DNA of 64,000 bases. Source: an alpha proteobacterium U9-1i. GTDB taxonomy: Bacteria > Pseudomonadota > Alphaproteobacteria > Caulobacterales > Aquidulcibacteraceae. Location: positions 558,001 to 622,000 of the forward strand of contig BBSY01000002.1 of NCBI GenBank assembly GCA_000974665.1, given 5' to 3'. The translations under genes and the position numbers were made by a program. The notes below the pieces were generated by a model. The model was not told the origin of the DNA. It did no database searches and saw only the letters and a program-made list of their open reading frames with translations. Of the stretch, positions 1 through 64,000 are shown one piece after another; within the stretch, counting starts at the first letter, position 1; every line of letters starts with the position of its first letter.

Positions 1-108
1 GGACTGTTGGCCCAGCAGGTAAACGAGCCGTGAAAATGCGCTTCCGAAACGTGATTAAGCCTCGGTAATTAAGGTAAAGTTTCGGGTCGCGATTGAAGCG
101 CCGCACGC

Positions 109-137
109 AAAAAAGGCGGCCCTCGCGAGCCGCCCTT
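109..137 (-). terminator. Rho-independent terminator of the ammonium transporter gene
   Basis: A 6-bp GC stem (GGCGGC at 115-120 pairing with GCCGCC at 129-134) closes an 8-nt loop. On the minus strand it is followed by a run of six T (positions 114 down to 109). It lies 24 bp past the stop codon of the transporter gene, where an intrinsic terminator is expected. Confidence 0.85.
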
Positions 138-160
138 TCCGCTTTCGATACGTTGGAATT

Positions 161-1690
161 TTAGGCGTGGTAGGCCGCTTCGCCGTGTTCGGAGATGTCG
201 AGGCCTTCTTGCTCGACGTCCTTGGACACACGCAGCAGACCCAGCACCCGCAACACGCCCCAGACGATCGCACTGCCGATTCCAGACCAGAGGATGGTGG
301 TGAGCACGCCCTTGGCCTGCGCCAACACTTGCGTGCCGGCGCTGTAGGCGAGCGCGTCACAGGTCGAGATGTCGCCATCCGCCGCGCAGGTCGTGTAATC
401 GACAATGCCCGCGCCACCCCAATCGGGATTGACGAGCAGGCCGGTCGCGAGCGCGCCGACGATGCCGCCGACGCCGTGGATGCCGAACACGTCAAGCGCA
501 TCGTCGTAGCCGAGCGCGTTCTTGATCGCCGAGCAGGCGAGCAAGCTGATGGGCGAGACGACGAGGCCGAGCACGATTGCGCCCATTGGGCCAGCGAAGC
601 CGGCCGCTGGCGTCACCGCGACAAGGCCCGCGACGATGCCCGAGCACAGACCGAGCAAGCTCGCGCGGCCCTTTGTGATTTGCTCGAACAGCACCCACGA
701 GAAGCCCGCGGCGGCCGTGGCGAGGAACGTGTTCGCCATGGCGAGCACCGAGTAATAATTGCTCTCAAGGTTGGAGCCGGCGTTGAAACCGAACCAACCG
801 AACCAGAGCAGACCCGTACCGATCAGCACCATCATCAACGAGTGCGGCGGCATCGGCTCTTTCTTGTAGCCGGCGCGCGGTCCGAGAATGATGGCGCCAA
901 CAAGTGCGGCGATACCCGAGTTGATGTGGACGACGGTGCCGCCAGCGAAGTCGAGGGCGCCGAAATTCCAGATAAAGCCGCCAACGACGGCGAAATCTGG
1001 ATCGTTCGCGGCGCCGACGGCGACAGCGTCCGGGCCGGGCCACCACCAGACCATGTGCGCCATCGGATAATACACGAGCAACGGCCACAGGATCGCGAAC
1101 ACGACCACGCCTATGAATTTCACGCGCTCAGCCAGACCGCCGAGCACGAGCGCAGCCGTGATGCACGCGAATGTCATCTGGAACACGACGAAGACGAGTT
1201 CCGGCAGATAAACACCGGTCGAGAACGTCGCGACGAGATTGTCGGCGAGATCGGAGCCGTCCGCCCCATCCATCAGGAAGAAGCGCGCCGTGCCGCCGAT
1301 GAATTGATCAAGGAACGCGGTGGGGCCAGTGGTGAAGGCCAGGCTGTAGCCAACAAGCGCGTACATGATCATGCCGATGACGGTGACGATGCCCACCTGC
1401 ATCAGCACCGACAGCGCGTTCTTGGTGCGCACCAAGCCCGAGTAGAAGAGCGCGAGCCCCGGGATGATCATCAGCAGAACGAGGACCGTGGACACCATCA
1501 TCCAAGCCGTGTCTGCCTTATCCACGGTCTGCGCAGGCGCTTCGACGAGCGCCGGGGCGACTTCAGCGACGGCTCCCGCGACCGCCGCGGCGGGCGCTGC
1601 CTCTTGCGCGAACGCCAACGCCGGGACGAGCAAAGCGCCCACCCCCAGCGCGACTGGCGCGGCGCGCCACATGAATTCTCTGAGTTTCAT
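161..1690 (-). CDS. amt: Ammonium transporter, Amt/MEP/Rh family
   Basis: This 509-residue inner-membrane channel takes up ammonium. An N-terminal signal-like segment ending near AFAQ (residues 1-29) and an Ala/Pro-rich stretch precede about 11 membrane helices. Family signatures are visible, including the two pore histidine contexts (VVHINSG and FGIHGVGG). The start ATG is preceded by a GGAGGGG ribosome site. In many proteobacteria amt is linked to the PII gene glnK, but no glnK is visible here, so it stands alone. It is divergent from the FAD hydroxylase gene across a 193-bp gap that must hold both promoters. Nitrogen control is likely from family knowledge; I saw no convincing sigma-54 site. 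Confidence 0.97.
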   Translation of the reverse strand: MKLREFMWRAAPVALGVGALLVPALAFAQEAAPAAAVAGAVAEVAPALVEAPAQTVDKADTAWMMVSTVLVLLMIIPGLALFYSGLVRTKNALSVLMQVGIVTVIGMIMYALVGYSLAFTTGPTAFLDQFIGGTARFFLMDGADGSDLADNLVATFSTGVYLPELVFVVFQMTFACITAALVLGGLAERVKFIGVVVFAILWPLLVYYPMAHMVWWWPGPDAVAVGAANDPDFAVVGGFIWNFGALDFAGGTVVHINSGIAALVGAIILGPRAGYKKEPMPPHSLMMVLIGTGLLWFGWFGFNAGSNLESNYYSVLAMANTFLATAAAGFSWVLFEQITKGRASLLGLCSGIVAGLVAVTPAAGFAGPMGAIVLGLVVSPISLLACSAIKNALGYDDALDVFGIHGVGGIVGALATGLLVNPDWGGAGIVDYTTCAADGDISTCDALAYSAGTQVLAQAKGVLTTILWSGIGSAIVWGVLRVLGLLRVSKDVEQEGLDISEHGEAAYHA

Positions 1691-1883
1691 TCCATTCCCC
1701 TCCGCATCGGGCCCGTGGTGTTCGAGTGGAAGGGATTGGCAGGGCTTGCGCGCGCCCTCGCAAGCAAAGCGGGCGCGCTAATGCTGCACCGCAACGATGC
1801 CGCTCAAAAAAGCGGCGCCCCGCCTAAGACTTGCGCTTGCCCGCCGCATCGACGGCGAAATGTTCCGTGCTTAGAAGGGGTTC

Positions 1884-3146
1884 ATGAGCCTCGCCCAGTT
1901 TGACGCGGATGTCCTGATCGGTGGCGGCAGCCTCGTTGGCCAGACCTTGGCGTTGGCTTTGAACCAGGCCGGCGCTTCGGTGATTGTGGTCGATGCGGCC
2001 AAGCCGTCTGAAACGCTGGCCGCCGATTTTGACGGCCGCGCGTTCGCGATCGCGTTTTCGTCCTACCGCATGTGGCGCGCGCTCGGGCTGGCGGACATGC
2101 TCGATCCTGTCGCGCAGCCGATCGCCGAAATCATGGTCACCGATGGTGCGTTGGGTGGTGGCGGCCGCAAGGGCGGGCCGTCGCTGCTGCATTTGCATTT
2201 CGACGGCGCGGAGCTGAACGCGGACGGCGAACCGCTTGGGCTGATGCTTGAGGCGCGCCACGTGCGCCTGGCGTTGGACAAGGGCGTGAAGGCCCAACCA
2301 GCGATCCAAATGATCCAGCCGATGTCGATCAACGCCATCGAGCGTGACGCGGCCGGCGTGACGGTGACGCTGGCGGATGGCAAAAGCTTGCGCTCGCGTT
2401 TGTTGGTGGGCGCCGATGGCCGCCGCTCCTTCGTGCGGCCGTGGGCGGGCATTCGCACGATCGGCTGGGATTATCCGGTGACCGCAATCGTCGCCACCAT
2501 CGCACACGACAAACCGCATGGCGGCGTCGCGCATGAGTACTTTTTGCCGAACGGCCCCTTTGCGATTTTGCCGCTAAAGGGTGAGCGTTCGAACATCGTA
2601 TGGGCCGAGCCGCGCGCAGCCGCGGACGTGTTGCTCAAAATGCCGAAGGCGGACTTCCTCGCGGAATTGCGCCGCCGCTTCGGCGATCATTTGGGCGCGC
2701 TAGACCTGGAAGGTCCGCGTTTTGGCTATCCGCTGTCGCTGCAATTGGCGGAGCGCATGATCGATACGCGCGTGGCGCTCGCAGGCGATAGCGCCCACGG
2801 CATTCACCCGCTCGCGGGGCAGGGTTTGAATCTGGGCTTGAAGGATTGCGCGGCCTTGGCCGAATGTGTCGCGGACGGCATGAGCCTAGGGCTCGATCCG
2901 GGCGAAGTCAGCGTGCTGGAGCGCTACCAACGCTGGCGGCGCTTCGACAATGTGTCGATGGCTTTAGGCATGGAATTCTTCGACAAGATGTTTTCGAACT
3001 CCGTCCCGCCTTTGCGCATCGCGCGACGGTTGGGATTGGCCGCGGTGAACGCGGCGGGCCCGGCGCGGCGCTTTTTCATGAAGTACGCCGGCGGCGCCGC
3101 GGGCGATCTGCCGAAATTGCTCAAGGGCGAAAGCTTGGCGGCTTAA
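1884..3146 (+). CDS. FAD-dependent hydroxylase, UbiH/UbiF/VisC/COQ6 family
   Basis: This is a 420-residue class A flavoprotein monooxygenase. The N-terminal dinucleotide-binding motif (IGGGSLVGQTLA, about residues 11-22) binds the FAD ADP moiety. The C-terminal GDSAHGIHPLAGQGLN motif (about residue 300) is the family signature contacting FAD ribityl. Members hydroxylate the ring of ubiquinone precursors. Which ring carbon this one modifies (UbiH, UbiF or UbiI-type) cannot be told from the sequence. The start ATG follows AGAAGGGG, a good ribosome site. The gene is monocistronic or loosely linked to the downstream oxidoreductase, 68 bp away on the same strand. Confidence 0.9.
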   Translation: MSLAQFDADVLIGGGSLVGQTLALALNQAGASVIVVDAAKPSETLAADFDGRAFAIAFSSYRMWRALGLADMLDPVAQPIAEIMVTDGALGGGGRKGGPSLLHLHFDGAELNADGEPLGLMLEARHVRLALDKGVKAQPAIQMIQPMSINAIERDAAGVTVTLADGKSLRSRLLVGADGRRSFVRPWAGIRTIGWDYPVTAIVATIAHDKPHGGVAHEYFLPNGPFAILPLKGERSNIVWAEPRAAADVLLKMPKADFLAELRRRFGDHLGALDLEGPRFGYPLSLQLAERMIDTRVALAGDSAHGIHPLAGQGLNLGLKDCAALAECVADGMSLGLDPGEVSVLERYQRWRRFDNVSMALGMEFFDKMFSNSVPPLRIARRLGLAAVNAAGPARRFFMKYAGGAAGDLPKLLKGESLAA

Positions 3147-3214
3147 ACGTCGCTATCACGTAGCGGCAATCGCGCTGGCTTGCGTTATGTGCGATTCATC
3201 GCCTCAATGTAGGC

Positions 3215-4300
3215 ATGACATCATTATTCGATCCGCTTCCGTTTCAGCGCGGCGCGCCGCTGAAAAACCGCTTCATGCTCGCCCCGCTCACAAATCTGCA
3301 AAGCCATCCGGATGGCGTGTTGAGCGATGATGAGTTCAAATGGCTCGTCAAACGCGCCGAGGGCGGCTTCGGTTTGACCATGACGTGCGCGGCGTCAGTA
3401 CAGTTCGAGGGCATCGGCTTTCCAGGCCAGCTCGGCGTCTATCACGATCGGCATCTGCCAGGCCTGACGCGCTTGGCGGAGGCGATCAACGCGCAAGGCT
3501 CGCACTCGGTGGTGCAACTTCACCACAGCGGGATGCGGTCGATGGAAAATGTCATTGGGCGGAAGCCGCAATGTCCATCCGACGATGCGGAAACTGGCGC
3601 CATCGCGATGACGCTCGATGAAATCAAACACACCGTCGATTGCTTCGTTAGCGCGGCGGCGCGCGCCGAGAAGGCGGGTTTTCAGGGCGCGGAGTTGCAC
3701 GGCGCACATGGTTATCTGCTCGCGCAATTCTTCAGCCCGCAATACAATCGCCGCGAGGACGCCTATGGCGGATCGCCCGAGAACCGCGCGCGTATCTTGT
3801 TTGAAATCATTGACGGGGTTCGCGCTGCCACGGGGCCGAACTTCACGCTCGGCGTTCGCCTTTCACCAGAGCGGTTCGGGCAGAAGCTCGACGAAGTCGT
3901 CGCGATCGCACAGCGCATCATGGATGATGCCAAGCTCGATTACATCGACATGTCGCTCTGGGACGCGTTCAAGCAGCCGCAGGATGAAGCGTTTCAGACC
4001 AAGAGCCTCGCCGCGTGGTTCACCGAGCTCAAGCGCGGCAAGGTGAAGCTCGGCGCGGCGGGAAAGATATTCACCGGCGCGCAGGCCGCACAAATTCTCG
4101 AGATGGGGTTCGATTTCGCGATCGTCGGCCGCGGCGCGATCTTGCATCATGATTTTCCGAAGCGTGTAGCGGCGGATGCGGCCTTCGCTTCGGTACGCAC
4201 GCCCGTGACGGCCGATTATTTGCGCAACGAGGGCTTGGGCGAGGCGTTCGTCAACTACATGCGCACATGGAAAGGTTTCGTCGAAGAGGCGGCTGCCTGA
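3215..4300 (+). CDS. NADH:flavin oxidoreductase, old yellow enzyme family
   Basis: A 361-residue TIM-barrel FMN oxidoreductase. The N-terminal segment KNRFMLAPLTN is the typical FMN-binding first strand. The HGAHGYLLAQFFSP stretch with the following NRR and GGSPENRAR segments is the hallmark of OYE and 2,4-dienoyl-CoA reductase-type enzymes. The C-terminal VGRGAILHHDFP is the phosphate-binding end. Family members reduce activated C=C bonds of enones or related compounds with NAD(P)H; the physiological substrate is not deducible. There is no C-terminal iron-sulfur/FAD extension, so it is a single-domain OYE-like protein. It is convergent with the SRPBCC gene, with only 3 bp between stop codons. 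Confidence 0.92.
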   Translation: MTSLFDPLPFQRGAPLKNRFMLAPLTNLQSHPDGVLSDDEFKWLVKRAEGGFGLTMTCAASVQFEGIGFPGQLGVYHDRHLPGLTRLAEAINAQGSHSVVQLHHSGMRSMENVIGRKPQCPSDDAETGAIAMTLDEIKHTVDCFVSAAARAEKAGFQGAELHGAHGYLLAQFFSPQYNRREDAYGGSPENRARILFEIIDGVRAATGPNFTLGVRLSPERFGQKLDEVVAIAQRIMDDAKLDYIDMSLWDAFKQPQDEAFQTKSLAAWFTELKRGKVKLGAAGKIFTGAQAAQILEMGFDFAIVGRGAILHHDFPKRVAADAAFASVRTPVTADYLRNEGLGEAFVNYMRTWKGFVEEAAA

Positions 4301-4303
4301 AGT

Positions 4304-4684
4304 CTAAGCCAAGTTACGCTTCACCGCCGCCAGTCCCGCCTCCATCAACGCCCGCACCTGTGTCGCCGCTTCGTTCGGCAGCAGGTCGCAACTCCAAATG
4401 ACGCGACTGCCGCTCCCGGCGGCGGCGACTTCAAACGTTGCATTGTGATGGGCGAAGCTGAGCGCGGAATAGGCGATTCGGCGGCGGTCATGATCGATGC
4501 CGATCAAGCGTTCGCGCACTTGTTGCCCATTGGCGAATGTCGCAACGCGCACATCGTCGCTCTCCAAACGACAATCGGTCAGCACGCCGGCGAAGGCCCG
4601 ATGCGCATTGGCGAAGTCCGCAAGGGCGGACCACGCCCGCTCCGGGGCTGCGGCGATCACTTCTTCCAGAACGATAGACGCCAT
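4304..4684 (-). CDS. SRPBCC-fold (START-like) protein
   Basis: A 126-residue protein of the polyketide-cyclase/START-like helix-grip fold, suggested by the opening IVLEEVIAAAPERAWSALADF (typical first strand and helix) and the C-terminal long helix. Such proteins bind hydrophobic ligands in a deep cavity; the ligand here is unknown. I chose the internal ATG at 4684 because AAGGAG sits 7 nt upstream. The longer open frame upstream overlaps the DUF971 gene and reads as non-coding. It is the last gene of the minus-strand group running down from 7450, but a 64-bp gap and its own ribosome site suggest partial independence. Confidence 0.8.
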   Translation of the reverse strand: MASIVLEEVIAAAPERAWSALADFANAHRAFAGVLTDCRLESDDVRVATFANGQQVRERLIGIDHDRRRIAYSALSFAHHNATFEVAAAGSGSRVIWSCDLLPNEAATQVRALMEAGLAAVKRNLA

Positions 4685-4748
4685 GTGATTTCTCCTTGTG
4701 TGGAGAGTGCGCGCCAACGCATCACGAGGCTTGGGAAAAATTGCGTGA

Positions 4749-5129
4749 TCAGGCTTCTGGGTGGACCTCGCGCGCCGATACGCGCGCGCGGTATTCCTTG
4801 AAAAGGCGCTCTTTGTCGCGACCGAGTTCGTAGAGGAAGTCCCACGAATAGAGGCCGGTGTCGTGGCCGTCATCGAACACGATCCGCACCGCATAGCGCC
4901 CCACCGGCTCGGCGCGAACCACGCCAACGCGCGCTTTGCCAACGATCAAGGGCCGTTCCACGCCGCCCCCATGTCCGCGCGCTTCCGCAGAGGGGCTCTC
5001 GACACGCAGCAACTCAAACGGAATCTCGTATGTCGCGCCGTCGTCGAAGGTCGCGCTCAAAGTTTTGCTCTCACGCTCAAACACGAGGTCGGTCGGCCAG
5101 GGGCGCTCAAGCGTGTGCGTCGCGCTCAT
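4749..5129 (-). CDS. DUF971 / GBBH-like N-terminal domain protein
   Basis: A 126-residue protein matching the small domain also found at the N terminus of gamma-butyrobetaine hydroxylases. It opens with strands around [17 protein letters not shown] and later has a characteristic [21 protein letters not shown] segment. Stand-alone copies occur next to iron-sulfur assembly or small housekeeping genes; their biochemical role is not settled. The start overlaps the stop of the Trm112-like gene by 4 bp (ATGA), so the two are translationally coupled. There is no metal-ligand cysteine set of the longer family members. Confidence 0.88.
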
Positions 5130-5311
5130 TCATCTGCTCCAAGCTCGCGCGCTTCATCCACAAGCATGATCGCGACGCCGTCTCGCACCGGGTAGGCGAG
5201 GCGCGCTTTCTCACTCACCAATTCCTGACGCTGCTTGTCGTAGCGCAATGCACCGCGCGTCTGTGGACAGACGAGCACTTCAAGCAGCTTGGGATCGATG
5301 TCCGTATTCAT
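5126..5311 (-). CDS. Trm112-like family protein
   Basis: A 61-residue protein starting [16 protein letters not shown], the typical opening of the YcaR/Trm112-like family. It continues with [18 protein letters not shown], the conserved C-terminal strand. Eukaryotic and archaeal Trm112 activate methyltransferases; the bacterial small form is of uncertain role. Only one cysteine of the usual zinc ligands remains (VCP), as in many bacterial copies. I chose the ATG at 5311 over an upstream in-frame ATG because it gives the usual length and a 4-bp overlap with the LON-domain gene stop. Confidence 0.88.
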
Positions 5312-5955
5312 TGCATGCGGCCTTCGCCGCTGTCGGTGCTCCACTCAAGGAGCGCGATGAGTGCGTCGCAACGCTCTGCAAGGGACGGCGCTTCCAGCAA
5401 AGCCTGCTTGGCTGGCGGATCGAACGGGCAGAGCACCGCGCATGCGTTCACAAGCGTTTCCGGCGCCGCCTCGTCGACGGCGGACCAATCGGTCTGGAGA
5501 CCGTGGATATCCACGTAGCGTTCCAAAGCTTCGCGCAAACGCTCCCGGTCGATGCCGGCTTTGGGCATGTATAGGTCAGCGCCGAACTCCTCGAACGTCA
5601 CGATCGCTTGGCGATATGGCGCGCCGCTGGTGAGCTCGCGTGAGATCCGAAATCGGCACACGCCGGTGAGCGTGATCAGGTAACGGCCGTCATCGGTTTC
5701 AGAGAAGGTCGTTATCCGGCCAACGGTGCCGACCTCCGAAAGCGCTGGGTTCGGCGAATTTTCATCGCCGACCGCCGGTTGGATCATGCCGATCAAGCGA
5801 TCGCCCGATAACGCGTCATCGACCATGTTGAGATAGCGCGGCTCAAAGATGTTGAGCGGCAGCACCCCGCGCGGAAACAGGATCGCGCTCGGCAGCGGAA
5901 ACAGCGCGATCGTCTGCGGCAGATCCGCAGCTTTGCGGTATCCCCACTGGCTCAT
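5308..5955 (-). CDS. LON N-terminal (substrate-binding) domain protein
   Basis: A 215-residue stand-alone homologue of the Lon protease N-terminal domain. The segment [25 protein letters not shown] is diagnostic, and there is no AAA or peptidase domain. Such proteins are thought to bind unfolded or specific proteins; their partner protease is not established. The start overlaps the CnoX stop by 4 bp and the stop overlaps the Trm112-like start by 4 bp, so it sits in the middle of a translationally coupled chain. The pairing with a thioredoxin-type chaperone is common in Alphaproteobacteria and fits protein quality control. Confidence 0.92.
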
Positions 5956-6848
5956 GAGAACAGCAACGCTGAAAGGCGGCGGCGGCCATTCTTCGCCACG
6001 TCGGACATTGCGCCCGCGGCTTCGAAAATCTTCAGCAGCTGCAAGCGCGCCGCGTCTTCATTCCAATCGCGCTTGGCTTCAATGATCGCGAGCAATTCGT
6101 CCGCCGCGCCGGCGAGATCACCCTTTGCGGCGAGCGCGCCTGCCAAGTCGAAACGCGCTTGATGGTCCGCCGGATTGGTCCGCACTGCGTGCAGCAACGC
6201 TGAGGTATCATCGCCGCCGCCCGCTTGCGCGGCGAGATCAAGCGCCGCGCGGACGCCGGCGACGTCCGGATCGTTGGCTTTTTCCAGAGGGATCACGTCG
6301 AGAATCTCGCGCGCTTGCTCAGGCTCGCCGGTCAGCAGATAAACCCGCGCCATACCCGCGAGCGCTTTGACGTTTTCGGGATCGATCTGCAGCACTTGCG
6401 CGAAGCCTTGCGCTGCACCGCCAAAATCATTGAGCGCAAGGCTTTCCGCAGCCTGTGCGAAGAACTCTTCCAAGTCGGCGCTCATATCGGCGCCAGCGAG
6501 CTTATCGACGAAAAGCTTGATCTGGCTTTCCGGGATCGCGCCCATGAAGCCATCCACCGGGCGGCCCTTGTCGAACGCGTATACGGCCGGGATGGAGCGC
6601 ACGCCGAGTTGGCCCGCGACACCTGGGTTCTCATCGATATTGATTTTCACCAGCCGAACTTTGCCCTTCGCCGCGCGCACGGCTTTTTCGAGCGCGGGCT
6701 GCAATGTCCGGCAGGGTCCGCACCAGGGCGCCCAAAAATCAACGATCACCGGCGCCTCGCGCGACGGCTCGATCACGTCGGCCATGAAGCCCTGGTCCGT
6801 GCCGTCTTTGATCGGGTCGGTGGCGGCCGCGGCGTCCATGAAAGTCAT
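5952..6848 (-). CDS. cnoX: Thioredoxin-domain co-chaperone, CnoX/YbbN family
   Basis: A 298-residue protein. Residues about 15-125 form a thioredoxin fold with an intact WCGPC active site (APWCGPCRTLQP). Residues about 130-298 are helical with TPR-like repeats. This layout is that of CnoX/YbbN, a holdase that protects proteins during hypochlorite stress and hands them to GroEL/ES or DnaK. Unlike the E. coli protein, whose active site is degenerate, this copy keeps both cysteines, as in Caulobacter-type CnoX with thioredoxin activity. It overlaps neighbours by 4 bp on both sides. Confidence 0.93.
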   Translation of the reverse strand: MTFMDAAAATDPIKDGTDQGFMADVIEPSREAPVIVDFWAPWCGPCRTLQPALEKAVRAAKGKVRLVKINIDENPGVAGQLGVRSIPAVYAFDKGRPVDGFMGAIPESQIKLFVDKLAGADMSADLEEFFAQAAESLALNDFGGAAQGFAQVLQIDPENVKALAGMARVYLLTGEPEQAREILDVIPLEKANDPDVAGVRAALDLAAQAGGGDDTSALLHAVRTNPADHQARFDLAGALAAKGDLAGAADELLAIIEAKRDWNEDAARLQLLKIFEAAGAMSDVAKNGRRRLSALLFS

Positions 6849-7450
6849 GCAATGGGATCCTTACGTTGGCCCTCAACATGGGCTGGCGCATCGTCCTGAT
6901 CAATCATCGGCGCAACCAGACTTGGTGTTCCATCGCGCGCAAGCGCAATGCGTGTCGGCGCGTGTCTGGTGGCGGCGAGAAAGGCGAGCATGTGGGCTGG
7001 GGAAATCGCCGTGGTGGCGTCGTTGGTGAGGGGGTGGAAGTTGACCAGGGCGTGGCCGAAGAAGCCCTCGTCCAAAAGCACGCGCACGCGCTGTTGGCGA
7101 TCGTTGATCAGCGCAAACAGCGTCACCGATCCGGGCGTGACGCCCAAGTAGTCCATCAACAGCTCAGCCGAGCCGAAGCTGAAGCGGCCGGCGCCGATGA
7201 GCTTGGACACGGCGTTGAGATCAATGACGCTATCGCCGAGCGCGCTGAACAGGTAGATCGCGCCTTTTTTGTCCTTTAAGAACAAATTCTTGGAGTGCCC
7301 GCCAGGCATCTTCGCCTTGAGATCCGCGCCTTCATCCACGGTGAATACGGGCCGGTGACGCGTGGTGGCGTGAGCGATGCCCAGGGCGTCGAGATAGGCC
7401 AAGAGATCTTGTTCAGTCGCAGGCACGCCTCCTATTGGCGCGTCGGCCAA
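6845..7450 (-). CDS. Prolyl-tRNA editing protein ProXp-ala (YbaK/PrdX-type)
   Basis: A trans-editing deacylase that hydrolyses Ala-tRNA(Pro). It contains the YbaK/EbsC fold with PATEQDLLAYLDALGIAH at the start, the central KNLFLKDKKG segment carrying the catalytic lysine, and the late FFGHALVNFHPLTND segment typical of ProXp-ala. The long open frame to 8278 is mostly antisense to the DUF6065 gene, so the true start is near 7450. There is no ATG in the right place. Candidates are TTG at 7450 (201 aa) and GTG at 7426 (193 aa), with AGGAGG sitting only one base before the GTG. The first gene of the chain, it is divergent from DUF6065 with about 21 bp between starts. Confidence 0.85.
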   Translation of the reverse strand: MADAPIGGVPATEQDLLAYLDALGIAHATTRHRPVFTVDEGADLKAKMPGGHSKNLFLKDKKGAIYLFSALGDSVIDLNAVSKLIGAGRFSFGSAELLMDYLGVTPGSVTLFALINDRQQRVRVLLDEGFFGHALVNFHPLTNDATTAISPAHMLAFLAATRHAPTRIALARDGTPSLVAPMIDQDDAPAHVEGQRKDPIA

Positions 7451-7471
7451 GGAACGTCTAGGACGGAAGCC

Positions 7472-8227
7472 ATGAAACTCATGTGTTATCAGGTCGATCC
7501 GTCGGCCGCTCCGCTGGTTCCGGGAACGCCCGACCGGGAATGGATGGACCGCTTCTCCGATCGACACCCGTACCGCTGCCTGCCGCTGGTGGTGGCCAAC
7601 ACAACGGGCTGGGAGCTGCAATCTCCCGTGTCGTTCACGGCGTCCTGGAATGGTGGCCCCCGCATGGAGGACATCCGCCTCGATCCCGACGGCGACACCC
7701 CGCGCGCTTTGCTGGATCGCTGGGCGGTGTCGCATTTCTCCGGCGGCGTGCTGACATTCCACACCGGCTACCTTTTCCGCACAGAACCCGGCTGGGACCT
7801 CCAAGTCGCCGGCCCGCCGAACCACATCAAGGACGGCATTCAGCCGTTGGTCGGCGTTGTCGAAACGTATTGGCTGCCGTTTCCGTTCACGATGAACTGG
7901 CGTTTCACGCGGCCGGGCATGATCTCGTTCAAGAAGGGCGAGCCGTTCTGTTTCATCACGCCGATCCCGCATGAGCAGATCGATGCGTTTGAGCCGATCG
8001 TAAAATCGATCAGCGATGATCCCGAATTGCAGCGCCAATACATGGCGTGGGGCGAGAGTCGTACGAACTTTCTGAATAAGCTCTCGGACAAAGAGAGCGA
8101 TGCGGTGAAGCACGGCTGGCAGCGCGATTATTTTCGCGGGCGAACGCCAGAGGGCCACGTCGCGCCAGACAGCCATATAAATCGCAGACGCCTCAAGCCG
8201 CCGCGCAAAGCCGGACCCGGCGAATAG
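7472..8227 (+). CDS. DUF6065 family protein
   Basis: A 251-residue soluble protein, opening MKLMCYQVDPSAAPLVPG, with many Trp and Pro residues and a conserved core (LPLVVANTTGWELQSP and NFHF-like TFHTGYLFRTEPGWDLQV). It is recognised as DUF6065. No catalytic motif is obvious and its function is unknown. Family members occur near secondary-metabolite or tailoring genes, but here it is divergent from the ProXp-ala operon and single. The start follows a weak GGACGGAAG ribosome site. Confidence 0.8.
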   Translation: MKLMCYQVDPSAAPLVPGTPDREWMDRFSDRHPYRCLPLVVANTTGWELQSPVSFTASWNGGPRMEDIRLDPDGDTPRALLDRWAVSHFSGGVLTFHTGYLFRTEPGWDLQVAGPPNHIKDGIQPLVGVVETYWLPFPFTMNWRFTRPGMISFKKGEPFCFITPIPHEQIDAFEPIVKSISDDPELQRQYMAWGESRTNFLNKLSDKESDAVKHGWQRDYFRGRTPEGHVAPDSHINRRRLKPPRKAGPGE

Positions 8228-8365
8228 GCGCGCGCTCGCGCGATCAAATGAGCGCACACGCAACGCGCATAACAACAAATGTTAGATTTCAGCGTAGTGC
8301 GAATTACCTTAGGGAAATGAGCGCATTCTCCGACGGTCGGCATAGGCCGTTCGGAGGGGCGAACG

Positions 8366-9784
8366 ATGGGCATGTTCTCTGGTCGCGAAAAGCGCGAACA
8401 GGTTTTGGCTGCATCCAAAGAATTGGAAGCGAAGCTCGCCGCGATCGGACGGTCGCAAGCGCTCATCGAGTTCAAGCCCGATGGCACGATCCTGTGGGCC
8501 AACGAAAATTTCCTCGGCGCCATGGGCTATTCTCTGGCCGAGATAGTCGGTCAGCATCACCGCATTTTCATGCCAAGCGAAGACCGCAACAGTGAGCTGT
8601 ATCGCGAGTTTTGGCAGAAACTCCAGGCGGGGCAGTTCTCAGCTCAGGTTTTCCGGCGCGTGAACAAGACGGGCGCCGACATTTACATCCAGGCCTCCTA
8701 CAATCCGGTGCTCGATGCGAACGGCGTCACGATCAAGGTGATCAAGATCGCCGCCGACGTCACCGCGCAAGAGCAGAGTCGCTTGCGCCTCGAAGCGGAT
8801 CGCCAAGCTAAGGAAGCCGAACAGAACCGCGTCGTCGCCGCTCTGGCGAGCGCACTCAAAGGACTCTCCGAAGGGGACCTCACCGCAACGATCGATCAGG
8901 CCTTCCCGGAAAGCTACGAACGGCTGCGCATCGATTACAACGCCGCCGTAAAAACGCTGCAGGAGGCCATCGGCGCCGCGATCGAATCCGCGCACGGCAT
9001 GCACGCTGGCACGACAGACCTCGCCGCCGCTGCCGATGCCCTGTCGCGCCGCACCGAGCAGCAGGCGTCGAGCCTTGAGCAAACGGCCGCATCGCTGGAC
9101 GAAATCACCTCCACCGTCGGCACCACGGCGCAGGGCGCCAATCACGCCAACACCGTCGTGCGCCAAGCGCGCGCCGAGGGCGAGCGCTCCGGCGAAATCG
9201 TCAAGACGGCTGTCACCGCCATGGGAGAGATCCATCGTTCGTCCAATCAGATCGGCCGCATCATCGGTGTGATCGATGAAATCGCCTTCCAGACAAACCT
9301 GCTGGCGCTTAACGCGGGCGTTGAAGCGGCGCGCGCTGGCGAAGCTGGGCGCGGTTTTGCCGTTGTCGCCAGCGAGGTGCGAGGCCTGGCGCAGCGTTCG
9401 TCGGAGGCCGCGCGCGAGATCAAGGTGTTGGTGTCCACGGCGGCCGAGGAGGTGGCCAAGGGTGTCGATCTGGTCAACGCAACGGGCCAATCTCTTGGCG
9501 GCATCGTCAGCCAGATCGGCGAGATCAGCACCATTGTCGAGCAAATCGCCACCGCCTCACAAGAGCAGGCGACCGCGCTCCGCCATGTCAACACCGCCAT
9601 CAACCAGATGGATCAGATGACGCAACAAAACGCGGCGATGGTGGAAGAAAGCACCGCCGCCAGCACAACGCTCGCCCAAGAAGCGCAGCAACTCGCGTCC
9701 TTGATGCAGCGCTTTCAAGTGGCGCAGGCGGCGCCGTCCGCTCACGCCGCGCTGCAGGACATTCGCCAACGCCGGCGCGCGTGA
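8366..9784 (+). CDS. Cytoplasmic methyl-accepting chemotaxis protein with PAS domain
   Basis: A 472-residue chemoreceptor without membrane segments. A PAS domain (about 25-140, with [15 protein letters not shown] and the [19 protein letters not shown] core) probably senses redox or light via a bound flavin or haem. A HAMP-like/linker region (about 150-215) follows, then the long signalling coiled coil. The signalling tip with [21 protein letters not shown] is at about residues 303-322 and is intact for CheA/CheW binding. The gene directly precedes cheW, and its final codons overlap the alternative GTG start of that gene, so both are one operon. Confidence 0.95.
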
Positions 9785-9795
9785 TCGAGGACGCC

Positions 9796-10245
9796 ATGAA
9801 CGAGACCAAGCAAACCCTGGAATTGCTGCTGTTCCGCATTGGCGCGCAGGAATACTGCGTCGATATCCAGGAGGTTCGCGAGATTCGCGGCTGGGCGGTG
9901 GCGACGCCCTTGCCACAAGCGCCGGCCTATGTGCGCGGCGTGGTGAACCTTCGTGGCGCCGTGCTGCCAATCGTCGATCTCGCGGATCGGCTGGGCTTCG
10001 GCGCCGCCGAACCAAACGTGCGCAGCGCGATCATCGTCGTGGAGGCGGGCGCCGCTCTGGTCGGCCTGCTGGTCGACGAGGTTTCGGAAATCCTCTCAGC
10101 TTCGCCGGACGCATTGCGGCCCACCCCGCCCGTCTGTGAGGACGGTCGCTCGTTCGTGAAGGGCATTCTGGTGGTCGAGGATCGGCTGGTGAGCTGGATC
10201 GTGCTCGAAAACGTTCTGCCGCAAGACTTGGCCGAGGCGGCCTGA
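9796..10245 (+). CDS. cheW: Chemotaxis coupling protein CheW
   Basis: A 149-residue SH3-like adaptor linking chemoreceptors to CheA. Conserved segments are visible: [39 protein letters not shown] (the CheW core signature) and [12 protein letters not shown] chose the ATG at 9796, 5 nt after GAGGA; the GTG at 9781 is an alternative that would overlap the receptor gene. No CheA or methylation enzymes are present, so this pair feeds a kinase encoded elsewhere. A hairpin at 10258-10288 (GGGGCC/GGCCCC) may end the operon. Confidence 0.95.
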
Positions 10246-10288
10246 CGTTCACCCCCTGGGGCCGGTGGCAGCCGGTTGCCGAGGCCCC

Positions 10289-10317
10289 TTGCTTCCGCCG
10301 CCCCGCTCTGCGATATG
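10289..10317 (+). promoter_or_regulatory. Possible promoter of tRNA-Gly
   Basis: TTGCTT (10289-10294) and GATATG (10312-10317) are separated by exactly 17 nt and lie about 43 bp upstream of the mature tRNA 5' end, a good sigma-70 arrangement. Assignment is by eye only. Confidence 0.45.
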
Positions 10318-10359
10318 AGCGCCCTTCTCAGGCCGGGCTCGACCCGGCCACCCCAGGAT

Positions 10360-10434
10360 GCGGGCGTAGCTCAGGGGTAGAGCACAACCTTGCCAAGGTT
10401 GGGGTCGTGAGTTCGAATCTCATCGCCCGCTCCA
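10360..10434 (+). tRNA. tRNA-Gly (GCC anticodon)
   Basis: A complete cloverleaf reads from GCGGGCG (10360-10366) to the pairing CGCCCGC, then T and an encoded CCA. The anticodon stem CAACC/GGTTG encloses TTGCCAA with anticodon GCC at 10392-10394. The T-arm has GTTCGAATC. Its 3' end faces the conjugation module on the right, the usual geometry for an ICE integrated into a tRNA 3' end. Confidence 0.97.
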
Positions 10435-10462
10435 AGGAAATCAATAACTTAGAGCCATTCGC

Positions 10463-10487
10463 AGAGGCCGCTTCGGCGGTCTTTTTT
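10463..10487 (+). terminator. Rho-independent terminator after tRNA-Gly
   Basis: GGCCGC-TTCG-GCGGTC forms a 6-bp stem with a stable TTCG tetraloop, followed by TTTTTT. It lies 30 bp after the encoded CCA end. Confidence 0.85.
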
Positions 10488-10491
10488 GTTG

Positions 10492-10513
10492 TGGTCACCA
10501 CTTGGTCACCACT
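10492..10513. repeat. Tandem 11-bp direct repeat beside the tRNA
   Basis: TGGTCACCACT occurs twice head to tail (10492-10502 and 10503-10513). Each copy contains GGTCACC, and GTGGTCACCAC (10491-10501) is itself an inverted repeat. It lies just inside the presumed element end, where recombinase arm sites would be expected; that role is inference. Confidence 0.6.
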
Positions 10514-10603
10514 CTCGCGGCGCCTTGAGACGAACCGCGACAGCTTAAAAATTGTGAGTAACGCCTGCTGGGAGAAGGCGCTCGATGCTCTGGGCGCGTG
10601 TGG

Positions 10604-11539
10604 TCAGCCCGCGCGCGCCAGCGGCGGGGATTTCGGCGGCATCGCAGCGAGCAAATCCAGAAGGCTGATTTGCTCGGGTTCGTTCGGCCGAGCGGCGATC
10701 CGATAGGCATCCTCCATGAGCTTGGGCGCCCGTTCGTGATCGCTGCAATGGATCATGTGATACATGACCGCGCCGCCCTTGCTCCCGCGCTTTCGGATTG
10801 GCCAGCTGGCCACGTGTTCGTAGGAGAGCTCATTGGAGAAGCGATCGGCGAACGCATCGGCCCGCGCGGGGCCATCAAGGTCCCGGAGAAATAGCCAGTC
10901 GTCGCCGCCCCACCAGCGGGTAATTTTGTCGGTGTGTTTCGTGCCCCCAAAAGCGCGGTCGAGCCAACCCGTGCCAAGGAAGTAGAAGAGCTCGATCTTC
11001 CGGCCGTTCTGTTTATGGCGCGCCAGCTTCTCGATGGTGGCCCAATGGCATTCGAAGGTGCGCTGATCCAACAGCGCGAACGTGGCCATGGTGTCGGTGA
11101 TGACGCCGGAATCCAGGATTTTGTCGATCAGCTTGTTGAAGTCGCCATGCATGACCTCGACGGCCCGGCCCTTCATTTCCGGCCCGTTGCGCTTGATTTC
11201 CTCCAGCGCCGCCACTGCATCTTTGTCGGCATCGCAGAGCCAAAAGTTGCGCAAGAGGAGGGGCCGATTTTCGAGCACGAGCTTGGCGGCGCATGCGCAG
11301 GACGCGGCGTCGGCTTCGGTGTGGTCGCGGCTTTGTGGACCGGCGAAACCGTCGATATAAGCGCCGTGGTAGGTCACGTACGTAAACAGCCGCATATACT
11401 CGGCGATTAGGCGCGCTTTGCTTTCGGTCCAGACAGGAGCTTCGACGCGGATGATCTTCGACTTGGCTCTCCGGCTTTCGGGGAGGTCGTCGAAGAGCGG
11501 CTTGGTTTCGTCCGCTTTGTCGTCGGCAGTTCGTCCCAT
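10604..11539 (-). CDS. tcmP: Three-Cys-motif partner protein TcmP
   Basis: A 311-residue protein of the TcmP family. It has the usual N-terminal segment FTYVTYHGAYIDGFAGPQ followed by NFWLCDADKDAVAALEE and HGDFNKLID, resembling a Rossmann/methyltransferase-like core, and FALLDQRTFECHWATI in the middle. TcmP genes typically sit beside Gp37/Gp68-type DUF5131 genes, as here. The joint function is not established. I chose ATG 11539 because it gives the conserved acidic/basic leader. The gene overlaps the DUF5131 reading frame by 133 bp, unusually long for this pair. It is probably co-transcribed with the upstream HNH-containing group. Confidence 0.85.
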   Translation of the reverse strand: MGRTADDKADETKPLFDDLPESRRAKSKIIRVEAPVWTESKARLIAEYMRLFTYVTYHGAYIDGFAGPQSRDHTEADAASCACAAKLVLENRPLLLRNFWLCDADKDAVAALEEIKRNGPEMKGRAVEVMHGDFNKLIDKILDSGVITDTMATFALLDQRTFECHWATIEKLARHKQNGRKIELFYFLGTGWLDRAFGGTKHTDKITRWWGGDDWLFLRDLDGPARADAFADRFSNELSYEHVASWPIRKRGSKGGAVMYHMIHCSDHERAPKLMEDAYRIAARPNEPEQISLLDLLAAMPPKSPPLARAG

Positions 11540-12333
11540 GTGCGGCCGTCCAGCTCTCGCCCGGCCGCCTTCTTGCCGAGTCGCAGCATTATAGCGCCAT
11601 CGGTAACGATGCGGGATTGAACCCGCCCGCCATTTGCAGACGCTGACGCCGGCACCCATTCGCCCCATTGCTTGAAGTGAAACGCGGCGCCCCGTTCTTG
11701 GCACTGGTCACGGAGAGATCGAAACCAGGTCGGGTTCGGGGGCCTGGCTTTGCCGCCACTCTCACCACCGGTAATGACCCAGTGAACCTTCGGCCCAAGC
11801 CAGTGCCGCAAGTCCAGCGCGCTCAACAGGGGTTCGGCGGAGACAAAACGGACGCGCGCAGGAATGGCCGCGAGATCGTCCATGCGTTCGTCAGCGACCT
11901 TCTGATTCTCGATCGTGGCGCCGAGCCAGACATTTTCAGGCCAGCGCGTCCCCCAGGGCGCCAAAGCGGCGACGTTCTGCGGCCGCTTTGTCAAAAGCAG
12001 CCAATCAAGATGCGGCGTGGAATCGATCAGCAGCCAAAGACGCTCGCGATGCACGTCGAGGTCACGACGATCTTCGAAGACATCAGCCATGCTTGCACAG
12101 AACACGCGCGGGCGTTGACGTGAGTTCTCCGCTTCAACGTTCCAGCGCAACGGTTCACGCCAATGAGAATCTGAGAAGAAGCGACGTGGCGCCTTAGGCC
12201 CCCAAAGGTCCTGCCCAACCCTCCGTGCCCACGCATCCGCGTAACAATTCGTGCAAGCGTGCGATACCTTCACGCAACCCCACCACGGATTGAACGTGTG
12301 ATGTGTCCATTCGATCTTTGAATGCTTGCCCAT
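11407..12333 (-). CDS. Phage Gp37/Gp68-like DUF5131 protein with three-cysteine motif
   Basis: A 308-residue protein starting MGKHSKIEWTHHTFNPWWGC. Cysteines C20, C27 and C30 form a C-x6-C-x2-C cluster that resembles a radical-SAM-type iron-sulfur site. Downstream are LLTKRPQN and WVITGGESG, conserved in the family. The normal C terminus of the family is near GRTWDELP; here the frame continues about 40 residues further, into the start of tcmP in another frame. That tail is Arg/Ser/Lys-rich and may be a read-on after loss of the original stop. The ATG at 12333 is preferred over the longer frame, whose extra N terminus is low-complexity. Confidence 0.85.
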   Translation of the reverse strand: MGKHSKIEWTHHTFNPWWGCVKVSHACTNCYADAWARRVGQDLWGPKAPRRFFSDSHWREPLRWNVEAENSRQRPRVFCASMADVFEDRRDLDVHRERLWLLIDSTPHLDWLLLTKRPQNVAALAPWGTRWPENVWLGATIENQKVADERMDDLAAIPARVRFVSAEPLLSALDLRHWLGPKVHWVITGGESGGKARPPNPTWFRSLRDQCQERGAAFHFKQWGEWVPASASANGGRVQSRIVTDGAIMLRLGKKAAGRELDGRTWDELPTTKRTKPSRSSTTSPKAGEPSRRSSASKLLSGPKAKRA

Positions 12334-12356
12334 TGGTCCCGCGCGTTCAAACGAGC

Positions 12357-12494
12357 TTATGCACGTCTTTGCGCCTTTTGTGAATCCGGCATCTTTGGCT
12401 TGCGATAGCGGCGCTCTCTGGCGTCCGCCTCTTCGGACGCACAGGCCCAATCCAAGGCGATGACGCCGCGGGCCGTTGCCAAGTCCTCGCGCAC
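12357..12494 (-). CDS. Possible small basic/acidic protein (45 aa)
   Basis: A short frame between the DUF5131 gene and the small membrane protein gene. It would start with GTG at 12494 and encodes a charged, helical peptide (LATARGVIALDWACASEEAD in the middle, Arg/Lys-rich end). Spacing to both neighbours is tight and it fills the only gap in the minus-strand group. There is no strong ribosome site and no recognised family, so it may be non-coding. Confidence 0.35.
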   Translation of the reverse strand: MREDLATARGVIALDWACASEEADARERRYRKPKMPDSQKAQRRA

Positions 12495-12533
12495 GCGTTC
12501 GCTCTCTATACGCGCCAGCCGGCGATCGGCACC

Positions 12534-12785
12534 TCACCAGAGATACTCATCACGGTATTCGAAATGCCGGCGAGGGCGGAGGAGCTGGCGTGCAACAAGA
12601 CAGGTGAGGATGCCGAGCCCAAGCGCTTCGAGGGGCTCGGCGCCATGGCGGCCTGCGAGCCAACCAGCGAGCGCGCCGAGAGCGATGACCGGAGCCCAAC
12701 GAGCCAGGCAGAGCGCAATCCAGTAGCCCGCTTCGAGCAGCACGATCGCGGCCAATGCGAAGAGAGCAACGATCAGCGCTTCCAT
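12534..12785 (-). CDS. Small membrane protein
   Basis: An 83-residue protein with two hydrophobic segments (about residues 3-25 and 29-46, LFALAAIVLLEAGYWIALCL and PVIALGALAGWLAG) and a basic/aromatic tail ending YLW. The start overlaps the end of the HNH gene by 13 bp, which supports co-expression. It matches no family I recognise. Similar tiny membrane proteins are common in phage and ICE left arms. Confidence 0.6.
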   Translation of the reverse strand: MEALIVALFALAAIVLLEAGYWIALCLARWAPVIALGALAGWLAGRHGAEPLEALGLGILTCLVARQLLRPRRHFEYRDEYLW

Positions 12786-13108
12786 GGCGCTGCTCCAGCA
12801 GTCTGGTGTGGTTTCTCGAAGCCGCGGCTGCGCAGCCGCGCCCCGTAGCGCCTTCGCCGCTCATACTGCGAGAGCACTTTTCCATTGAGGCGCTTCGCCT
12901 TCCAGATAGCTTTGATGTCGCGGAGCGTTTTGACTTTGTGACACGCCGCGCACATGAGTTGGTCAGGCTTGGCGTGACGCCATGTGTTTGGCGTTGAGTG
13001 TTCGCCAATCAAATCCTCGGTTTCGTCGCAATCGCCAATGCAGCACGTGCCGCCTTGCTTCAGCAGCAGCGCTTCGTATTCGCGGGCGGAGAGATAAAGC
13101 CGAGACAT
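12773..13108 (-). CDS. HNH endonuclease-like zinc protein
   Basis: A 111-residue protein. Pairs of cysteines at the start (CCIGDC) and end (LMCAACHKVKT) of a central domain frame the segment LIGEHSTP, which supplies the first His of a beta-beta-alpha metal finger. Together they fit a small HNH nuclease with a structural zinc. The basic C-terminal tail (YERRRRYGARLRSRG) would bind DNA. Such proteins occur in phages and mobile elements next to terminase or as homing-like nucleases; no terminase is present here. It is first in the minus-strand group that runs down to tcmP. Confidence 0.75.
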   Translation of the reverse strand: MSRLYLSAREYEALLLKQGGTCCIGDCDETEDLIGEHSTPNTWRHAKPDQLMCAACHKVKTLRDIKAIWKAKRLNGKVLSQYERRRRYGARLRSRGFEKPHQTAGAAPWKR

Positions 13109-13116
13109 GGACGCGC

Positions 13117-13137
13117 CATTTCCGTTCCAGGGAAATG
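13117..13137. promoter_or_regulatory. Inverted repeat just upstream of the HNH gene
   Basis: CATTTCC (13117-13123) and GGAAATG (13131-13137) are perfect 7-bp arms around a 7-nt loop, 9 bp upstream of the HNH start codon. It could be an operator or a leader hairpin. Confidence 0.4.
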
Positions 13138-13293
13138 AGGCGCTGCCGCTCGACCGGGATGGCTCCCGGACTTTTTCTCAGATCGCACATCGCGCTCCCT
13201 TGAAGCGGGGGCTTTGTACGTCGGTCCTCGATAGAACAAAACAAGCACAAATGTGTTGAGCGCGCAAGAGCCTTTGCGCAAAACGACGAGCAC

Positions 13294-13638
13294 ATGGTGT
13301 GGTGGAATTCAAAAGAGCGCGGCGCGCGCCTAGGCGGCGACACCAGCCTCGGCTTGAGCGTCAGTTGCACCAAGTGTCATCACGCAGCGAAGATCAGGCT
13401 CGATGTGGCGCTGCGTTTATGGGGCGAGCGCGGTTTTGCGCGCGACATCGCGAGAGATTTGCGGTGTTCGAAGTGCGGAGTCCGCCAAGCCTCGGTGCAA
13501 GTGATCGCCGACAGTAGGCCGCCGCATGCGATCGCTGACGATCCCGGTGCCGGATTTTATCAAGGACCGAACTACCCAATTGTCGATCCGCCGCTCTCAA
13601 AAGCTGTGAAGGCCGCGAAGAAAAGAGGATGGGTGTGA
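13294..13638 (+). CDS. Small zinc-ribbon protein
   Basis: A 114-residue protein with two CxxC pairs (SCTKCHH and RCSKCGVRQ) about 35 residues apart, a layout typical of a zinc ribbon. The segment between the pairs, LDVALRLWGERGFARDIARD, is predicted to be helical. It may bind nucleic acid or serve as a structural adaptor; the family is not known to me, though similar short ORFs are widespread in alphaproteobacterial accessory DNA. It is divergent from the HNH gene across a 185-bp gap. Confidence 0.65.
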   Translation: MVWWNSKERGARLGGDTSLGLSVSCTKCHHAAKIRLDVALRLWGERGFARDIARDLRCSKCGVRQASVQVIADSRPPHAIADDPGAGFYQGPNYPIVDPPLSKAVKAAKKRGWV

Positions 13639-13840
13639 AGGGCGAACCGCGCTGGCTGCGCGGCGGCGCTCTCGTGAACCGAGCCGCGCGTTTATCATGC
13701 GCGTCTCGGCGCTTCGCGCTCGATCGCTTTCGCTCTCTGAGTTCAACTGCAAAATGTTTTCGGAAAATCGCTGAGACAAGCGCGCCGTCACTAATTTCAT
13801 TCGCAGACCGGAATTCCGCGATCTGCGAAGTCTAGAAAGA

Positions 13841-13981
13841 ATGGATAGAGCAATGAACCAGTCCGATTGGCGCCTTTACGGCACGAAAATCCGCGAACTG
13901 CAAAACTGGGCCAGTCAAACCGCGAAGCGGCGCTTTGCTGCGCGCATCTATGCACGCGTCCTTGATCGGAAGCGCGGCTAG
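13841..13981 (+). CDS. Possible small basic protein (46 aa)
   Basis: A short frame MDRAMNQSDWRLYGTKIREL, continuing with RFAARIYARVLDRKRG. It is rich in Arg/Lys and aromatic residues and likely helical. A second ATG at 13853 is an alternative start. It is followed at once by a 9-bp hairpin, which fits a small transcription unit. No family is recognised. Confidence 0.45.
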   Translation: MDRAMNQSDWRLYGTKIRELQNWASQTAKRRFAARIYARVLDRKRG

Positions 13982-13990
13982 CATGCGAAG

Positions 13991-14019
13991 GCGTCCGGCT
14001 GGCCTATTCGGCCGGACGC
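13991..14019. repeat. 9-bp hairpin after the small basic ORF
   Basis: GCGTCCGGC (13991-13999) pairs with GCCGGACGC (14011-14019). It has no T tract on either strand, so it is not a standard intrinsic terminator, although it lies 10 bp after the stop of the small ORF. Confidence 0.55.
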
Positions 14020-14127
14020 CGCTCGCGGCGAAGGGTCGATGCGTCTGCCGAGGTCGAGCGCACGCTTGCCATTGCGTCGCGGCCGGGTGAACCTCTGATA
14101 TGACGCCCTGCTAGAGGGCAAGCGCAG

Positions 14128-14976
14128 ATGCAAAAGATGTCCAGGCGGCGCGCCACATTCATCGCTGGCATGACGATAATCGCGGTGCTAGCGGCGGCCG
14201 TCTGGGCCGTTGCCAATTACGCCATTCAACATCGTCAAGAACGCGCCTGGGCCGGTGCGCAGCAGCAGGCCGGCGAAGTCAGCGAACTGCAATGCGATCG
14301 CACGGGTCGAACGCAGTCGTTTCACTGTGAGATGCAAAATCCCGCGGCTGGACCGGATCGTTATGCGGCGAGCGACCTCAAAGCGCAGCAGGACATGGCG
14401 GAATGGTCCCTTGCCATGCTCTTCGCCAATATTGGCGCGGGCCTCGTCGCCCTGCTTGGCGTTCTCCTTGTGGCGGCGACCTTGCGACAGCAAGTCATCG
14501 CCACACGAGCGGCGACCGACCAAGCCGAGATGATGCGCCGGCAGTTGCGCGCCTACATTCACATCGTCGCGCCCAAGGTGGAAGTTCTGGATGACGAGCT
14601 TTGGTTGTGGCTCACTTTCGAGAATACCGGCAACACGCCCGCATATTCAACGCGGATCCGGGGCATGATCCGATCGCAAAAGTACTTTGACAGACCGCCG
14701 CAGCCTGATGTTTCCAAAAACATCGTCGGCCTAAAGGTGCCCGTCGCCACTGGCGCGAAGACGACGCTTGGCTTTGGCGTCCCCCTGCAGCTCGTGGCGG
14801 TTCAAGAGCGAAACGCACAAAAGGGCGAGGTCTCGTGTCTTTATGGCTTCATCGCGTACGAGGACTTCATGGGAGAAACGCACCAAACCTTTTTCAACTA
14901 TGTGCTGCACAAACCAAAGCCGGGGGAGGACAGCTACCAGCTGGAGGTAGCGCAGGCAGGTAACGAAGCCGACTAA
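14128..14976 (+). CDS. Membrane-anchored protein of unknown function
   Basis: A 282-residue protein with two membrane segments (about residues 11-32 and 92-114). They are separated by a roughly 60-residue loop with two cysteines (LQCDRTG, FHCEMQN) that probably form a periplasmic disulfide. The C-terminal half (about 120-282) is a soluble beta-rich domain, likely Ig-like, with WLWLTFENTGNTPAYSTRIRG. Proteins of this shape are common orphan genes in proteobacterial accessory regions. It faces the trb operon end to end. No function is proposed. Confidence 0.8.
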   Translation: MQKMSRRRATFIAGMTIIAVLAAAVWAVANYAIQHRQERAWAGAQQQAGEVSELQCDRTGRTQSFHCEMQNPAAGPDRYAASDLKAQQDMAEWSLAMLFANIGAGLVALLGVLLVAATLRQQVIATRAATDQAEMMRRQLRAYIHIVAPKVEVLDDELWLWLTFENTGNTPAYSTRIRGMIRSQKYFDRPPQPDVSKNIVGLKVPVATGAKTTLGFGVPLQLVAVQERNAQKGEVSCLYGFIAYEDFMGETHQTFFNYVLHKPKPGEDSYQLEVAQAGNEAD

Positions 14977-15085
14977 AGTTCGGCGATGCCAGGCGCGTCG
15001 TACTAGCGAGATTTGCTCACGCGTGAGCGCGGCGATCGCCAGCAAGCAGCAGGCCTAGGCCAAGAGCTTGATCAAGAATTCTGGG

Positions 15086-15430
15086 TCACTCACTCGTCCG
15101 CTGTTTGCGTCTGAGAGTTATCCAATTGTCCAAGTCAATTGGGTCGTATCGAACAGCCCGATCGGTCGTCTTAACGAATTGCGGTCCTTTTCCTGCGCAA
15201 CGCATCTTATCGAGAGTGCTTTTGGACAAACCCAGCCTCGCTGCCGCTTGCCGCACGTTCAAAAGGCCATTCGCCGGCGCTTCACCCATGCGTCCTTTGA
15301 TATTTACGGCGACCTTCGAACCGTCTCGGTGGCGTGGCGCGCTGGCGCGCGTTGCGGGCGGCGCATCTGCACCAAACAAATCCGGCTGCGGCAAAACACC
15401 AATCCGGTCCGATGACCGTCGCTTGCTCAC
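15086..15430 (-). CDS. AlpA/excisionase-like helix-turn-helix protein
   Basis: A 114-residue protein. The C-terminal domain LLNVRQAAARLGLSKSTLDK is a MerR-type winged HTH of the AlpA/HTH_17 type, followed by the wing (VRYDPIDLDNWITLRR). The N-terminal half is basic and disordered. Its start overlaps the trbI stop by 4 bp, so it is the last gene of the trb operon. In related elements such proteins act as regulators or recombination directionality factors; which applies here is unknown. Confidence 0.85.
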   Translation of the reverse strand: MSKRRSSDRIGVLPQPDLFGADAPPATRASAPRHRDGSKVAVNIKGRMGEAPANGLLNVRQAAARLGLSKSTLDKMRCAGKGPQFVKTTDRAVRYDPIDLDNWITLRRKQRTSE

Positions 15431-16584
15431 TGTCGGTAGGGCCGCAGTATCAAGTCGTGGCTGATAAGGACGCGCACGCGCTCGCCCGCGCGCACGCGCA
15501 GTGTGGGGCGTACATTGAGTTCCCGATCAATGATGCGCGATCCTGTTTGCGCCGCCTGCTGTGCAGCAGAGTCGCCGACACTTTGCGCGAACCGGCTGCT
15601 GTTGTCGTCCTGGCTTTCATTGGCGGTGACACCGAGAACGCCCGAGATGAGCGAGGCGACGGCGATGCGGCCCAGATGGGCATCAACGTCGCCGTGCAGA
15701 CCCGCAGCGCCGGTGGCGTCTGTACCCGGCATACCCCGCAGCGCGATGCTCCATCCGTTTGGCATGATCAGCCGATTCCAAACCACCAGGACACGTTGTT
15801 CGCCGTAGCTGTTGTCGGCGTCATACGTGCCGATGAGACGTGCGCCTTGCGGGATCAGAAGCTGCTGACCGGTGACGCTATCGAAAACGTTCTCGCTCAC
15901 CTGAGCGATGACGCGACCCGGCTGATCGGAGTTGAGCGCGGTCACGAGCGCCGCGGAAATCGTCGAACCCGATTGAACCATGTAAGGCGAGCGCGGCGGG
16001 ACATAGGTGGCATCGAGCACGCCATCATCTCGGCCAGCTTGCGCATTGACGAAGCCGGAATGAGGACCGCTCACAGCTTGAGCGCCCGATGCTGTTGGTC
16101 GCGCACCGCCATTGTTGTGACCAAACAGAATGGACGACGTGCGCGCCGCATCAGCTTCGGTTTCAAGCGGCGAAGGGGACGTAGGCGGCGCGTACGTGCT
16201 CGTCGTCGGCGGTGCGCTCATATTGTGAGCATCTGGCGGCTGATGATCGCCCCAGAGAAAATCGTGGCCTTCTTCGACCGGCGGCTGCAGCTGCACCTGG
16301 TCATAATTCGCCGGGGCTTCGCGGATGTTTTCAGGCGGGTTGGCGGTCTGCAAGGATTGTGCGTCCCGACCGACGGCGTGGTGGCGGTCGCGGGTGGAGA
16401 GACCGTTCACGAGCGCAAAGGCGATGAGCCCGCCGAGTACGAGCGTGCCGGCCATCAATGTCTTTCGGGACAAGCGCCGCGGCTTGGGCGGCGCTGCGCG
16501 AATGGAGGTGGTGGGCGCGGGCTGTGGCCTTGCCTGCGTCTGCGGCGCCTTGGCGCCGGCTGTTGCTTCCGCATCGACGCTCAT
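15427..16584 (-). CDS. trbI: Conjugal transfer protein TrbI (VirB10 family)
   Basis: A 385-residue VirB10-like subunit spanning both membranes in the mating-pore core complex. A short cytoplasmic Pro-rich N terminus is followed by one membrane helix (about residues 42-62, TLMAGTLVLGGLIAFALVNG). A Pro/Gln-rich periplasmic stretch and the C-terminal beta-barrel domain follow, with QSGSTISAALVTALNSDQPG, LLIPQGARLIGTYD and VVWNRLIMPNG, all family hallmarks. The length is usual. It overlaps trbG and the HTH gene by 4 bp each. Confidence 0.96.
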   Translation of the reverse strand: MSVDAEATAGAKAPQTQARPQPAPTTSIRAAPPKPRRLSRKTLMAGTLVLGGLIAFALVNGLSTRDRHHAVGRDAQSLQTANPPENIREAPANYDQVQLQPPVEEGHDFLWGDHQPPDAHNMSAPPTTSTYAPPTSPSPLETEADAARTSSILFGHNNGGARPTASGAQAVSGPHSGFVNAQAGRDDGVLDATYVPPRSPYMVQSGSTISAALVTALNSDQPGRVIAQVSENVFDSVTGQQLLIPQGARLIGTYDADNSYGEQRVLVVWNRLIMPNGWSIALRGMPGTDATGAAGLHGDVDAHLGRIAVASLISGVLGVTANESQDDNSSRFAQSVGDSAAQQAAQTGSRIIDRELNVRPTLRVRAGERVRVLISHDLILRPYRQ

Positions 16585-17423
16585 GGATGTCTCCCACGCC
16601 GGGGTTGCGACGTCGGCGGTCGCGGAGCGCCCTCGCGGCTGATGCGCACGATGATGGGACGCTCGGCGCCGAGCCGCAGTTCGGCCTGATCGAAGAGCCG
16701 ATCGACGACGTAGCGGTTGCCGGACACGCGATAATTGACGAGCGCCGCTTCTCCGCTCTCGGTGATAAAGAGTGGCGGCGCTTCGCTGGTGGCAATAGTC
16801 GGCGGAAACTCAACGTATGTTTTGGCGCCGTCATCGAACACACGCACCGGCCGCCAGCGCGGCGCGAAGCCGCGCACGGTTTGGATGCGATAGTTGAAAT
16901 TGAAATTGTCGAAGGCATTTGGTCCGCCCGCAAGTTCTGCATCGGATGCATATCGCCACGCGGTCTGCGCCGAATAGGTTTGGCCGCTGATGGCGATGGC
17001 CTCGATCGAATAGGTGCGGCGATCGGTGACCAGGACTATGTTGGTGCGGATGTTAGAGCGCGTGGGTTTGAGGAGCAGCATCGCGCGGGGATTGGCCATG
17101 TCGCCGCCGGTGGCTTCTTCCACCATCCAGCGTGTGGTGTCGCCGGCGGCGACCGTGACGATGGCTTCGCCGGGTTCCAGCAAGACCGTCGAGATGAAGC
17201 CGGGCGCACCATAGACTTCGTAAATGGCGCCTGGCGCGTAGTCGTAGAGCTGGGTGGCGTCGCTGAAGTGCGCGGGATCAGGTCGGCGGCGCGCATCTGC
17301 GTTGGCTTCAGCGAGCGCTGTCAGCGGCGCGACCGCGCGGGCGCGGGTTGTCTGCGCATCCGCGAGGGTTGGGAAGGCAAGGACGGTCGCGAGCGCCGCG
17401 AAGAGAATTGAGGTTCGGATCAT
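16581..17423 (-). CDS. trbG: Conjugal transfer protein TrbG (VirB9 family)
   Basis: A 280-residue secreted protein with a signal peptide ending near TLADAQ (residue 24). The conserved VirB9 N-terminal domain (YDYAPGAIYEVYGAPGFIS, then LLEPGEAIVTVAAGDTTRW) and the C-terminal VirB7-binding domain (FITESGEAALVNYRVSGNRYVVDRLF) are both present. It forms the outer-membrane ring of the type IV secretion core with TrbI. Translation is coupled to trbF upstream and trbI downstream by 4-bp overlaps. Confidence 0.95.
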   Translation of the reverse strand: MIRTSILFAALATVLAFPTLADAQTTRARAVAPLTALAEANADARRRPDPAHFSDATQLYDYAPGAIYEVYGAPGFISTVLLEPGEAIVTVAAGDTTRWMVEEATGGDMANPRAMLLLKPTRSNIRTNIVLVTDRRTYSIEAIAISGQTYSAQTAWRYASDAELAGGPNAFDNFNFNYRIQTVRGFAPRWRPVRVFDDGAKTYVEFPPTIATSEAPPLFITESGEAALVNYRVSGNRYVVDRLFDQAELRLGAERPIIVRISREGAPRPPTSQPRRGRHP

Positions 17424-18133
17424 GGCTGCACACGGCTTGTGTAGGTCGCGACCGGCGTTTCCGGCGACATCGAGAATTCGGTGATAAAAAGTCCGAGCGG
17501 ATTGGTCATCAGCGCGTCGGCGTTGCGCGGCTGGTCGAAGCGCACGGTGAAGAGGCCAGTGAAGCTCTGATTGGCGCGGGCGTCGGCGCCATGACTGGCT
17601 TCGATCCAGCTGACTTGCCAGGTGCGCTCGGAGCGTTGCACCACCGATGTGACGATGACGGTGCGCGCGGTCGTGCCGAGTTGGGCGAACGGATCGTCCT
17701 CACGCGCAATCTCGTTCAAGTGCTGCGCGGCTTGGGAAGTGAGGAAGCGATAGGCTTCAAACCAGTTCTGCCGCAGCACTATGCCGTCGGTGGGAATTTC
17801 GCGCACAAGTCGCACAAAGTGGCCAAGGAAGTAACTGACCTGCGCATCCGTCGGCGTGTAACCGTCAGCCAGCGGACGCACCGACAAGACCGCGCCTTGC
17901 GGACTGACTTCGACCACGTGCACGAAGGTGCGCTTCTGCAGCGCCACGACTGTGAGCCCACCGGCCAGCACCATGGCGATGGCGGCGGCGCCAAACGCAA
18001 CAGCGCGCCAAGTTTCTGCCGCGCGCACAGCGCCACCCATGCGGGTGTCCCAAGCCTGTTGAGCGCGCGCAAACGGCGTGTCGGCGGGTTCTGCCGCGTA
18101 CGCGCGCGGCGGTTTGCGGAAAGGGAAGTTCAC
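17420..18133 (-). CDS. trbF: Conjugal transfer protein TrbF (VirB8 family)
   Basis: A 237-residue inner-membrane VirB8-type scaffold protein. A cytoplasmic N terminus (NFPFRKPPRAY) precedes one membrane helix (about residues 50-70, VAFGAAAIAMVLAGGLTVVAL) and the NTF2-like periplasmic domain. I place the start at the GTG at 18133: AGGAGA stands 7 nt upstream and the protein then begins as in other TrbF proteins. The longer frame upstream lies within trbL. Confidence 0.92.
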   Translation of the reverse strand: MNFPFRKPPRAYAAEPADTPFARAQQAWDTRMGGAVRAAETWRAVAFGAAAIAMVLAGGLTVVALQKRTFVHVVEVSPQGAVLSVRPLADGYTPTDAQVSYFLGHFVRLVREIPTDGIVLRQNWFEAYRFLTSQAAQHLNEIAREDDPFAQLGTTARTVIVTSVVQRSERTWQVSWIEASHGADARANQSFTGLFTVRFDQPRNADALMTNPLGLFITEFSMSPETPVATYTSRVQP

Positions 18134-18149
18134 TTCTGTTTCTCCTGGT

Positions 18150-19145
18150 TCATGGCTTCTGCTTCGGGCTTGATGGTGTCTGTGGTCTTGGGCGCATCGC
18201 GCCGTAATTCGGGCGCGGCCGCGCGCCGCCGCGTCCACCCGAAGAACGACCGCTAGTGCGTGAGCGCGATGAATTGCGGTTGGACATGAGGATCTTCGTA
18301 GTGACGGCCGCGCCCACCACCGTGCCGGCGACCGCCATCCCCGCCTGAATCGGTTGCGCCGCCGACAGGTTTGGGCTGCCTTGCATCACTTCGCCTGCGA
18401 GCGCTGGCGCGAGGAAGGACAGGGCGAGTATCGTCAGCCCAAACAACAGCACATCGAGCGCACCGCCATTGGCGAGCGTCATGGTCTGCGGCAATTGGGA
18501 GACGAAGCTGATGGCGACGCTGGCCACAAACGCCAGCAAGAAAAGCCTGATCGCCGAGCTCGCGACCCAGCCTAGCGGGCGCTCCGCAGCCCAAGCCGTG
18601 CCTGAGAAGACGCCCCAAGGTAAGGCGACGAACGCAGCGAGCGAACCCAGCTTGAAGGCGATCAGCTGCACGAAGATCTGCAGCGCCAGCACAAAGAAGG
18701 CGATCAGGATCACCACGCCGGCGAGCAGGATGGTGGCAAGCGTCAGAAAGTCGGTGAGAATGTTCATGCCGTCGCCCATCTCCATGGTGCGGCCGAACAA
18801 TTCTTTGCCGAACGAGGCGACGCGCGCGGGATCGTGCAGTTCGGCAAGCGTCATGCCGGAGCCGCCGGCCTTCAGGCCCATTAGCGCGCCGGATTGGTTG
18901 ATGGCGCCGGCGACGAAATTCCAATTGTTCACGAGGAAGGCGAACAAGCCGACGAACAGCACTTTGCGGAAGAAGGGCGCGATCGGCGCTTCGCCTTTGA
19001 GCGCCCACATCACGCCAGCCAGCGTCACAGAAATAACGATGAGCGCATTCAGGACGAACGAGACGTCGCCCTGAATGAGCCCAAAGCCGCGATCCGCCAA
19101 GCCGAGGAAGCGATCGAGGAAAGTGTTGACGCTGCCGGTGTTCAT
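18150..19145 (-). CDS. trbL: Conjugal transfer protein TrbL (VirB6 family)
   Basis: A 331-residue polytopic inner-membrane protein with about six hydrophobic segments. The central hydrophobic block ILLAGVVILIAFFVLALQIF precedes the conserved KLGSLAAFVALPWGVFSGTAW. The C terminus is hydrophilic and rich in Ser, Arg, Gly and Pro, as often in TrbL. VirB6/TrbL proteins form the substrate channel through the inner membrane. A gap of 16 bp separates it from trbF and 9 bp from trbJ, leaving no room for a trbK lipoprotein gene. Confidence 0.94.
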   Translation of the reverse strand: MNTGSVNTFLDRFLGLADRGFGLIQGDVSFVLNALIVISVTLAGVMWALKGEAPIAPFFRKVLFVGLFAFLVNNWNFVAGAINQSGALMGLKAGGSGMTLAELHDPARVASFGKELFGRTMEMGDGMNILTDFLTLATILLAGVVILIAFFVLALQIFVQLIAFKLGSLAAFVALPWGVFSGTAWAAERPLGWVASSAIRLFLLAFVASVAISFVSQLPQTMTLANGGALDVLLFGLTILALSFLAPALAGEVMQGSPNLSAAQPIQAGMAVAGTVVGAAVTTKILMSNRNSSRSRTSGRSSGGRGGARPRPNYGAMRPRPQTPSSPKQKP

Positions 19146-19154
19146 GCGACCGTC

Positions 19155-19886
19155 TCAGAACCGCGGCTGCGCCGGCGGCGCGTCTGAGCTGACTTGAGTG
19201 GGGAAGGCTTGACGGCGCACTTCGCGCGCACGCTGCTCACGCGCCAATTGCTCGAGCCGTTCTGACGCTAGCGCGCGCGCTTCTGCCGCCTGCAATTGCT
19301 GCAGCTGAGCGATTTGCGCGGATAACACGCCGAGCGCTTGGGTCGAGGCTTGGATCGCCGAGGTTTGGCCTTGGGCGCTGGCGCTTGCTGTGAGCGCACG
19401 GTTCATCGTCGATTGCGCATCGCCGAGCTGGCCCGTGCTCGCGGCGGACGCTTGCATCAGGGTCTCGACGCTGTCACGGCTCTGGTCCACCCAGCGGTCG
19501 GACTGCCGCAGCAGGCTGTCGAGATCTAGCCCGCGCATGTCGTTCGGATAGAGCGCCTGCATGTCCGAAGTTATGGTGGTGAGGTTCTGGCGAATGCCGC
19601 GAGCTTGCTCGAGCAATTGCCGCGCGGCGCCGATCGATTGCGACAGTTCCGGCGAGAGCTGCAGGTTGAGCTGAGAGAGCATGCGCGCTTCGTTGGCGAG
19701 GCTGGTCAGCTGATTGTTGATCTGCTCCAGCGCTCGCGCCGCCTGCAGCACGTTTTCGACGTGATTGGTCGGATCGTAAACGATCTCAGCGGCAGCTGGC
19801 GCGGTGAAGCCCGGCGCAATGGCGGTGACACAAAGTGTTGCGGCCACCAACGTGCTGGTCAGCAGACGTGATTTGAAACGCATCAT
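19155..19886 (-). CDS. trbJ: Conjugal transfer protein TrbJ (VirB5 family)
   Basis: A 243-residue exported protein. Its signal peptide (about residues 1-33, ending APAAAEIV) is followed by YDPTNHVENVLQAARALEQI, the typical TrbJ opening, and long helical, Gln-rich coiled-coil segments. VirB5/TrbJ is a minor pilus component involved in contact with the recipient and in entry exclusion in some systems. The start overlaps the trbE stop by 4 bp. Confidence 0.93.
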   Translation of the reverse strand: MMRFKSRLLTSTLVAATLCVTAIAPGFTAPAAAEIVYDPTNHVENVLQAARALEQINNQLTSLANEARMLSQLNLQLSPELSQSIGAARQLLEQARGIRQNLTTITSDMQALYPNDMRGLDLDSLLRQSDRWVDQSRDSVETLMQASAASTGQLGDAQSTMNRALTASASAQGQTSAIQASTQALGVLSAQIAQLQQLQAAEARALASERLEQLAREQRAREVRRQAFPTQVSSDAPPAQPRF

Positions 19887-22375
19887 GTGAGAGCTCCCTG
19901 GCTTTCTGCGTGGGACGGAGGCGGAGAGGGCGGTGGCGCGGCACGCGCGGCGCTGAATCGTTCCAGGGCGCTGGCGGCGTCGGCCATGCCTCTGTGCTCA
20001 AGCCACGCTGCTGCAAAGAGGCGTGCAGCGCCTGCGGCCAACACGTCATCGATGGCGCGCTGATCTTGCGGTGTTGAGGCGCCGAGGAAGGCGAGCGCGG
20101 CAGGACCCAGATCGAGATCGATCAGCCGCGCGCCGCTGCGGGTCTGCACGTAATAATCGCGTTTGGGCGCGGCCTCGGCGATGAGTGCGATCTGGCGGCT
20201 GTTGAGACCAAGGCTTTCATAGAAGGCGCGCGTGCGCGGTTCGCGGGCGCGATCGTTGGGCAGGAAGATGCGCGTGGGGCACGCTTCGAGGATTGTGGCG
20301 GCGATGCCGCTCTGCTCGACGTCGGCCAGTTCTTGCGTGGCGAACACGACCGCGACGTTCTTCTTCCGCAACGTCTTTAGCCAAGCCTGGATTTGCCCCG
20401 CGAAAGCCGGGTCGCGCAGATAGGCCCAGGCTTCGTCGAGGATGAGCAAAGTGGGCCGGCCATCAAAGCGCGCCTCCAGCATGTGCACCAAGCACGGCAG
20501 CACCGCTGCGAGCGCATCCGCGCTCTGCAACAATTCACCGGTCTCAAACGCTTGCACGTCATGGGCGGCGAGCCGGGTTTCGTCGGCGTCAATCAAGCGG
20601 CCCCACGGACCGGCATGCGTGAACGGCTGAAGGGCCGTGCGGATGGCGGCGTCTTGAATGAGCGCGCTGAACACTGAAAGCGTGCGCTCTTTGGCTGGTC
20701 TTGAAGCCAGAACGCCCAACGCGCTCCAGATTTCTTCGCGCGCGGCGGGCGCTAGTGTGATGTTGGCGCGGCCGATGAGGGCGATGAGCCAATCGCGCGC
20801 CCACGCGCGTTCACTCTCGTTGTCAATGTGCGCCAAAGGCTGCAGCGCGACCTCGAGTGCGCCGGCGTCGTCCTGCATCAGATCGGCGAAGGCGCCGCCC
20901 AAGCCGAGCGTCACCGCGCGGCTCGAACGGCCCGCGTCAAAGATGAAGACCTGCGCGTTGTCGTAGCGCCGCCATTGCGCGGCCAAAAGACCCAGCAGCA
21001 CCGATTTGCCGGCGCCGGTCGGGCCGACAATCAGCGTGTGGCCGACATCGCCATGATGGAGATTCAACCGAAACGGCGTCGCGCCATCGGTGGCGGCGAC
21101 GAGGAGGGGTGGACCGTTGAGGTGCTTGTTGTTCGGTTCGCCGGCCCACACCGCCGACAGCGGCAACAGATGCGCCAGCGACGGCGTGAGCAGGATTGGA
21201 CGGCGCAAATCTGCGTAGGGCTGCCCAGGAAGTGACCCGAGCCAGGCTTCCACCGCGTTGATGGTTTCGAGCGCCGTGACAAAACCCATGCCGTCGGCGA
21301 CCTGGCGAATCTGGCGAATACGCTCGAAGGCGCGTGCTTCGACTTCGTCGGCGACGGTGATGGTGAGCGTGACATAGGCGGCGCCGGCGGCCTCGCCGTT
21401 CACTTGCTGCAAAGCGAGGTCGGCGTCCTCGGCTTGCGCGGTGGCGTCATTGTCCAGGAGCGTTGCTTCTTCGCGATAGAGTGCTTCGCGCAGCAGCGTC
21501 AGAATGCCTTTGCGCTTGGAGAACCAGCGCTTGCGGATCTTTTCGATCTCTTGACGGCCTTCTTCCCGATCGAGCGGCATCACCCGCGTCACCCAGCGAT
21601 AGGCAATGCCGAGACGGTTGAGCGCGTCGAGCAGTCCCGGCTCGGTCTCGCTCACATAGGCGCGCACCGAGAGCACCTTCAGGAATTGATCGCCCAGCTT
21701 GGGCGCGAGGCCGCCGACCAATGCGGAGTCAGCAATGAGATCGTCGATGTGGAAGGGCGTTGATGGCACGGCGACGGCATGGGCGCGGTCGGACACACAC
21801 GAATGCAGATAGGTCAGCGTCTCCGCATTGGTGAGAAACGCGACATCGACCATGACGAGATCGAGTAGCGCTTTGAACGCTTCGGTCTCGTCGATGAAGC
21901 TTTGCAGGCAGGCCCTGTAGTCGATGGAGAGTGCGGCTTGGGCAGCAGCGCCTTCGAACAGCGCGGACTCGAACCGGCCGGCGGCTTCGCTCGGGGGCAA
22001 CCAGGACAGCGTGAGATAGTACGCGCTTTCGTACCGGCCGCCGGCCGCGGCGAAGTCTTGCGCGCGCTCTTCGTCGATCAGCCAGGAGAGCGAGTCTGGC
22101 CATGTGCTCCGCGGGTAGTGTTCGGTCGGCGCGCGCCGCGCTTCGACATGCAAACACCAGCCCGAACCGAACCGCTTCAGCGCATTGTCCAATCGCGCGC
22201 TGGCGCCCATCAACTCCGACAGGGTAGAAGAATCGAGATCGGGACCGCGGAACGTCAGCGTGCGTTGAAACGCGCCGTCCTTGTTGACGACAACGCCGTC
22301 AGCGACGAGGCCTGCCCATGGCAGCCAATCGGCGAGGCGCGCTTCGTTAGAGCGATAGGGGCGGAGATCCATCAT
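19883..22375 (-). CDS. trbE: Conjugal transfer ATPase TrbE (VirB4 family)
   Basis: An 830-residue cytoplasmic ATPase powering pilus assembly. The N-terminal CagE/VirB4 domain (about 1-400) precedes the ATPase domain. The Walker A motif GPTGAGKSVLLG lies near residue 450 and Walker B (TLLILDEAWAYL) near 650; the QELADVEQSGIA segment follows. All motifs look intact. It starts with a double ATG (22375 or 22372). It follows trbD by 7 bp in the standard trb order. Confidence 0.96.
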   Translation of the reverse strand: MMDLRPYRSNEARLADWLPWAGLVADGVVVNKDGAFQRTLTFRGPDLDSSTLSELMGASARLDNALKRFGSGWCLHVEARRAPTEHYPRSTWPDSLSWLIDEERAQDFAAAGGRYESAYYLTLSWLPPSEAAGRFESALFEGAAAQAALSIDYRACLQSFIDETEAFKALLDLVMVDVAFLTNAETLTYLHSCVSDRAHAVAVPSTPFHIDDLIADSALVGGLAPKLGDQFLKVLSVRAYVSETEPGLLDALNRLGIAYRWVTRVMPLDREEGRQEIEKIRKRWFSKRKGILTLLREALYREEATLLDNDATAQAEDADLALQQVNGEAAGAAYVTLTITVADEVEARAFERIRQIRQVADGMGFVTALETINAVEAWLGSLPGQPYADLRRPILLTPSLAHLLPLSAVWAGEPNNKHLNGPPLLVAATDGATPFRLNLHHGDVGHTLIVGPTGAGKSVLLGLLAAQWRRYDNAQVFIFDAGRSSRAVTLGLGGAFADLMQDDAGALEVALQPLAHIDNESERAWARDWLIALIGRANITLAPAAREEIWSALGVLASRPAKERTLSVFSALIQDAAIRTALQPFTHAGPWGRLIDADETRLAAHDVQAFETGELLQSADALAAVLPCLVHMLEARFDGRPTLLILDEAWAYLRDPAFAGQIQAWLKTLRKKNVAVVFATQELADVEQSGIAATILEACPTRIFLPNDRAREPRTRAFYESLGLNSRQIALIAEAAPKRDYYVQTRSGARLIDLDLGPAALAFLGASTPQDQRAIDDVLAAGAARLFAAAWLEHRGMADAASALERFSAARAAPPPSPPPSHAESQGALT

Positions 22376-22382
22376 GGTTGGC

Positions 22383-22643
22383 TCAGACCCCGAAGTAAGA
22401 GGGTTTGGCCATGGCGCGGGGCCAAGTGTCCAAGAACCAGGGATCGCGCGCAGACGCGTAAGCGCCCGCGCCTTGAATGATCGCCCAGAGCGGAAGGCCG
22501 ATCAGCGGCTGCTGCAAACCAAAGGCGATAGCTGCGGCGACGGTGGCGTTGAGAATGGCGAAGGTGCGCGGCACGCCGGCGATCAGCAGCGGACGCGTTA
22601 GCGACGTCCGCAGCGGAATGCGAAAGCCTTCAGGTTCTTCCAT
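22383..22643 (-). CDS. trbD: Conjugal transfer protein TrbD (VirB3 family)
   Basis: An 86-residue inner-membrane protein, starting MEEPEGFRIPLRTSLTRP, the usual TrbD opening. It has hydrophobic segments at about residues 22-60 and the C-terminal LDTWPRA. It associates with TrbE/VirB4. The start overlaps the trbC stop by one base (TGATG), so the long open frame to 23117 is not the gene. Confidence 0.93.
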   Translation of the reverse strand: MEEPEGFRIPLRTSLTRPLLIAGVPRTFAILNATVAAAIAFGLQQPLIGLPLWAIIQGAGAYASARDPWFLDTWPRAMAKPSYFGV

Positions 22644-22960
22644 CACAGCACCGCCCCGCCGGCAAAACCGAAGAAGTCGAGGAAGAATGAGGTGGCCGCG
22701 AACATGATGGCGATGCCTAAGCCCACGAAGGCGAGCTTCCGGATACCGCCGCCGCCTTCGCCGAAAATAATGCCAACGCCGCAAATGATGATGGCGATCA
22801 CCGCCGCTGCGCGTGCGACGGGACCGGTTATGGAGTCCACCACTTGCTGCAGCGGCGCCTCCCACGGCATGCCTGAACCCGCCGCGTAGGCAGGCGCCGC
22901 AGCGGCGGCAACGATGACGAAGGCCGCCAAGGCGACAGCTCTCCTTGCCGGTCTTTTCAT
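22643..22960 (-). CDS. trbC: Conjugal transfer pilin TrbC (VirB2 family)
   Basis: A 105-residue propilin. A signal peptide ends near AYAAG (about residue 27) and two hydrophobic helices follow (about 45-65 and 75-100), with the small hydrophilic loop GEGGGGIRK between them as in VirB2/TrbC pilins. RP4 TrbC is cyclised after processing; whether this one is cannot be seen. The start overlaps the trbB stop by 4 bp. Confidence 0.94.
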   Translation of the reverse strand: MKRPARRAVALAAFVIVAAAAAPAYAAGSGMPWEAPLQQVVDSITGPVARAAAVIAIIICGVGIIFGEGGGGIRKLAFVGLGIAIMFAATSFFLDFFGFAGGAVL

Positions 22961-23895
22961 GAGTATTCTCCCTCCTTGCAGTGGATGATTTCTTCGATGC
23001 GGCGGCCGTTTGACGTGCGGGCCATGAAGACGATGGTGTCGACCGCCGACGCGATGAGGCGTTCGGGGCGCGCGGCGCCGGTCTCGAGACAGAGATCTTC
23101 GAGCCGCAACAGCGCATCGGCGGCAGAATTAGCGTGAATGGTGAGAAGACCGCCGGGGTGGCCAGTATTCCAGGCCTTCAACACTTCAAGCGCTGCGCCA
23201 TCGCGCACTTCGCCAACGATGATGCGGTCGGGCCGAAGGCGCAGCGTCATCTGCACGAGATCACGCATCGAGACTTGCGGCTGCGTGCGTTTGGTCAGGA
23301 GCTGCACCACATCGGCGCCAGCGCATTGCAGTTCGGCGGTGTCTTCGAGAATGAGCAGGCGCGAGGCGGTGAAGGCGGGTTCTGCCAGCAGTGCGTTTAG
23401 GAGCGTGGTCTTGCCAGAGCCGGTGCCGCCAGCGACGACGATGTTGCGGCGCGCGCCAATGGCATCGCGCAATTCGCGCACTTGCCCCCCGCTGGCGATC
23501 CGGTCGCGCGCGTAATCATCGAGCGTGTAGATAAACTTTGGCCGCTTGCGGATCGCCAGCACCGGAGCGTTGACGATCGGGGAGATGAGCGCCTGCACAC
23601 GCGCGCCGGACCCAGGCAGGGTGGCGGCAAGATATGGTTGATCTTCCGTGACGGTTTCGAAGGCTTCAGCGGCCAAAAGCCGAATCGCGGCCTCCCGTTC
23701 GGCCACGGTCAAACGCGCATCCACGGTCTCAATGCCGCAGCCGACCCGATCCACGCGCATCTGCCCATCGGCGTTGATCAGCACTTCGACGACCGCGTCG
23801 TCAGCGAGGGCTGCGTGCAGCGCAGGGCCAAGTGCGCCGCGCAGCGACGCCAGCCGGCGTTCGGTGACCACGCGATCTTGCGGCGCCGCGTTCAT
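22957..23895 (-). CDS. trbB: Conjugal transfer ATPase TrbB (VirB11 family)
   Basis: A 312-residue hexameric traffic ATPase. Walker A GGTGSGKTTLLNALL is at residues 156-170, the Asp box/Walker B region LILEDTAELQC follows, then the secretion-NTPase signature LRPDRIIVGEVRDGAALE and the His box TGHPGGLLTIHANS. All are complete. It acts at the base of the mating pore together with TrbE and TraG. It overlaps the ribbon-helix-helix gene and trbC by 4 bp each. Confidence 0.96.
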   Translation of the reverse strand: MNAAPQDRVVTERRLASLRGALGPALHAALADDAVVEVLINADGQMRVDRVGCGIETVDARLTVAEREAAIRLLAAEAFETVTEDQPYLAATLPGSGARVQALISPIVNAPVLAIRKRPKFIYTLDDYARDRIASGGQVRELRDAIGARRNIVVAGGTGSGKTTLLNALLAEPAFTASRLLILEDTAELQCAGADVVQLLTKRTQPQVSMRDLVQMTLRLRPDRIIVGEVRDGAALEVLKAWNTGHPGGLLTIHANSAADALLRLEDLCLETGAARPERLIASAVDTIVFMARTSNGRRIEEIIHCKEGEYS

Positions 23896-24344
23896 GGGGC
23901 GCCCCCATTGACTGCGGCCTGCAGCGTTCGATCATCCTGTTGGCCGTGCGGCGCGTGCGCGAACAGGGACTGACCGGGCCCCATGCTCTCGGCTAACAAT
24001 TCCAGAAAAGCGTTGAAGCGGCGCTCGGCGACGGCGTTGGTGGCGTCGAGCGTTTCTTCCGGCGGCGCTGGCGTGTGTTCAAGCCAAACGCGAATGAAGA
24101 GGAGGAGGGTCTCCTTGACGATGCTGATCTCGCGCTCGCGGATGATCTCGCGCTTTTCGACGCGATCGAGCCGCATCTTCACCGTGTCCGCCACGGCTTC
24201 GTCCTTCTCGTCGAGCAAACTCCGGCGCAGCGCCATGGCCGCAGCGCGTGTGGTCGGGAGTCCGCGCGTCCTGGCGTCGAGATCGAGCGCCCGCGCTAGG
24301 TCGCTCTCCAGATAAATCGTGAGCTTCTTTTTGGCGGCGCTCAT
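23892..24344 (-). CDS. Ribbon-helix-helix (CopG-like) protein of the tra/trb operon
   Basis: A 150-residue protein. The N-terminal KKKLTIYLESDLARALDLDA is a short ribbon-helix-helix segment. A long charged helix with coiled-coil character (DRVEKREIIREREISIVKE) and a C-terminal region conserved in the same position of related trb clusters follow. It lies between traG and trbB with 4-bp overlaps on both sides. It probably binds DNA, as an operon regulator or as a transfer accessory protein. Confidence 0.85.
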   Translation of the reverse strand: MSAAKKKLTIYLESDLARALDLDARTRGLPTTRAAAMALRRSLLDEKDEAVADTVKMRLDRVEKREIIREREISIVKETLLLFIRVWLEHTPAPPEETLDATNAVAERRFNAFLELLAESMGPGQSLFAHAPHGQQDDRTLQAAVNGGAP

Positions 24345-26416
24345 GACGGTGCCTCCGAAGAATCGCAGCCGTCGCGCGGGCGCAACGCAAAGCGCGATGC
24401 AGGCGCTGTCGTTTGATCAGGCGCGGCAGGCGGCGGTGGAGGCAGAGGAGCCGGCGCTTCGCCGTGCACATCGTTGACAGCAGCTTCATGCGATGCGGTC
24501 TCCGCTGAGCTCGTTTCGAGTGCGGAGAGCAGGTCGGGTTGATGCGTTTCCGCAGGCGCGCGCGATCGCAGTGGCGCCTTCTGCGATACCGCCCGCTGGA
24601 TCGCGGCCTCTCGGGACGAAGCATTGACTGCAGGCTGCGGCGTGGGGCGCTCGGCGCGGCCTAAGGATTGGATGCCCATCCATGGCGACGTCAGCGTAGG
24701 GCGACGGCCTTCGTCCGGCGCGGGCAACAGCCGCGTTTTGAACACAGGCTCTTCATCGTAACGCAGCTTCTCAGCGCGCAAGGGTTTGGCCCCTGTGACG
24801 AAGACAAGTTCTTCGCGATCGCTCAGACGGCGGACCTCAGAGGGGAGAATGAGCGGCCGACGCTCTTCGCGATATGTGATGGCGCGATGATCGAGCCCGA
24901 ACAGCTGCCGCTTGCCGGACCAGGTTTCCTGCGGACGCATTTCAAAAATGTCGCCAGCGAGTTTGGAAATGGTGTCGGCGGTTTCGACGTCGGTTGCGGC
25001 AAAGCTGGTGACGATCTGACAATTATCCAGAATCGTATGATAGCGGCCGTAGGCTTGCGTCACTTGGTGCAAGGATTGGGTGACGAGATAGGCTTTGACG
25101 CCATATCCGGCCATCGCTCCCATCGATTGCTCGAACACATCGAGTTTGCCGAGTTGCGGGAATTCGTCGAGCAGCAGCAGCAATGACCGTGTCTTGCGCC
25201 GGCCGTCAGCCGCGTATTCCTGATGCTCCATCAGAATACGCAACACTGTGCCGAACACGAGACGAATAAGCGGCTTGACGCGCTTGGCGTCATTGGGCGG
25301 CCAGCAGAGATAGAGCGTGACTGGCTGATCCGCGCACATCAGATCGGAAATGCGGAAGGTCGAGGTTTGCGTGTTCTGCCGCACCAGCGGATCGGCAAAG
25401 AGACCGAGATAGCTTTCGGCGGTGGCCTTGATGCCGGCGCGTAGTTTCTCGTGATAGGCCGCATAGGAGACAGCGGCGCGCTTCACTTCCGGGTGTGTCT
25501 CAGGTTCGCCCGTGACGTCGCTCTTGCGATGGAGCGTTGCCTCCATCAGCTTCACGGTGTCGTCAAAGCGCGCCAGCAATTCGAACACGCGCGCCAGCGT
25601 TTTCGATCGTACTGGCTCGGCGTAGATGACATGGATGATGAGACCGGCGAGCACTTGCTTGGCGGCGCGGTCCCAGAATTCCTGGAAACGGCCATCGCCG
25701 TAAGGATCAGCGATCAACTCGACTAGGTTCTGGACATCGCGCACCTCCTGATCGCCCGGCCGGATCGTGTCCATGAGATTGAGCCGATCGGATATCGTCT
25801 CCGTCGGTGCGAAGCGGATGACAGGACCAAGCTTGGCGCGCCAGCCCGCTGTGCCGGGAAAAGAGACGCGCGCATCGCCTGAATGCAATTCGTTCTTGAG
25901 ATCGAGGACGAGGATCGAGTGCGGACTAGCAAGCAGTGTGGGGATGACGCTGCCGCGCGTCTTCCCTGAACGCGTACCGCCCGTCAGCAACAGGTGATGC
26001 GGGCCGTCATAAGCGAGGATCTCGCCGTCCAATTTGCCGATGACGATGCCGCCTTCGGCGAAGAGGCCGGCCTCGCGCGCATCCTTGGCGCTGCCCCAGC
26101 TCTTTACGCCAAAAGGACGCTGGTCGGGACGAAGCGGGCGAGAGGCAATGAGGAGGGTGAAAGCGCCGCTCAGCAGAGCCAGCATGAAAATGAGCTTCGG
26201 CATGGCGAAGGCGCGCGGATAGGCGCGCGACCAGCGGTTCGACCAATCGGCGATAGCGAACGGGGGGTAGAGCTGCGCGCCGAGGGGCGTGAGCCGGGGT
26301 CCAAGCGCTTGCTGATGGTTGAACCGAGCGGCGAGCATCTGCGTCGACCACGCGGCGCCGCCGAGCGCGATGAGCGCTGCCATGCATGCGGCAATGATCG
26401 GCCGATTGAATTGCAT
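24341..26416 (-). CDS. traG: Type IV coupling protein TraG (VirD4 family)
   Basis: A 691-residue coupling ATPase that links the relaxosome to the mating pore. Two N-terminal membrane helices (about 5-30 and 72-92) precede the nucleotide-binding domain. Walker A GGTRSGKTRGS is at residues 146-156 and Walker B LLLLLDEFPQLGKLD is at about 415-430. The conserved TQSLHQVTQAYG and CQIVTSFAATD segments follow. The C-terminal about 120 residues are Pro/Ala/Glu-rich and variable. It is the first gene of the operon; the relaxase usually found upstream is absent here. Confidence 0.96.
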   Translation of the reverse strand: MQFNRPIIAACMAALIALGGAAWSTQMLAARFNHQQALGPRLTPLGAQLYPPFAIADWSNRWSRAYPRAFAMPKLIFMLALLSGAFTLLIASRPLRPDQRPFGVKSWGSAKDAREAGLFAEGGIVIGKLDGEILAYDGPHHLLLTGGTRSGKTRGSVIPTLLASPHSILVLDLKNELHSGDARVSFPGTAGWRAKLGPVIRFAPTETISDRLNLMDTIRPGDQEVRDVQNLVELIADPYGDGRFQEFWDRAAKQVLAGLIIHVIYAEPVRSKTLARVFELLARFDDTVKLMEATLHRKSDVTGEPETHPEVKRAAVSYAAYHEKLRAGIKATAESYLGLFADPLVRQNTQTSTFRISDLMCADQPVTLYLCWPPNDAKRVKPLIRLVFGTVLRILMEHQEYAADGRRKTRSLLLLLDEFPQLGKLDVFEQSMGAMAGYGVKAYLVTQSLHQVTQAYGRYHTILDNCQIVTSFAATDVETADTISKLAGDIFEMRPQETWSGKRQLFGLDHRAITYREERRPLILPSEVRRLSDREELVFVTGAKPLRAEKLRYDEEPVFKTRLLPAPDEGRRPTLTSPWMGIQSLGRAERPTPQPAVNASSREAAIQRAVSQKAPLRSRAPAETHQPDLLSALETSSAETASHEAAVNDVHGEAPAPLPPPPPAAPDQTTAPASRFALRPRDGCDSSEAPS

Positions 26417-26929
26417 CTGACCCGCCCGGTGAATGCGGGCAGAAAGATGAGGCGCCTCCAGGAAACAGCAGCTCGCTGCATCTTGAGCGCGAACTTGACG
26501 CGCGCGCCACGATCAAGCGCGGCGCGACGTTGTTGCAGAAACTTGAATGACAGCGGGCGTCATTGGCATTGACTGCGACAGGCGACCGAGGAGGTCGCAG
26601 CCAATTGCAGATATGCGACGTGCTGGCGCAGCATGGCGACGCTCGCGTTACGCGCGAGAATTAGGCCGCGGATCGCGACGACATGAATGTAGGCGTAATT
26701 TTTGCTGTCTGGGTGTTACGTCGCTGTGGAGAAGCGACGATCTCACGTCCGGATTCTCAACCTCCGCGCGTCATTCTTAATAGGGCAGACGCGCTCGCGC
26801 GTTGCCTTGCGAAGAGCGACCCTAGCTGTTTCCGATCGGGCGCGTTGCGGCATTCATGGAAGCCGCGCGCGCCTTTTTGTCGATACGCCTCGGCCACGTC
26901 CAGCGCGTACGATGGCGAGGACGTGTTGC
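26417..26929. other. Gene-free gap between traG and the Lrp regulator
   Basis: About 510 bp between divergent genes. I find no convincing coding frame: the plus-strand frame that runs into the Lrp gene has an Arg/Ser-rich, non-protein-like beginning. The gap must contain the traG promoter and the lrp promoter. A short imperfect palindrome around 26642-26658 (CTCGCG/CGCGAG) is the only visible structure. It is also the junction between the transfer module and the metabolic cargo. Confidence 0.5.
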
Positions 26930-27430
26930 GTGAGCGGCAAGAAGTTTCGATCAGGGTCGAATGGCGGGCTCGACGACACTGACCGGCGCATTCTGCGCCG
27001 TCTCCAGCTCGATGCGCGCCTACACAACCAAGATCTTGCCGCAGCGGTGGGACTGTCGCCGAGCGGCCTGCTGCATCGCTTGCGCCGCTTGGAGAAAGCG
27101 CGGGTCATCCGCCGCTACGTGGCCGATATCGATGAAGCCGCGTTCGAGGGATGGGTCATCCTTCACGGCGAAATAACGCTGACCGCGAGCGGGCGCTCCA
27201 AACGAAATGATTTTGGCAAACGTCTGGTCGGCGCGCCTTCAATCATCGAAGCGCGCCGCCTGATTGGCCGGACAGACTATGTGCTGCGCGTGGCGGGCCG
27301 CGACCCTGGCGTCTGGACCACACTCCTTGAGCAGCTCGACCCCGAAGGCGTGTTCATACAGAGCGCCAGCGTGCAGGTCGAAGATGCGATCGCCAAGGCC
27401 TTCTCTGGCCTGCCCCAGCTCAATGATTGA
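26930..27430 (+). CDS. Lrp/AsnC family transcriptional regulator
   Basis: A 166-residue regulator. The N-terminal winged HTH (LDDTDRRILRRLQLDARLHN, then LAAAVGLSPSGLLHRLRRLE) is a clear AsnC-type domain. The C-terminal RAM-type ligand-binding domain shows VLRVAGRDPGVWTTLLEQL. I chose GTG 26930, with GAGGA 8 nt upstream; ATG 26912 is an alternative. The target is unknown. It is convergent with the folate/glutaminase operon and could respond to an amino acid produced by the cargo pathways, such as glutamate or glycine. Confidence 0.85.
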   Translation: MSGKKFRSGSNGGLDDTDRRILRRLQLDARLHNQDLAAAVGLSPSGLLHRLRRLEKARVIRRYVADIDEAAFEGWVILHGEITLTASGRSKRNDFGKRLVGAPSIIEARRLIGRTDYVLRVAGRDPGVWTTLLEQLDPEGVFIQSASVQVEDAIAKAFSGLPQLND

Positions 27431-27554
27431 TTTGGTGGAGCCCGTCCTGAAAATGCATAAGGCGCGGCTCTTTAGCCTTTGCTGGTGGCGCTGGCGCACC
27501 TCCGCCTGGCGCTGCCCACAAGTCGATATATGGCGAGCTCGCTCGTTTCGACGC

Positions 27555-28307
27555 TTAGACCAAGATGTTCGCGCGAGCCTGCGCCGCCGCTGTGAACTCG
27601 CCGATGATCGATCGGCAAAAGTTCTCGATTCCTAGACGCTCAGGAATTGCGGCGCCGCTCGCGTTTTCCAAATCAGTGAACATGAGCACTTCGTCAATGA
27701 GCGCCAGCAAGTGTCCTGCGGCGCTGTGCACGCGCTCCAAATAACGTGCGCCGTCACCCTCGCTCTTCAACAATTCTTCTTCGGCGATAAGTTCGGCATA
27801 GCCGATGATGGCGTTCAAAGGCGTGCGCAATTCATGGCTGATCGCGGTCATAAAACGAGATTTGGCTTGGCTGGCGGCTTCCGCAGCCTTGCGGCGGGTG
27901 ATGACAATGAAGACACCTTTGCACCCTAAGAAGGCGCCATTGGTGCCATACGTCACCAGTTCGCGGCCCTTAAACCAGATGTCGCGACCATCCCTGTCGG
28001 TTAGTCTAAACTCGAATGTTACAGGTTTGCCGCCAGACTGCGCGTGTTCTTTAAGCAAATCGGCGCGCCCCGGCCCTGCGGTATTGAACAGGAAGATCTC
28101 GCGCGGGTCCTTACCCAGAAATTCGATATCACCACGCTGCAAAACTTCGCGAAGTGCCCGCTGCAAATTTTCCGACACGTACGTGAGTTGGCAATCTGCG
28201 TCTTGCTCATAGACGCCGACTTGCGCTTCCGCGCACGCGTGCTGATAGAGTTTCAACTCCTGGGGCGCAGCGCGCTCCCGCGCTAAGAAAACAAGCCGAA
28301 GGCACAA
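27555..28307 (-). CDS. PAS-HisKA sensor protein lacking the ATPase domain
   Basis: A 250-residue protein with a PAS domain (about 20-140, VGVYEQDADCQLTYVSENLQ) and a histidine-kinase dimerisation/phosphoacceptor domain with the H-box ISHELRTPLNAIIGYAEL. The frame stops (ANILV) just where the HATPase_c domain would begin. I found no continuation in other frames across the 124 bp to the Lrp gene. It is either a 3'-truncated kinase, probably by a recombination at the cargo edge, or a phosphotransfer-only protein. It is last in the folate operon direction, 39 bp after glsA. Confidence 0.75.
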   Translation of the reverse strand: MCLRLVFLARERAAPQELKLYQHACAEAQVGVYEQDADCQLTYVSENLQRALREVLQRGDIEFLGKDPREIFLFNTAGPGRADLLKEHAQSGGKPVTFEFRLTDRDGRDIWFKGRELVTYGTNGAFLGCKGVFIVITRRKAAEAASQAKSRFMTAISHELRTPLNAIIGYAELIAEEELLKSEGDGARYLERVHSAAGHLLALIDEVLMFTDLENASGAAIPERLGIENFCRSIIGEFTAAAQARANILV

Positions 28308-28346
28308 CCTCTACCATAGAATGCTGTGTGGTGTCCAAACCGTCCA

Positions 28347-29276
28347 CTATGAGCCGAACACATTCCAGCCCGCCGCATGCGCCAGTCGCTCAAGCGCTAG
28401 CGTTCCCAATTGCGAATTGCCCTGCTGATTGAGACCCGGTGACCAAACGCAGAGCGAGGCTTTTCCCGGGACAATTGCAAGTATGCCACCACCGATGCCG
28501 CTCTTTCCAGGTAGACCGACGCGAAATGCAAAGTCACCTGACCCGTCGTAGTGCCCGCACGTCATCATCAATGCATTGATCCTGCGGGCTCGCTTCGCCG
28601 AGAGGATTTGGCTCCCAGAGGCCGGATTGACGCCGCCATGTGCGAGGAAAAGACCACTCCGCGCCAATTGCCGGCAGCTCATCGCTATCGCGCATTGATG
28701 CACATAAGTCCCAATGACGCGCTCGACCGAGTTGGTCAGATTTCCGTGCGCGGCCAGAAAATGGGCGAGGGACGCGTTGCGGTGGCTGAAACGTGCTTCG
28801 GAGTTCGCCACATTGTCATCGACGAAAATGGAGTCGTCCTCGCTCACCGCCCGCACGAACTGAAGAATTTCGCCGATTGCTTCGCGCGGTTCGCGCCGTC
28901 CCAAAACGATGTCAGTCACCACCAAGGCGCCGGCGTTGATGAAGGGATTGCGTGGTACGCCGCCTTCATGTTCGAGTTGGACGATCGAATTGAACGCTGA
29001 TCCAGACGGCTCGCGGCCCACGCGTTCCCATAGTTGATCACCTAACCGACCCAGAGAAAGCGCTAGCAGGAACACTTTCGAGATACTTTGTATCGAGAAC
29101 GGCTCCTCGGCGTTGCCCGCACTCCAAGTTTGGCCATTCAGATCTGCCACGGCGATCGCGAACTTCTTGGGATCCACGCGCGCTAGCTCTGGGATCGCGG
29201 AGGTAACGCGACCGCAATCCGGATAACTCGCCAGAGTCGAACAAAGATCATCCAGTTCGGTTTGAATGTCACGCAC
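28347..29276 (-). CDS. glsA: Glutaminase A
   Basis: A 309-residue serine-dependent beta-lactamase-like glutaminase converting glutamine to glutamate and ammonia. The catalytic SxxK is at S64-K67 (SIQSISKVF). Family segments [37 protein letters not shown] and [15 protein letters not shown] are all present, so it looks active. It lies 30 bp after folB in the same direction and so is part of the folate operon. This is an unusual neighbour; glutamate supply for folylpolyglutamate is one possible link. Confidence 0.95.
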
Positions 29277-29306
29277 GTTGCAAACCCTCTATGCGGCTTG
29301 CCTCCG

Positions 29307-29690
29307 CTACTTGCCGCTCTCTAGTTCATCGCGGCGCAGGTCAATCTCTACCGCAATTCCTTCGAGTGACAGCGCGAGGGGCGGGGCGCTCTTTGCCGCT
29401 GTGATCCTCACGCTCGAGAAAATAGGAAACTGGCGGATGAGATCCCGGGCCATGGCTTCTGCAAGCGCCTCCAAAGTGTGGAAGCGCTTGCCGGTAGCCA
29501 ATTGCTCGATCCGGGCGGCAACAATGGCGTAATCGACGGACGCCGAAAGGTCATCCTGCTCATGGGTCCCTCTCGCGACGAGGTCGGCGCGTACGTCAAA
29601 GCGAAACCGTTGTCCAAGGCACCGTTCCTCCTCGAACACGCCATGGTGTGCGTAGATTTCGAGAGCTTGAATGTGCAGAGCCGTGTTCAC
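29307..29690 (-). CDS. folB: Dihydroneopterin aldolase
   Basis: A 127-residue enzyme of the FolB/FolX tunnelling fold, cleaving dihydroneopterin to 6-hydroxymethyl-dihydropterin in folate synthesis. It has IQALEIYAHHGVFEEER (with the conserved Glu of the pterin site) and a late lysine segment (VRITAAKSAPPLA) containing the catalytic Lys. A FolX epimerase role cannot be excluded. The start overlaps the CADD-like gene stop by 4 bp. Confidence 0.9.
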   Translation of the reverse strand: MNTALHIQALEIYAHHGVFEEERCLGQRFRFDVRADLVARGTHEQDDLSASVDYAIVAARIEQLATGKRFHTLEALAEAMARDLIRQFPIFSSVRITAAKSAPPLALSLEGIAVEIDLRRDELESGK

Positions 29691-30367
29691 GCGGCGAGCG
29701 CACTATTTTCGAGCGCGCCGTCGAGAAAACCAAGGAGTGCGTTCGACAGTTCCAAAGCCGCCGAGACGGCTTCTTCGGCATCATCGTCAGTGAGCTGGTT
29801 CAGTAACGCGCGGCAGACGTCCGCATGTTCTACGTCTGCGCTGGCATGCACCGCAAAGAACCGCGTGGCCGTTTCGTCGCGAGCACCGTAAAACTCTTGA
29901 AGACCTTTGATCTTAGTCAGTGCGACGTCCGGCATCTGGCTCTCATAGGCATAGAGCGCGCCCAGCGCTGCGGGGTAGGATTGGCGACTTAGGCGTAAAA
30001 ACGTGTCTATGAGGTTCTTCGTCTGCGCGCGCGGGATCGTTGCGCGAACCTGAGCCTCTTCGGCGCCTATGCCTCTGGCAAAATCGAGCCAAAGCGCAGC
30101 GTGCGGTTTGTGTCCGTCGCTTAAGCCTTCTTCTTCGCTCAAATTCTCTGCAAGCATGCGTCGCCCGGCGCTGTTTGGACAGGAGCTGTGAGCAGCACTC
30201 ACCACACGGGGAAACGCCTCGACGTGCTGAAAGTATTGACAAGCGTAGTCAGAAAGATCTCCACGGCTCAGCGCTCCAATCTCCCACGCCCGGTAGAACG
30301 CATGATCCAACATCCGGCGCTTGATGATGACACTATCAAGGCGGGTCGAGAGGAAGTTCTGACTCAT
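29687..30367 (-). CDS. CADD-like putative para-aminobenzoate synthase (TenA/PqqC-type haem-oxygenase fold)
   Basis: A 226-residue helical protein closely resembling the Chlamydia CADD family (putative folate-metabolism proteins). Metal-ligand candidates E80, H86/H89, E142, H174, D178 and H181 are present, with the H-x3-D-x2-H array in VHASADVEHADV. K152 is also present, at the position reported for the lysine that donates the amino group in Chlamydia CADD; tyrosines Y25 and Y141 lie nearby. Chlamydial CADD makes pABA from its own side chains with a dinuclear metal and oxygen. Position between folD and folB supports a folate role. It has the good ribosome site AAGGAG and a 4-bp overlap with folB. 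Confidence 0.85.
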   Translation of the reverse strand: MSQNFLSTRLDSVIIKRRMLDHAFYRAWEIGALSRGDLSDYACQYFQHVEAFPRVVSAAHSSCPNSAGRRMLAENLSEEEGLSDGHKPHAALWLDFARGIGAEEAQVRATIPRAQTKNLIDTFLRLSRQSYPAALGALYAYESQMPDVALTKIKGLQEFYGARDETATRFFAVHASADVEHADVCRALLNQLTDDDAEEAVSAALELSNALLGFLDGALENSALAA

Positions 30368-30398
30368 GAAGAGTGTCTCCTTCGCAAGCTAAGCGGGT

Positions 30399-31271
30399 TC
30401 AGCGTGTCTTTGCAGTTGCCGCCGCGGTGGCGGCGGCGAGCGTGTTGTCCAACAGACAGGCGATAGTCATCGGCCCCACACCGCCGGGGACGGGCGTGAT
30501 GAACCCGGCGACGGCTTGCGCCTCATTGAAACAAACATCGCCGACGATTCTGCCGCTGCGGCGGTTGATGCCTACGTCGATGACAATGGCGCCTGGTTTA
30601 ATCCAATCGCCGCGCACCATTTCTGCGCGGCCGGCGGCGGCGATCAAAATATCTGCTGCTCTCGTGACGACCGGCAAATCGCAGGTTTTGGAATGAGCCA
30701 CGGTCACGGTGCAATCGGCGGAGAGAAGAAGGTGCGCCATCGGCTTGCCAACGATATTAGAGCGTCCAATTACAACCGCGTTCAGTCCCGCAAGATTGCT
30801 GCGCGCCTCGCGGATCAACAACATACAGCCCTTGGGTGTGCATGGTGTGAGAGCGGGCAGACCTCGCACCAGCAGCCCTGAATTGACGACGTGGAAGCCA
30901 TCAACATCCTTTGCTGGCGAGATGGCCGCCAATATCTCCGCTTCGTCCAAGTGTCCTGGCAGCGGCAATTGTACCAGGATGGCGTCCATCGCTGCGTCAT
31001 GATTGAGCGCTTCAATCAGGCCAAGCAGTTCTGCCTGTTCAACATCGCGTGCGAGGCGGTGCGTGCGCGAGAAGAAGCCTCTTTCGCGCGCCGTCGCTTC
31101 CTTGCGGCCGACGTAGGTTGCGCTCGCCGAGTCATCGCCCACCAGAATGACTGCCAAGCCAGGCGCGCGGCCCCATATGCGGCGGAAATCCGCAACGCGT
31201 GGCGCAATAGCGTCCAAGAGGCGCCTCGCACAGTCGAGACCATCAAGACGGCGAGCTGAAACTGGCTGCAT
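30399..31271 (-). CDS. folD: Methylenetetrahydrofolate dehydrogenase/cyclohydrolase FolD
   Basis: A 290-residue bifunctional enzyme interconverting 5,10-methylene-THF and 10-formyl-THF. The catalytic Y-x3-K is in TYVGRKEATA, then QLPLPGHLDE, PCTPKGCMLL, the NADP site VVIGRSNIVGKPMAHLLL and PVPGGVGPMT, all complete. It heads a minus-strand operon with the CADD-like gene, folB and glsA. Its predicted promoter (31372-31400) overlaps an inverted repeat shared with the sarcosine oxidase control region, so it may be a dedicated cargo copy that serves sarcosine C1 oxidation. Confidence 0.96.
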   Translation of the reverse strand: MQPVSARRLDGLDCARRLLDAIAPRVADFRRIWGRAPGLAVILVGDDSASATYVGRKEATARERGFFSRTHRLARDVEQAELLGLIEALNHDAAMDAILVQLPLPGHLDEAEILAAISPAKDVDGFHVVNSGLLVRGLPALTPCTPKGCMLLIREARSNLAGLNAVVIGRSNIVGKPMAHLLLSADCTVTVAHSKTCDLPVVTRAADILIAAAGRAEMVRGDWIKPGAIVIDVGINRRSGRIVGDVCFNEAQAVAGFITPVPGGVGPMTIACLLDNTLAAATAAATAKTR

Positions 31272-31371
31272 GTCGCGGGCAACGTTTCGTAGCTGAAGTC
31301 AATATTGTGAGGCGGTTTCTGGCGTCCCGCGCCTGCTCAGGCCGGGGCGTCCGAAACCAGCATCAGCGTCT

Positions 31372-31400
31372 TCCATAGGGAAGCCTATTGTTTTCGGCAA
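31372..31400 (-). promoter_or_regulatory. Predicted folD operon promoter
   Basis: On the minus strand TTGCCG (31400-31395) and TATGGA (31377-31372) are separated by 17 nt, about 100 bp upstream of folD. The -10 box and spacer overlap the inverted repeat at 31375-31388, which would let a repressor bound there block RNA polymerase. Confidence 0.55.
31375..31388. promoter_or_regulatory. Putative TetR operator, copy 1 (folD side)
   Basis: ATAGG-GAAG-CCTAT, perfect 5-bp arms with a 4-nt spacer. The same repeat occurs at 32146-32159 and, with one changed base, at 32125-32138. The three copies flank the tetR gene on both sides. Confidence 0.7.
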
Positions 31401-31425
31401 GCGTGATTTTCCTGCGGGGCTTCGA

Positions 31426-31444
31426 CGCGGCGCTTAGCGCCGCG
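31426..31444. repeat. 8-bp hairpin covering the tetR stop codon
   Basis: CGCGGCGC-TTA-GCGCCGCG is a perfect inverted repeat whose loop is the stop codon of tetR. A TTTTT run follows on the plus strand only, so it would terminate plus-strand rather than tetR transcription. Confidence 0.5.
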
Positions 31445-32045
31445 ATTTTTGACGCGGTCTGGAGGCTGGCGGGTCGCCCTTAAGGGCGCGAAAATAGGCG
31501 TCGGATAGCTCAAGTCGCTCGGCGCGGCTCTCGGCGATGCGCATCGCGTAATAGCCCACCTGGTGATAGTAGGCCACGCGCGCGCGTACCGCCGCATCTT
31601 CGCGCGAGTAACCCCAGCCTTCGTACATTTCCTGAACCAGCGCGATTCGCGTGACGTCAACGCGGCGCACGATTTTATCAGCTTTTATCGAGGTTCGCGC
31701 CCAATCTCTCACGGCCGCATCGTAGGCCGGGTCAAAATCGAGTTCGAGTACCCAGACCCTTTGCAGCGCTCGCAATTGGGCATCCGGGTCGCCGGCATTG
31801 GCGCGGATTGCGCCTAGATAGCCAATCGAATTCGTGCTCTCCCAGTCCGCCAGCAAATCGCCGAGCAATTCCTGGCGGTTTTTGAAATGCCAGTAGAAAC
31901 TGCCTGTGGTGACCCCGAGCGTCTCTGCAAGATGCTCGACCTTAACCCGACCTTCACCGCCCTTGATCAGGGCGTCGCGCGCTGCGGCGATCCAATCGGC
32001 ACGGGCGAGGCGGGGAGATTTGGCCAGGGCGGCGCGGGTGCTCAT
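31434..32045 (-). CDS. TetR/AcrR family transcriptional regulator
   Basis: A 203-residue repressor-type regulator. The N-terminal HTH (VKVEHLAETLGVTTGSFYWHFKNRQELL) is typical TetR; the C-terminal ligand domain is rich in Trp, Tyr and Arg. It is divergent from soxB, with two ATAGG-N4-CCTAT-type repeats in between and a third upstream of folD. The likely role is autoregulation and control of both the sarcosine oxidase and folate operons, with a pathway metabolite such as sarcosine or a folate derivative as effector. The effector is a guess. Confidence 0.9.
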   Translation of the reverse strand: MSTRAALAKSPRLARADWIAAARDALIKGGEGRVKVEHLAETLGVTTGSFYWHFKNRQELLGDLLADWESTNSIGYLGAIRANAGDPDAQLRALQRVWVLELDFDPAYDAAVRDWARTSIKADKIVRRVDVTRIALVQEMYEGWGYSREDAAVRARVAYYHQVGYYAMRIAESRAERLELSDAYFRALKGDPPASRPRQKSRR

Positions 32046-32124
32046 GGACGACTAATTGCCCCTGTTTCGATCGAAATTGCAACTTCTCGGCTTCAACAGC
32101 GTGGAAACACTCTAGCCAAACGCC

Positions 32125-32138
32125 GTAGGTAAGCCTAT
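32125..32138. promoter_or_regulatory. Putative TetR operator, copy 2 (tetR/soxB gap)
   Basis: GTAGG-TAAG-CCTAT, differing from copies 1 and 3 by one base in the left arm. Its centre is 21 bp, two helical turns, from that of copy 3, so two dimers could bind the same DNA face. Confidence 0.65.
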
Positions 32139-32145
32139 TGAGACC

Positions 32146-32159
32146 ATAGGGAAGCCTAT
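32146..32159. promoter_or_regulatory. Putative TetR operator, copy 3 (tetR/soxB gap)
   Basis: ATAGG-GAAG-CCTAT, identical to copy 1 over 14 bp (16 bp identical if CATAGG... is counted from the preceding C and one following base is ignored). It ends 9 bp before the soxB start codon. Confidence 0.7.
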
Positions 32160-32168
32160 GGATCGGCT

Positions 32169-33422
32169 GTGACACGTTACTCCGCTTTGCGCGTGTTTTG
32201 GGAAGGCGTCCGCGGGCAAACCGGGTGGTCGCAAGCCTGGCGTTCGCCAGAACCGAAGCCTCGCTATGACGTCGTCATTGTCGGCGGCGGCGGGCATGGG
32301 TTGGCCACAGCTTATTATCTGGCGAAAAACCACGGCGTTACGAACGTGGCGGTGCTTGAGCGCGGTTGGATTGGGGGAGGCAACACCGGGCGCAACACCA
32401 CGATAATTCGTTCGGATTACTATTATCCGTCGAGCATCGCGCTTTTTGAGCTCTCCTTGAAGCTCTATGAAAAGTTGTCGCTCGAGCTCAACTACAATGT
32501 GATGTTTTCTCAGCGCGGGATGGTCGTGGCGGGCCATTCTCGTCACGACATGGAAAACATGGAGCGGCTAGTCCGGGCGATGGCGCTTCATGGTGTCGAC
32601 GTGCGCATGCTCGACCGCGAAGCAATAGCGAGACGCGTGCCCCCGCTCGATTGCTCGCCGAACGCGCGCTTTCCGGTTTGGGGCGGCTACGTGCAAGAAC
32701 GGGCGGGACCTGCCCGTCATGATGCGGTCGCCTGGGGTTTCGCGCGTGGGGCCGACCAGCTGGGCGTGGACATCATTCAGAATTGCGAGGTTCGCGGTTT
32801 TCGAAAAAACGAGACCGGGCGTGTGATCGCTGTGGAGACGTCGCTTGGCGTTATTCAGGCGGACAAAATCGCACTCGCTGTTGCTGGGCACTCCAGCGTG
32901 GTTGCGCGTGAGGCAGGATTAGAATTGCCTGTTACCTCTTATGCGCTGCAGGCGTTCGTAAGCGAGCCGGTCAAGCCTGCGCTCGACGTTGTGTCGCGGT
33001 CGCTGGCGACGGGCACCTACATTTCGCAGTCGGACAAAGGCGGTCTTGTCTTCGGCGGGGCGCTCGATCTCTATCCGTCATATGCGCAGCGCGGAAATTT
33101 GCCGGTGGGCGCTCGCGTGATCGCAGCGATTGCCGATCAATATCCAAGTTTCTCGCGGGTCCGACTGCTTAGGCAATGGGCTGGGATCGTCGATGTGGTC
33201 CACGATTCAAGTCCAATTCTCGGGGAGACGCCAGTGCCTGGGCTCTACCTCAATTGCGGCTGGGGCACAGGCGGTTTCAAAGCCATCCCTGCGGGAGGCG
33301 TCCTGCTTGCGCATCACTTGGCGACAGATCGGTCACATCCGATCGCGCAGCCTTTTTCACTCGACCGTTTCCGCACTGGCGCGCTCCTCGATGAAGCCGC
33401 CGGCGCTGGCATCGCGCATTAG
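32169..33422 (+). CDS. soxB: Sarcosine oxidase subunit beta (heterotetrameric)
   Basis: A 417-residue flavoprotein subunit that oxidises sarcosine. It opens TRYSALRVFWEGVRGQ as in other SoxB proteins, followed by the FAD/ADP motif VVIVGGGGHGLATAYYLA (about 35-52). H184 in PARHDAVAW matches the conserved His that covalently binds FMN in characterised enzymes. The start is GTG 32169, directly after the operator, with no good ribosome site, so its translation may be weak or the transcript nearly leaderless. It is first gene of soxBDAG-purU. Confidence 0.95.
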   Translation: MTRYSALRVFWEGVRGQTGWSQAWRSPEPKPRYDVVIVGGGGHGLATAYYLAKNHGVTNVAVLERGWIGGGNTGRNTTIIRSDYYYPSSIALFELSLKLYEKLSLELNYNVMFSQRGMVVAGHSRHDMENMERLVRAMALHGVDVRMLDREAIARRVPPLDCSPNARFPVWGGYVQERAGPARHDAVAWGFARGADQLGVDIIQNCEVRGFRKNETGRVIAVETSLGVIQADKIALAVAGHSSVVAREAGLELPVTSYALQAFVSEPVKPALDVVSRSLATGTYISQSDKGGLVFGGALDLYPSYAQRGNLPVGARVIAAIADQYPSFSRVRLLRQWAGIVDVVHDSSPILGETPVPGLYLNCGWGTGGFKAIPAGGVLLAHHLATDRSHPIAQPFSLDRFRTGALLDEAAGAGIAH

Positions 33423-33433
33423 AGGCGCCGCTC

Positions 33434-33727
33434 ATGCTATTGCTCCATTGCCCTTGGTGTGGTCCCCGCGATGAAGTCGAATTCCGATGCGGTGGACAAA
33501 GCCACATCACACGTCCGGAACCGTTCGACCAAGTGAGTGACGCCCAGTGGGCGCACTACTTGTTTTTTCGCATCAACCCCAAAGGTCTCCACTTTGAACG
33601 GTGGTTGCATGAGGCGGGTTGCCTCCAATGGTTCAACGTCGCACGCGACACCCGAACCCATAAAATCCACGCCGTCTACAAAATGACCGATCCGAAGCCC
33701 GTGATCGCCGACGAGGTGGCGCGATGA
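33434..33727 (+). CDS. soxD: Sarcosine oxidase subunit delta
   Basis: A 97-residue small subunit with a zinc-site opening (LLLHCPWCGPRDEVEF) and the usual YLFFRINPKGLHFERWLHEAGC and WFNVARDT segments. It stabilises the alpha-beta-gamma-delta complex. It lies 11 bp after soxB and overlaps soxA by 4 bp, the standard soxBDAG order. Confidence 0.95.
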   Translation: MLLLHCPWCGPRDEVEFRCGGQSHITRPEPFDQVSDAQWAHYLFFRINPKGLHFERWLHEAGCLQWFNVARDTRTHKIHAVYKMTDPKPVIADEVAR

Positions 33728-36669
33728 CCGGTGTGCGGTTGCCAAAGGGCGGGCGGCTCATCGATCGCCAACGTCCTTTGTCCTTCTCCTTCGAGGGTCA
33801 ACAGCTTCAGGGTTATGTGGGTGACACGCTCGCGTCGGCCCTGCTGGCCAGCGGTAAGAGCGTTGTCGGCAGATCGTTCAAATATCACCGTCCGCGCGGG
33901 ATATTCGCAGCCGGCGTTGAGGAGCCCAACGCGTTGATGCAAGTCGGCGAGGGTGGACGCGCTGACGCGAATCTCGTCGCAACCCAGATCGCGCTCCATG
34001 ATGGATTGAGCGCGCGGGCGGTCAATTGTTGGCCGAGCGCTGCGTTCGACCTGGGTGCAATCAACAACGCCTTGGCGCGCTTTTTTCCCGCGGGCTTTTA
34101 TTACAAGACGTTTCTTTGGCCGAACTGGCGCGTCTACGAGCCGGTCATTCGCCGCGCTGCAGGCTTGGGCAAGGCGTCCGAGCAGCCGGATGCGGACGCT
34201 TATGAAACACGATTTGCACATTGCGACGTGCTTGTTGTCGGCGGCGGGCCGGCAGGGATCTCGGCAGCGCTCACCGCGCAGAGTTCTGGCGCCCGGGTCA
34301 TGCTCGTGGAGCAAGACGCAAGGCTCGGTGGAAGTTTGCGATGGCGCGGCGGCGAGATTGACGATGCGCCGTCCGAGACTTGGTTGAGTCACGTAGAAGC
34401 GACGCTTCAAGCCGGTTCGCGCACGAAACTTCTTAAAAGGACGATGGCGGTCGGCTATTTCGACCACAACAGCGTCGCGCTCCTGCAGAGCTTCGATGTC
34501 CAAGCAGGTCAATGTGCCGCTTCAGCTCGCATGCGCCTTTGGCAGGTGCGCGCCAAACGAGTCATTCTCGCTAGCGGGGCAATCGAACGTCCGCTTGTGT
34601 TTCCAGGCAATGACCGGCCAGGCGTCATGCTAGCCTCCGCGGTCGCACGCTATATCGGCGACTATGGCGTGCGATGCGGTGAAGCCGCGCTCTTTCTCGC
34701 AAACAACGATAGCGCCTATGCGAGCGCTCAAGCCTATCGGATGGCGGGCGGAAACATAAAAGCGATTGTCGACACAAGAGCCGATCCGGGCGTCGAAGCC
34801 GCGCGCTTAGCGGCAGAGGGCGTTGAGGTCATCGCTGGCGGCACGGTTGTTATGACGAAGGGCGCCAAGAGAATTAGCGCCGCGCGCGTTAGGACAGCAT
34901 CCGGGGCCGAGCTGGAACTGCGTATCGATCTGTTGGCGGTCTCTGGCGGATGGACGCCGACTATCCATTTGCATTGCCAATCTGGCGGGCTGCCGAAATG
35001 GGACGACCGCTTCGCTTGTCTGGTCCCTGGACCGTCGGTGCAAAACGAAACATCGGTCGGCGCGAGCGCTGGAGTGTTTTCGCTTGGTGAAGCGATGAAG
35101 CAAGGCGCTCGAGCAGGCGCGGACGCGGCGCAAGCGGCGGGATATAACTGCGATTCAGCTACGCCCGCGCCTCAAGCACGATCAACCATCTCCTTCGCGA
35201 TCGAACCGGTTTGGATGATGGAGGGCAAAGGCAAAGCGTTCGTCGATTTGCAGAACGATGTGACCGCCGGCGATATCGAATTGGCGCACCGCGAAAACTT
35301 CGTCTCGGTCGAGCATCTGAAGCGGTACACAACGCTCGGAATGGGCACGGATCAAGGCAAGACTTCGAATGTGAATGCGCTTGCGCTGATGGGGCAAATG
35401 CGAGGAAGCCCGCCCGCGCAGTCGGGTGTCACGCGCTATCGTTTCCCTTTTGCGCCGCTGCCCATTGGCGCGTTAAACGGTTTTGATCGGAGCGAAACGC
35501 TTCGGCCATCGCGTCGCTTGCCGCTGCATGATTGGCATACCGGCGCAGGCGCGGTGTTCGAAGAATATGGAAGCTGGATGCGACCGGCGCGTTACCCGCG
35601 TGGCGGCGAGACTCGTTTCGACGCTGAGCAACGCGAGGCGCGCACGGTTCGTGAAGCGGTCGGCATTTTCGACGGCTCGCCCCTTGGAAAGATCGAGGTC
35701 TTAGGCCCAGACGCAGGACGCTTTCTCGACCGTATCTATGCCAATCGCATGTCTGACTTGGCTGTCGGCAGATGCCGCTATGGCCTCATGTTAAACGAGC
35801 TCGGCGTCGTCATCGACGATGGCGTCGCGAGCCGCCTCGATGAAAATCGGTTCTTGGTCGGCACAACGAGCGCCGGCGCCGCGCGCATAGCGGCGTGGCT
35901 CGAGGAATGGTTGCAATGCGAATGGACAAGTTTGAACGTGCTCGTTGCGCCAGTGACCCATTGCTGGGGTGTCGTGACCGTCACGGGACCGAAAGCCCGC
36001 GAAACGATGGCGCGCGTTGGCGTGAACTTTGACATCGGGCCAGAGGGGTTCAAGCATCTGAGTTGGCGCGAAGGCGAGGTGGGAGGAGTATCCGCCCGCG
36101 TATTTCGCGTGAGCTATACGGGCGAAGTATCCTATGAAATCAACGTAGCGCCTTCGCGCATAAGCGAAGTATGGCGCTCATGTTTCGAAGCCGGCAAAGA
36201 GTTAGGCATAGCGCCGGTGGGAATAGACGCCTGGGATGTGCTGCGCACCGAGCGCGGCTTTTTGCACGTTGGCTCTGACACTGACGGCACAACCTCTGCT
36301 CTGGATGCGGGCTGGGGGCGGGTCCTGAAGCGCAAAGATGACTTCGTCGGCCGCCGCTCCCTAATGCGCCCGGATGACCAACGTGCAAACAGATTGAACT
36401 TCGTCGGTATCGAACCTGTCAGTCCTGACGCACCGATCAGAGTTGGCCTTCCCGTGATCGCCAAGGCCGCCGCGAAACGCTCCGATGGATATATCACATC
36501 GGCATGTTTTAGCCCGACGCTGGGTCGTTACGTCGGCCTCGGCATGATTGAGGACGGCCGCGCGCGCATCGGCGAAACCATCGCGCTCGCCGCCGATGGC
36601 GCTCAAATCATCGCCAAAATCACCGTCCCCGGCGCGTTCGACCCAAAGGGAGAGAGGGTCCATGGCTGA
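33724..36669 (+). CDS. soxA: Sarcosine oxidase subunit alpha
   Basis: A 981-residue subunit. The N-terminal 2Fe-2S-like fold without the cluster (LQGYVGDTLASALLASGKSV) is followed by the NAD/FAD domain (VLVVGGGPAGISAALTAQ at about 172-189). The C-terminal half (about 600-981) is an aminomethyltransferase (GcvT-like) domain that binds tetrahydrofolate and captures the methyl group of sarcosine as 5,10-methylene-THF. It has normal length and no obvious damage. It overlaps soxG by 8 bp. Confidence 0.96.
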   Translation: MTGVRLPKGGRLIDRQRPLSFSFEGQQLQGYVGDTLASALLASGKSVVGRSFKYHRPRGIFAAGVEEPNALMQVGEGGRADANLVATQIALHDGLSARAVNCWPSAAFDLGAINNALARFFPAGFYYKTFLWPNWRVYEPVIRRAAGLGKASEQPDADAYETRFAHCDVLVVGGGPAGISAALTAQSSGARVMLVEQDARLGGSLRWRGGEIDDAPSETWLSHVEATLQAGSRTKLLKRTMAVGYFDHNSVALLQSFDVQAGQCAASARMRLWQVRAKRVILASGAIERPLVFPGNDRPGVMLASAVARYIGDYGVRCGEAALFLANNDSAYASAQAYRMAGGNIKAIVDTRADPGVEAARLAAEGVEVIAGGTVVMTKGAKRISAARVRTASGAELELRIDLLAVSGGWTPTIHLHCQSGGLPKWDDRFACLVPGPSVQNETSVGASAGVFSLGEAMKQGARAGADAAQAAGYNCDSATPAPQARSTISFAIEPVWMMEGKGKAFVDLQNDVTAGDIELAHRENFVSVEHLKRYTTLGMGTDQGKTSNVNALALMGQMRGSPPAQSGVTRYRFPFAPLPIGALNGFDRSETLRPSRRLPLHDWHTGAGAVFEEYGSWMRPARYPRGGETRFDAEQREARTVREAVGIFDGSPLGKIEVLGPDAGRFLDRIYANRMSDLAVGRCRYGLMLNELGVVIDDGVASRLDENRFLVGTTSAGAARIAAWLEEWLQCEWTSLNVLVAPVTHCWGVVTVTGPKARETMARVGVNFDIGPEGFKHLSWREGEVGGVSARVFRVSYTGEVSYEINVAPSRISEVWRSCFEAGKELGIAPVGIDAWDVLRTERGFLHVGSDTDGTTSALDAGWGRVLKRKDDFVGRRSLMRPDDQRANRLNFVGIEPVSPDAPIRVGLPVIAKAAAKRSDGYITSACFSPTLGRYVGLGMIEDGRARIGETIALAADGAQIIAKITVPGAFDPKGERVHG

Positions 36670-37213
36670 TGCTGCTGTCGTTCGCCGTTTCTTGGGCGAA
36701 GGCCTTTCGATTGAAGAGCAACTTGTCAGCGGTGCAATCGTGCGTCTGCGCAAACCGGACGCGGCGTTGCTTGGCGGCATTGGTGCGGCGCTAACAGTGC
36801 CACTTCCACAGAAACCCAACAGCCTTGAACGAGAAGGCGGACCCCAAGCATGCTGGCTTGCCCCAGGCGAATGGGCCGTGTTCGGCGCTAAATTTGAAGA
36901 CGTACAGACCCAAGTAGCGCGCGTATGCGCAGGCGCCGTCACGCATCACGTTGCTGACATTGGCGAGGCCTGGCGTTGTTGGCGTGTCAGCGGTGAGGCT
37001 GCTGAGCCAATCCTGGCTAATGGGTGTCCACTCGATCTGGAGGGCGTGCAGGGGGCAAAAGGCTGCGCCCGCACGCTCTTGGGGCAGACCAACGTTCTGC
37101 TCGTGTGGACGTCTGACGGCTGGACGATCTATGCCGAGCGGGCTTTGGCGCAATTTATATGGGCTTGGTTTTCCCGCGCCGGGCGGGCGTGGAATCTTTG
37201 CGAGGCGGCCTAA
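36662..37213 (+). CDS. soxG: Sarcosine oxidase subunit gamma
   Basis: A 183-residue subunit with a GcvT-like fold, with LAPGEWAVFG and DIGEAWRCWRVSGEAAEPILANGCPLDL conserved. I chose ATG 36662, which overlaps the soxA stop; the longer upstream frame is inside soxA. SoxG completes the heterotetramer. Two bases separate it from the purU start region, indicating tight coupling. Confidence 0.92.
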   Translation: MADAAVVRRFLGEGLSIEEQLVSGAIVRLRKPDAALLGGIGAALTVPLPQKPNSLEREGGPQACWLAPGEWAVFGAKFEDVQTQVARVCAGAVTHHVADIGEAWRCWRVSGEAAEPILANGCPLDLEGVQGAKGCARTLLGQTNVLLVWTSDGWTIYAERALAQFIWAWFSRAGRAWNLCEAA

Positions 37214-37215
37214 TC

Positions 37216-38076
37216 ATGCGATCGAGAGAGCACTACGTCCTGCTGTTGAGATGCCCTGACGTACGCGGCGTCGTGGCTGCCGTTGCGAGTTATCTCGCGG
37301 AGAATAACGCCAACATAATCGAATCGAACCAATTCAATGATTCGGTTGGAAACCAGTTCTATATGCGCGTTAGCTTCCAAGCCGATGGCGAGATGCCAAG
37401 CCTTCAGGATCTTGACCGAGGTTTTGCGAAGGTAGCTCAACCTTATGCGATGACCTGGGAGTTTCACGACGCGCGGATTAAGCCGCGCGTTCTCATCGCC
37501 GTGTCGAAGATACCTCATTGCCTCAGCGATCTGTTGAGCCGTTGGCGCTCTGGCTTGTTGGCGATCGATGTCCCCGCCGTTGTCTCCAATCATGACGACA
37601 TGCGCTCCTTTGTGGAGTGGCACGGCATTGACTATCACCACTTACCGGTCACATCGGACACAAAGCGCGAGCAAGAGGCGAGGCTGGCGACTCTTGTTGA
37701 CGAGATGAATATCGATGTCGTCGTCCTTGCGCGGTACATGCAGGTGCTCTCGCGTGATCTTTGCGGCAAGCTGTCGGGCAAATGCATCAACATCCACCAT
37801 TCATTTTTGCCTAGCTTCAAAGGGGCGGGACCCTACACACAAGCCCATCAACGCGGCGTGAAATTGATCGGCGCTACCGCCCATTATGTGACGACCGATT
37901 TGGACGAGGGACCAATCATCGAACAGGATGTTGAACGTGTCAGCCATGCGCATACGCCCTCGGACTTGGTGCTGATTGGCCGCGACATCGAAAGCCGTGT
38001 GCTGGCCCGTGCCGTCAAATGGCATGTCGAGCGCCGCGTGATTCTAAACGGCAATAAGACGATCGTGTTTCCCTAA
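37216..38076 (+). CDS. purU: Formyltetrahydrofolate deformylase
   Basis: A 286-residue enzyme hydrolysing 10-formyl-THF to formate and THF. An N-terminal ACT-type domain (REHYVLLLRCPDVRGVVAAVA, with NANIIESNQF) precedes the formyl-transferase fold with VLARYMQVLSR and the catalytic region NIHHSFLPSFKGAGPY. I chose ATG 37216 directly after soxG. With FolD it closes the C1 route that starts at sarcosine: methylene-THF to formyl-THF to formate, recycling THF for SoxA. Confidence 0.95.
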   Translation: MRSREHYVLLLRCPDVRGVVAAVASYLAENNANIIESNQFNDSVGNQFYMRVSFQADGEMPSLQDLDRGFAKVAQPYAMTWEFHDARIKPRVLIAVSKIPHCLSDLLSRWRSGLLAIDVPAVVSNHDDMRSFVEWHGIDYHHLPVTSDTKREQEARLATLVDEMNIDVVVLARYMQVLSRDLCGKLSGKCINIHHSFLPSFKGAGPYTQAHQRGVKLIGATAHYVTTDLDEGPIIEQDVERVSHAHTPSDLVLIGRDIESRVLARAVKWHVERRVILNGNKTIVFP

Positions 38077-38108
38077 GCCAGATCGTCAAGCTTTGAGGGA
38101 GAAGAGCA

Positions 38109-39518
38109 ATGTCCGGCTGGTCGGAGCGCCGCACTCGTCCTGGCGTGCTCGCTGGGCTGCGTGACCAGTTGCGGGACGTGCTCGGTGCGCGCGTCTTGGA
38201 CTCAGAGGCGGTGCGCGATCAACACAGCCGCGACGAAGCGTTTCACCAAGCGCTGCCAGACCTCGTCGCATTTCCACAAACCGCCGAAGAAATCGCCAGC
38301 ATATTGCGCGCGTGCAAGGCTTATGAATGCCCCGTCACGCCCTGGGGCGCTGGCACGTCGCTGGAAGGCAATGCGTTGGCGTCGCAGGGCGGGCTATGCC
38401 TCAGCCTGGCGCGCATGGATCGTATTCTCTCAGTCGACTCGGAAGATATGCTTGTCGTCGTGGAGGCGGGTGTTAGGCGCCTACAACTCGATGGCGAACT
38501 CAAAGGAACGGGGTTATTCTTTCCCATTGATCCGGGCGCCGACGCCACGCTTGGCGGAATGGCTGCAACGCGGGCGTCCGGTACGACAGCCGTGAAGTAC
38601 GGCACGATGCGTGAGAATGTCCTGAGCTGCACGGTCGTTTTGGCCGATGGCCGCATCGTCCGCACAAGGAGCCGAGCGCCAAAATCTGCGGCCGGCTACG
38701 ATCTCACGGGCCTGTTCGTTGGATCTGAAGGCACGCTAGGCATTATTTCAGATTTGACCTTGCGTTTGCGTCCCGTCCCGGAATGCGTGGCGACGCTGGT
38801 GTGTGGCTTTGATGATCTTGCCCAGGCTGTCGGCTGCGTCGTCGACACCATGCAACTGGGGCTTCCGGTCTTGCGCATCGAATTCATGGACGCCGCGATG
38901 GCTATTGCTATCAACGCGTTCGCCAAACTCGCGCTTCCTGAAACGGCTACGCTTCTGGTGGAGCTTTCCGGAGGGCCAAGCGAAGTTAAGGAAACGCAGG
39001 CTGTCTTCGCCGCTGTTATGGCCGAGCGCGGCGGCAACCTGATCGGGACGGAGACCACAGCGGAAGGCCGCAGTGCATTATGGAAAGGCCGCCATAACGC
39101 CCTTTACGCGAGCCGGGCGCAACGGCCGGGCGGCAAAGTCCTGATCACCGATGTCTGCGTGCCGATTTCACAGCTCACGCAATGCCTTGTGGAAACCAGA
39201 GCTGACCTCAACAGGTCATCGTTGCCAGCAACAATTGCGGGCCATGTCGGTGATGGCAACTTCCATGCCTTTATTTGCGTAGATCCAGACAATGCTGCGG
39301 AAATTGAAGAAGCGGAGGCGCTCCATTTCCGTATGGCGGAGAGGGCAATTCGTTGCGGCGGCACCTGCACAGGCGAACATGGCATCGGGCTCGGCAAGAA
39401 ACGTTTATTGGAGCTTGAACTCGGCGCCGCGACGCCTCTGTTAGCGGACATCAAGCGGGCGTTGGATCCAAGCGGTATTCTCAATCCAGATAAAGTGTTC
39501 GATATGCCTCTGCGTTGA
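38109..39518 (+). CDS. FAD-linked 2-hydroxyacid oxidase/dehydrogenase, GlcD/DLD family
   Basis: A 469-residue flavoprotein of the vanillyl-alcohol-oxidase fold. FAD-binding segments PVTPWGAGTSLEGNALA, FPIDPGADATLGGMAATRASG and VGSEGTLGIISDLTLRL are typical. The C-terminal IAGHVGDGNFHAF and TCTGEHGIGLGKKRL carry the catalytic His and Arg/Glu region of D-lactate and glycolate dehydrogenases. Likely substrates are D-lactate, glycolate or another 2-hydroxyacid. Located 32 bp after purU with the good ribosome site GAGGGAGAAG, it is probably last in the operon. Its role beside sarcosine oxidation is open. Confidence 0.9.
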   Translation: MSGWSERRTRPGVLAGLRDQLRDVLGARVLDSEAVRDQHSRDEAFHQALPDLVAFPQTAEEIASILRACKAYECPVTPWGAGTSLEGNALASQGGLCLSLARMDRILSVDSEDMLVVVEAGVRRLQLDGELKGTGLFFPIDPGADATLGGMAATRASGTTAVKYGTMRENVLSCTVVLADGRIVRTRSRAPKSAAGYDLTGLFVGSEGTLGIISDLTLRLRPVPECVATLVCGFDDLAQAVGCVVDTMQLGLPVLRIEFMDAAMAIAINAFAKLALPETATLLVELSGGPSEVKETQAVFAAVMAERGGNLIGTETTAEGRSALWKGRHNALYASRAQRPGGKVLITDVCVPISQLTQCLVETRADLNRSSLPATIAGHVGDGNFHAFICVDPDNAAEIEEAEALHFRMAERAIRCGGTCTGEHGIGLGKKRLLELELGAATPLLADIKRALDPSGILNPDKVFDMPLR

Positions 39519-39537
39519 CACCGCGCGGGCGCTGGTC

Positions 39538-40689
39538 TCACGTGACGATGCGCGCTGTTTGATAGCCCGCCAATTCCAGTCCATCGCGCGTGATAGTGCC
39601 TGCGAGCTTCTGAGATTTCATGGCCGTGTCCATGTAGGAAAGCACCGCCAAACCTTCCTCGGACGCCAAAGACAGCGGCGCAACGACGCCCTCGGGCGTG
39701 AGTTGACAGGGCAAGAAGCCGATTTCTGCAAAGCCTCGCGCATCGCCGCGCGCCCACGCGACAAGCGTCATACGGCTGTCTTTGTGAAGAGGAAGCAGCG
39801 GCCAGCCCTCGCGGGGTCCCATCCTGTAGGAAGCGTCCGCCCCACCCTCTGCGTAGAAATCCTGAAGTGCTGCTTCTGGTATCGTCGTGCGAATATCGGC
39901 GACCAAATGCCCGAGCCCATAAAGAACAGGCTTGCCTTTGTACCATTCCATGCCGCGAAGGCAGTGATGGTGATGTCCAACGACGAGATCGGCGCCATGA
40001 TCGATGCAAAAGCGTGCCGTGTGTTTTTCGTGGTCGGTCAGGTGAAAAGGCCGGCCGAAATCGCCCCAGTGAAAGCTGGCGACCACGAGGTCAGCGACGC
40101 CACGCGCGCGTTCGATATCAGAGCGAAGTTTAGCGAAATCGTCTTCATCCGGCACGCTGGTCAAACGAGGCGCAGTCCCCGGCAAGTAATAACCGGGAAA
40201 TTGTTCGCGCCAGAAATTGTAGGAGCGCACCGGCGCTATGCCGGGGCTTGCCTCGCCGGCTTCGTAGCCAAACGGGAAGACGCTGGCATATCCGAGAAAC
40301 GCGATGCGAAGGCCTTGTGCGTTGATAAGAGCCGGCGCGCGCGCCTCCGCGTCTGACGCGCCGGCGCCGCAGGTCTGAACCCCCGCGGCGCGGAGCTTAT
40401 CGCGCGTTTCGAGCATCGCCGCCGCGCCGAAATCCATCATATGGTTGGTGGCCATCGCGACCACCTTGAACCCAGCCTTGGCGACAGCCGAGAGATTGTG
40501 CGCAGCAGAGCCGACAACGAGAGGGGCGCCGAGCGGCGGACGTGGAATGTTGGAGTAGGCGCATTCGAGATTTGCGAACATGATGTCGGGCGCGTGCAAA
40601 ACGCCGTCCAGTTCGGCGAACACCTCGTCGGGATTGGCGCGGTCGATCAGAATATCCCCGGCCAAGCCAATGAGCACATGATCCGCCAT
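39538..40689 (-). CDS. CapA-family metallophosphoesterase-like protein
   Basis: A 383-residue protein with PGA_cap/CapA features: GLAGDILIDR at the start, FANLECAYSN, ATNHMMDFG, FHWGDFGRPFHLTDHEKHTARF and GADLVVGHHHHCLRGM. These His and Asp residues would form a binuclear metal site. The family takes part in poly-gamma-glutamate biology or acts on unknown phosphate or amide substrates. There is no signal peptide. It is the last gene of the hydrolase operon and convergent with the GlcD-like gene. Neighbourhood suggests a catabolic hydrolase rather than capsule synthesis, since capB and capC are absent. Confidence 0.85.
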   Translation of the reverse strand: MADHVLIGLAGDILIDRANPDEVFAELDGVLHAPDIMFANLECAYSNIPRPPLGAPLVVGSAAHNLSAVAKAGFKVVAMATNHMMDFGAAAMLETRDKLRAAGVQTCGAGASDAEARAPALINAQGLRIAFLGYASVFPFGYEAGEASPGIAPVRSYNFWREQFPGYYLPGTAPRLTSVPDEDDFAKLRSDIERARGVADLVVASFHWGDFGRPFHLTDHEKHTARFCIDHGADLVVGHHHHCLRGMEWYKGKPVLYGLGHLVADIRTTIPEAALQDFYAEGGADASYRMGPREGWPLLPLHKDSRMTLVAWARGDARGFAEIGFLPCQLTPEGVVAPLSLASEEGLAVLSYMDTAMKSQKLAGTITRDGLELAGYQTARIVT

Positions 40690-40736
40690 GCTAGTTCTCT
40701 CGCGTTGTTTCTGCCGCTGAGGCGGCGAGGCACCCT

Positions 40737-41981
40737 CTATTGAAGAGCGTTTCGGATGATAGCTCCGTTACGTATGACGGCACTCAAGCTTCGCCCATCG
40801 TTGGCGAGAAGACTTATGTCGCTTAGCGGATCGCCACCGACGACGAGCAAATCCGCGTAGGCGCCGGGTTTAATGCAGCCAAGTCTGCCTTCGTGCTGAA
40901 GCAGAGCGGCGTTGACCGACGTGGCTTGTCGCAAAATCTCGAGTGGTGAAAACACTTCGCTGCGAATGGTGAATTCGCGGCATTGCTGCAGATAGGTGTC
41001 TCCCAATAAGTCGGTGCCGAAACCGATGCGCAATCCAGCCTTGCGCATCGCCTCTAGTCCCGTGAGCGCAGCGCCGCGTATGGCGCCCAATTTCTCTTGG
41101 CTTTCGCGCGGAAGGCCCAGGCGGGGGCCTTGCTCGGCGAGGGCGAAAATGATCGACATGGTCGGGACCACGAAGGCATCATGTTGTTTGACCGTTTCGG
41201 CGGTTTCGTCGTCCATGAGTGTGCCGTGCTCAATTGCGCGCACGCCCAATTCGACGCACCTTTTTATCGCGCTCGCGGGATGACAATGAGCCGAGACGTA
41301 AGAGCGTCTTTCGTGTGCTTCAGTGACGATCGTCCGGATTTCGTCTTCGCGAAATTGATTCATCCAGATCGGATCGGTAGGCGAGGCGACCCCGCCGGAG
41401 GCCATAATCTTGATGCAATGGGCGCCGCGGCGAAACTCTTCGCGAACAGCTCGAAGACAGGCATCAACGCCGTCAACGATGACAGCCAATGAATTAGCGT
41501 GGCCGCAAGAGCAATAGCCCTCATTGTGATGGGCCTCGTGCGCAAGGCGTGCGTCGCCATGCCCGCCAGTCATCGAAAGCATTTTGCCCGCATAGAAGAA
41601 ACGTGGACCCAGGACCAAGCCGTCTTCGATGGCGCGCCAGAGGCCAAAATCGCCTCCGCCAACGTCGCGGACGCTGGTGAAGCCGCATTGCAGGGCGTGT
41701 CCCAACATGCGCGCGGCATGCGCGGTGCGGTAGGCCTCACCGGCGGCGTCGGTTTTTTGCCAACTCACGTTGCAGAAATAGGCGTGCACGTGCGCATCAA
41801 TGAGGCCAGGCATCAAGGTGCGCCCAGCGACATCAATAATCTGTGCGTCTTTGTTGGTTTTGATCGGCCGCTCGGAGACCTCTCGGATGAACGCACCCTC
41901 GACCAAGATGTCCATGCCTTCGGGACATTCCGCATTGAAGCCGTCAAAAACGCGCGCGTTGCGAAAGAGGAGGCTCGTCAC
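40737..41981 (-). CDS. Metal-dependent amidohydrolase (prolidase/imidazolonepropionase-like)
   Basis: A 414-residue TIM-barrel amidohydrolase. The first metal motif HVHAYF (in MPGLIDAHVH), the lysine-containing CIKIMASGGV, AHCHPASA and EHGTLMDD histidines and the late GFGTDLLGD Asp make up the full binuclear site. Related enzymes hydrolyse dipeptides with proline, cyclic imides or organophosphates. It starts with GTG 41981, overlapping the gamma-glutamyltransferase stop by 4 bp, so both are translated together. The substrate is unknown. Confidence 0.88.
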   Translation of the reverse strand: MTSLLFRNARVFDGFNAECPEGMDILVEGAFIREVSERPIKTNKDAQIIDVAGRTLMPGLIDAHVHAYFCNVSWQKTDAAGEAYRTAHAARMLGHALQCGFTSVRDVGGGDFGLWRAIEDGLVLGPRFFYAGKMLSMTGGHGDARLAHEAHHNEGYCSCGHANSLAVIVDGVDACLRAVREEFRRGAHCIKIMASGGVASPTDPIWMNQFREDEIRTIVTEAHERRSYVSAHCHPASAIKRCVELGVRAIEHGTLMDDETAETVKQHDAFVVPTMSIIFALAEQGPRLGLPRESQEKLGAIRGAALTGLEAMRKAGLRIGFGTDLLGDTYLQQCREFTIRSEVFSPLEILRQATSVNAALLQHEGRLGCIKPGAYADLLVVGGDPLSDISLLANDGRSLSAVIRNGAIIRNALQ

Positions 41982-43690
41982 GCCGACGCCCTCGCTTTGA
42001 CGCCGTCAGCGACGCCGCATCGACGGGGATCAGCGACGGCGGTGTAGGTTCCGTTGTCGTCGCGCGTGATGACCGCAAACGAGCCCATGTGATGGTCGTA
42101 ACCGGGGGCGACGGAGACGCGAACGCCCATTCGATGAAGGTCTTCGACCACGCCCGGGGCCAATCGATCCTCGATCACCACGCCGCGCGCTTCATTCATC
42201 GCCAGCATGCGCGGCGCATCAACGGCCGCGTAAGCGTCGAGTTTGAAATCGAGCGCGTAGGCAAGCACTTGCGGCACGGTGCAGTGGACGTTGCCAGGGG
42301 AGCCCGCCGACATCACCGGTCTGCCGTCTTTCAACACGAAGGTGTTGCCGATCGTGCACCGCAGCTTTGCGCCTTTGATGAGCGTGGCGTCCATCGTGCT
42401 CATCAGATTGCCGAAACTGGCGTGACTGCCGACCATCGGCACGCCGCCGATGACCATTCCGGGGATGCCTGAGCCCTGCAGCGTGTTCATGATCTGCATC
42501 CAATTGCCGGCTTCATCGACAACGGCGATCTCACACGAGCCAGTCGGCCGATCGCTGCTGGTTGCGCTGAGCCGTGGACGTCCGTCGCCTGTAAACAAGC
42601 TGGTCATGACGTCTTTGGCGGAGGCATCACCGCCAGCCAGACGCATATGGTCGGTGAGATCGACCTTGGGTCTTGCCTTGGCGATCATCTTGGCCAAGTG
42701 CGCGTGATACCCATCGTCAAGAATTTCCTCCTTCGGCACGCCATAGACGGTTTCGTCCTGAGCATACTCCCAGTGTCGCGCGCCTTGGCGAAGCGCGTGT
42801 CCCATCGCCCAGAAATGCTCGGCCGAGCCGGGCGTCATATCGGCAATGCCCAAATGGCGAAGCACACCCATAGCGACGGCCATTTGCAGGCCTTGCAATT
42901 GCGGCGGCGCAAGAGAGACGATCTCGAATTCGTTGTGGCGAAAGCGAAGGGGATCATACCAGCGGGGCGGGGTTTCGCGCATGTGCTCAAGCGTGATGTT
43001 CCATCCCATTTCGTTGGCCTTGCGCACGAAGTCTTTCGCCCATGGTCCGTCGATCATGTAGTCGGGGCCATCCTTGGCGACGCCGGCAAGCGTGGCACCC
43101 AAGCCTTTCGGCACGAAGATATCGCCGACGCTCGGGAAAAATCCGTTGGGCTGATAAAACGCACGGCCTTCCGGAAAGTGCGTGACGAATTTCTCGCCCC
43201 ACACATTGATCCCGTATTCGAACGACGAAACCGGATGGCCACGCTCAGCCCAATCCACCGCCGGCGCGCAGAGGTCGCTCCATTTCTGTGTGCCAAAGCG
43301 GCGATGGATTTCCTTCATTCCCGGCATGAAGCCGGGGATGATTGCCGATGGCGGAACAGACGCATAAGCACCGACGGATGCCGCCATTGGCTTGAAAGGT
43401 GGAAGCCCCGAGGGAAAAACGCCTTGACTGTCGAGTTGATGAATTTGGCCGGTCGCCGCCTCAAAATAGAGACACGTCACCAATCCAGCGTGATTGGTCA
43501 TGAACGGCTCGACCGCCGCCTGCACCAAGCATCCAGCAACGGCTGCATCGGCCGCGTTCCCGCCAGCCTTGAGGATAGCGAGCATCGCCTCTGTTACGAT
43601 CGCGGAATCGGTCGTGACCGCCGCCTTGAGGCCCGAGGCGGGTTTTTTGGGACCGGGATTTAAGATGTAACGTTCAGCCTTTTGGGTCAT
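41978..43690 (-). CDS. Gamma-glutamyltransferase family protein with atypical nucleophile motif
   Basis: A 570-residue Ntn-hydrolase precursor. The large-subunit part has ILKAGGNAADAAVAGCLVQAAVEP and DGPWAKDFVRKANE; the small-subunit part follows the expected autoprocessing site. The usual T-T-H-[FY]-S-x-x-D motif is replaced by S385-C-E-I-A-V-V-D392, so serine stands at the nucleophile position and Glu replaces the His. The rest, including NTLQGSGIPG and MSAGSPGN, is conserved. There is no signal peptide, unlike periplasmic Ggt. It may act on another amide bond, cytoplasmically, on the compound imported by the neighbouring transporter. It overlaps the amidohydrolase by 4 bp. Confidence 0.87.
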   Translation of the reverse strand: MTQKAERYILNPGPKKPASGLKAAVTTDSAIVTEAMLAILKAGGNAADAAVAGCLVQAAVEPFMTNHAGLVTCLYFEAATGQIHQLDSQGVFPSGLPPFKPMAASVGAYASVPPSAIIPGFMPGMKEIHRRFGTQKWSDLCAPAVDWAERGHPVSSFEYGINVWGEKFVTHFPEGRAFYQPNGFFPSVGDIFVPKGLGATLAGVAKDGPDYMIDGPWAKDFVRKANEMGWNITLEHMRETPPRWYDPLRFRHNEFEIVSLAPPQLQGLQMAVAMGVLRHLGIADMTPGSAEHFWAMGHALRQGARHWEYAQDETVYGVPKEEILDDGYHAHLAKMIAKARPKVDLTDHMRLAGGDASAKDVMTSLFTGDGRPRLSATSSDRPTGSCEIAVVDEAGNWMQIMNTLQGSGIPGMVIGGVPMVGSHASFGNLMSTMDATLIKGAKLRCTIGNTFVLKDGRPVMSAGSPGNVHCTVPQVLAYALDFKLDAYAAVDAPRMLAMNEARGVVIEDRLAPGVVEDLHRMGVRVSVAPGYDHHMGSFAVITRDDNGTYTAVADPRRCGVADGVKARASA

Positions 43691-43702
43691 GGAATTCGCA
43701 TC

Positions 43703-45076
43703 TCAAGGATTTGCCAACAAAGAGGGGAACGCGTGGGGGGACCGGCGCAACACGTTTGCAGTACCGCCGCCCGCTATGGAGCGGCCGTCTTCGCAAACAA
43801 CGACGCCGCCTTTGATGGTGATGCGCGGCGCGCCAGTGACGCGCCAGCCTTCGAATGCTGAGAAGTCGGCGCGCGATTGTTGATTTCGCGCGTCGATAGT
43901 GATTTCGCGGCTCGGATCCCAGATATTGAGATCGGCGTCCGATCCGACCGCGATCGCGCCCTTGCGCGGATAGAGTCCAAGCAGCTTTGCCGCGTTGGCG
44001 GAGGTGACCGCAACGAAACGTTCCAGCGAGAGCCCACGTTTCACAACGCCTTCCGAAAAGAACATGGGCAGCATCTCTTCGAGATTGCCCACGCCTGGAC
44101 GGGGATGCTCGAGATCGTGCGCGGGATCGAGCTTCTGGCGCTTCAGAAGCGGGGCGTGATCGGAACCCAGTGTATGCACTGCGCCGTTGGCCAAGCCCCG
44201 CCAAAGCGCGTCGCTGTCTTTGAGCGCTCGGATCGGCGGGAAGCTCACATAGAGACGTCCGTCCGGTTGGCAATATTTCTCCGAGCTCAAATGAAGATAG
44301 ATCGGCCTGGTCTCAACAAAAACCGGGAGCCCACGCTGCTGGGCGTCCATGCAGGCCTTCAGGCCTTCGGCGCTTGAGAGATGGACGATATAGACTGCAC
44401 AGCCCGTCAGCTCGCAGAGCGCGATCACCTTTTGGACGGCCTTCACCTCCGACAAAACTGGGCGGGTGCCTTCATAGCAACAGAAATCAGTGCGCGTCCG
44501 GCGCAATGTCGAAGACAACGCGCGTGCAATCACAGCGGCGTCCTCACAATGAAACATTGCCATTAGGTTTCGCGCGCGGGCGGCGCGGAGAAGCTCGACA
44601 TAGGCCTCGTGCGCCTCGTCGAACTGGCCCAGCATGGTGAAAAGCTTGAACGTTGACTGTCCCGATGCAGCGATCGCGTCCAAGATCGACGCGTCGGGGG
44701 GGCCTTCGGCGTTGAGAACACTGTGAAAGACCGCATCGACGCCAGATGAGGCCTCGGCGTCGCGCGTGTGACGCAGCAGCGTCGCCTCGACCGATTCGCC
44801 CGCATCGGGAAACGCCATGACGCCGATGGTGGTGATGCCGCCCGCGAGCGCGGCGCTCGAACCTGAGCTGAAATCATCCACAAATGGGGAAAGATGCACG
44901 TGGGGGTCGACGCCGCCGGGCATGAGTAGCATTCCAGAGGCGTCGATTGTCCCGCAGGCAATTTCAATCTCGTCGCCGATGGTTTCAATTCTACCGTTGC
45001 GCAACAGCGCATCAGACTTTCGCTGACCGTCGGCATTCACGATGACGCCGTTCTTGATCAGAAGCGGAGAACCCAT
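43703..45076 (-). CDS. Dihydropyrimidinase/hydantoinase-like amidohydrolase
   Basis: A 457-residue cyclic amidohydrolase. The metal motif GGVDPHVHLSPF, the lysine likely carboxylated to bridge two metals (STFKLFTML), then MFHCEDAAV, IVHLSSAEGL and TLGSDHAPLLKRQK supply all ligands. Similar enzymes open hydantoin, dihydropyrimidine or allantoin rings. It may hydrolyse a cyclic imide or ureide; N-methylhydantoin-type substrates would link to the sarcosine operon but this is speculation. A 12-bp gap separates it from the gamma-glutamyltransferase gene. Confidence 0.87.
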   Translation of the reverse strand: MGSPLLIKNGVIVNADGQRKSDALLRNGRIETIGDEIEIACGTIDASGMLLMPGGVDPHVHLSPFVDDFSSGSSAALAGGITTIGVMAFPDAGESVEATLLRHTRDAEASSGVDAVFHSVLNAEGPPDASILDAIAASGQSTFKLFTMLGQFDEAHEAYVELLRAARARNLMAMFHCEDAAVIARALSSTLRRTRTDFCCYEGTRPVLSEVKAVQKVIALCELTGCAVYIVHLSSAEGLKACMDAQQRGLPVFVETRPIYLHLSSEKYCQPDGRLYVSFPPIRALKDSDALWRGLANGAVHTLGSDHAPLLKRQKLDPAHDLEHPRPGVGNLEEMLPMFFSEGVVKRGLSLERFVAVTSANAAKLLGLYPRKGAIAVGSDADLNIWDPSREITIDARNQQSRADFSAFEGWRVTGAPRITIKGGVVVCEDGRSIAGGGTANVLRRSPHAFPSLLANP

Positions 45077-45137
45077 CGCCTAACGTTCAATCCTCTCGTC
45101 ATTGGGCTCGGAGGCCACAGAAACCCGCGCGGATTGC

Positions 45138-46472
45138 TCATGCATGTTCGCTCACACCAAGTGCGGCGTCGTCCGCGTCTGAAGTAGAAGTGATGCTGTC
45201 CGCCAGATCCCGATCAACCGTCTCGCTGGCCTGCCATTGGTGCCAGGCCGCCCAGAGATAGCCAGGGCACATCGCCACCAGCGCGTAGCGCAGCGCTTCA
45301 TCGCCAAAGAACGGGTGCAGAGTGTCGCTAATGACGCCCGCGAGTAGGGGGCCAAGCCCCATCCCGATCAGATTGGCGAAGAAATAGACGATGGCGATCG
45401 ACATCGCGCGCAAATGCGGAGGCACCAAACTCTGCATGGTCGCCAGCATTGGGCCTTGTGAGGTGTTTCCACCGAGCGCGGCCAGGGCCAACAAACCAAA
45501 CGCCCAATGATAGTCGGACACCAGAAAAGCGGCCGCGCTCAACACCGAGAAAAAGGAGAAGGCGATGGCGCAGCCTCTCAGCTGTTGACGCTCACGATGC
45601 GCGGCGAACCGCGTCGCGAGCTCACCGCCTAGAATGCAGCCAGCCCCGCCCGCGACACCCCAAACCAAACTAGACCAGGTACCAAGTTCGCCGGTTGAGA
45701 GGCCGTGACTTCTGATGAAGAAGCTCGGCATCCATTGCAGCAAGCCATACGCGAACAAGAACCAGAGCGAATAGCAGATAAGCAGGTGGCGAAACGCTCG
45801 GTTGCGCCAGAGGATGCTAAACACTGCAATTACGTTCGGCTGATTGCTTGTTGGCGATACAGGCGCTGGACTCTTAGAGAGGTTCTTTGTCTTCCGCGGC
45901 TCGCGAAGCGTCAGCAGCGCTAGCAGTGCAAGCGCAAGGCCTGGAGCTCCGAGAATGACAAAGGTCAGCCGCCAGCCATAAAATTGGTTGAGCCAGCCCG
46001 CTGCGAAATAACCGATTAAGAGCGCGAGGGGCCCGCCGAGTATGAAGATTGAGACCGCTCTTGGGCGCTCAGCGCGCGTGAATTCATCGGCGATCAAAGA
46101 ATGCGCCGGCGGCATGCAGCCGGCCTCGCCAACAGCGGTGACCACGCGCACCGCCAAAAGCTGTAGGAAGTTTCCCACAAACGCCGTCGCCGAGACCGCG
46201 ATGCTCCAGAGCGCCACGGTCACCGAGAGAATGGTTATACGATTGCCCCGATCGGCCCAGTGCGCGATCGGCAGTCCCATGACCGCATAGAAGGACGCGA
46301 AAGCAATGCCGGTTAGGAAACCGAGCTGCGTGTCAGAAGCCGAGAGTTCGGTCTTGATGTCTTGCAGGACGATGCCAAGCGCCATCCGGTCCAATTGATT
46401 GAAGGCCAAGATGACCATCAGCAAATAGATCAGGTAGCTCTTGTATCGGCGCTCTTGCATCGACGCGTTCAC
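45138..46472 (-). CDS. MFS transporter, spinster-like
   Basis: A 444-residue major-facilitator protein with about 12 membrane segments. QLDRMALGIVLQDIKTELSAS, PIAHWADRGNRI (loop 2-3 signature) and GEAGCMPPAHSLIADEF are typical of the spinster-like group, which often imports aromatic, peptide-like or lipid-like compounds. The start is GTG 46472 or ATG 46460; neither has a good ribosome site. A strong terminator for the TonB receptor gene ends only 8 bp upstream, so expression depends on read-through or a promoter inside that short gap. It probably carries the compound across the inner membrane. Confidence 0.9.
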   Translation of the reverse strand: MNASMQERRYKSYLIYLLMVILAFNQLDRMALGIVLQDIKTELSASDTQLGFLTGIAFASFYAVMGLPIAHWADRGNRITILSVTVALWSIAVSATAFVGNFLQLLAVRVVTAVGEAGCMPPAHSLIADEFTRAERPRAVSIFILGGPLALLIGYFAAGWLNQFYGWRLTFVILGAPGLALALLALLTLREPRKTKNLSKSPAPVSPTSNQPNVIAVFSILWRNRAFRHLLICYSLWFLFAYGLLQWMPSFFIRSHGLSTGELGTWSSLVWGVAGGAGCILGGELATRFAAHRERQQLRGCAIAFSFFSVLSAAAFLVSDYHWAFGLLALAALGGNTSQGPMLATMQSLVPPHLRAMSIAIVYFFANLIGMGLGPLLAGVISDTLHPFFGDEALRYALVAMCPGYLWAAWHQWQASETVDRDLADSITSTSDADDAALGVSEHA

Positions 46473-46479
46473 CGAAGGG

Positions 46480-46518
46480 AAAAAAAGAGCTGAGGTCCGG
46501 TTGGAGACGGACCTCAGC
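46480..46518 (-). terminator. Strong intrinsic terminator after the TonB receptor gene
   Basis: An 11-bp perfect stem (GCTGAGGTCCG at 46489-46499 with CGGACCTCAGC at 46508-46518) has an 8-nt loop and, on the minus strand, a run of seven T (46486-46480). It lies between the receptor stop (46542) and the MFS start (46472). Confidence 0.9.
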
Positions 46519-46541
46519 CACGTGGGTGGGAGATGATCAGA

Positions 46542-48923
46542 TCAGTAGTGATAGTCGACTTGAATGCCGAAGGTGCGGGGGCGCACGCGCGTCGTCGCAT
46601 CTGGGCCGAAGAACGGATTGCGGATCACGCCGCCGTCTTCATTGGTGATGTTGTCGACAAACAGGTTGAGGTTCCACGCGGTGGGCGCCTCGATCGACAA
46701 TGAAGCACGCCCGATGAAGATCTTATCGCCGGCGCCGATCACAGTGGCGCCGCCGACGATCGAGCGGAAATCCTGACCAGAGGTGTAGCTCGCGGAGCTC
46801 GAAAGGCGCGCATTGAACCCGCCGCCAAGCGCCCAGGAATAATCAGCAAAAGCGCTCGCGGTGTATTCCGGTGAGAAGTTCAACCGCTCGCCCGATCTGA
46901 ACAAGATGCCGCCCGAGAATGGCACGTCTTCATCAACGGTGAGACCGTTCCAGCTGACGGTGCCGCCAAAATTGAGATTGTGGGTTGGGTGGAAGGTGAC
47001 GCCAGCATCGACGCCTAGTCCGCTTGCAGATTGTGCGTTGATAATAGCAGACACCGGTGCGCCGTTGAACAGAACGGAGACCTGTTGCTGAACGTCGTCC
47101 CACTGGATGTAGTAGACCGAGGTGTCGAAAGAGATCCAACCGAGGTCGCCTTTGGCTCCAAGTTCGTAATTATGAAGCTTGTCGGGATCGGCTGACGGAA
47201 ATCCCGGGACGCCGCCGGTGGTTGGATAGGATTGCGGCGAACCGCTCCGGAAGCCCTCGGAATAGGAGCCATAGATCGTTGTGTTGGGCACGGGATGCCA
47301 AGCAAGCACCAGCCGTGGCGTGAACGCGTGGAAGGAATCCTGTGCATCGTAATAATTAGGTGGGTTGACCGGTGCAACCGCGTGATCTTCGCGCGACTCC
47401 ACATCGTCATGGAAGTAGCGCCCACCCACGGTGAGTTCCAGCGTGTCGTCAAGCAAGAGGCGTGTGAGCTCACCGAACGCCGCATAGGACTTTGACGTGT
47501 TTGTCCAATCAAACACCAGACCAAATTCGGGCACGCGTTGGAGGTTTATGTCTTCACCGTCGCGATACATCGCGCCGACGGTCCAGCGCCAGGGTCCGTC
47601 GCCCTCCGAGTTGAGGTAAACTTCTTGCGAGAAGACATTGGCGTTGAAGTTGTCATTGAGCGTGGACGCGACGCCAAACAGGGCGGTGACGTCGGTGTCG
47701 CCACTGCTTGAATAGTCGATATAGCTCGACGCGCTCGTCAGTGTGAAATTGTGGAAATCGTAGCCGACGCGGAAGCTATAGACGTCGAAGTCGATCGAGT
47801 ACGATTCATCGCCGCTGGTGTGGCGAATGCCGTCATCGGAACTAGCGGCTTTGCCGCCGAAATCAGATCGTGATGCCCAGGCCGAGCCGGACAGCGTCAA
47901 ATCCGATGTCGGTTGTGCATCCAACCGAAGGCGTCCGTTGCGAATTTGCGCATCGTTGGCGTTGGGATGATTGATGTAATCAACCCAGCCGCCAAGATCT
48001 TGATAGCCAAGGACGGCGCGTGCGGCGAGGCGATCTTGAATCAGCGGTACGTTGATCGCCACGTCGGCGCGGTAGCTTTCGTCTCCGCCTTCCGTGCCAG
48101 AAGTGGAGACACGGCCTTTCAAATCGAAGGAGGTAAGATCGGCAGCATGGGTCAGCACACGCACGACGCCACTTTCAGCGTTGGCGCCGTAAATGGTGCC
48201 TTGGGGGCCGCGCAGCACTTCGACGCGTTCAAGGTCGTAAGCATTCGCGTCGGGTGCGATGGCTGTCTGTACGAGGCCGAAGGGGACGGAGTCGAGATAG
48301 TAGGAAACAGGACTTGAACCCGCGAACACCGGACCGGCCGCGGCGACGCCGCGCACAGTGACAACAGTGCCGCCAGCTTGCGTATGATTGAACGCTGCAA
48401 CGCCTGGCACGCGCATCAGCTCTTCGGTGATGCCTTGCGTCGTCGACTGGTCGAGATATTGACCGCCGAGAACCGCCACCGACATAGGAACGTCTTGAAG
48501 GCGCTCCTCGCGTTTTTGCGCCGTGACGACGATTTCTTCTTCGGCCTGCGGCGCTGACGTGTCAGCGCCGGATTGGGGCTGGGGGCCGGTGGTCGCCTGC
48601 GCAAGAATGACGTACGCGTTCGGACCAGTCGTGCGATAGGTGAGATCAGTGCCGGTCAACATCCGATCGAGCGCTTGCTGCGGCGTCAGGTTTCCGGACA
48701 ATGTTGCCGCTTGCTTGCCGCGAACGAGTTCGGGCCGAAACACGATTTGTACGTTTGTTTGCCGCGCAAGCTGATTGAGCGCGTTGCCCAAATCCTGCGA
48801 CTGCACTGAAACTGTGATCAATTGCGCTTGCTGCGCGTGGGCTGCGCCTGTCATCGCGGCGACTGCCACAGCTGCGCCGGCGAGAAGCCCAAATCGGCGC
48901 CCATGTCCACGATTACTGACCAT
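46542..48923 (-). CDS. TonB-dependent receptor with STN signalling domain
   Basis: A 793-residue outer-membrane transporter. The signal peptide (about 1-31, ending AHAQ) is followed by an STN domain (VSVQSQDLGNALNQLARQTN, about 40-110), which talks to FecR-type anti-sigma proteins. A TonB box-like EEEIVVTAQKREERLQDVP precedes the plug and the 22-strand barrel ending in FGIQVDYHY (C-terminal Tyr, typical). I chose ATG 48923 because GGAGG stands 5 nt upstream. Together with the adjacent FecR and sigma genes it forms a trans-envelope signalling set. Ligand unknown; a low-polarity or peptide-like compound is as likely as iron. Confidence 0.95.
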   Translation of the reverse strand: MVSNRGHGRRFGLLAGAAVAVAAMTGAAHAQQAQLITVSVQSQDLGNALNQLARQTNVQIVFRPELVRGKQAATLSGNLTPQQALDRMLTGTDLTYRTTGPNAYVILAQATTGPQPQSGADTSAPQAEEEIVVTAQKREERLQDVPMSVAVLGGQYLDQSTTQGITEELMRVPGVAAFNHTQAGGTVVTVRGVAAAGPVFAGSSPVSYYLDSVPFGLVQTAIAPDANAYDLERVEVLRGPQGTIYGANAESGVVRVLTHAADLTSFDLKGRVSTSGTEGGDESYRADVAINVPLIQDRLAARAVLGYQDLGGWVDYINHPNANDAQIRNGRLRLDAQPTSDLTLSGSAWASRSDFGGKAASSDDGIRHTSGDESYSIDFDVYSFRVGYDFHNFTLTSASSYIDYSSSGDTDVTALFGVASTLNDNFNANVFSQEVYLNSEGDGPWRWTVGAMYRDGEDINLQRVPEFGLVFDWTNTSKSYAAFGELTRLLLDDTLELTVGGRYFHDDVESREDHAVAPVNPPNYYDAQDSFHAFTPRLVLAWHPVPNTTIYGSYSEGFRSGSPQSYPTTGGVPGFPSADPDKLHNYELGAKGDLGWISFDTSVYYIQWDDVQQQVSVLFNGAPVSAIINAQSASGLGVDAGVTFHPTHNLNFGGTVSWNGLTVDEDVPFSGGILFRSGERLNFSPEYTASAFADYSWALGGGFNARLSSSASYTSGQDFRSIVGGATVIGAGDKIFIGRASLSIEAPTAWNLNLFVDNITNEDGGVIRNPFFGPDATTRVRPRTFGIQVDYHY

Positions 48924-49045
48924 ATTCCTCCCCCTCATTGAGGCCAGGTATTCCCGGCCCTCTTGAGGTCAGACGCATTGCGATCTCGCATCCCCAGCCA
49001 GATGCGACAGAAAATTTACACTTTGGGCAAATGTGTGCCCAGAGT

Positions 49046-50029
49046 TCAACGCGGATAGAGCGTGACCGAGCCGTCGGCTGCACGTTGTGCGCGAACCGGA
49101 AACGATTGCTCTAAAGCACTCACGGTCGTCGAAATCTCACCGATATGGAACGTCCCCGAAACGCGCAGCATGGAGAGACGCGATTCGCTCAACTTGATCG
49201 GCTGCGGCGAAAAGCGATTGAGCTGATGCAGCGCATCGCCCAGCGCAACGTCGTCAAATACAAGGCGGCCAAAGCGCCAGGCGCTCTGATTGTCAGCGTC
49301 GACTGGCGCCACTTGCGCCAAGCCGTTGCGTTCCACGTAAGCGTAATTGGGCGCAAGCGTCGCCAGCGTGCGGCCATGAGCGGTGTCGGAAATACGCACC
49401 GAACCGGCCACTAAAATCACCGCGAGATCGGCTTCTTCGGTATCCACGTCGAACTGGGTGCCGAGCACGCGGACTTCGCGCCTACCGTGCCGGACCATGA
49501 AGGGCCGGTCGGCTTCATGATCGATGTCGAAGAAGGCGCGGCCGCGAACAAGTTCAGCCACACGTTCATGCGCGCCGAGGCGCACGATGAGCTGGGAATT
49601 GGGCCCAAGTTCGATCGCGCTGTGGTCGGCAAGATTGATCGTCGAGCGTTGGCCGGCGAGAGTTTCATAGGTCGTCGCGGCGGGCTCATGCGGCATCAGG
49701 AAAAAGAACGCGGCGGCGGCCGCAACGGCCAAGGCGCTAGTCAGTCCGCCAGCGATCCACTGCCGGCGCGAACGGCGCGCCGCCTCCAAGCTTTCGTGTT
49801 GCGCGGCAAGGATCTCCGGCGCTTCCCCAAACGCGCCGAGATCGCCCCAAAGCCGCTGGAATGACGCGTAAGCGCGAGCATTTTCCGGATTGGCGGCTAG
49901 CCACTCGTCGAATTCGTGCGCATCCGCGTCGGACTTCTTGTCCGAGGACATACGCGCGAACCACGCAGCGGCTTCTTCTTCGGCCGTCTGAGCGGCCGAG
50001 CCCACGGGCTTAGGCCTGCTCATGATCAT
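49046..50029 (-). CDS. fecR: FecR-type anti-sigma regulator
   Basis: A 327-residue inner-membrane regulator. An N-terminal DUF4880-like cytoplasmic domain (EEEAAAWFARMSSDKKSDADAHEF) is followed by one membrane helix (about 92-112, AGGLTSALAVAAAAAFFFLM). The periplasmic FecR domain (TLAGQRSTINLADHSAIELG, EVRVLGTQFDV) and the C-terminal STN-like segment (RFSPQPIKL) complete it. It would transmit receptor occupancy to the ECF sigma factor encoded just upstream. It overlaps that gene by 20 bp. Confidence 0.94.
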   Translation of the reverse strand: MIMSRPKPVGSAAQTAEEEAAAWFARMSSDKKSDADAHEFDEWLAANPENARAYASFQRLWGDLGAFGEAPEILAAQHESLEAARRSRRQWIAGGLTSALAVAAAAAFFFLMPHEPAATTYETLAGQRSTINLADHSAIELGPNSQLIVRLGAHERVAELVRGRAFFDIDHEADRPFMVRHGRREVRVLGTQFDVDTEEADLAVILVAGSVRISDTAHGRTLATLAPNYAYVERNGLAQVAPVDADNQSAWRFGRLVFDDVALGDALHQLNRFSPQPIKLSESRLSMLRVSGTFHIGEISTTVSALEQSFPVRAQRAADGSVTLYPR

Positions 50030-50594
50030 CGTCCTGCATCGCTTTTTTGACGTGGAGAAGGGCGCGCGTCATATGCTTTTCAACCGCACTCACCGATATG
50101 CCAAAGCGCTTGGCGATTTCAGATTGCGGCATGCCGCTATAGCGATGAAGCAAAAACACGGATCTGCACTTGGGGCTGAGTTCGGAGAGCGCATCAAGTA
50201 AAACGCGCAACCTGCGCCTTCCCTCAAGTGCGCGTTCAACAGAAGGTTCGTCTGACGGTAATTCAACAATGTCCTCAAGTTGGACTTGGCCTTCCGGATT
50301 GCGCACGCGGTTGCGGCGCACACGGTCACGGACCAGGTTCGCTGCGGTTTCGAAAATATAGCCTTCGATGGTCGGCTCGGAGAGAACGTCGGGACGCTTG
50401 GCGAGGCGGAAGAAAACTTCCTGCGTCATTTCTTCGGCTTCGGCATGGTCATGGACGCGACGCGCGAAGAAACCGAGGAGCGGCTTTCGATAGCGCTCGA
50501 CCAGTTTCTCCAACAAGGCGTTCTGCGGGGAGGACCCCATCCGACCTTCAAGGCTCCCGAAATATCCCGGAATAACTAGGATTTCAGCGAGCAT
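50010..50594 (-). CDS. ECF sigma factor, FecI-like
   Basis: A 194-residue extracytoplasmic-function sigma factor. The region 2 segment (ALLEKLVERYRKPLLGFFARR, AEEMTQEVFFRLAKR) and region 4 (LSPKCRSVFLLHRYSGM, FGISVSAVEKHM) are complete. I chose ATG 50594, with GGAG 5 nt upstream; an in-frame ATG earlier (50630) lacks a ribosome site. It forms an operon with fecR and probably activates the TonB receptor gene. Confidence 0.92.
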   Translation of the reverse strand: MLAEILVIPGYFGSLEGRMGSSPQNALLEKLVERYRKPLLGFFARRVHDHAEAEEMTQEVFFRLAKRPDVLSEPTIEGYIFETAANLVRDRVRRNRVRNPEGQVQLEDIVELPSDEPSVERALEGRRRLRVLLDALSELSPKCRSVFLLHRYSGMPQSEIAKRFGISVSAVEKHMTRALLHVKKAMQDDDHEQA

Positions 50595-50969
50595 AAGTCT
50601 CCGCTCAGCGTATAAGCAAATGTTGTGCACGCGCCTGGGGGAGGGGCGGTTTCGTGCGTATTACGTCTAATGGGCTGATCTTGGCGCGCGACGCGGCGGG
50701 CCGTCTTTGGGGAAATCGGCTCCTCGCGCGTTTTACTCAACGAGCCTGTTGCTTCCTCCAGTAACTGGCTTTCGAACCCTACCCGTTGGCCCGCTGTCCC
50801 ATTGGACGGCGGGCCATTATTTTTGAGAGCGTGAGCGCCGCGAGTCGACGCCGGAGAAGGGGTAGGAGTCGGCGGCACGAGCAAAGCCAGCCCCGGCCCA
50901 TCACAGCCCGCACCGCCAATGAGTAAGACGTGCGGGCGACAAGTTTCCGCATGCGTTCTTGCGCATAGT
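50595..50969. other. Intergenic region upstream of the ECF sigma gene
   Basis: About 375 bp between the sigma start and the stop of the unknown gene at 50970. It must hold the sigma promoter. The short frames in it are Arg/Ser-rich and not protein-like. This is the junction from metabolic cargo back to element-type genes; I see no repeats or transposase remnants. Confidence 0.45.
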
Positions 50970-51959
50970 TCAGATCAAAATCACGTCGCACTGATCGACT
51001 GGCCACAAAGGCAGCTCAAATTCGGCGTCCTCGATATCGGCTTTCAGCTGGTTGCGGATGTCTTCGAAAGCCGTGCGCGTCAGTTGAAAACCGGCATTGA
51101 CGCTGAGCACGCCAGGCGCTTTGCCTCCGGCCAGAAACGGCGCCAAGAACACTAAGACGCGTGGCGCGGCCCAGGCGAAATGCTTGACGCCCGCATGCAG
51201 ATACATGTCGGCCCAGTGTTTAATGCGAACGATATGTTCAAAGCTGATCGGCAAGGTGATGCTGGCTTTGTGTGTATCGAGCGTGTCCAGAAGCGTAGAG
51301 AGCGCAATGGGATAAAGGCCGCCGTCGCTGCGGCGGATCTTCATGGTGACGCCGAGCGCACGGCGCACGCGCAGTTCGATCGCCTGGCGAATGATCGAGG
51401 TGGAAATGTCGCAGTGATTGTCGGCGAAGCTCAGGCCCCAAGCGCCGTGGCCGTAAATGACTTGCCGGGCGCCGTGAAAGAAGCCCACGAGGTGTTGCTC
51501 GTGATTTTTGCCAATGCCGTAGACGCCTGGGGTTTTGAGCCGCTGCGCGCCCCAAGTCTCGAACAACCAAACACTGTCCCACAATAATTGCACGGCAAAG
51601 CGGCGGACATTGCCGAAGACGATTCTGTCCCGCCGGCGATGCCTCACCGCTTGCACTTGCGCAGCAATGAGGTCCATTTGCTCGGTGAACCATTGGGCGT
51701 GTGCGCGGTAATAGCCGTCGCCCTGTTCTTTAGCTTCGAGGTCGCGATAACTCTTGGGAATGGCGGCGGCGACCAATGCGCCTAGGCTTGTCTGACCACC
51801 AAAGCCCAGTTTAGTCTCGTGTTTGAACGCGTCGACAAACAAAGTGCGACCGCCGGTTTGATACCAATCGCACAGTTCGAGCAGGCGCCGCCGCGGATTA
51901 CCGCTGGCAGTCGCGTGCGCAAGGGCTTCTTGTTTGTACGTCGCGAACTTCTGGGTCAT
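50970..51959 (-). CDS. Conserved protein of unknown function
   Basis: A 329-residue, Trp/His/Arg-rich, apparently soluble protein beginning MTQKFATYKQEALAHATASG. Notable segments are LLWDSVWLFETWGAQRLK, HGARQVIYGHGAWGLSFADNH and HAGVKHFAWAAPRVLVFLAPF. I recognise no catalytic motif and no family. It directly follows the 67-residue gene on the same strand (4 bp apart), so both belong to one unit that is divergent from the VWA/PP2C/kinase triad. A role linked to that triad is possible but unproven. Confidence 0.7.
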   Translation of the reverse strand: MTQKFATYKQEALAHATASGNPRRRLLELCDWYQTGGRTLFVDAFKHETKLGFGGQTSLGALVAAAIPKSYRDLEAKEQGDGYYRAHAQWFTEQMDLIAAQVQAVRHRRRDRIVFGNVRRFAVQLLWDSVWLFETWGAQRLKTPGVYGIGKNHEQHLVGFFHGARQVIYGHGAWGLSFADNHCDISTSIIRQAIELRVRRALGVTMKIRRSDGGLYPIALSTLLDTLDTHKASITLPISFEHIVRIKHWADMYLHAGVKHFAWAAPRVLVFLAPFLAGGKAPGVLSVNAGFQLTRTAFEDIRNQLKADIEDAEFELPLWPVDQCDVILI

Positions 51960-51963
51960 GGCG

Positions 51964-52167
51964 CTACTTGAACAATTTGCCCAGCAAGCGCCAAAGGCTG
52001 ATAGACGTCCTGTTGTAAACCCGATTGTAGGCCGCGCGTTTGGGGTTGGTGAGCCAGCCATAGCCGCGCGGGGCCTTGAGCCCCAGATTGTGCCGCAGAA
52101 CCCGCTTCAGCGAGGTACGCGCCGCCAAGCTTTTGCGCAGGCTGGGTTTGCGGATGCCGAATTTCAT
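51964..52167 (-). CDS. Small basic phage-type protein (67 aa)
   Basis: A 67-residue very basic protein beginning [19 protein letters not shown] and containing [20 protein letters not shown], a pattern seen in short orphan proteins of phages and mobile elements. GGAGG lies 7 nt before ATG 52167. It is probably nucleic-acid binding by charge; function unknown. It is first gene of the two-gene unit with the 50970 gene. Confidence 0.75.
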
Positions 52168-52264
52168 TCGCCCCTCCAAGCAGACTCAACATCAGGCTGC
52201 ACGGATCGTAAGGTGGCGGCGCGGCCGCACCAAGCGCGGCCTTGGGCAAAAAGGGGCGGATGCG

Positions 52265-52939
52265 ATGAGCGATTTCGAGCAGGTGCCGTTCGCGGCAGTG
52301 GATTTTGCCGACAATCCGGAGCCGCGCTGCCCCTGCATCCTCTTGCTCGACACCTCAATCTCGATGTCTGGCGCCAAGATCGCCCATCTCAATCAAGGGC
52401 TTAAGACCTTCTACGAAGAACTTAGAAGCGACGGCATGGCGGCCAAACGGGTGGAAGTCGCGATCGTGACCTTTGGGCCGGTGGAGGTCCGGCAATCGTT
52501 CGTGAATCCCGATCTTATGGACGTCAGCGATCTCACCCCGACTGGCGATACGCCGATGGGCGAGGCGATCCAGACCGCCATCGCGCTCCTCGACCAGCGC
52601 AAGAACGACTACCGCGCTGGCGGCGTCGGCTATTACCGGCCTTGGATCTTCCTCATCACCGACGGCGATCCCACCGACAACGTCTCCGCGGCCACCGAAG
52701 CCATTCGCGCCGGGGAGAAGGAAAAGCACTTCAACTTTTACGCAGTCGCGGTCGACGGCGCCAACACCGAGCGGCTGGCGCAAATCGCTGTGAAAACGCC
52801 GCTGCGGCTTAAGGGTCTGGCGTTTCGCGAATTGTTCGTCTGGCTTTCTAACTCCTTGGGCGCGGTGTCGCGGTCGCAAGTCGGTGAAGAAGTGCCGCTG
52901 CAGAATCCAGTGGCGCCGGACGGTTGGGCGACGACCTAA
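52265..52939 (+). CDS. VWA-domain protein, TerY-like
   Basis: A 224-residue von Willebrand factor A domain. A MIDAS motif DTSISMSG (D-x-S-x-S) in [14 protein letters not shown], the later Thr context [13 protein letters not shown] and the Asp of [11 protein letters not shown] complete the metal site. TerY-like proteins are the first member of the TerY-P triad (VWA, PP2C phosphatase, kinase). I chose ATG 52265; the longer frame upstream is antisense to the 67-aa gene. It lies 6 bp before the phosphatase gene. Confidence 0.9.
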
Positions 52940-52945
52940 GCGCAG

Positions 52946-53698
52946 ATGTGGCGGTTTGCTGTCGGGCTCACGACCGGCGTCTCACATTTAAAGCGCGGCG
53001 ATCCTTGCCAGGATCGCGCGGTCGCGGCGATCGTCCGCGAAACGTTGATCGTTGCCGTCGCCGATGGTGCAGGCAGCGCGCCCTGCGGCGGCGAGGGCGC
53101 AGAAGCGGCGGTGAGCGCGGCGCTCGCGCATCTGTCGGGGCAGGCCGACGCCGAGGCGGATTGGAGCGAAGAAGTACACAAGGCGGCGCAGGCCGCGCGC
53201 GCTGCTGTCAACGCGCTCGCGCAAGCAGAAGGCCGGCCCGTGCGCGACTACGCGTCGACGCTCTTGTTGGCGGTGAGCGACGCGACTTCCGGCGCTGCCT
53301 TGCAGCTCGGCGATGGCGTCATCGCCGTGCGGCGCAATGATGATGATGCCTGGACCTGGATCATCTGGCCGCAAAAAGGCGAATACGCCAACACGACGCG
53401 GTTTCTGACCGAGCCCGATATCGACACAGTGTGGGAAGTGGCGCCGCTCGGTCCTGACGTGCTTGACCTGGCGGTGATGACCGATGGTCTCGAAGCTTTG
53501 GCGCTCAATTTCGCCGAACGCGCAGCGCATGATAGTTTTTTCGAAGGCTTGCTCGCGCCGCTACGCAAGTCTGACGCGTTGGCCGAAGACGCGCGGCTTT
53601 CGAAGTCGCTCACCGAGTTTCTGGCGTCGCCGCGTGTCGCCGATCGCGCCGACGACGATCTTTCGCTGGTCATCGCCAGCCGGCGAGACCGAGCGTGA
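52946..53698 (+). CDS. PP2C-type protein phosphatase
   Basis: A 250-residue metal-dependent Ser/Thr phosphatase. Motifs HLKRGDPCQDRA, VAVADGAGSAP, LQLGDGVIAV, MTDGLEALAL and DDDLSLVIAS supply the Asp metal ligands. It overlaps the kinase gene by 4 bp, so the two opposing activities are made in step. It would reverse phosphorylation of the VWA protein or another partner. Confidence 0.92.
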   Translation: MWRFAVGLTTGVSHLKRGDPCQDRAVAAIVRETLIVAVADGAGSAPCGGEGAEAAVSAALAHLSGQADAEADWSEEVHKAAQAARAAVNALAQAEGRPVRDYASTLLLAVSDATSGAALQLGDGVIAVRRNDDDAWTWIIWPQKGEYANTTRFLTEPDIDTVWEVAPLGPDVLDLAVMTDGLEALALNFAERAAHDSFFEGLLAPLRKSDALAEDARLSKSLTEFLASPRVADRADDDLSLVIASRRDRA

Positions 53699-55599
53699 GC
53701 CTCGTCTATGCGAAAACCGGGCAGGCCCTGCAGCTGGGCCCAGAGCTCGCACGCGGCGGTGAAGGCGCGATCTATTCCATCACGGGCGTCAACGACCGTG
53801 TCGCCAAGGTTTATCTCAAAGCCCCAACGGACAAGAAGATCGCCAAGCTCCAGGCGATGACATCGACGCCTGCAGATGGCCTCGCCAGCATCGCCGCGTG
53901 GCCGCTCGACATCGTCAAAGACGGCGCCAAGGTCAAAGGCTTCGTCATGCCGCGGCTAGGCTCGCATAAGGATGTGTTCGAGCTCTATAGCCCGAAGGGG
54001 CGCGCATCCGCGTTTCCGGAAGCGGACTTTCGTTTCATCACCCATGTGGCCGGCAATACGGCGCGGGCTTTCGCGCAGGTTCATGCGGCGGGATATGTCA
54101 TCGGTGACGTAAACCACGCGCACCTGCTCGTCGCGCGCGACGCGCGCGTCTCACTGATCGACTGCGATTCTTTCCAAGTGAAGAGCGCGGGGCAGACGCT
54201 GACCTGCGATGTGGGGCAGGGCTTGTTCACGCCGCCCGAATTGCAGGGCGTGTCCTTCACAGGCCTCGAGCGCACCGCCAATCACGATCTGTTTGGCCTG
54301 GCGGTTCTTCTTTTCCATCTCCTGTTCATGGGCCGGCATCCGTTCTCCGGCGTCTGGAACGGCCCTGGCGACATGCCGATCGAACGCGCCATCAAGGAAT
54401 ATCGCTTCGCCTATGGCGCCGCGCATGTTTCGCTTGGCATGAAGCCGCCGCCCGCGACGGTGGCGCTCCAAGCGATGGGTCCTGAGGTCGCGGCGTTGTT
54501 CGAGCGCGCCTTTGCGCGCAACGCCGTTCGTCCCGCTGCATCGGATTGGATCGCCCCGCTCAAGACGCTGGAATCGTCGCTGAAACAATGCGGCGCCGTT
54601 TCCGCGCACCACTATCCTAATCAGAATGCATCATGCCCGTGGTGCGATATCGAAAAGCAAAGCGGCGTGCGTTTGTTTGGCCAGCGCATTGTCACCGCGC
54701 CTGGTCAAACTTCGGTGGATGTCGCGACGTTGTGGCGGACGATCGAGCAGATTGCGATGCCGAGCGCCGACCCACCTTTGCCCTCGGCCAAGCCGTGGAC
54801 GCCGCCGCCGGGCATGGCGCCCACGTGGTTGAAGCAGGCGCGGGTTTGGACGGCGCTCATCTTCGCCGCAGGAGGCCTTGTCGGCTGCGCCAACACCCCG
54901 GACGGCGGCGTATTCTTAGGCGGCTTGGGTCTCTTCGCGTGCTGGCTGATTTGGCCGCGTCCCTCGCCCGAGAAGGTGAGGGCGGCTACGGCGGCCACTG
55001 AGCAAGCGCGCTCGGCATGGACGCAGCTCGAAAGCCGTTGGCGGCGCGAAGCTTCAGTCGAAGCGTTCTCGAGCCTCAAGGTCGATTTGCTCGCAGCCAA
55101 GAATGAACTCGAAGGCTTGCCCGCGCGCAGGGCGCGCGAAATGGCGAAGCTGCAGCGTGAGCGCGAAGCGCAACAGAAACGCGCCTACCTCGACCGCTTT
55201 TACATCAAGGACGGGCGCATTTCCGGCATTGGCCCGAGCCGCGTCGCGACCTTGGCCTCGTTCGGCATTGAGACGGCAGCCGATGTCGATCGAAACCGCA
55301 TCATGCGCCTACACGGTTTTGGGCCGTCGCTGTGTTCAGCCTTGTTGGATTGGCGAAAAGGCCATGAGGCCAACTTCCGATTCAATACAGCAGCGCCGGT
55401 TGACCCGCGCGAGGTGCAGCGCATCGACGCCGAGTTGGCCAGCCGTCGCACGGCCCTGGTTCGTCAGCTGCAGCAAGGCCCGACCAAATTGCACTACATC
55501 AAGCAGACGGTCGAGGGCGCGCGGGCGCGGTTAGGGCCCTTGCTGCAACAAGCGTGGGACGCCTTCCAACTCGCGCAGGCGCAGCAAGCAGCGCTTTGA
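53695..55599 (+). CDS. Atypical protein kinase with membrane segments and C-terminal helix-hairpin-helix domain
   Basis: A 634-residue protein. The kinase domain (about 10-300) has ARGGEGAIYSI as glycine loop and K38 in VAKVYLK. Its catalytic loop is GDVNHAHLL (D138; no HRD), and the metal motif is D156-C-D (LIDCDSF) instead of DFG, a pattern seen in TerY-P kinases. A CxxC pair (SCPWCD, about 316) suggests a partial zinc finger. Two hydrophobic segments (about 380-423) are followed by a coiled coil (about 425-500) and helix-hairpin-helix repeats (ISGIGPSRVATLASFGIET, about 505-560) that usually bind DNA. Membrane and DNA-binding parts in one kinase are odd. Confidence 0.88.
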   Translation: MSLVYAKTGQALQLGPELARGGEGAIYSITGVNDRVAKVYLKAPTDKKIAKLQAMTSTPADGLASIAAWPLDIVKDGAKVKGFVMPRLGSHKDVFELYSPKGRASAFPEADFRFITHVAGNTARAFAQVHAAGYVIGDVNHAHLLVARDARVSLIDCDSFQVKSAGQTLTCDVGQGLFTPPELQGVSFTGLERTANHDLFGLAVLLFHLLFMGRHPFSGVWNGPGDMPIERAIKEYRFAYGAAHVSLGMKPPPATVALQAMGPEVAALFERAFARNAVRPAASDWIAPLKTLESSLKQCGAVSAHHYPNQNASCPWCDIEKQSGVRLFGQRIVTAPGQTSVDVATLWRTIEQIAMPSADPPLPSAKPWTPPPGMAPTWLKQARVWTALIFAAGGLVGCANTPDGGVFLGGLGLFACWLIWPRPSPEKVRAATAATEQARSAWTQLESRWRREASVEAFSSLKVDLLAAKNELEGLPARRAREMAKLQREREAQQKRAYLDRFYIKDGRISGIGPSRVATLASFGIETAADVDRNRIMRLHGFGPSLCSALLDWRKGHEANFRFNTAAPVDPREVQRIDAELASRRTALVRQLQQGPTKLHYIKQTVEGARARLGPLLQQAWDAFQLAQAQQAAL

Positions 55600-55620
55600 G
55601 TGTGTACTGGGTACAAATGA

Positions 55621-55656
55621 AACGGCCCTACTCGTGAGAGCAGGGCCGTCTTTTTT
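55621..55656 (+). terminator. Rho-independent terminator after the kinase gene
   Basis: ACGGCCCT (55622-55629) pairs perfectly with AGGGCCGT (55642-55649), followed by C and TTTTTT. It lies 22 bp after the kinase stop. Confidence 0.9.
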
Positions 55657-56106
55657 GCGCATTGGCTAATATCGCTACCAGCTCACGCGCGGGAAGATAA
55701 CCAACATGTGCTTTGCTGGTTCCGGTGCAACTGCAGTCGCAGCAGCTCCGGGCAGAGGCCTATGCCTGGACGCTGAAGTCGTGCGCGAACCTAAAAGCGG
55801 CAACGTCGTTGACCCGACGAAGGCGGTTCAATATCGACGTTGGCGACACCTGCGTGAAATGCGGTGCGCGAATCGACGCTCGCTCCGCGATTATTGCCAC
55901 GTTCGCAATCGGGAAGCGTCGCTCCTGCGCTGACCGAGCGCCGCCGAGCGGTGCGCGACCACACGTGTAGCCCGCGCGTCCGCCGCGTCGAGGGACGCTT
56001 CGCTCAAAAGCCCTCGACCCGCCGGACCTAATCGCGGGCGGCAGGAAAATGGTCGCGCACGCGACCCCGGCGAGCAATCAAGCTGCCGGGAGCCTTTGAG
56101 GCTCTC
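55657..56106 (+). promoter_or_regulatory. Long leader region of the ParB-like gene with a hairpin series
   Basis: About 450 bp with no convincing gene. The final 120 bp form consecutive inverted repeats: GTCGAGGG/CCCTCGAC (55987-55994 with 56011-56018), GGTCGCG/CGCGACC (56051-56057 with 56060-56066), CCCGGC/GCCGGG (56066-56071 with 56085-56090) and GAGCC/GGCTC (56090-56094 with 56100-56104). The last one contains the GAGG ribosome site (56098-56101), so translation of the ParB-like gene may be structurally controlled. Confidence 0.5.
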
Positions 56107-58056
56107 ATGTCAAAACCTGAAACTGAAGCACGGCCACAAACGGTCGTGATGATCGCTTTGTCCAAGCTCGTGCAAAGCGATGCCAATGTGCGGCGCACCG
56201 ACAAACGCGTCGACGTGGAATCCCTGGCCGAGGATATCGCCGCTCATGGCGTGCTGCAAAACCTGAACGTCATCGACGTCGGGGGCGGCAAATACGCTGT
56301 CTCCGCTGGCGGCCGGCGTCACGTGGCATTGAAGCTGCTCTTGAAGCAGAGCCGCATCGCCAAGGACTATCCGGTGCCGTGCAAGATCGTCAGCGACGAA
56401 GACGCCTCCGAGATCAGTCTCGCTGAAAACGTCCAGCGCGTCGCCATGCACGCGCTCGATGAAGCGGAGGCCTATGAAACGCTGTTTGGGGAGGGTTCGG
56501 ACGCTGACGCAATCTCCAAGCGCTTCGGCGTGACCGTCCGCCACGTCGAACAGCGCCTGGCGCTGGCGAAGCTCTCGCCGAAGGTCAAGGCCGCATTCCG
56601 GAAAGGCGAGATCACGCTCGACGCGGCGCGTGCCTTCTGCCTGACCGATGATCATGCCGCGCACGACGCGGTGCTGAAAACGCTGTCGCGGCCGATCCAG
56701 AGCGCACAGAGCGTGCGCGCGTGTCTCACCCAGGGCCGCGTGCCCGCCCACGATCGTTTGGCACGCTTCGTTGGTCTCGATGCGTATGCCGGCGCCGGCG
56801 GCGTGTTGCGCAAAGATCTGTTCGAGAACGACGTGGTGTTCCTGGACGATGGCGAATTGTTGCGCCGGCTGGCCAGTGAAAAGCTCGACGGTTTGGCGGA
56901 TGCCGAGCGAAAGAAGGGCTGGGGCTGGACCGAAACCCACCTCGGTTACGCGCGATTCGAAGGTTGCGCCTCAGAGCGATTGCGCCCGACGCGCCGACCA
57001 CTGAGCGATGACGAGCAAGCCAAGCTCGACGCCGCGGAATCGGCGCTCGAAGCATTGGACGCTGGCCTAGAAGACGCCGACGAGGACGATCCGCGCTGGA
57101 CCGAGCGCGATCGCGTCGAGGCCGAAGTCGATGAAATCATCGGCGCGGCTGAGCGCTGGGACGCCGACATCATCAAGCACGCGGGCGTGGTGATTTCAGT
57201 CGAGCATGATGGACGCGCGAGCTTTGCCTATGGCGTCATCAAGCGCGCCGATCTGAAAGCGATCCAGAAGTTGCAGCGTGGCGATGAGAAGCGCGTCGAA
57301 GGCGAAGCCGACAAAGATGCCGAGGAGGCCGGCCAAGGGGATGACGATGAGCCCGTCGGTGTGCGTCTGCCACGGGGCGTGGTGGAAGCGCTGACCACGG
57401 CCCGCACCAAAGCCTTACGTCAGGCCGTGTGCGAAAGCTCGCACCTGGCGCTCGCACTGTTGGTCTATGTGCTGGCGCGCCAAAGCGTGCAGGCGGGACG
57501 GATTGACGGTGTTGAACTCAGCACCGCGCCTGTCGCATTCGCCGAAGCCGAAGGCGTCACCGAAATTCGCGATGATTTCGTGAAACTGATTAGCGGCGAC
57601 GAACCAGATCTCGAACGTTGCCTCGCGCAATCGACCGATGTGTTGCTGAGCGCGCTCGCCGCCTTTGTCTCCGAAACGCTCGATCTGGTGCATCCGGGCG
57701 TCTCGCCGACCGATCGAACGCTGCAGCGTTTCGCCGATCAACTTGCCAGCGTTGTCGACCTCGACATGAGTAAGCGTTGGAAAGCGGATGTCGCTTTCTG
57801 GACCCAAGTGCCCAAGGCGGTGACGTTGGCCGCATTGGCGACGGCGTCGAAGCTAGCGGACATGAGCGAGAAAGATCGCGACGCCATGCTCATGGCCTTC
57901 GGCAAGATGAAGAAGGCCGAACTCGCATCAGCTGCGGCCGAGGCGCTCAAGGACTCTGACTGGCTGCCTGATCTGTTGATCACACCGCCTCGCGCCGGCG
58001 CCTTCGTCGTTACGGCGGAAAGCAAAGCGGCGCTCAACGGCGCGGCCGCGGCCTAA
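56107..58056 (+). CDS. ParB/RepB/Spo0J-like partition or ICE regulatory protein
   Basis: A 649-residue protein. The N-terminal ParB/Srx-type domain (about 18-120: LVQSDANVRRT, LAEDIAAHGVLQNL, YAVSAGGRRHVAL, EISLAENVQR) is followed by an HTH (ISKRFGVTVRHVEQRLALAKLS). The long C-terminal part includes an acidic stretch (LEDADEDDPRW, about 325). Large ParB-like proteins of this kind are backbone genes of alphaproteobacterial ICEs and plasmids, usually without a parA partner, as here. It may act in element maintenance or regulation. The start sits after a structured leader. Confidence 0.9.
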   Translation: MSKPETEARPQTVVMIALSKLVQSDANVRRTDKRVDVESLAEDIAAHGVLQNLNVIDVGGGKYAVSAGGRRHVALKLLLKQSRIAKDYPVPCKIVSDEDASEISLAENVQRVAMHALDEAEAYETLFGEGSDADAISKRFGVTVRHVEQRLALAKLSPKVKAAFRKGEITLDAARAFCLTDDHAAHDAVLKTLSRPIQSAQSVRACLTQGRVPAHDRLARFVGLDAYAGAGGVLRKDLFENDVVFLDDGELLRRLASEKLDGLADAERKKGWGWTETHLGYARFEGCASERLRPTRRPLSDDEQAKLDAAESALEALDAGLEDADEDDPRWTERDRVEAEVDEIIGAAERWDADIIKHAGVVISVEHDGRASFAYGVIKRADLKAIQKLQRGDEKRVEGEADKDAEEAGQGDDDEPVGVRLPRGVVEALTTARTKALRQAVCESSHLALALLVYVLARQSVQAGRIDGVELSTAPVAFAEAEGVTEIRDDFVKLISGDEPDLERCLAQSTDVLLSALAAFVSETLDLVHPGVSPTDRTLQRFADQLASVVDLDMSKRWKADVAFWTQVPKAVTLAALATASKLADMSEKDRDAMLMAFGKMKKAELASAAAEALKDSDWLPDLLITPPRAGAFVVTAESKAALNGAAAA

Positions 58057-58075
58057 CCGTTTTCACAAATGTTCG

Positions 58076-58105
58076 CGCGGGCGCTTCGGCGTCCGTGCGC
58101 TTTTC
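58076..58105 (+). terminator. Possible terminator/attenuator between the ParB-like gene and ardC
   Basis: GCGCGGGCGC-TTCG-GCGTCCGTGCGC can form an imperfect hairpin with a TTCG loop, followed by TTTTCTTTTC. It lies 20 bp after the ParB-like stop and just before the ardC ribosome site. Confidence 0.5.
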
Positions 58106-58122
58106 TTTTCTGGAGACTTCCA

Positions 58123-59055
58123 ATGACCCCGACTTCCGGGCGCGCTGGCGCGCGCCGTGATATCGCAACCGAGATTAATGCCAAGATCCTCGCCGAACTT
58201 GAGAAGGGCGTACTGCCTTGGCGCAAGCCGTGGGATGGCGCGCGCGCGGGCGGCGGCGCCGGTTTGCCGCTCCGCGTCACCGGCGAACCCTATCGCGGTG
58301 TAAACATCGTCTTGTTGTGGAGCGCCGCTTTTGACGCTGGTTATCGCTCGCGCCTCTGGCTCACCTTCAATCAAGCCATCAAGATGGGCGCGCATGTGCG
58401 CAAAGGCGAACGCGGCGAGATCGTCGTCTATTACGGACGCGCCGTCAAAACCCGCAAGAATGACGCTGGCGAGGAAAGCGAAGACGTAGTGCGCTTTCTC
58501 AAGTCCTACGTCGTGTTCAATGCCGATCAGATCGAAGGTCTCGACGCACGCTTTTATGTGACGGCGCCTGTCACCGGCCTGATGCCGCTCGCCGCGCACG
58601 AGACTTGGTTCGCCAAGCTTGAAATCTCGCGCATACTTACCCGCGACTTAGCGTGTTATATCCCCAGCCGCGACGTCATCGGCATGCCGCCGGTTGAAGC
58701 GTTCGATTCCGCGGAAGACTACGCGGCGACGCTCGATCATGAAGCGATCCACGCCTGCAAAGCGCCGCATCGCTGCGATCGCGACTTTTCCAAGCGCTAT
58801 CCTGAGACAAGCTATTACGTCGAAGAGATCACCGCGGAATTGGGCGCCGCGTACCTTGGCGCGCATTTGGGGATGCCGCCCGCTCACATCCACGACCACA
58901 GCGCCTATATCGATCATTGGGTGAGGCTCATAAAGAACGACAAGCGCGCGTTTCTCGACGCTGCTGCCAAAGCGCAGGCAAGCGTCGATTGGTTGTTGAC
59001 GAAAAGCCCGGCGCCGTTCGCTTCGGGAATGGAGGCGCGCGATGTCGCGGCTTGA
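58123..59055 (+). CDS. ardC: ArdC-like antirestriction protein
   Basis: A 310-residue protein. The N-terminal ssDNA-binding domain (ATEINAKILAELEKGVLPWRKPW, about 13-130, with YRGVNIVLLW) is followed by a zincin-like metallopeptidase domain (about 150-310) with an intact HEAIH at about 206-210 and a later TAELGAAYLG Glu. ArdC proteins shield incoming single-stranded DNA during conjugation. I chose ATG 58123 with GGAG upstream. It overlaps the Toprim gene by 14 bp, indicating translational coupling. Confidence 0.92.
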   Translation: MTPTSGRAGARRDIATEINAKILAELEKGVLPWRKPWDGARAGGGAGLPLRVTGEPYRGVNIVLLWSAAFDAGYRSRLWLTFNQAIKMGAHVRKGERGEIVVYYGRAVKTRKNDAGEESEDVVRFLKSYVVFNADQIEGLDARFYVTAPVTGLMPLAAHETWFAKLEISRILTRDLACYIPSRDVIGMPPVEAFDSAEDYAATLDHEAIHACKAPHRCDRDFSKRYPETSYYVEEITAELGAAYLGAHLGMPPAHIHDHSAYIDHWVRLIKNDKRAFLDAAAKAQASVDWLLTKSPAPFASGMEARDVAA

Positions 59056-59932
59056 ACGCATTGTCGCTGAGCTCGGCGGTCTCGTGTACGACGGCGGCCG
59101 CCGGGCGCTCGTGCCGGGCCCCGATCATGGCGCCGCCGATCGCTCCGTCTCGCTGGTCGAGACGGAGGAGGGCCGCATCCTCATCCATTGCTTCAGTCCG
59201 CGTGATGACTGGCGTGCAGTGCGTAATGCATTGAGCGAACGAGGGCTGTTGGCGGAGCAAGCGCCTGGTGTCATCGGCCTAGCGCCTTCACCGCAAGCAC
59301 GCGTGGTAGTGCAGCCAGACCAGGAGGAGCGCACTGCACGCGCCGCGAGGCTGTGGGCGGAAAGTCGCCCGATACGCTGCACGGCTGCATCCGCTTATTT
59401 GAAGCGGCGCTCCATCTTCGGCGCAGAAAGCGTCGAACTCCGCTTCCATCCGCGCATGACCAGCGTTGACGATCGGTTGCGTCGGCCCGCGTTGATGGCG
59501 GCGATCCGAGGGGCGGACGGGGCATTGCGGGGTGTGCAGGCCACTCTGTTGACGACCTACGGCATCGGCAAAGCACTTGTACCGACGCCTCGACGTGTCA
59601 TCGGCGCTCTGCTTGGCGGCGCGGTGCAGCTCGCACCCGCTGGCGACACCCTGATCATCGCTGAAGGCTTGGAATCGGCGCTCTCAGCGGCAGCCGAATT
59701 GGGCGCGCCGGCTTGGGCCGCGCTCACAGCTTACAACCTTTCGCAATTCACGCCTCCGCCGCAGGTGGGGTGTCTCATCGCGACACCTGACAATGACGAC
59801 GCTGGTTTCACCGCGCTCGATATATTGCGTGAACGGTTGGACGGCGCTCTTCATGTTGAGCATGCGGCCGCACCCGGCGGGCTCAACGATTGGAATGACT
59901 GGTCGCGCGCTGCTTTGAGACCACGCGAATAA
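59042..59932 (+). CDS. Toprim-domain DNA primase-like protein
   Basis: A 296-residue protein. An N-terminal region (about 1-70) resembles primase zinc-finger-associated domains without the cysteines; the C-terminal Toprim domain has LIIAEGLESALSAAAELG (catalytic Glu) and IATPDNDDAG (D-x-D-type). Such proteins are common ICE backbone genes, sometimes annotated as virulence-associated E-like or TraC-type primase. They may prime the complementary strand after transfer. Confidence 0.88.
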   Translation: MSRLERIVAELGGLVYDGGRRALVPGPDHGAADRSVSLVETEEGRILIHCFSPRDDWRAVRNALSERGLLAEQAPGVIGLAPSPQARVVVQPDQEERTARAARLWAESRPIRCTAASAYLKRRSIFGAESVELRFHPRMTSVDDRLRRPALMAAIRGADGALRGVQATLLTTYGIGKALVPTPRRVIGALLGGAVQLAPAGDTLIIAEGLESALSAAAELGAPAWAALTAYNLSQFTPPPQVGCLIATPDNDDAGFTALDILRERLDGALHVEHAAAPGGLNDWNDWSRAALRPRE

Positions 59933-59979
59933 AAGGGTTGCCGCCGCTGACGCCGTTGACCGCCGTTCGGAGCACTTAC

Positions 59980-60438
59980 CTATGTGAAGCGTCGATGGTC
60001 GTATTCCACCGAAGAAATGACAATCTTGTCCGAGGTGGTGCCGATGTAGAAGGCAGCACTTGTGCCATCTGGCAGGGTCGCCATGACCACGCACGGTTGT
60101 CCGTTCTTAGCCTCAAGATTATCGAACCCCATTTCACTCTGGAAACTATACCCGGTTATTCCGTGAAGCTTCATGTAAGCGTCGACTTCGGCCAAGAGCG
60201 CCGTTCGCGTTGGTTTGGACTCCGGCGTGCGAAGTAGCTGCATGAGCCCAACCGCAAGCGAGAGGCAAGCAATACCGAGTCCGGCCACCGCCACGACTTC
60301 GTTTCGATGAATTGATGCTCGAGGAGCGATATCGCTGAAGACTGTTAAGTGGCCTTCTTTTTTGCCTTCGCCTAGCAGCTGTGCCCGGGTTGGGTCGCCC
60401 ATCTCGGGCGCAAACTTCTCATCAATTACAATCATCAC
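59980..60438 (-). CDS. Small membrane protein paired with the HExxH protein
   Basis: A 152-residue protein with a hydrophilic N terminus (about 1-48), one membrane helix (about 49-68, VVAVAGLGIACLSLAVGLMQLL) and a soluble C-terminal domain (about 80-152) with MATLPDGTSAAFYIGTTSDK. Its start overlaps the stop of the HExxH gene by 4 bp, so the two are a translational pair. No family is recognised. It could be an effector or an immunity-type partner of the larger protein. Confidence 0.75.
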   Translation of the reverse strand: MMIVIDEKFAPEMGDPTRAQLLGEGKKEGHLTVFSDIAPRASIHRNEVVAVAGLGIACLSLAVGLMQLLRTPESKPTRTALLAEVDAYMKLHGITGYSFQSEMGFDNLEAKNGQPCVVMATLPDGTSAAFYIGTTSDKIVISSVEYDHRRFT

Positions 60439-61733
60439 GGCGGGATCCCCACCTTCTCGAGTTCGTTAGCTACGGCACATTCCGGCTCATGAATTTCCGA
60501 ATAGCACAGGGGACACCAGACCTTGGAGCCATTGTGCATTAGCTGGATTGCAACCTCCGCCATCAAGAAATCGCTCCAGAAGCGATGATTGGGTAGGGGA
60601 CCGCGAAACATTGCCTGCGTTGTTGCCGGCTCAAGGTACGCAAAAGACCAATCCATCGGGTTGTTGAAGGATTCTCGCCGCAAACGAAGCAAATCTGGCT
60701 CCGCGGAAATGATATCAAACATCAGCCATTGATGCGGCATCTTACTTTTGCACTGTTCAATGAACTTCGCGAAAGCGTCAGGCGGCGTTGGCCACCCCAG
60801 CCTTTCAGCGACAGATACCGCAAGCGGCTGTGAGCCTTTTGGATCTGCCGGCAGACTTAGCGCAGAATCTCTGATGGCGTGGCAAGCTGAAAGAAAACGC
60901 CACCCGGGGTGCACATCCTCCCAAGGAGCGCGTCGCTTGTCCTGGGCCGGCGCAGTCTGCGGATCATGACCCCACCGCGCCGTTGAATACAATGGATCGT
61001 GAGGCCAGATTGGGTTGAGCGCCAAGTCGACGAGATCGTTTGTCACTCGCGCTAGCAACAGGATGTTCGAGGGATCCACAGCGACGCCCACGGCCTTTGC
61101 CAGTAATTGCAATGGCAGCCTCATACAGGCTTGGTCGAGAATTTTCAGAAAGCTCTCTAGGCGCACGTCGTCCGGAATATTTGGAAGCCGCCGCACTGTG
61201 TGGAGTTGCGCGTGGCTTGCTTGAAACTCCAGCAGCGTCGCAGTTGTGACGGGGTATGGAGTGCCGTTGTGGCCTACAAAAGGCGTCGTCGTCGTCTTCG
61301 GCTTTGAAACGTGGGCGAGTTCGAACTCCATTGCGCCTTGCTCTTCGAACCAATGAATCGGATCGATGAAGCTCCTACCCATTCCGAAGAATGTATGTTC
61401 GTCTGGCAGCGGCGCGCCGCGCTTCAGCATATCGTCAATTGGAAAAGTCAGATGCACGCCGTCGCGCAAGCAGGCCTGTATGCCCATCCAGTATGATGTG
61501 CCTGCGGACCGTAGAGTTAGCGTTTTGAAGAGGCCGTACGAGGTGGACAGGTTCTGTGCGAAGTGAGCCAGTTCGTGCTCGAAACCGCAGTATAGCAAGG
61601 TATCGTTGTCGTCGTTGAACGTTGGTTTTGTGCGCAATCGTTCCACTATTTCATTGGGCAGGTTCAGCCATAGATACTGCGTTATGAACGAATATCGCCC
61701 GCCAACTGTCGGGGAAATCGCGCTAGCGGTCAT
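60435..61733 (-). CDS. Unknown protein with an HExxH metalloprotease-like motif
   Basis: A 432-residue protein. H53-E54-L-A-H57 within GFEHELAHFAQNLST is a convincing zincin-type motif; a downstream Glu/His ligand is not obvious. A C-terminal cysteine pair (WCPLCYSEIHEPEC) suggests a zinc knuckle. Trp- and Pro-rich segments (FNNPMDWSFAYLEPA) and the absence of a signal peptide point to a cytoplasmic enzyme. I chose ATG 61733, with GAGGGG upstream; the longer frame overlaps the inverted-repeat region. It is oriented against the ICE backbone genes on both sides. Confidence 0.8.
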   Translation of the reverse strand: MTASAISPTVGGRYSFITQYLWLNLPNEIVERLRTKPTFNDDNDTLLYCGFEHELAHFAQNLSTSYGLFKTLTLRSAGTSYWMGIQACLRDGVHLTFPIDDMLKRGAPLPDEHTFFGMGRSFIDPIHWFEEQGAMEFELAHVSKPKTTTTPFVGHNGTPYPVTTATLLEFQASHAQLHTVRRLPNIPDDVRLESFLKILDQACMRLPLQLLAKAVGVAVDPSNILLLARVTNDLVDLALNPIWPHDPLYSTARWGHDPQTAPAQDKRRAPWEDVHPGWRFLSACHAIRDSALSLPADPKGSQPLAVSVAERLGWPTPPDAFAKFIEQCKSKMPHQWLMFDIISAEPDLLRLRRESFNNPMDWSFAYLEPATTQAMFRGPLPNHRFWSDFLMAEVAIQLMHNGSKVWCPLCYSEIHEPECAVANELEKVGIPP

Positions 61734-61825
61734 CGGCCCCTCATTTCTGGCGCGATTTTCAATTCGCTTCAGTTGAAGCGCAAGTGGTCTGGCGTCCCTC
61801 AGACATCTTCGTTCGTCGCGAGTCG

Positions 61826-62019
61826 CGCGGGTCTCGCCCACGCCGTCGCCATTTCCGCCCGGCCGTCGCCGTCCACAAGGACAAAATCGTTTCCCCGCCC
61901 GCTGACGCGGCTTCGGGTTTGCGCGCGTGCCGCGCACAAACCGCGGGCCCCACCATTTTGTCCTTGCAGCCGCCGCCTCATGGCCGGGCGGTGGGGCGCC
62001 GTCGCGGGCGAGACCCGCG
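61826..62019. repeat. Large nested inverted-repeat structure
   Basis: Five ordered, nested arm pairs: 61826-61839 with 62006-62019 (14 bp), 61855-61864 with 61982-61991 (10 bp), 61876-61887 with 61955-61966 (12 bp), 61898-61902 with 61943-61947 (5 bp), and 61916-61927 with 61931-61942 (11 of 12 bp). All are perfect except one mismatch in the innermost. Together they make one extended hairpin of about 194 nt. It could be a structured RNA in the leader of the SSB-like gene, or a single-strand DNA site such as an origin or ssDNA promoter. Confidence 0.8.
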
Positions 62020-62020
62020 A

Positions 62021-62059
62021 TCCCGGGATCAACCGGGAACGCTCTCGGAGATCACTCTC
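62021..62059 (+). promoter_or_regulatory. Leader hairpins before the SSB-like gene
   Basis: TCCCGG-GATCAA-CCGGGA (62021-62038) is a perfect 6-bp hairpin, followed by a ribosome site GGAG (62047-62050). GAGA and TCTC (62048-62051, 62056-62059) could pair over it. The layout, a CCCGG hairpin with an ATCAA loop followed by CTCTC-ATG, resembles the end of the ParB-like gene leader. Confidence 0.5.
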
Positions 62060-62410
62060 ATGACCAATCGCGTCACCATCCTCGGCAAACTCTTGGATGA
62101 TCCCAAGCTCAAGAGCTTTGAAGCCCGCGGCGGCACGATCGAAATCGTCTCGCTCTGGGTCGAAGTCAAAGACGACATTCGCGCCGATCGCTTCACCGTC
62201 GAGATCAACGATCCCAAAGCGCAAACCGCGGCGAAAGCCATGCGCAAGGACGTGCTGGTCGAAGTCAGCGGCAAGCTCCGTCATGACCGCTGGAAGAGCA
62301 AAGTCACCGGCCAATGGACCGGTAAGGTCTTCATCGCGCTCGATCCGGGCGAGGGCAACATCCGCTCCAAGGGTGTCGCTACCGAGGCCGAGCGCGCCGA
62401 GGCCGCCTGA
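62060..62410 (+). CDS. Single-strand DNA-binding-like OB-fold protein
   Basis: A 116-residue protein beginning MTNRVTILGKLLDDPKLKSF, as in SSB-type proteins (the N-terminal OB strand), with VEVSGKLRHDRWKSK and VFIALDPGEG later. It lacks the long acidic tail of cellular SSB, ending EAERAEAA. Short SSB-like proteins are ICE backbone genes that coat transferred ssDNA. The ATG is preceded by GGAG 9 nt upstream and by the large inverted-repeat region. Confidence 0.85.
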   Translation: MTNRVTILGKLLDDPKLKSFEARGGTIEIVSLWVEVKDDIRADRFTVEINDPKAQTAAKAMRKDVLVEVSGKLRHDRWKSKVTGQWTGKVFIALDPGEGNIRSKGVATEAERAEAA

Positions 62411-62418
62411 CGCTTTCG

Positions 62419-62451
62419 CCAAAGCCGCCGCGCGCGTCGCGGCGGCTTTGG
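62419..62451. terminator. 14-bp perfect hairpin after the SSB-like gene
   Basis: CCAAAGCCGCCGCG (62419-62432) pairs perfectly with CGCGGCGGCTTTGG (62438-62451) around a 5-nt loop, 8 bp after the stop codon. There is no T tract, so it may protect mRNA ends or terminate with Rho rather than act as a classical terminator. Confidence 0.6.
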
Positions 62452-62492
62452 CCGCGAATCCCTCTAACCTGCCCGCCTTAGAAAGGCTCATC

Positions 62493-63449
62493 ATGGCCGA
62501 CGGCGGAACACCTCATTCTCTACGCGCGCCAGGATCTCCGATGAACCTGCGCGGCCGCTTGCGGGAAGCACGGCAGCTGATGCATGCCGCTTTCCTATTT
62601 TACGGTCGCTGCCTGGTGCGCGCCGTCAGCGGCAAGCTTGGCCGCGCTGCAACTGTGACCAGCGCCGTGTCGCTGGCGGGTTTGTTGCTGGTGGCGTTCC
62701 TTAACCGTGGAGCGGCCTTCGAGCGCCTGGTCACCACCAGCATACCGGCGGTCCTCTTCGTCGTCTTGCTCCTGCTTTCTATAGGGATCAGCCTCGTGCT
62801 GGCGCCGGTGCAGCTTCAGCTCGAAGAAGTGCGCAAACGCGAAGCGATCGAAGCTTTGCGCAAACCGAAATTTGCCGTGTCGCTACCGGCCGGCGGGGCG
62901 ACGCATCTTCCGTTCCGTGGCTCGACCACGGAGACGCGCGGCGGCGAGCGCCAGACCGTGATGGCGCCGGGCGAGACCAATGTGCTCTGCTTCATCTGTG
63001 AGAACATCGGAGAGGTCGCCATCCGCAATGCGCGCGCCCGCGTGCTCGCGGCCTCGCGTCAAGATGAGACGAACGCTGCAACGCCGCTCGACATCATCGA
63101 ACCCATCGAGCTCACCTGGAAAAAAGATGATCTCAAGAGCGCGTTCTCGAAGGATTTGGCGCCCGGCGAAAAGTGCCGCGTTTGGTTGGGCGGCGTGCGC
63201 GCCCAAGGCCAATTCTGGATTTATCGCGACGTCAACGATTTGCCGGTCGAATACCAGCAAGTGTTCGGACGTGCGGGCGAGTTTCATGTCCTGATCCAAG
63301 TCGATGCAGACGGCGCGCCGCCGCTGCAATTTGTGCTGCGTGTTCGCGCCGCCGCCGGGGAAGCGCCGAACACCAGCGGCATCATGCGCGGTAGGGCTGA
63401 GATTGCTTTGCTGACGCAAGCCAGCCCCAGGGTGGCGTGGCCAATCTGA
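62493..63449 (+). CDS. Membrane protein of unknown function
   Basis: A 318-residue protein. A basic N terminus is followed by two membrane helices (about 52-70 TVTSAVSLAGLLLVAFLN and 82-104 PAVLFVVLLLLSIGISLVLA). The large soluble C-terminal domain (about 120-318) is beta-rich, perhaps Ig-like (GETNVLCFICENIGEVAIRN). The frame is open far upstream into the SSB-like gene; ATG 62493 with GAAAGG is the plausible start. Architecture resembles the 14128 gene (two helices plus beta domain), but I see no clear sequence similarity. Confidence 0.7.
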   Translation: MADGGTPHSLRAPGSPMNLRGRLREARQLMHAAFLFYGRCLVRAVSGKLGRAATVTSAVSLAGLLLVAFLNRGAAFERLVTTSIPAVLFVVLLLLSIGISLVLAPVQLQLEEVRKREAIEALRKPKFAVSLPAGGATHLPFRGSTTETRGGERQTVMAPGETNVLCFICENIGEVAIRNARARVLAASRQDETNAATPLDIIEPIELTWKKDDLKSAFSKDLAPGEKCRVWLGGVRAQGQFWIYRDVNDLPVEYQQVFGRAGEFHVLIQVDADGAPPLQFVLRVRAAAGEAPNTSGIMRGRAEIALLTQASPRVAWPI

Positions 63450-63459
63450 CGGTGGCGCA

Positions 63460-63894
63460 CTATTTTGCTGAGCGGCTGACGATCAGGCCCGGCACGCGCT
63501 TGCTGAGTTCGGCAATCGCGCTGTTTCTCGCCGCATCGAGCAGCTTTTGCGGAATGTATCCATAAAGCGCCGTGGCGGGCGTGCGATCAGGCACGGCCCG
63601 AAGGTCGGGGCCCGGCCACACGAAGCGATTGATCGTGGCGATGCTGATCCAGCACTGGTCCGCATCGAGGCCAAGATGGGCCCTCACGCGCGGCGGGATT
63701 TCGATGGCAGGCGCGCCCGCTTCCGGCGGCACGGTCGTGATCGGGGCCACCACCGCTTCCTCGCCGTCGGCCATCAGAATGAGCACGACAACCGGCCGGT
63801 CTTTCGCGCCTTCTTCCTGACCGCGCTCAGCCTCATGCGCCCACAAGAAACTGTAGCGCAGCACCATGCCTGCTTGCGGCGTCGCCGGGATCAT
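63460..63894 (-). CDS. PemK/MazF-like toxin or growth inhibitor
   Basis: A 144-residue protein of the PemK/MazF-like fold. The N-terminal LRYSFLWAHEAERGQEEGAKDRPVVVL carries the loop and conserved Arg-Pro of MazF-type RNases; VVAPITTVPPE and QCWISIATINRFVW follow. MazF-family toxins cleave mRNA. A partial upstream frame ends 12 bp before its start and is the likely antitoxin. The system would stabilise the element. Confidence 0.82.
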   Translation of the reverse strand: MIPATPQAGMVLRYSFLWAHEAERGQEEGAKDRPVVVLILMADGEEAVVAPITTVPPEAGAPAIEIPPRVRAHLGLDADQCWISIATINRFVWPGPDLRAVPDRTPATALYGYIPQKLLDAARNSAIAELSKRVPGLIVSRSAK

Positions 63895-63906
63895 CGCGCT
63901 TGGACG

Positions 63907-64000
63907 TCAGGCTTTGGCGGCGCCGGCGCTATCATCCATCAGATGATCGAGCGCCACGGCTTCAGGCGTCTTCGGCGCCGCCGCCAACGCCCGGATCAGC
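63907..64000 (-). CDS. Partial gene, probable antitoxin (cut by the window edge)
   Basis: Only the C-terminal 30 codons are visible (ending ALDHLMDDSAGAAKA, stop at 63907-63909). The stretch is Ala-rich and acidic, and lies 12 bp before the PemK-like toxin gene on the same strand. The antitoxin role is inferred from position only. Confidence 0.5.
   Translation of the reverse strand, partial: LIRALAAAPKTPEAVALDHLMDDSAGAAKA

Follow-up and report, generated by a model that had tools for sequence, protein, structure and literature searches.

The 64,000-nucleotide stretch of U9-1i DNA analysed here, hereafter the window, carries a tetR gene that is divergent from a soxB-soxD-soxA-soxG-purU-FAD oxidase unit. 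Behind tetR, on the minus strand, lies a second unit, folD-CADD-folB-glutaminase, whose successive gaps measure 31, -4 and 30 bp. The genes and the predicted operators are given below, with family scores set against their cut-offs.

28347..29276, minus strand: glutaminase, closing the folD unit (NF002133, 461 bits, cut-off 368)
29307..29690, minus strand: folB, dihydroneopterin aldolase (TIGR00525, 86 bits, cut-off 72)
29687..30367, minus strand: CADD-type protein of the 4-aminobenzoate synthase family (TIGR04305, 242.7 bits, cut-off 200)
30399..31271, minus strand: folD, second genomic copy (NF010785, 401 bits, cut-off 396)
31373..31390, no strand: predicted operator 1, CCATAGGGAAGCCTATTG, in the gap between the tetR 3' end and folD, with the folD start 101 bp away
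31434..32045, minus strand: tetR, TetR-family repressor of 203 aa (Pfam TetR_N, 6e-10; recognition helix T46-T47-G48-S-F-Y-W)
32123..32140, no strand: predicted operator 2, CCGTAGGTAAGCCTATTG, 28 bp from soxB and 77 bp from tetR
32144..32161, no strand: predicted operator 3, CCATAGGGAAGCCTATGG, a perfect palindrome with the soxB start codon 7 bp on
32169..33422, plus strand: soxB, heterotetrameric sarcosine oxidase beta subunit (TIGR01373, 646 bits, cut-off 529)
33434..33727, plus strand: soxD, an ORF between soxB and soxA named without a family scan; homologues in relatives adjoin soxB
33724..36669, plus strand: soxA, with a GCV_T folate-binding domain by Pfam (TIGR01372, 1213 bits, cut-off 1164)
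36656..37213, plus strand: soxG-like, start set by eye (TIGR01375, 60 bits, under the cut-off of 144)
37159..38076, plus strand: purU, formyl-THF deformylase (TIGR00655, 346 bits, cut-off 286)
38109..39518, plus strand: GlcD-like FAD-linked oxidase (Pfam; GlcD under the NCBIfam cut-off), ending the sox unit

Judged by eye, the true purU start is probably near 37216. No glyA was present among the genes read at 28347-43690. Convergent with the sox unit, the minus-strand interval 39538-43690 encodes a capsule-synthesis-type protein, an amidohydrolase and a gamma-glutamyltranspeptidase (Pfam), and it holds no operator. Directly to the left of the cluster, the minus-strand interval 19883-26416 carries type IV secretion/conjugation genes, including a TrbE/VirB4-type protein and a coupling protein (Pfam) and a VirB11-type ATPase (by eye); these genes could possibly belong to an integrated conjugative element. 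A tRNA-Gly gene is located at 10360-10434.

The original prediction described an ATAGG-N4-CCTAT repeat confined to the two gaps flanking tetR, and the description held. Exact copies are present at 31375-31388 and 32146-32159, a copy with one mismatch is present at 32125-32138, and the window holds just these three matches at one mismatch or fewer. Shuffling the window 100 times gave a mean of 0.15 matches and a maximum of 2, never 3. The full repeat unit is wider than first noted, being an 18-bp palindrome (CCATAGG-N4-CCTATGG), while the spacing of copies 2 and 3, predicted as two helical turns, was measured at 21 bp. Across the 4.05-Mb genome CATAGG-N4-CCTAT is found exactly twice, both times at the tetR locus. 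The looser CRTAGR-N4-YCTAYK matches five places, three at the tetR locus and the others at 1252369 and 202033, and the reversed control pattern matches three times per strand in the same genome; thus it is the clustering of the sites that stands out and not their total count. In all ten genomes searched, loose-pattern totals exceeded the reversed control by at most one match per strand. The place at 1252369 falls within a 115-aa ORF, YCII-type by eye. The genome gave no support for a wider regulon, there being five loose-pattern places in all, with 1252369 inside an ORF. The proposal that copy 1 overlies the -10 box of a folD promoter proved weak, as no sigma-70 promoter passed the scan; by eye, a weak TTGCCG-N17-TATGGA (7/12) spans operator 1. 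From their conservation and their match to helix residues, both detailed below, it is well supported that the palindromes are the predicted operators of the TetR subfamily to which the window protein belongs.

The TetR protein has the N-terminal helix-turn-helix domain of its family (TetR_N, PF00440, 39.2 bits against a cut-off of 24). Its AlphaFold2 model (pLDDT 88) is all-helical with ten helices, of which the third, or recognition, helix comprises residues 47-51. The best PDB match to the model was a TetR/AcrR regulator (TM 0.69, 13% identity), with the first ten matches ranging over TM 0.38-0.71, and the NCBIfam cut-offs for MtrR and AcrR were both missed (33.8 against 280 bits and 27.5 against 271 bits, respectively). 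Family membership leads us to expect that the protein would bind palindromic operators as a dimer and would be released by a ligand. Related proteins were sought in 61 genomes and, by peptide patterns, in 84,980 species genomes, from which the best 80 loci were taken. Of the 60 other genomes sampled, one yielded an orthologue of more than 60% identity, and the TetR of G023, a genome of the same genus, is 64% identical to that of the window.

Eleven relatives (L028, L029, L031, L033, L034, L100, L036, L059, L044, L052 and L039) carry sox genes of greater than 35% identity within 6 kb in the fetched TetR locus. In ten of these a palindrome with 0-3 mismatches in 14 positions to the class consensus precedes either soxB or a TRAP-transporter-soxBDA unit; the eleventh, L039, has a different helix and a different motif. 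The genome of L028 (G023) has CCATAGAGCACTCTATGG 14 bp upstream of soxB, and L036 and L059 both carry CCATACAGTGCTGTATTG in the soxB/tetR gap. A CCATACA-type site also precedes soxB in L052, where it is exact, and in L044, where it has one mismatch. In L029, L031, L033, L034 and L100 the unit opens with the TRAP gene dctP, and 47-75 bp separate the upstream site from the point where the dctP match begins; the dctP in the genome of L034 is only 29% identical to the query. The site likewise precedes dctP in three members of the same TetR clade whose loci contain no sox genes (L030, L032 and L035). The dctP sites were first found with a G-type pattern; when the 18-mers in 400 bp of upstream DNA were ranked with the inner bases ignored, the site came first in six of eight genomes, tied for first in L127 and was second, tied, in L128. 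Two paralogous dctP genes in the genome of L032 have no site (at least 3 mismatches). In five TRAP-type genomes out of eight the loose pattern matches nowhere else in 3.7-5.0 Mb; it matches 2, 5 and 6 places in the remaining three, with 4-13 reversed-control matches per strand across the eight. Inspection by eye showed paired copies, tandem or half-tandem, at a spacing of about 22 bp in 5/8 TRAP-type promoters (L125-L128 and L131), and L041 has tandem copies 20 bp apart. These results make the sarcosine-oxidase operon a well supported predicted target of the window TetR. Downstream of tetR in L031, Pfam identifies an Lrp-type regulator, a Cys/Met-metabolism PLP enzyme and an OsmC protein; similar ORFs follow tetR by eye in L032, L033 and L100. 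Such neighbours suggest a substrate other than plain sarcosine in these Rhodobacterales-type relatives.

Comparison of operators across the wider subfamily revealed that the inner bases of the half-site track a single residue in the recognition helix (T/S-x-G-S-F-Y-W), equivalent to Thr47 of the window protein and to Arg44 of MtrR. In 870,687 bp of TetR loci the frame CCATA-N8-TATGG was counted 38 times (including one window site and four sites from the G023 locus, which is in the set twice) versus 0-2 times for any alternative spacing between 2 and 15. Among 123 distinct proteins, the 40 with an exact palindrome within 500 bp were counted and the 83 without one were left out. Counted together with a later set of loci, lysine proteins have C at base 6 with a base other than A at position 7 (33/33), whereas arginine proteins have CA at bases 6-7 (16/16), a contrast with a Fisher value of 3e-13, uncorrected for kinship. 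In a tree built with the residue masked, well-supported branches gave three independent pairs (five on all branches) and all three agreed; with just three pairs a sign test cannot reach 0.05. The later set, fetched after the rule had been formed, comprised 29 loci, 13 of them with exact sites; two of these repeated proteins already counted, and the 11 that were new (9 Lys and 2 Arg) all obeyed the rule. Proteins with Thr, Pro or Ser at this position have G at base 6 in 12 of 12 cases, namely the window and G023 (Thr), the eight TRAP-type genomes (Pro, from the G-type pattern search) and L072 and L081 (Ser, one mismatch). The last two belong to another clade, in which they branch beside Lys-type relatives; one of these relatives, L046, carries a C-type site that departs by one mismatch. 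A change from a basic to a small residue with a change from C to G therefore seems, on the sequences compared, to have arisen at least twice. Four of nine loci looked at (L037, L042, L053 and L055) contain no CCATA-type operator.

The crystal structures of MtrR give a reason why this residue predicts the operator class. The structural report describes Arg44 as hydrogen-bonding the G of the YpG step, which is complementary to bases 6-7, and Thr43, Gly45, Tyr48 and Trp49 as likewise contacting bases (PMC8053128). Thr46, Thr47, Gly48, Tyr51 and Trp52 of the window TetR have the same spacing as these base contacts. The U9-1i genome also encodes an Arg-type TetR paralogue (L135, C2:1340000-1347000), with CCATACACAAGTGTATGG near a gene that appears by eye to encode a TonB-type receptor. 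The form of the paralogue's site, CCATACAC-N2-GTGTATGG, recurs across the genus beside related genes. Because this paralogue has an Arg-type operator in the same cell, the switch of recognition residue may keep the two repressors apart.

The folate side of the locus is less widely shared. The genome of the window has two copies of folD versus one in each of seven congeners tested, while folB and CADD were each found there in one copy. The best PDB matches of the CADD protein, 1rcw (8e-44) and 8va9 (2e-43), are named CT610 and 4-aminobenzoate synthase; the protein is assigned by homology to the 4-aminobenzoate synthase family and is predicted to make 4-aminobenzoate. A CADD match occurs in 21 of 30 genomes of the genus, own genome included, one of the matches being weak. 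Nine other congener CADD loci were read and have no folD, folB or operator beside CADD. In a survey of 40 CADD loci, two of which are the window itself, with flanks of at most 1.5 kb, no operator at two mismatches or fewer and no folD, folB or glsA beside CADD was found at the other 38. No relative among the loci fetched has the folD-tetR-soxB gene order. In one same-genus genome, a short FAD-dependent oxidoreductase fragment lies by the second operator (L136:14166-14594); it matches positions 1-94 of 353 of Pfam DAO and looks truncated.

A parallel to the folD arrangement came from two Burkholderia-group loci, L039 and L040, in which ATGGACA-N4-TGTAC precedes folD and also a transporter gene, an ABC substrate-binding protein by eye (L039:5550, L039:8328, L040:5515, L040:8405 and L040:8512). 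All five matches have a spacing of 4, with none at the other spacings from 1 to 8 and 11 in 1.47 Mb of loci, for a motif that was derived by inspecting those same two loci. The TetR proteins of L039 and L040 have a Ser-Arg-Ser helix and belong to the same broad clade as the window TetR, and the L039 locus also holds soxA. As a motif for the Ser-Arg-Ser class, GKACA-N4-TGTMC was rejected; it occurs in just 2 of 17 further SRS/SRT loci and so provides no class rule. Thus the expectation that relatives would carry such a repeat was borne out at the sox genes (10/11) and not at folD, where site 1 was seen in one species only. With that one species and the Burkholderia-group parallel as its evidence, folD as a target of the window TetR is plausible but unproven.

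From the operators, gene content, sox conservation and helix-operator match, all read in sequence, we infer binding, repression, an inducer and an effect on folD. We consider it likely that the window TetR would act as a local repressor of the sarcosine operon, of tetR and of the folate unit, to be released by an inducer. A TetR dimer would bind CCATAGG-N4-CCTATGG. Since operators 2 and 3 lie at soxB and in the gap shared by soxB and tetR, this tandem pair is proposed to block transcription in both directions, of the soxBDAG-purU-FAD oxidase operon and of tetR itself, while operator 1 would block folD-CADD-folB-glutaminase. TetR would be released by the inducer, for which sarcosine or some other N-methyl compound is the likeliest candidate, and the THF-dependent sarcosine oxidase would then rise along with the second FolD, PurU and the folate-building enzymes. 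The outcome would be that the load of 5,10-methylene-THF is drained and THF is supplied. As originally predicted, a single regulator would join sarcosine and THF genes; the sarcosine half of that proposal is well supported, while the folD half draws on one species and the Burkholderia-group parallel.

Several other explanations bear on parts of this scheme. The three repeats could be palindromes produced by chance or sites of another protein, which would fit with their status as predicted sites and with a loose pattern that is about as frequent genome-wide as the reversed control; the shuffles, the clustering, the conservation at sox genes and the matching of helix to operator make this reading very improbable. 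A more serious one concerns operator 1, which might serve as an auxiliary looping site across tetR or be a relic of another target, leaving folD, CADD and folB as housekeeping genes. G023 speaks for such a role: it likewise has operators on either side of tetR, separated by 735 bp (operators 1 and 3 of the window are 771 bp apart), and lacks folD there. The DNA behind tetR cannot be aligned between G023 and the window, yet the site is kept, and site 1 may accordingly have another role. The single copies of folB and CADD point the same way, since tight repression would cost the cell its folate supply, barring leaky expression or a contribution from other promoters or pathways. The helical phase of the two spacings differs, however (73.4 versus 70.0 turns at 10.5 bp per turn), operator 1 is just 101 bp upstream of folD, TetR proteins of the same broad clade have sites before folD in L039 and L040, and the window folD is an extra copy. 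On balance we regard it as unlikely that operator 1 is not for folD.

Somewhat less unlikely, though still doubtful in our judgement, is that the operators and the repressor are real and the substrate is not sarcosine, with another N-methylated compound being imported through a TRAP or TonB system. A TRAP transporter heads the unit in the Rhodobacterales-type relatives (Pfam identifies DctP in L030), the Cys/Met-metabolism PLP enzyme and OsmC protein lie downstream in L031 with similar ORFs by eye in others, and TonB receptor genes, again by eye, adjoin several family members. Against this, soxB and soxA exceed curated sarcosine-oxidase cut-offs, and purU and folD suit a THF-linked demethylation.

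A repressor of the sarcosine operon that also governs the folate unit thus remains the reading we favour, and a single switch is proposed to couple folate supply with sarcosine breakdown. A target motif is now proposed for a repressor group for which no description was found, and since its operators would be predictable from one residue, regulons could be read straight from genomes by a rule that is itself testable. We advance only tentatively, at slightly less than an even chance, the broader combination in which a code at the Thr47 position (Arg for CA, Lys for C followed by a base other than A, and Thr, Pro or Ser for G at base 6) operates across this TetR subfamily in Proteobacteria, Cyanobacteria and Myxococcota, the basic-to-small switch in the window lineage separated a sarcosine repressor from its Arg-type paralogue, and the switched operator captured, in this species, a folate operon that carries the one folB and the one CADD found in the genome, making cofactor synthesis follow C1 catabolism.

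In a search of mainly open-access literature, no TetR regulator of heterotetrameric sarcosine oxidase together with folate genes was found. The Arthrobacter dimethylglycine/sarcosine cluster carries folD and purU. The pairing of folD and purU beside methylamine genes is likewise known (PMC7574528). The description of the locus as an undescribed C1 regulon stands for the regulator and its gene set, for which no account was found, and not for soxBDAG with purU, which has already been published; glyA-soxBDAG-purU operons with THF recycling are described from Corynebacterium and Colwellia (PMC3691474). The window shares with these the placement of soxBDAG and purU in one unit. That source proposes XRE-family, GbdR-like or GGDEF regulators for Colwellia, whereas the window has a TetR with mapped predicted operators (PMC3691474). 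The folD-CADD-folB unit on the far side of tetR is likewise a feature of the window when set against the Colwellia and Corynebacterium operons as described there. The sox locus of Bacillus thuringiensis resembles the window in that its sarcosine oxidase genes are regulated and arranged as two opposing units, and differs in being under Sigma54 and SoxR instead of a TetR (PMC4941409). AmtR, a TetR-family repressor of Corynebacterium glutamicum, is reported to repress creatine and creatinine genes leading to sarcosine (PMC8864220). As portrayed in that report, AmtR is a global nitrogen regulator with many targets, whereas the window TetR appears local and sox-linked. Chlamydial CADD/CT610 and 4-aminobenzoate synthase (1rcw, 8va9) are homologous to the window CADD over residues 3-220 of 226; the window protein differs from chlamydial CADD in being encoded in a folD-folB unit behind a predicted TetR operator.

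Papers on correlation or co-evolution of residues and bases, as located here, treat the IclR and MerR families, and none on the TetR group of the window was found in the literature search. PheR (PMC13273656), considered as a precedent, is described as an IclR-family protein and was set aside. A close comparison is MtrR of Neisseria gonorrhoeae, for which the operator consensus is given as MCRTRCR-N4-YGYAYGK (PMC8053128). The half-site frame, the N4 spacing and the Thr-x-Gly-x-x-Tyr-Trp spacing are common to MtrR and the window TetR, and operator 3 fits the MtrR half-site frame at all positions but base 6. At that base Arg44 of MtrR goes with C, while Thr47 of the window TetR goes with G. In kind the window protein is ordinary, a local TetR repressor; the unexpectedly clean residue-to-base rule is the most general result of this comparison.
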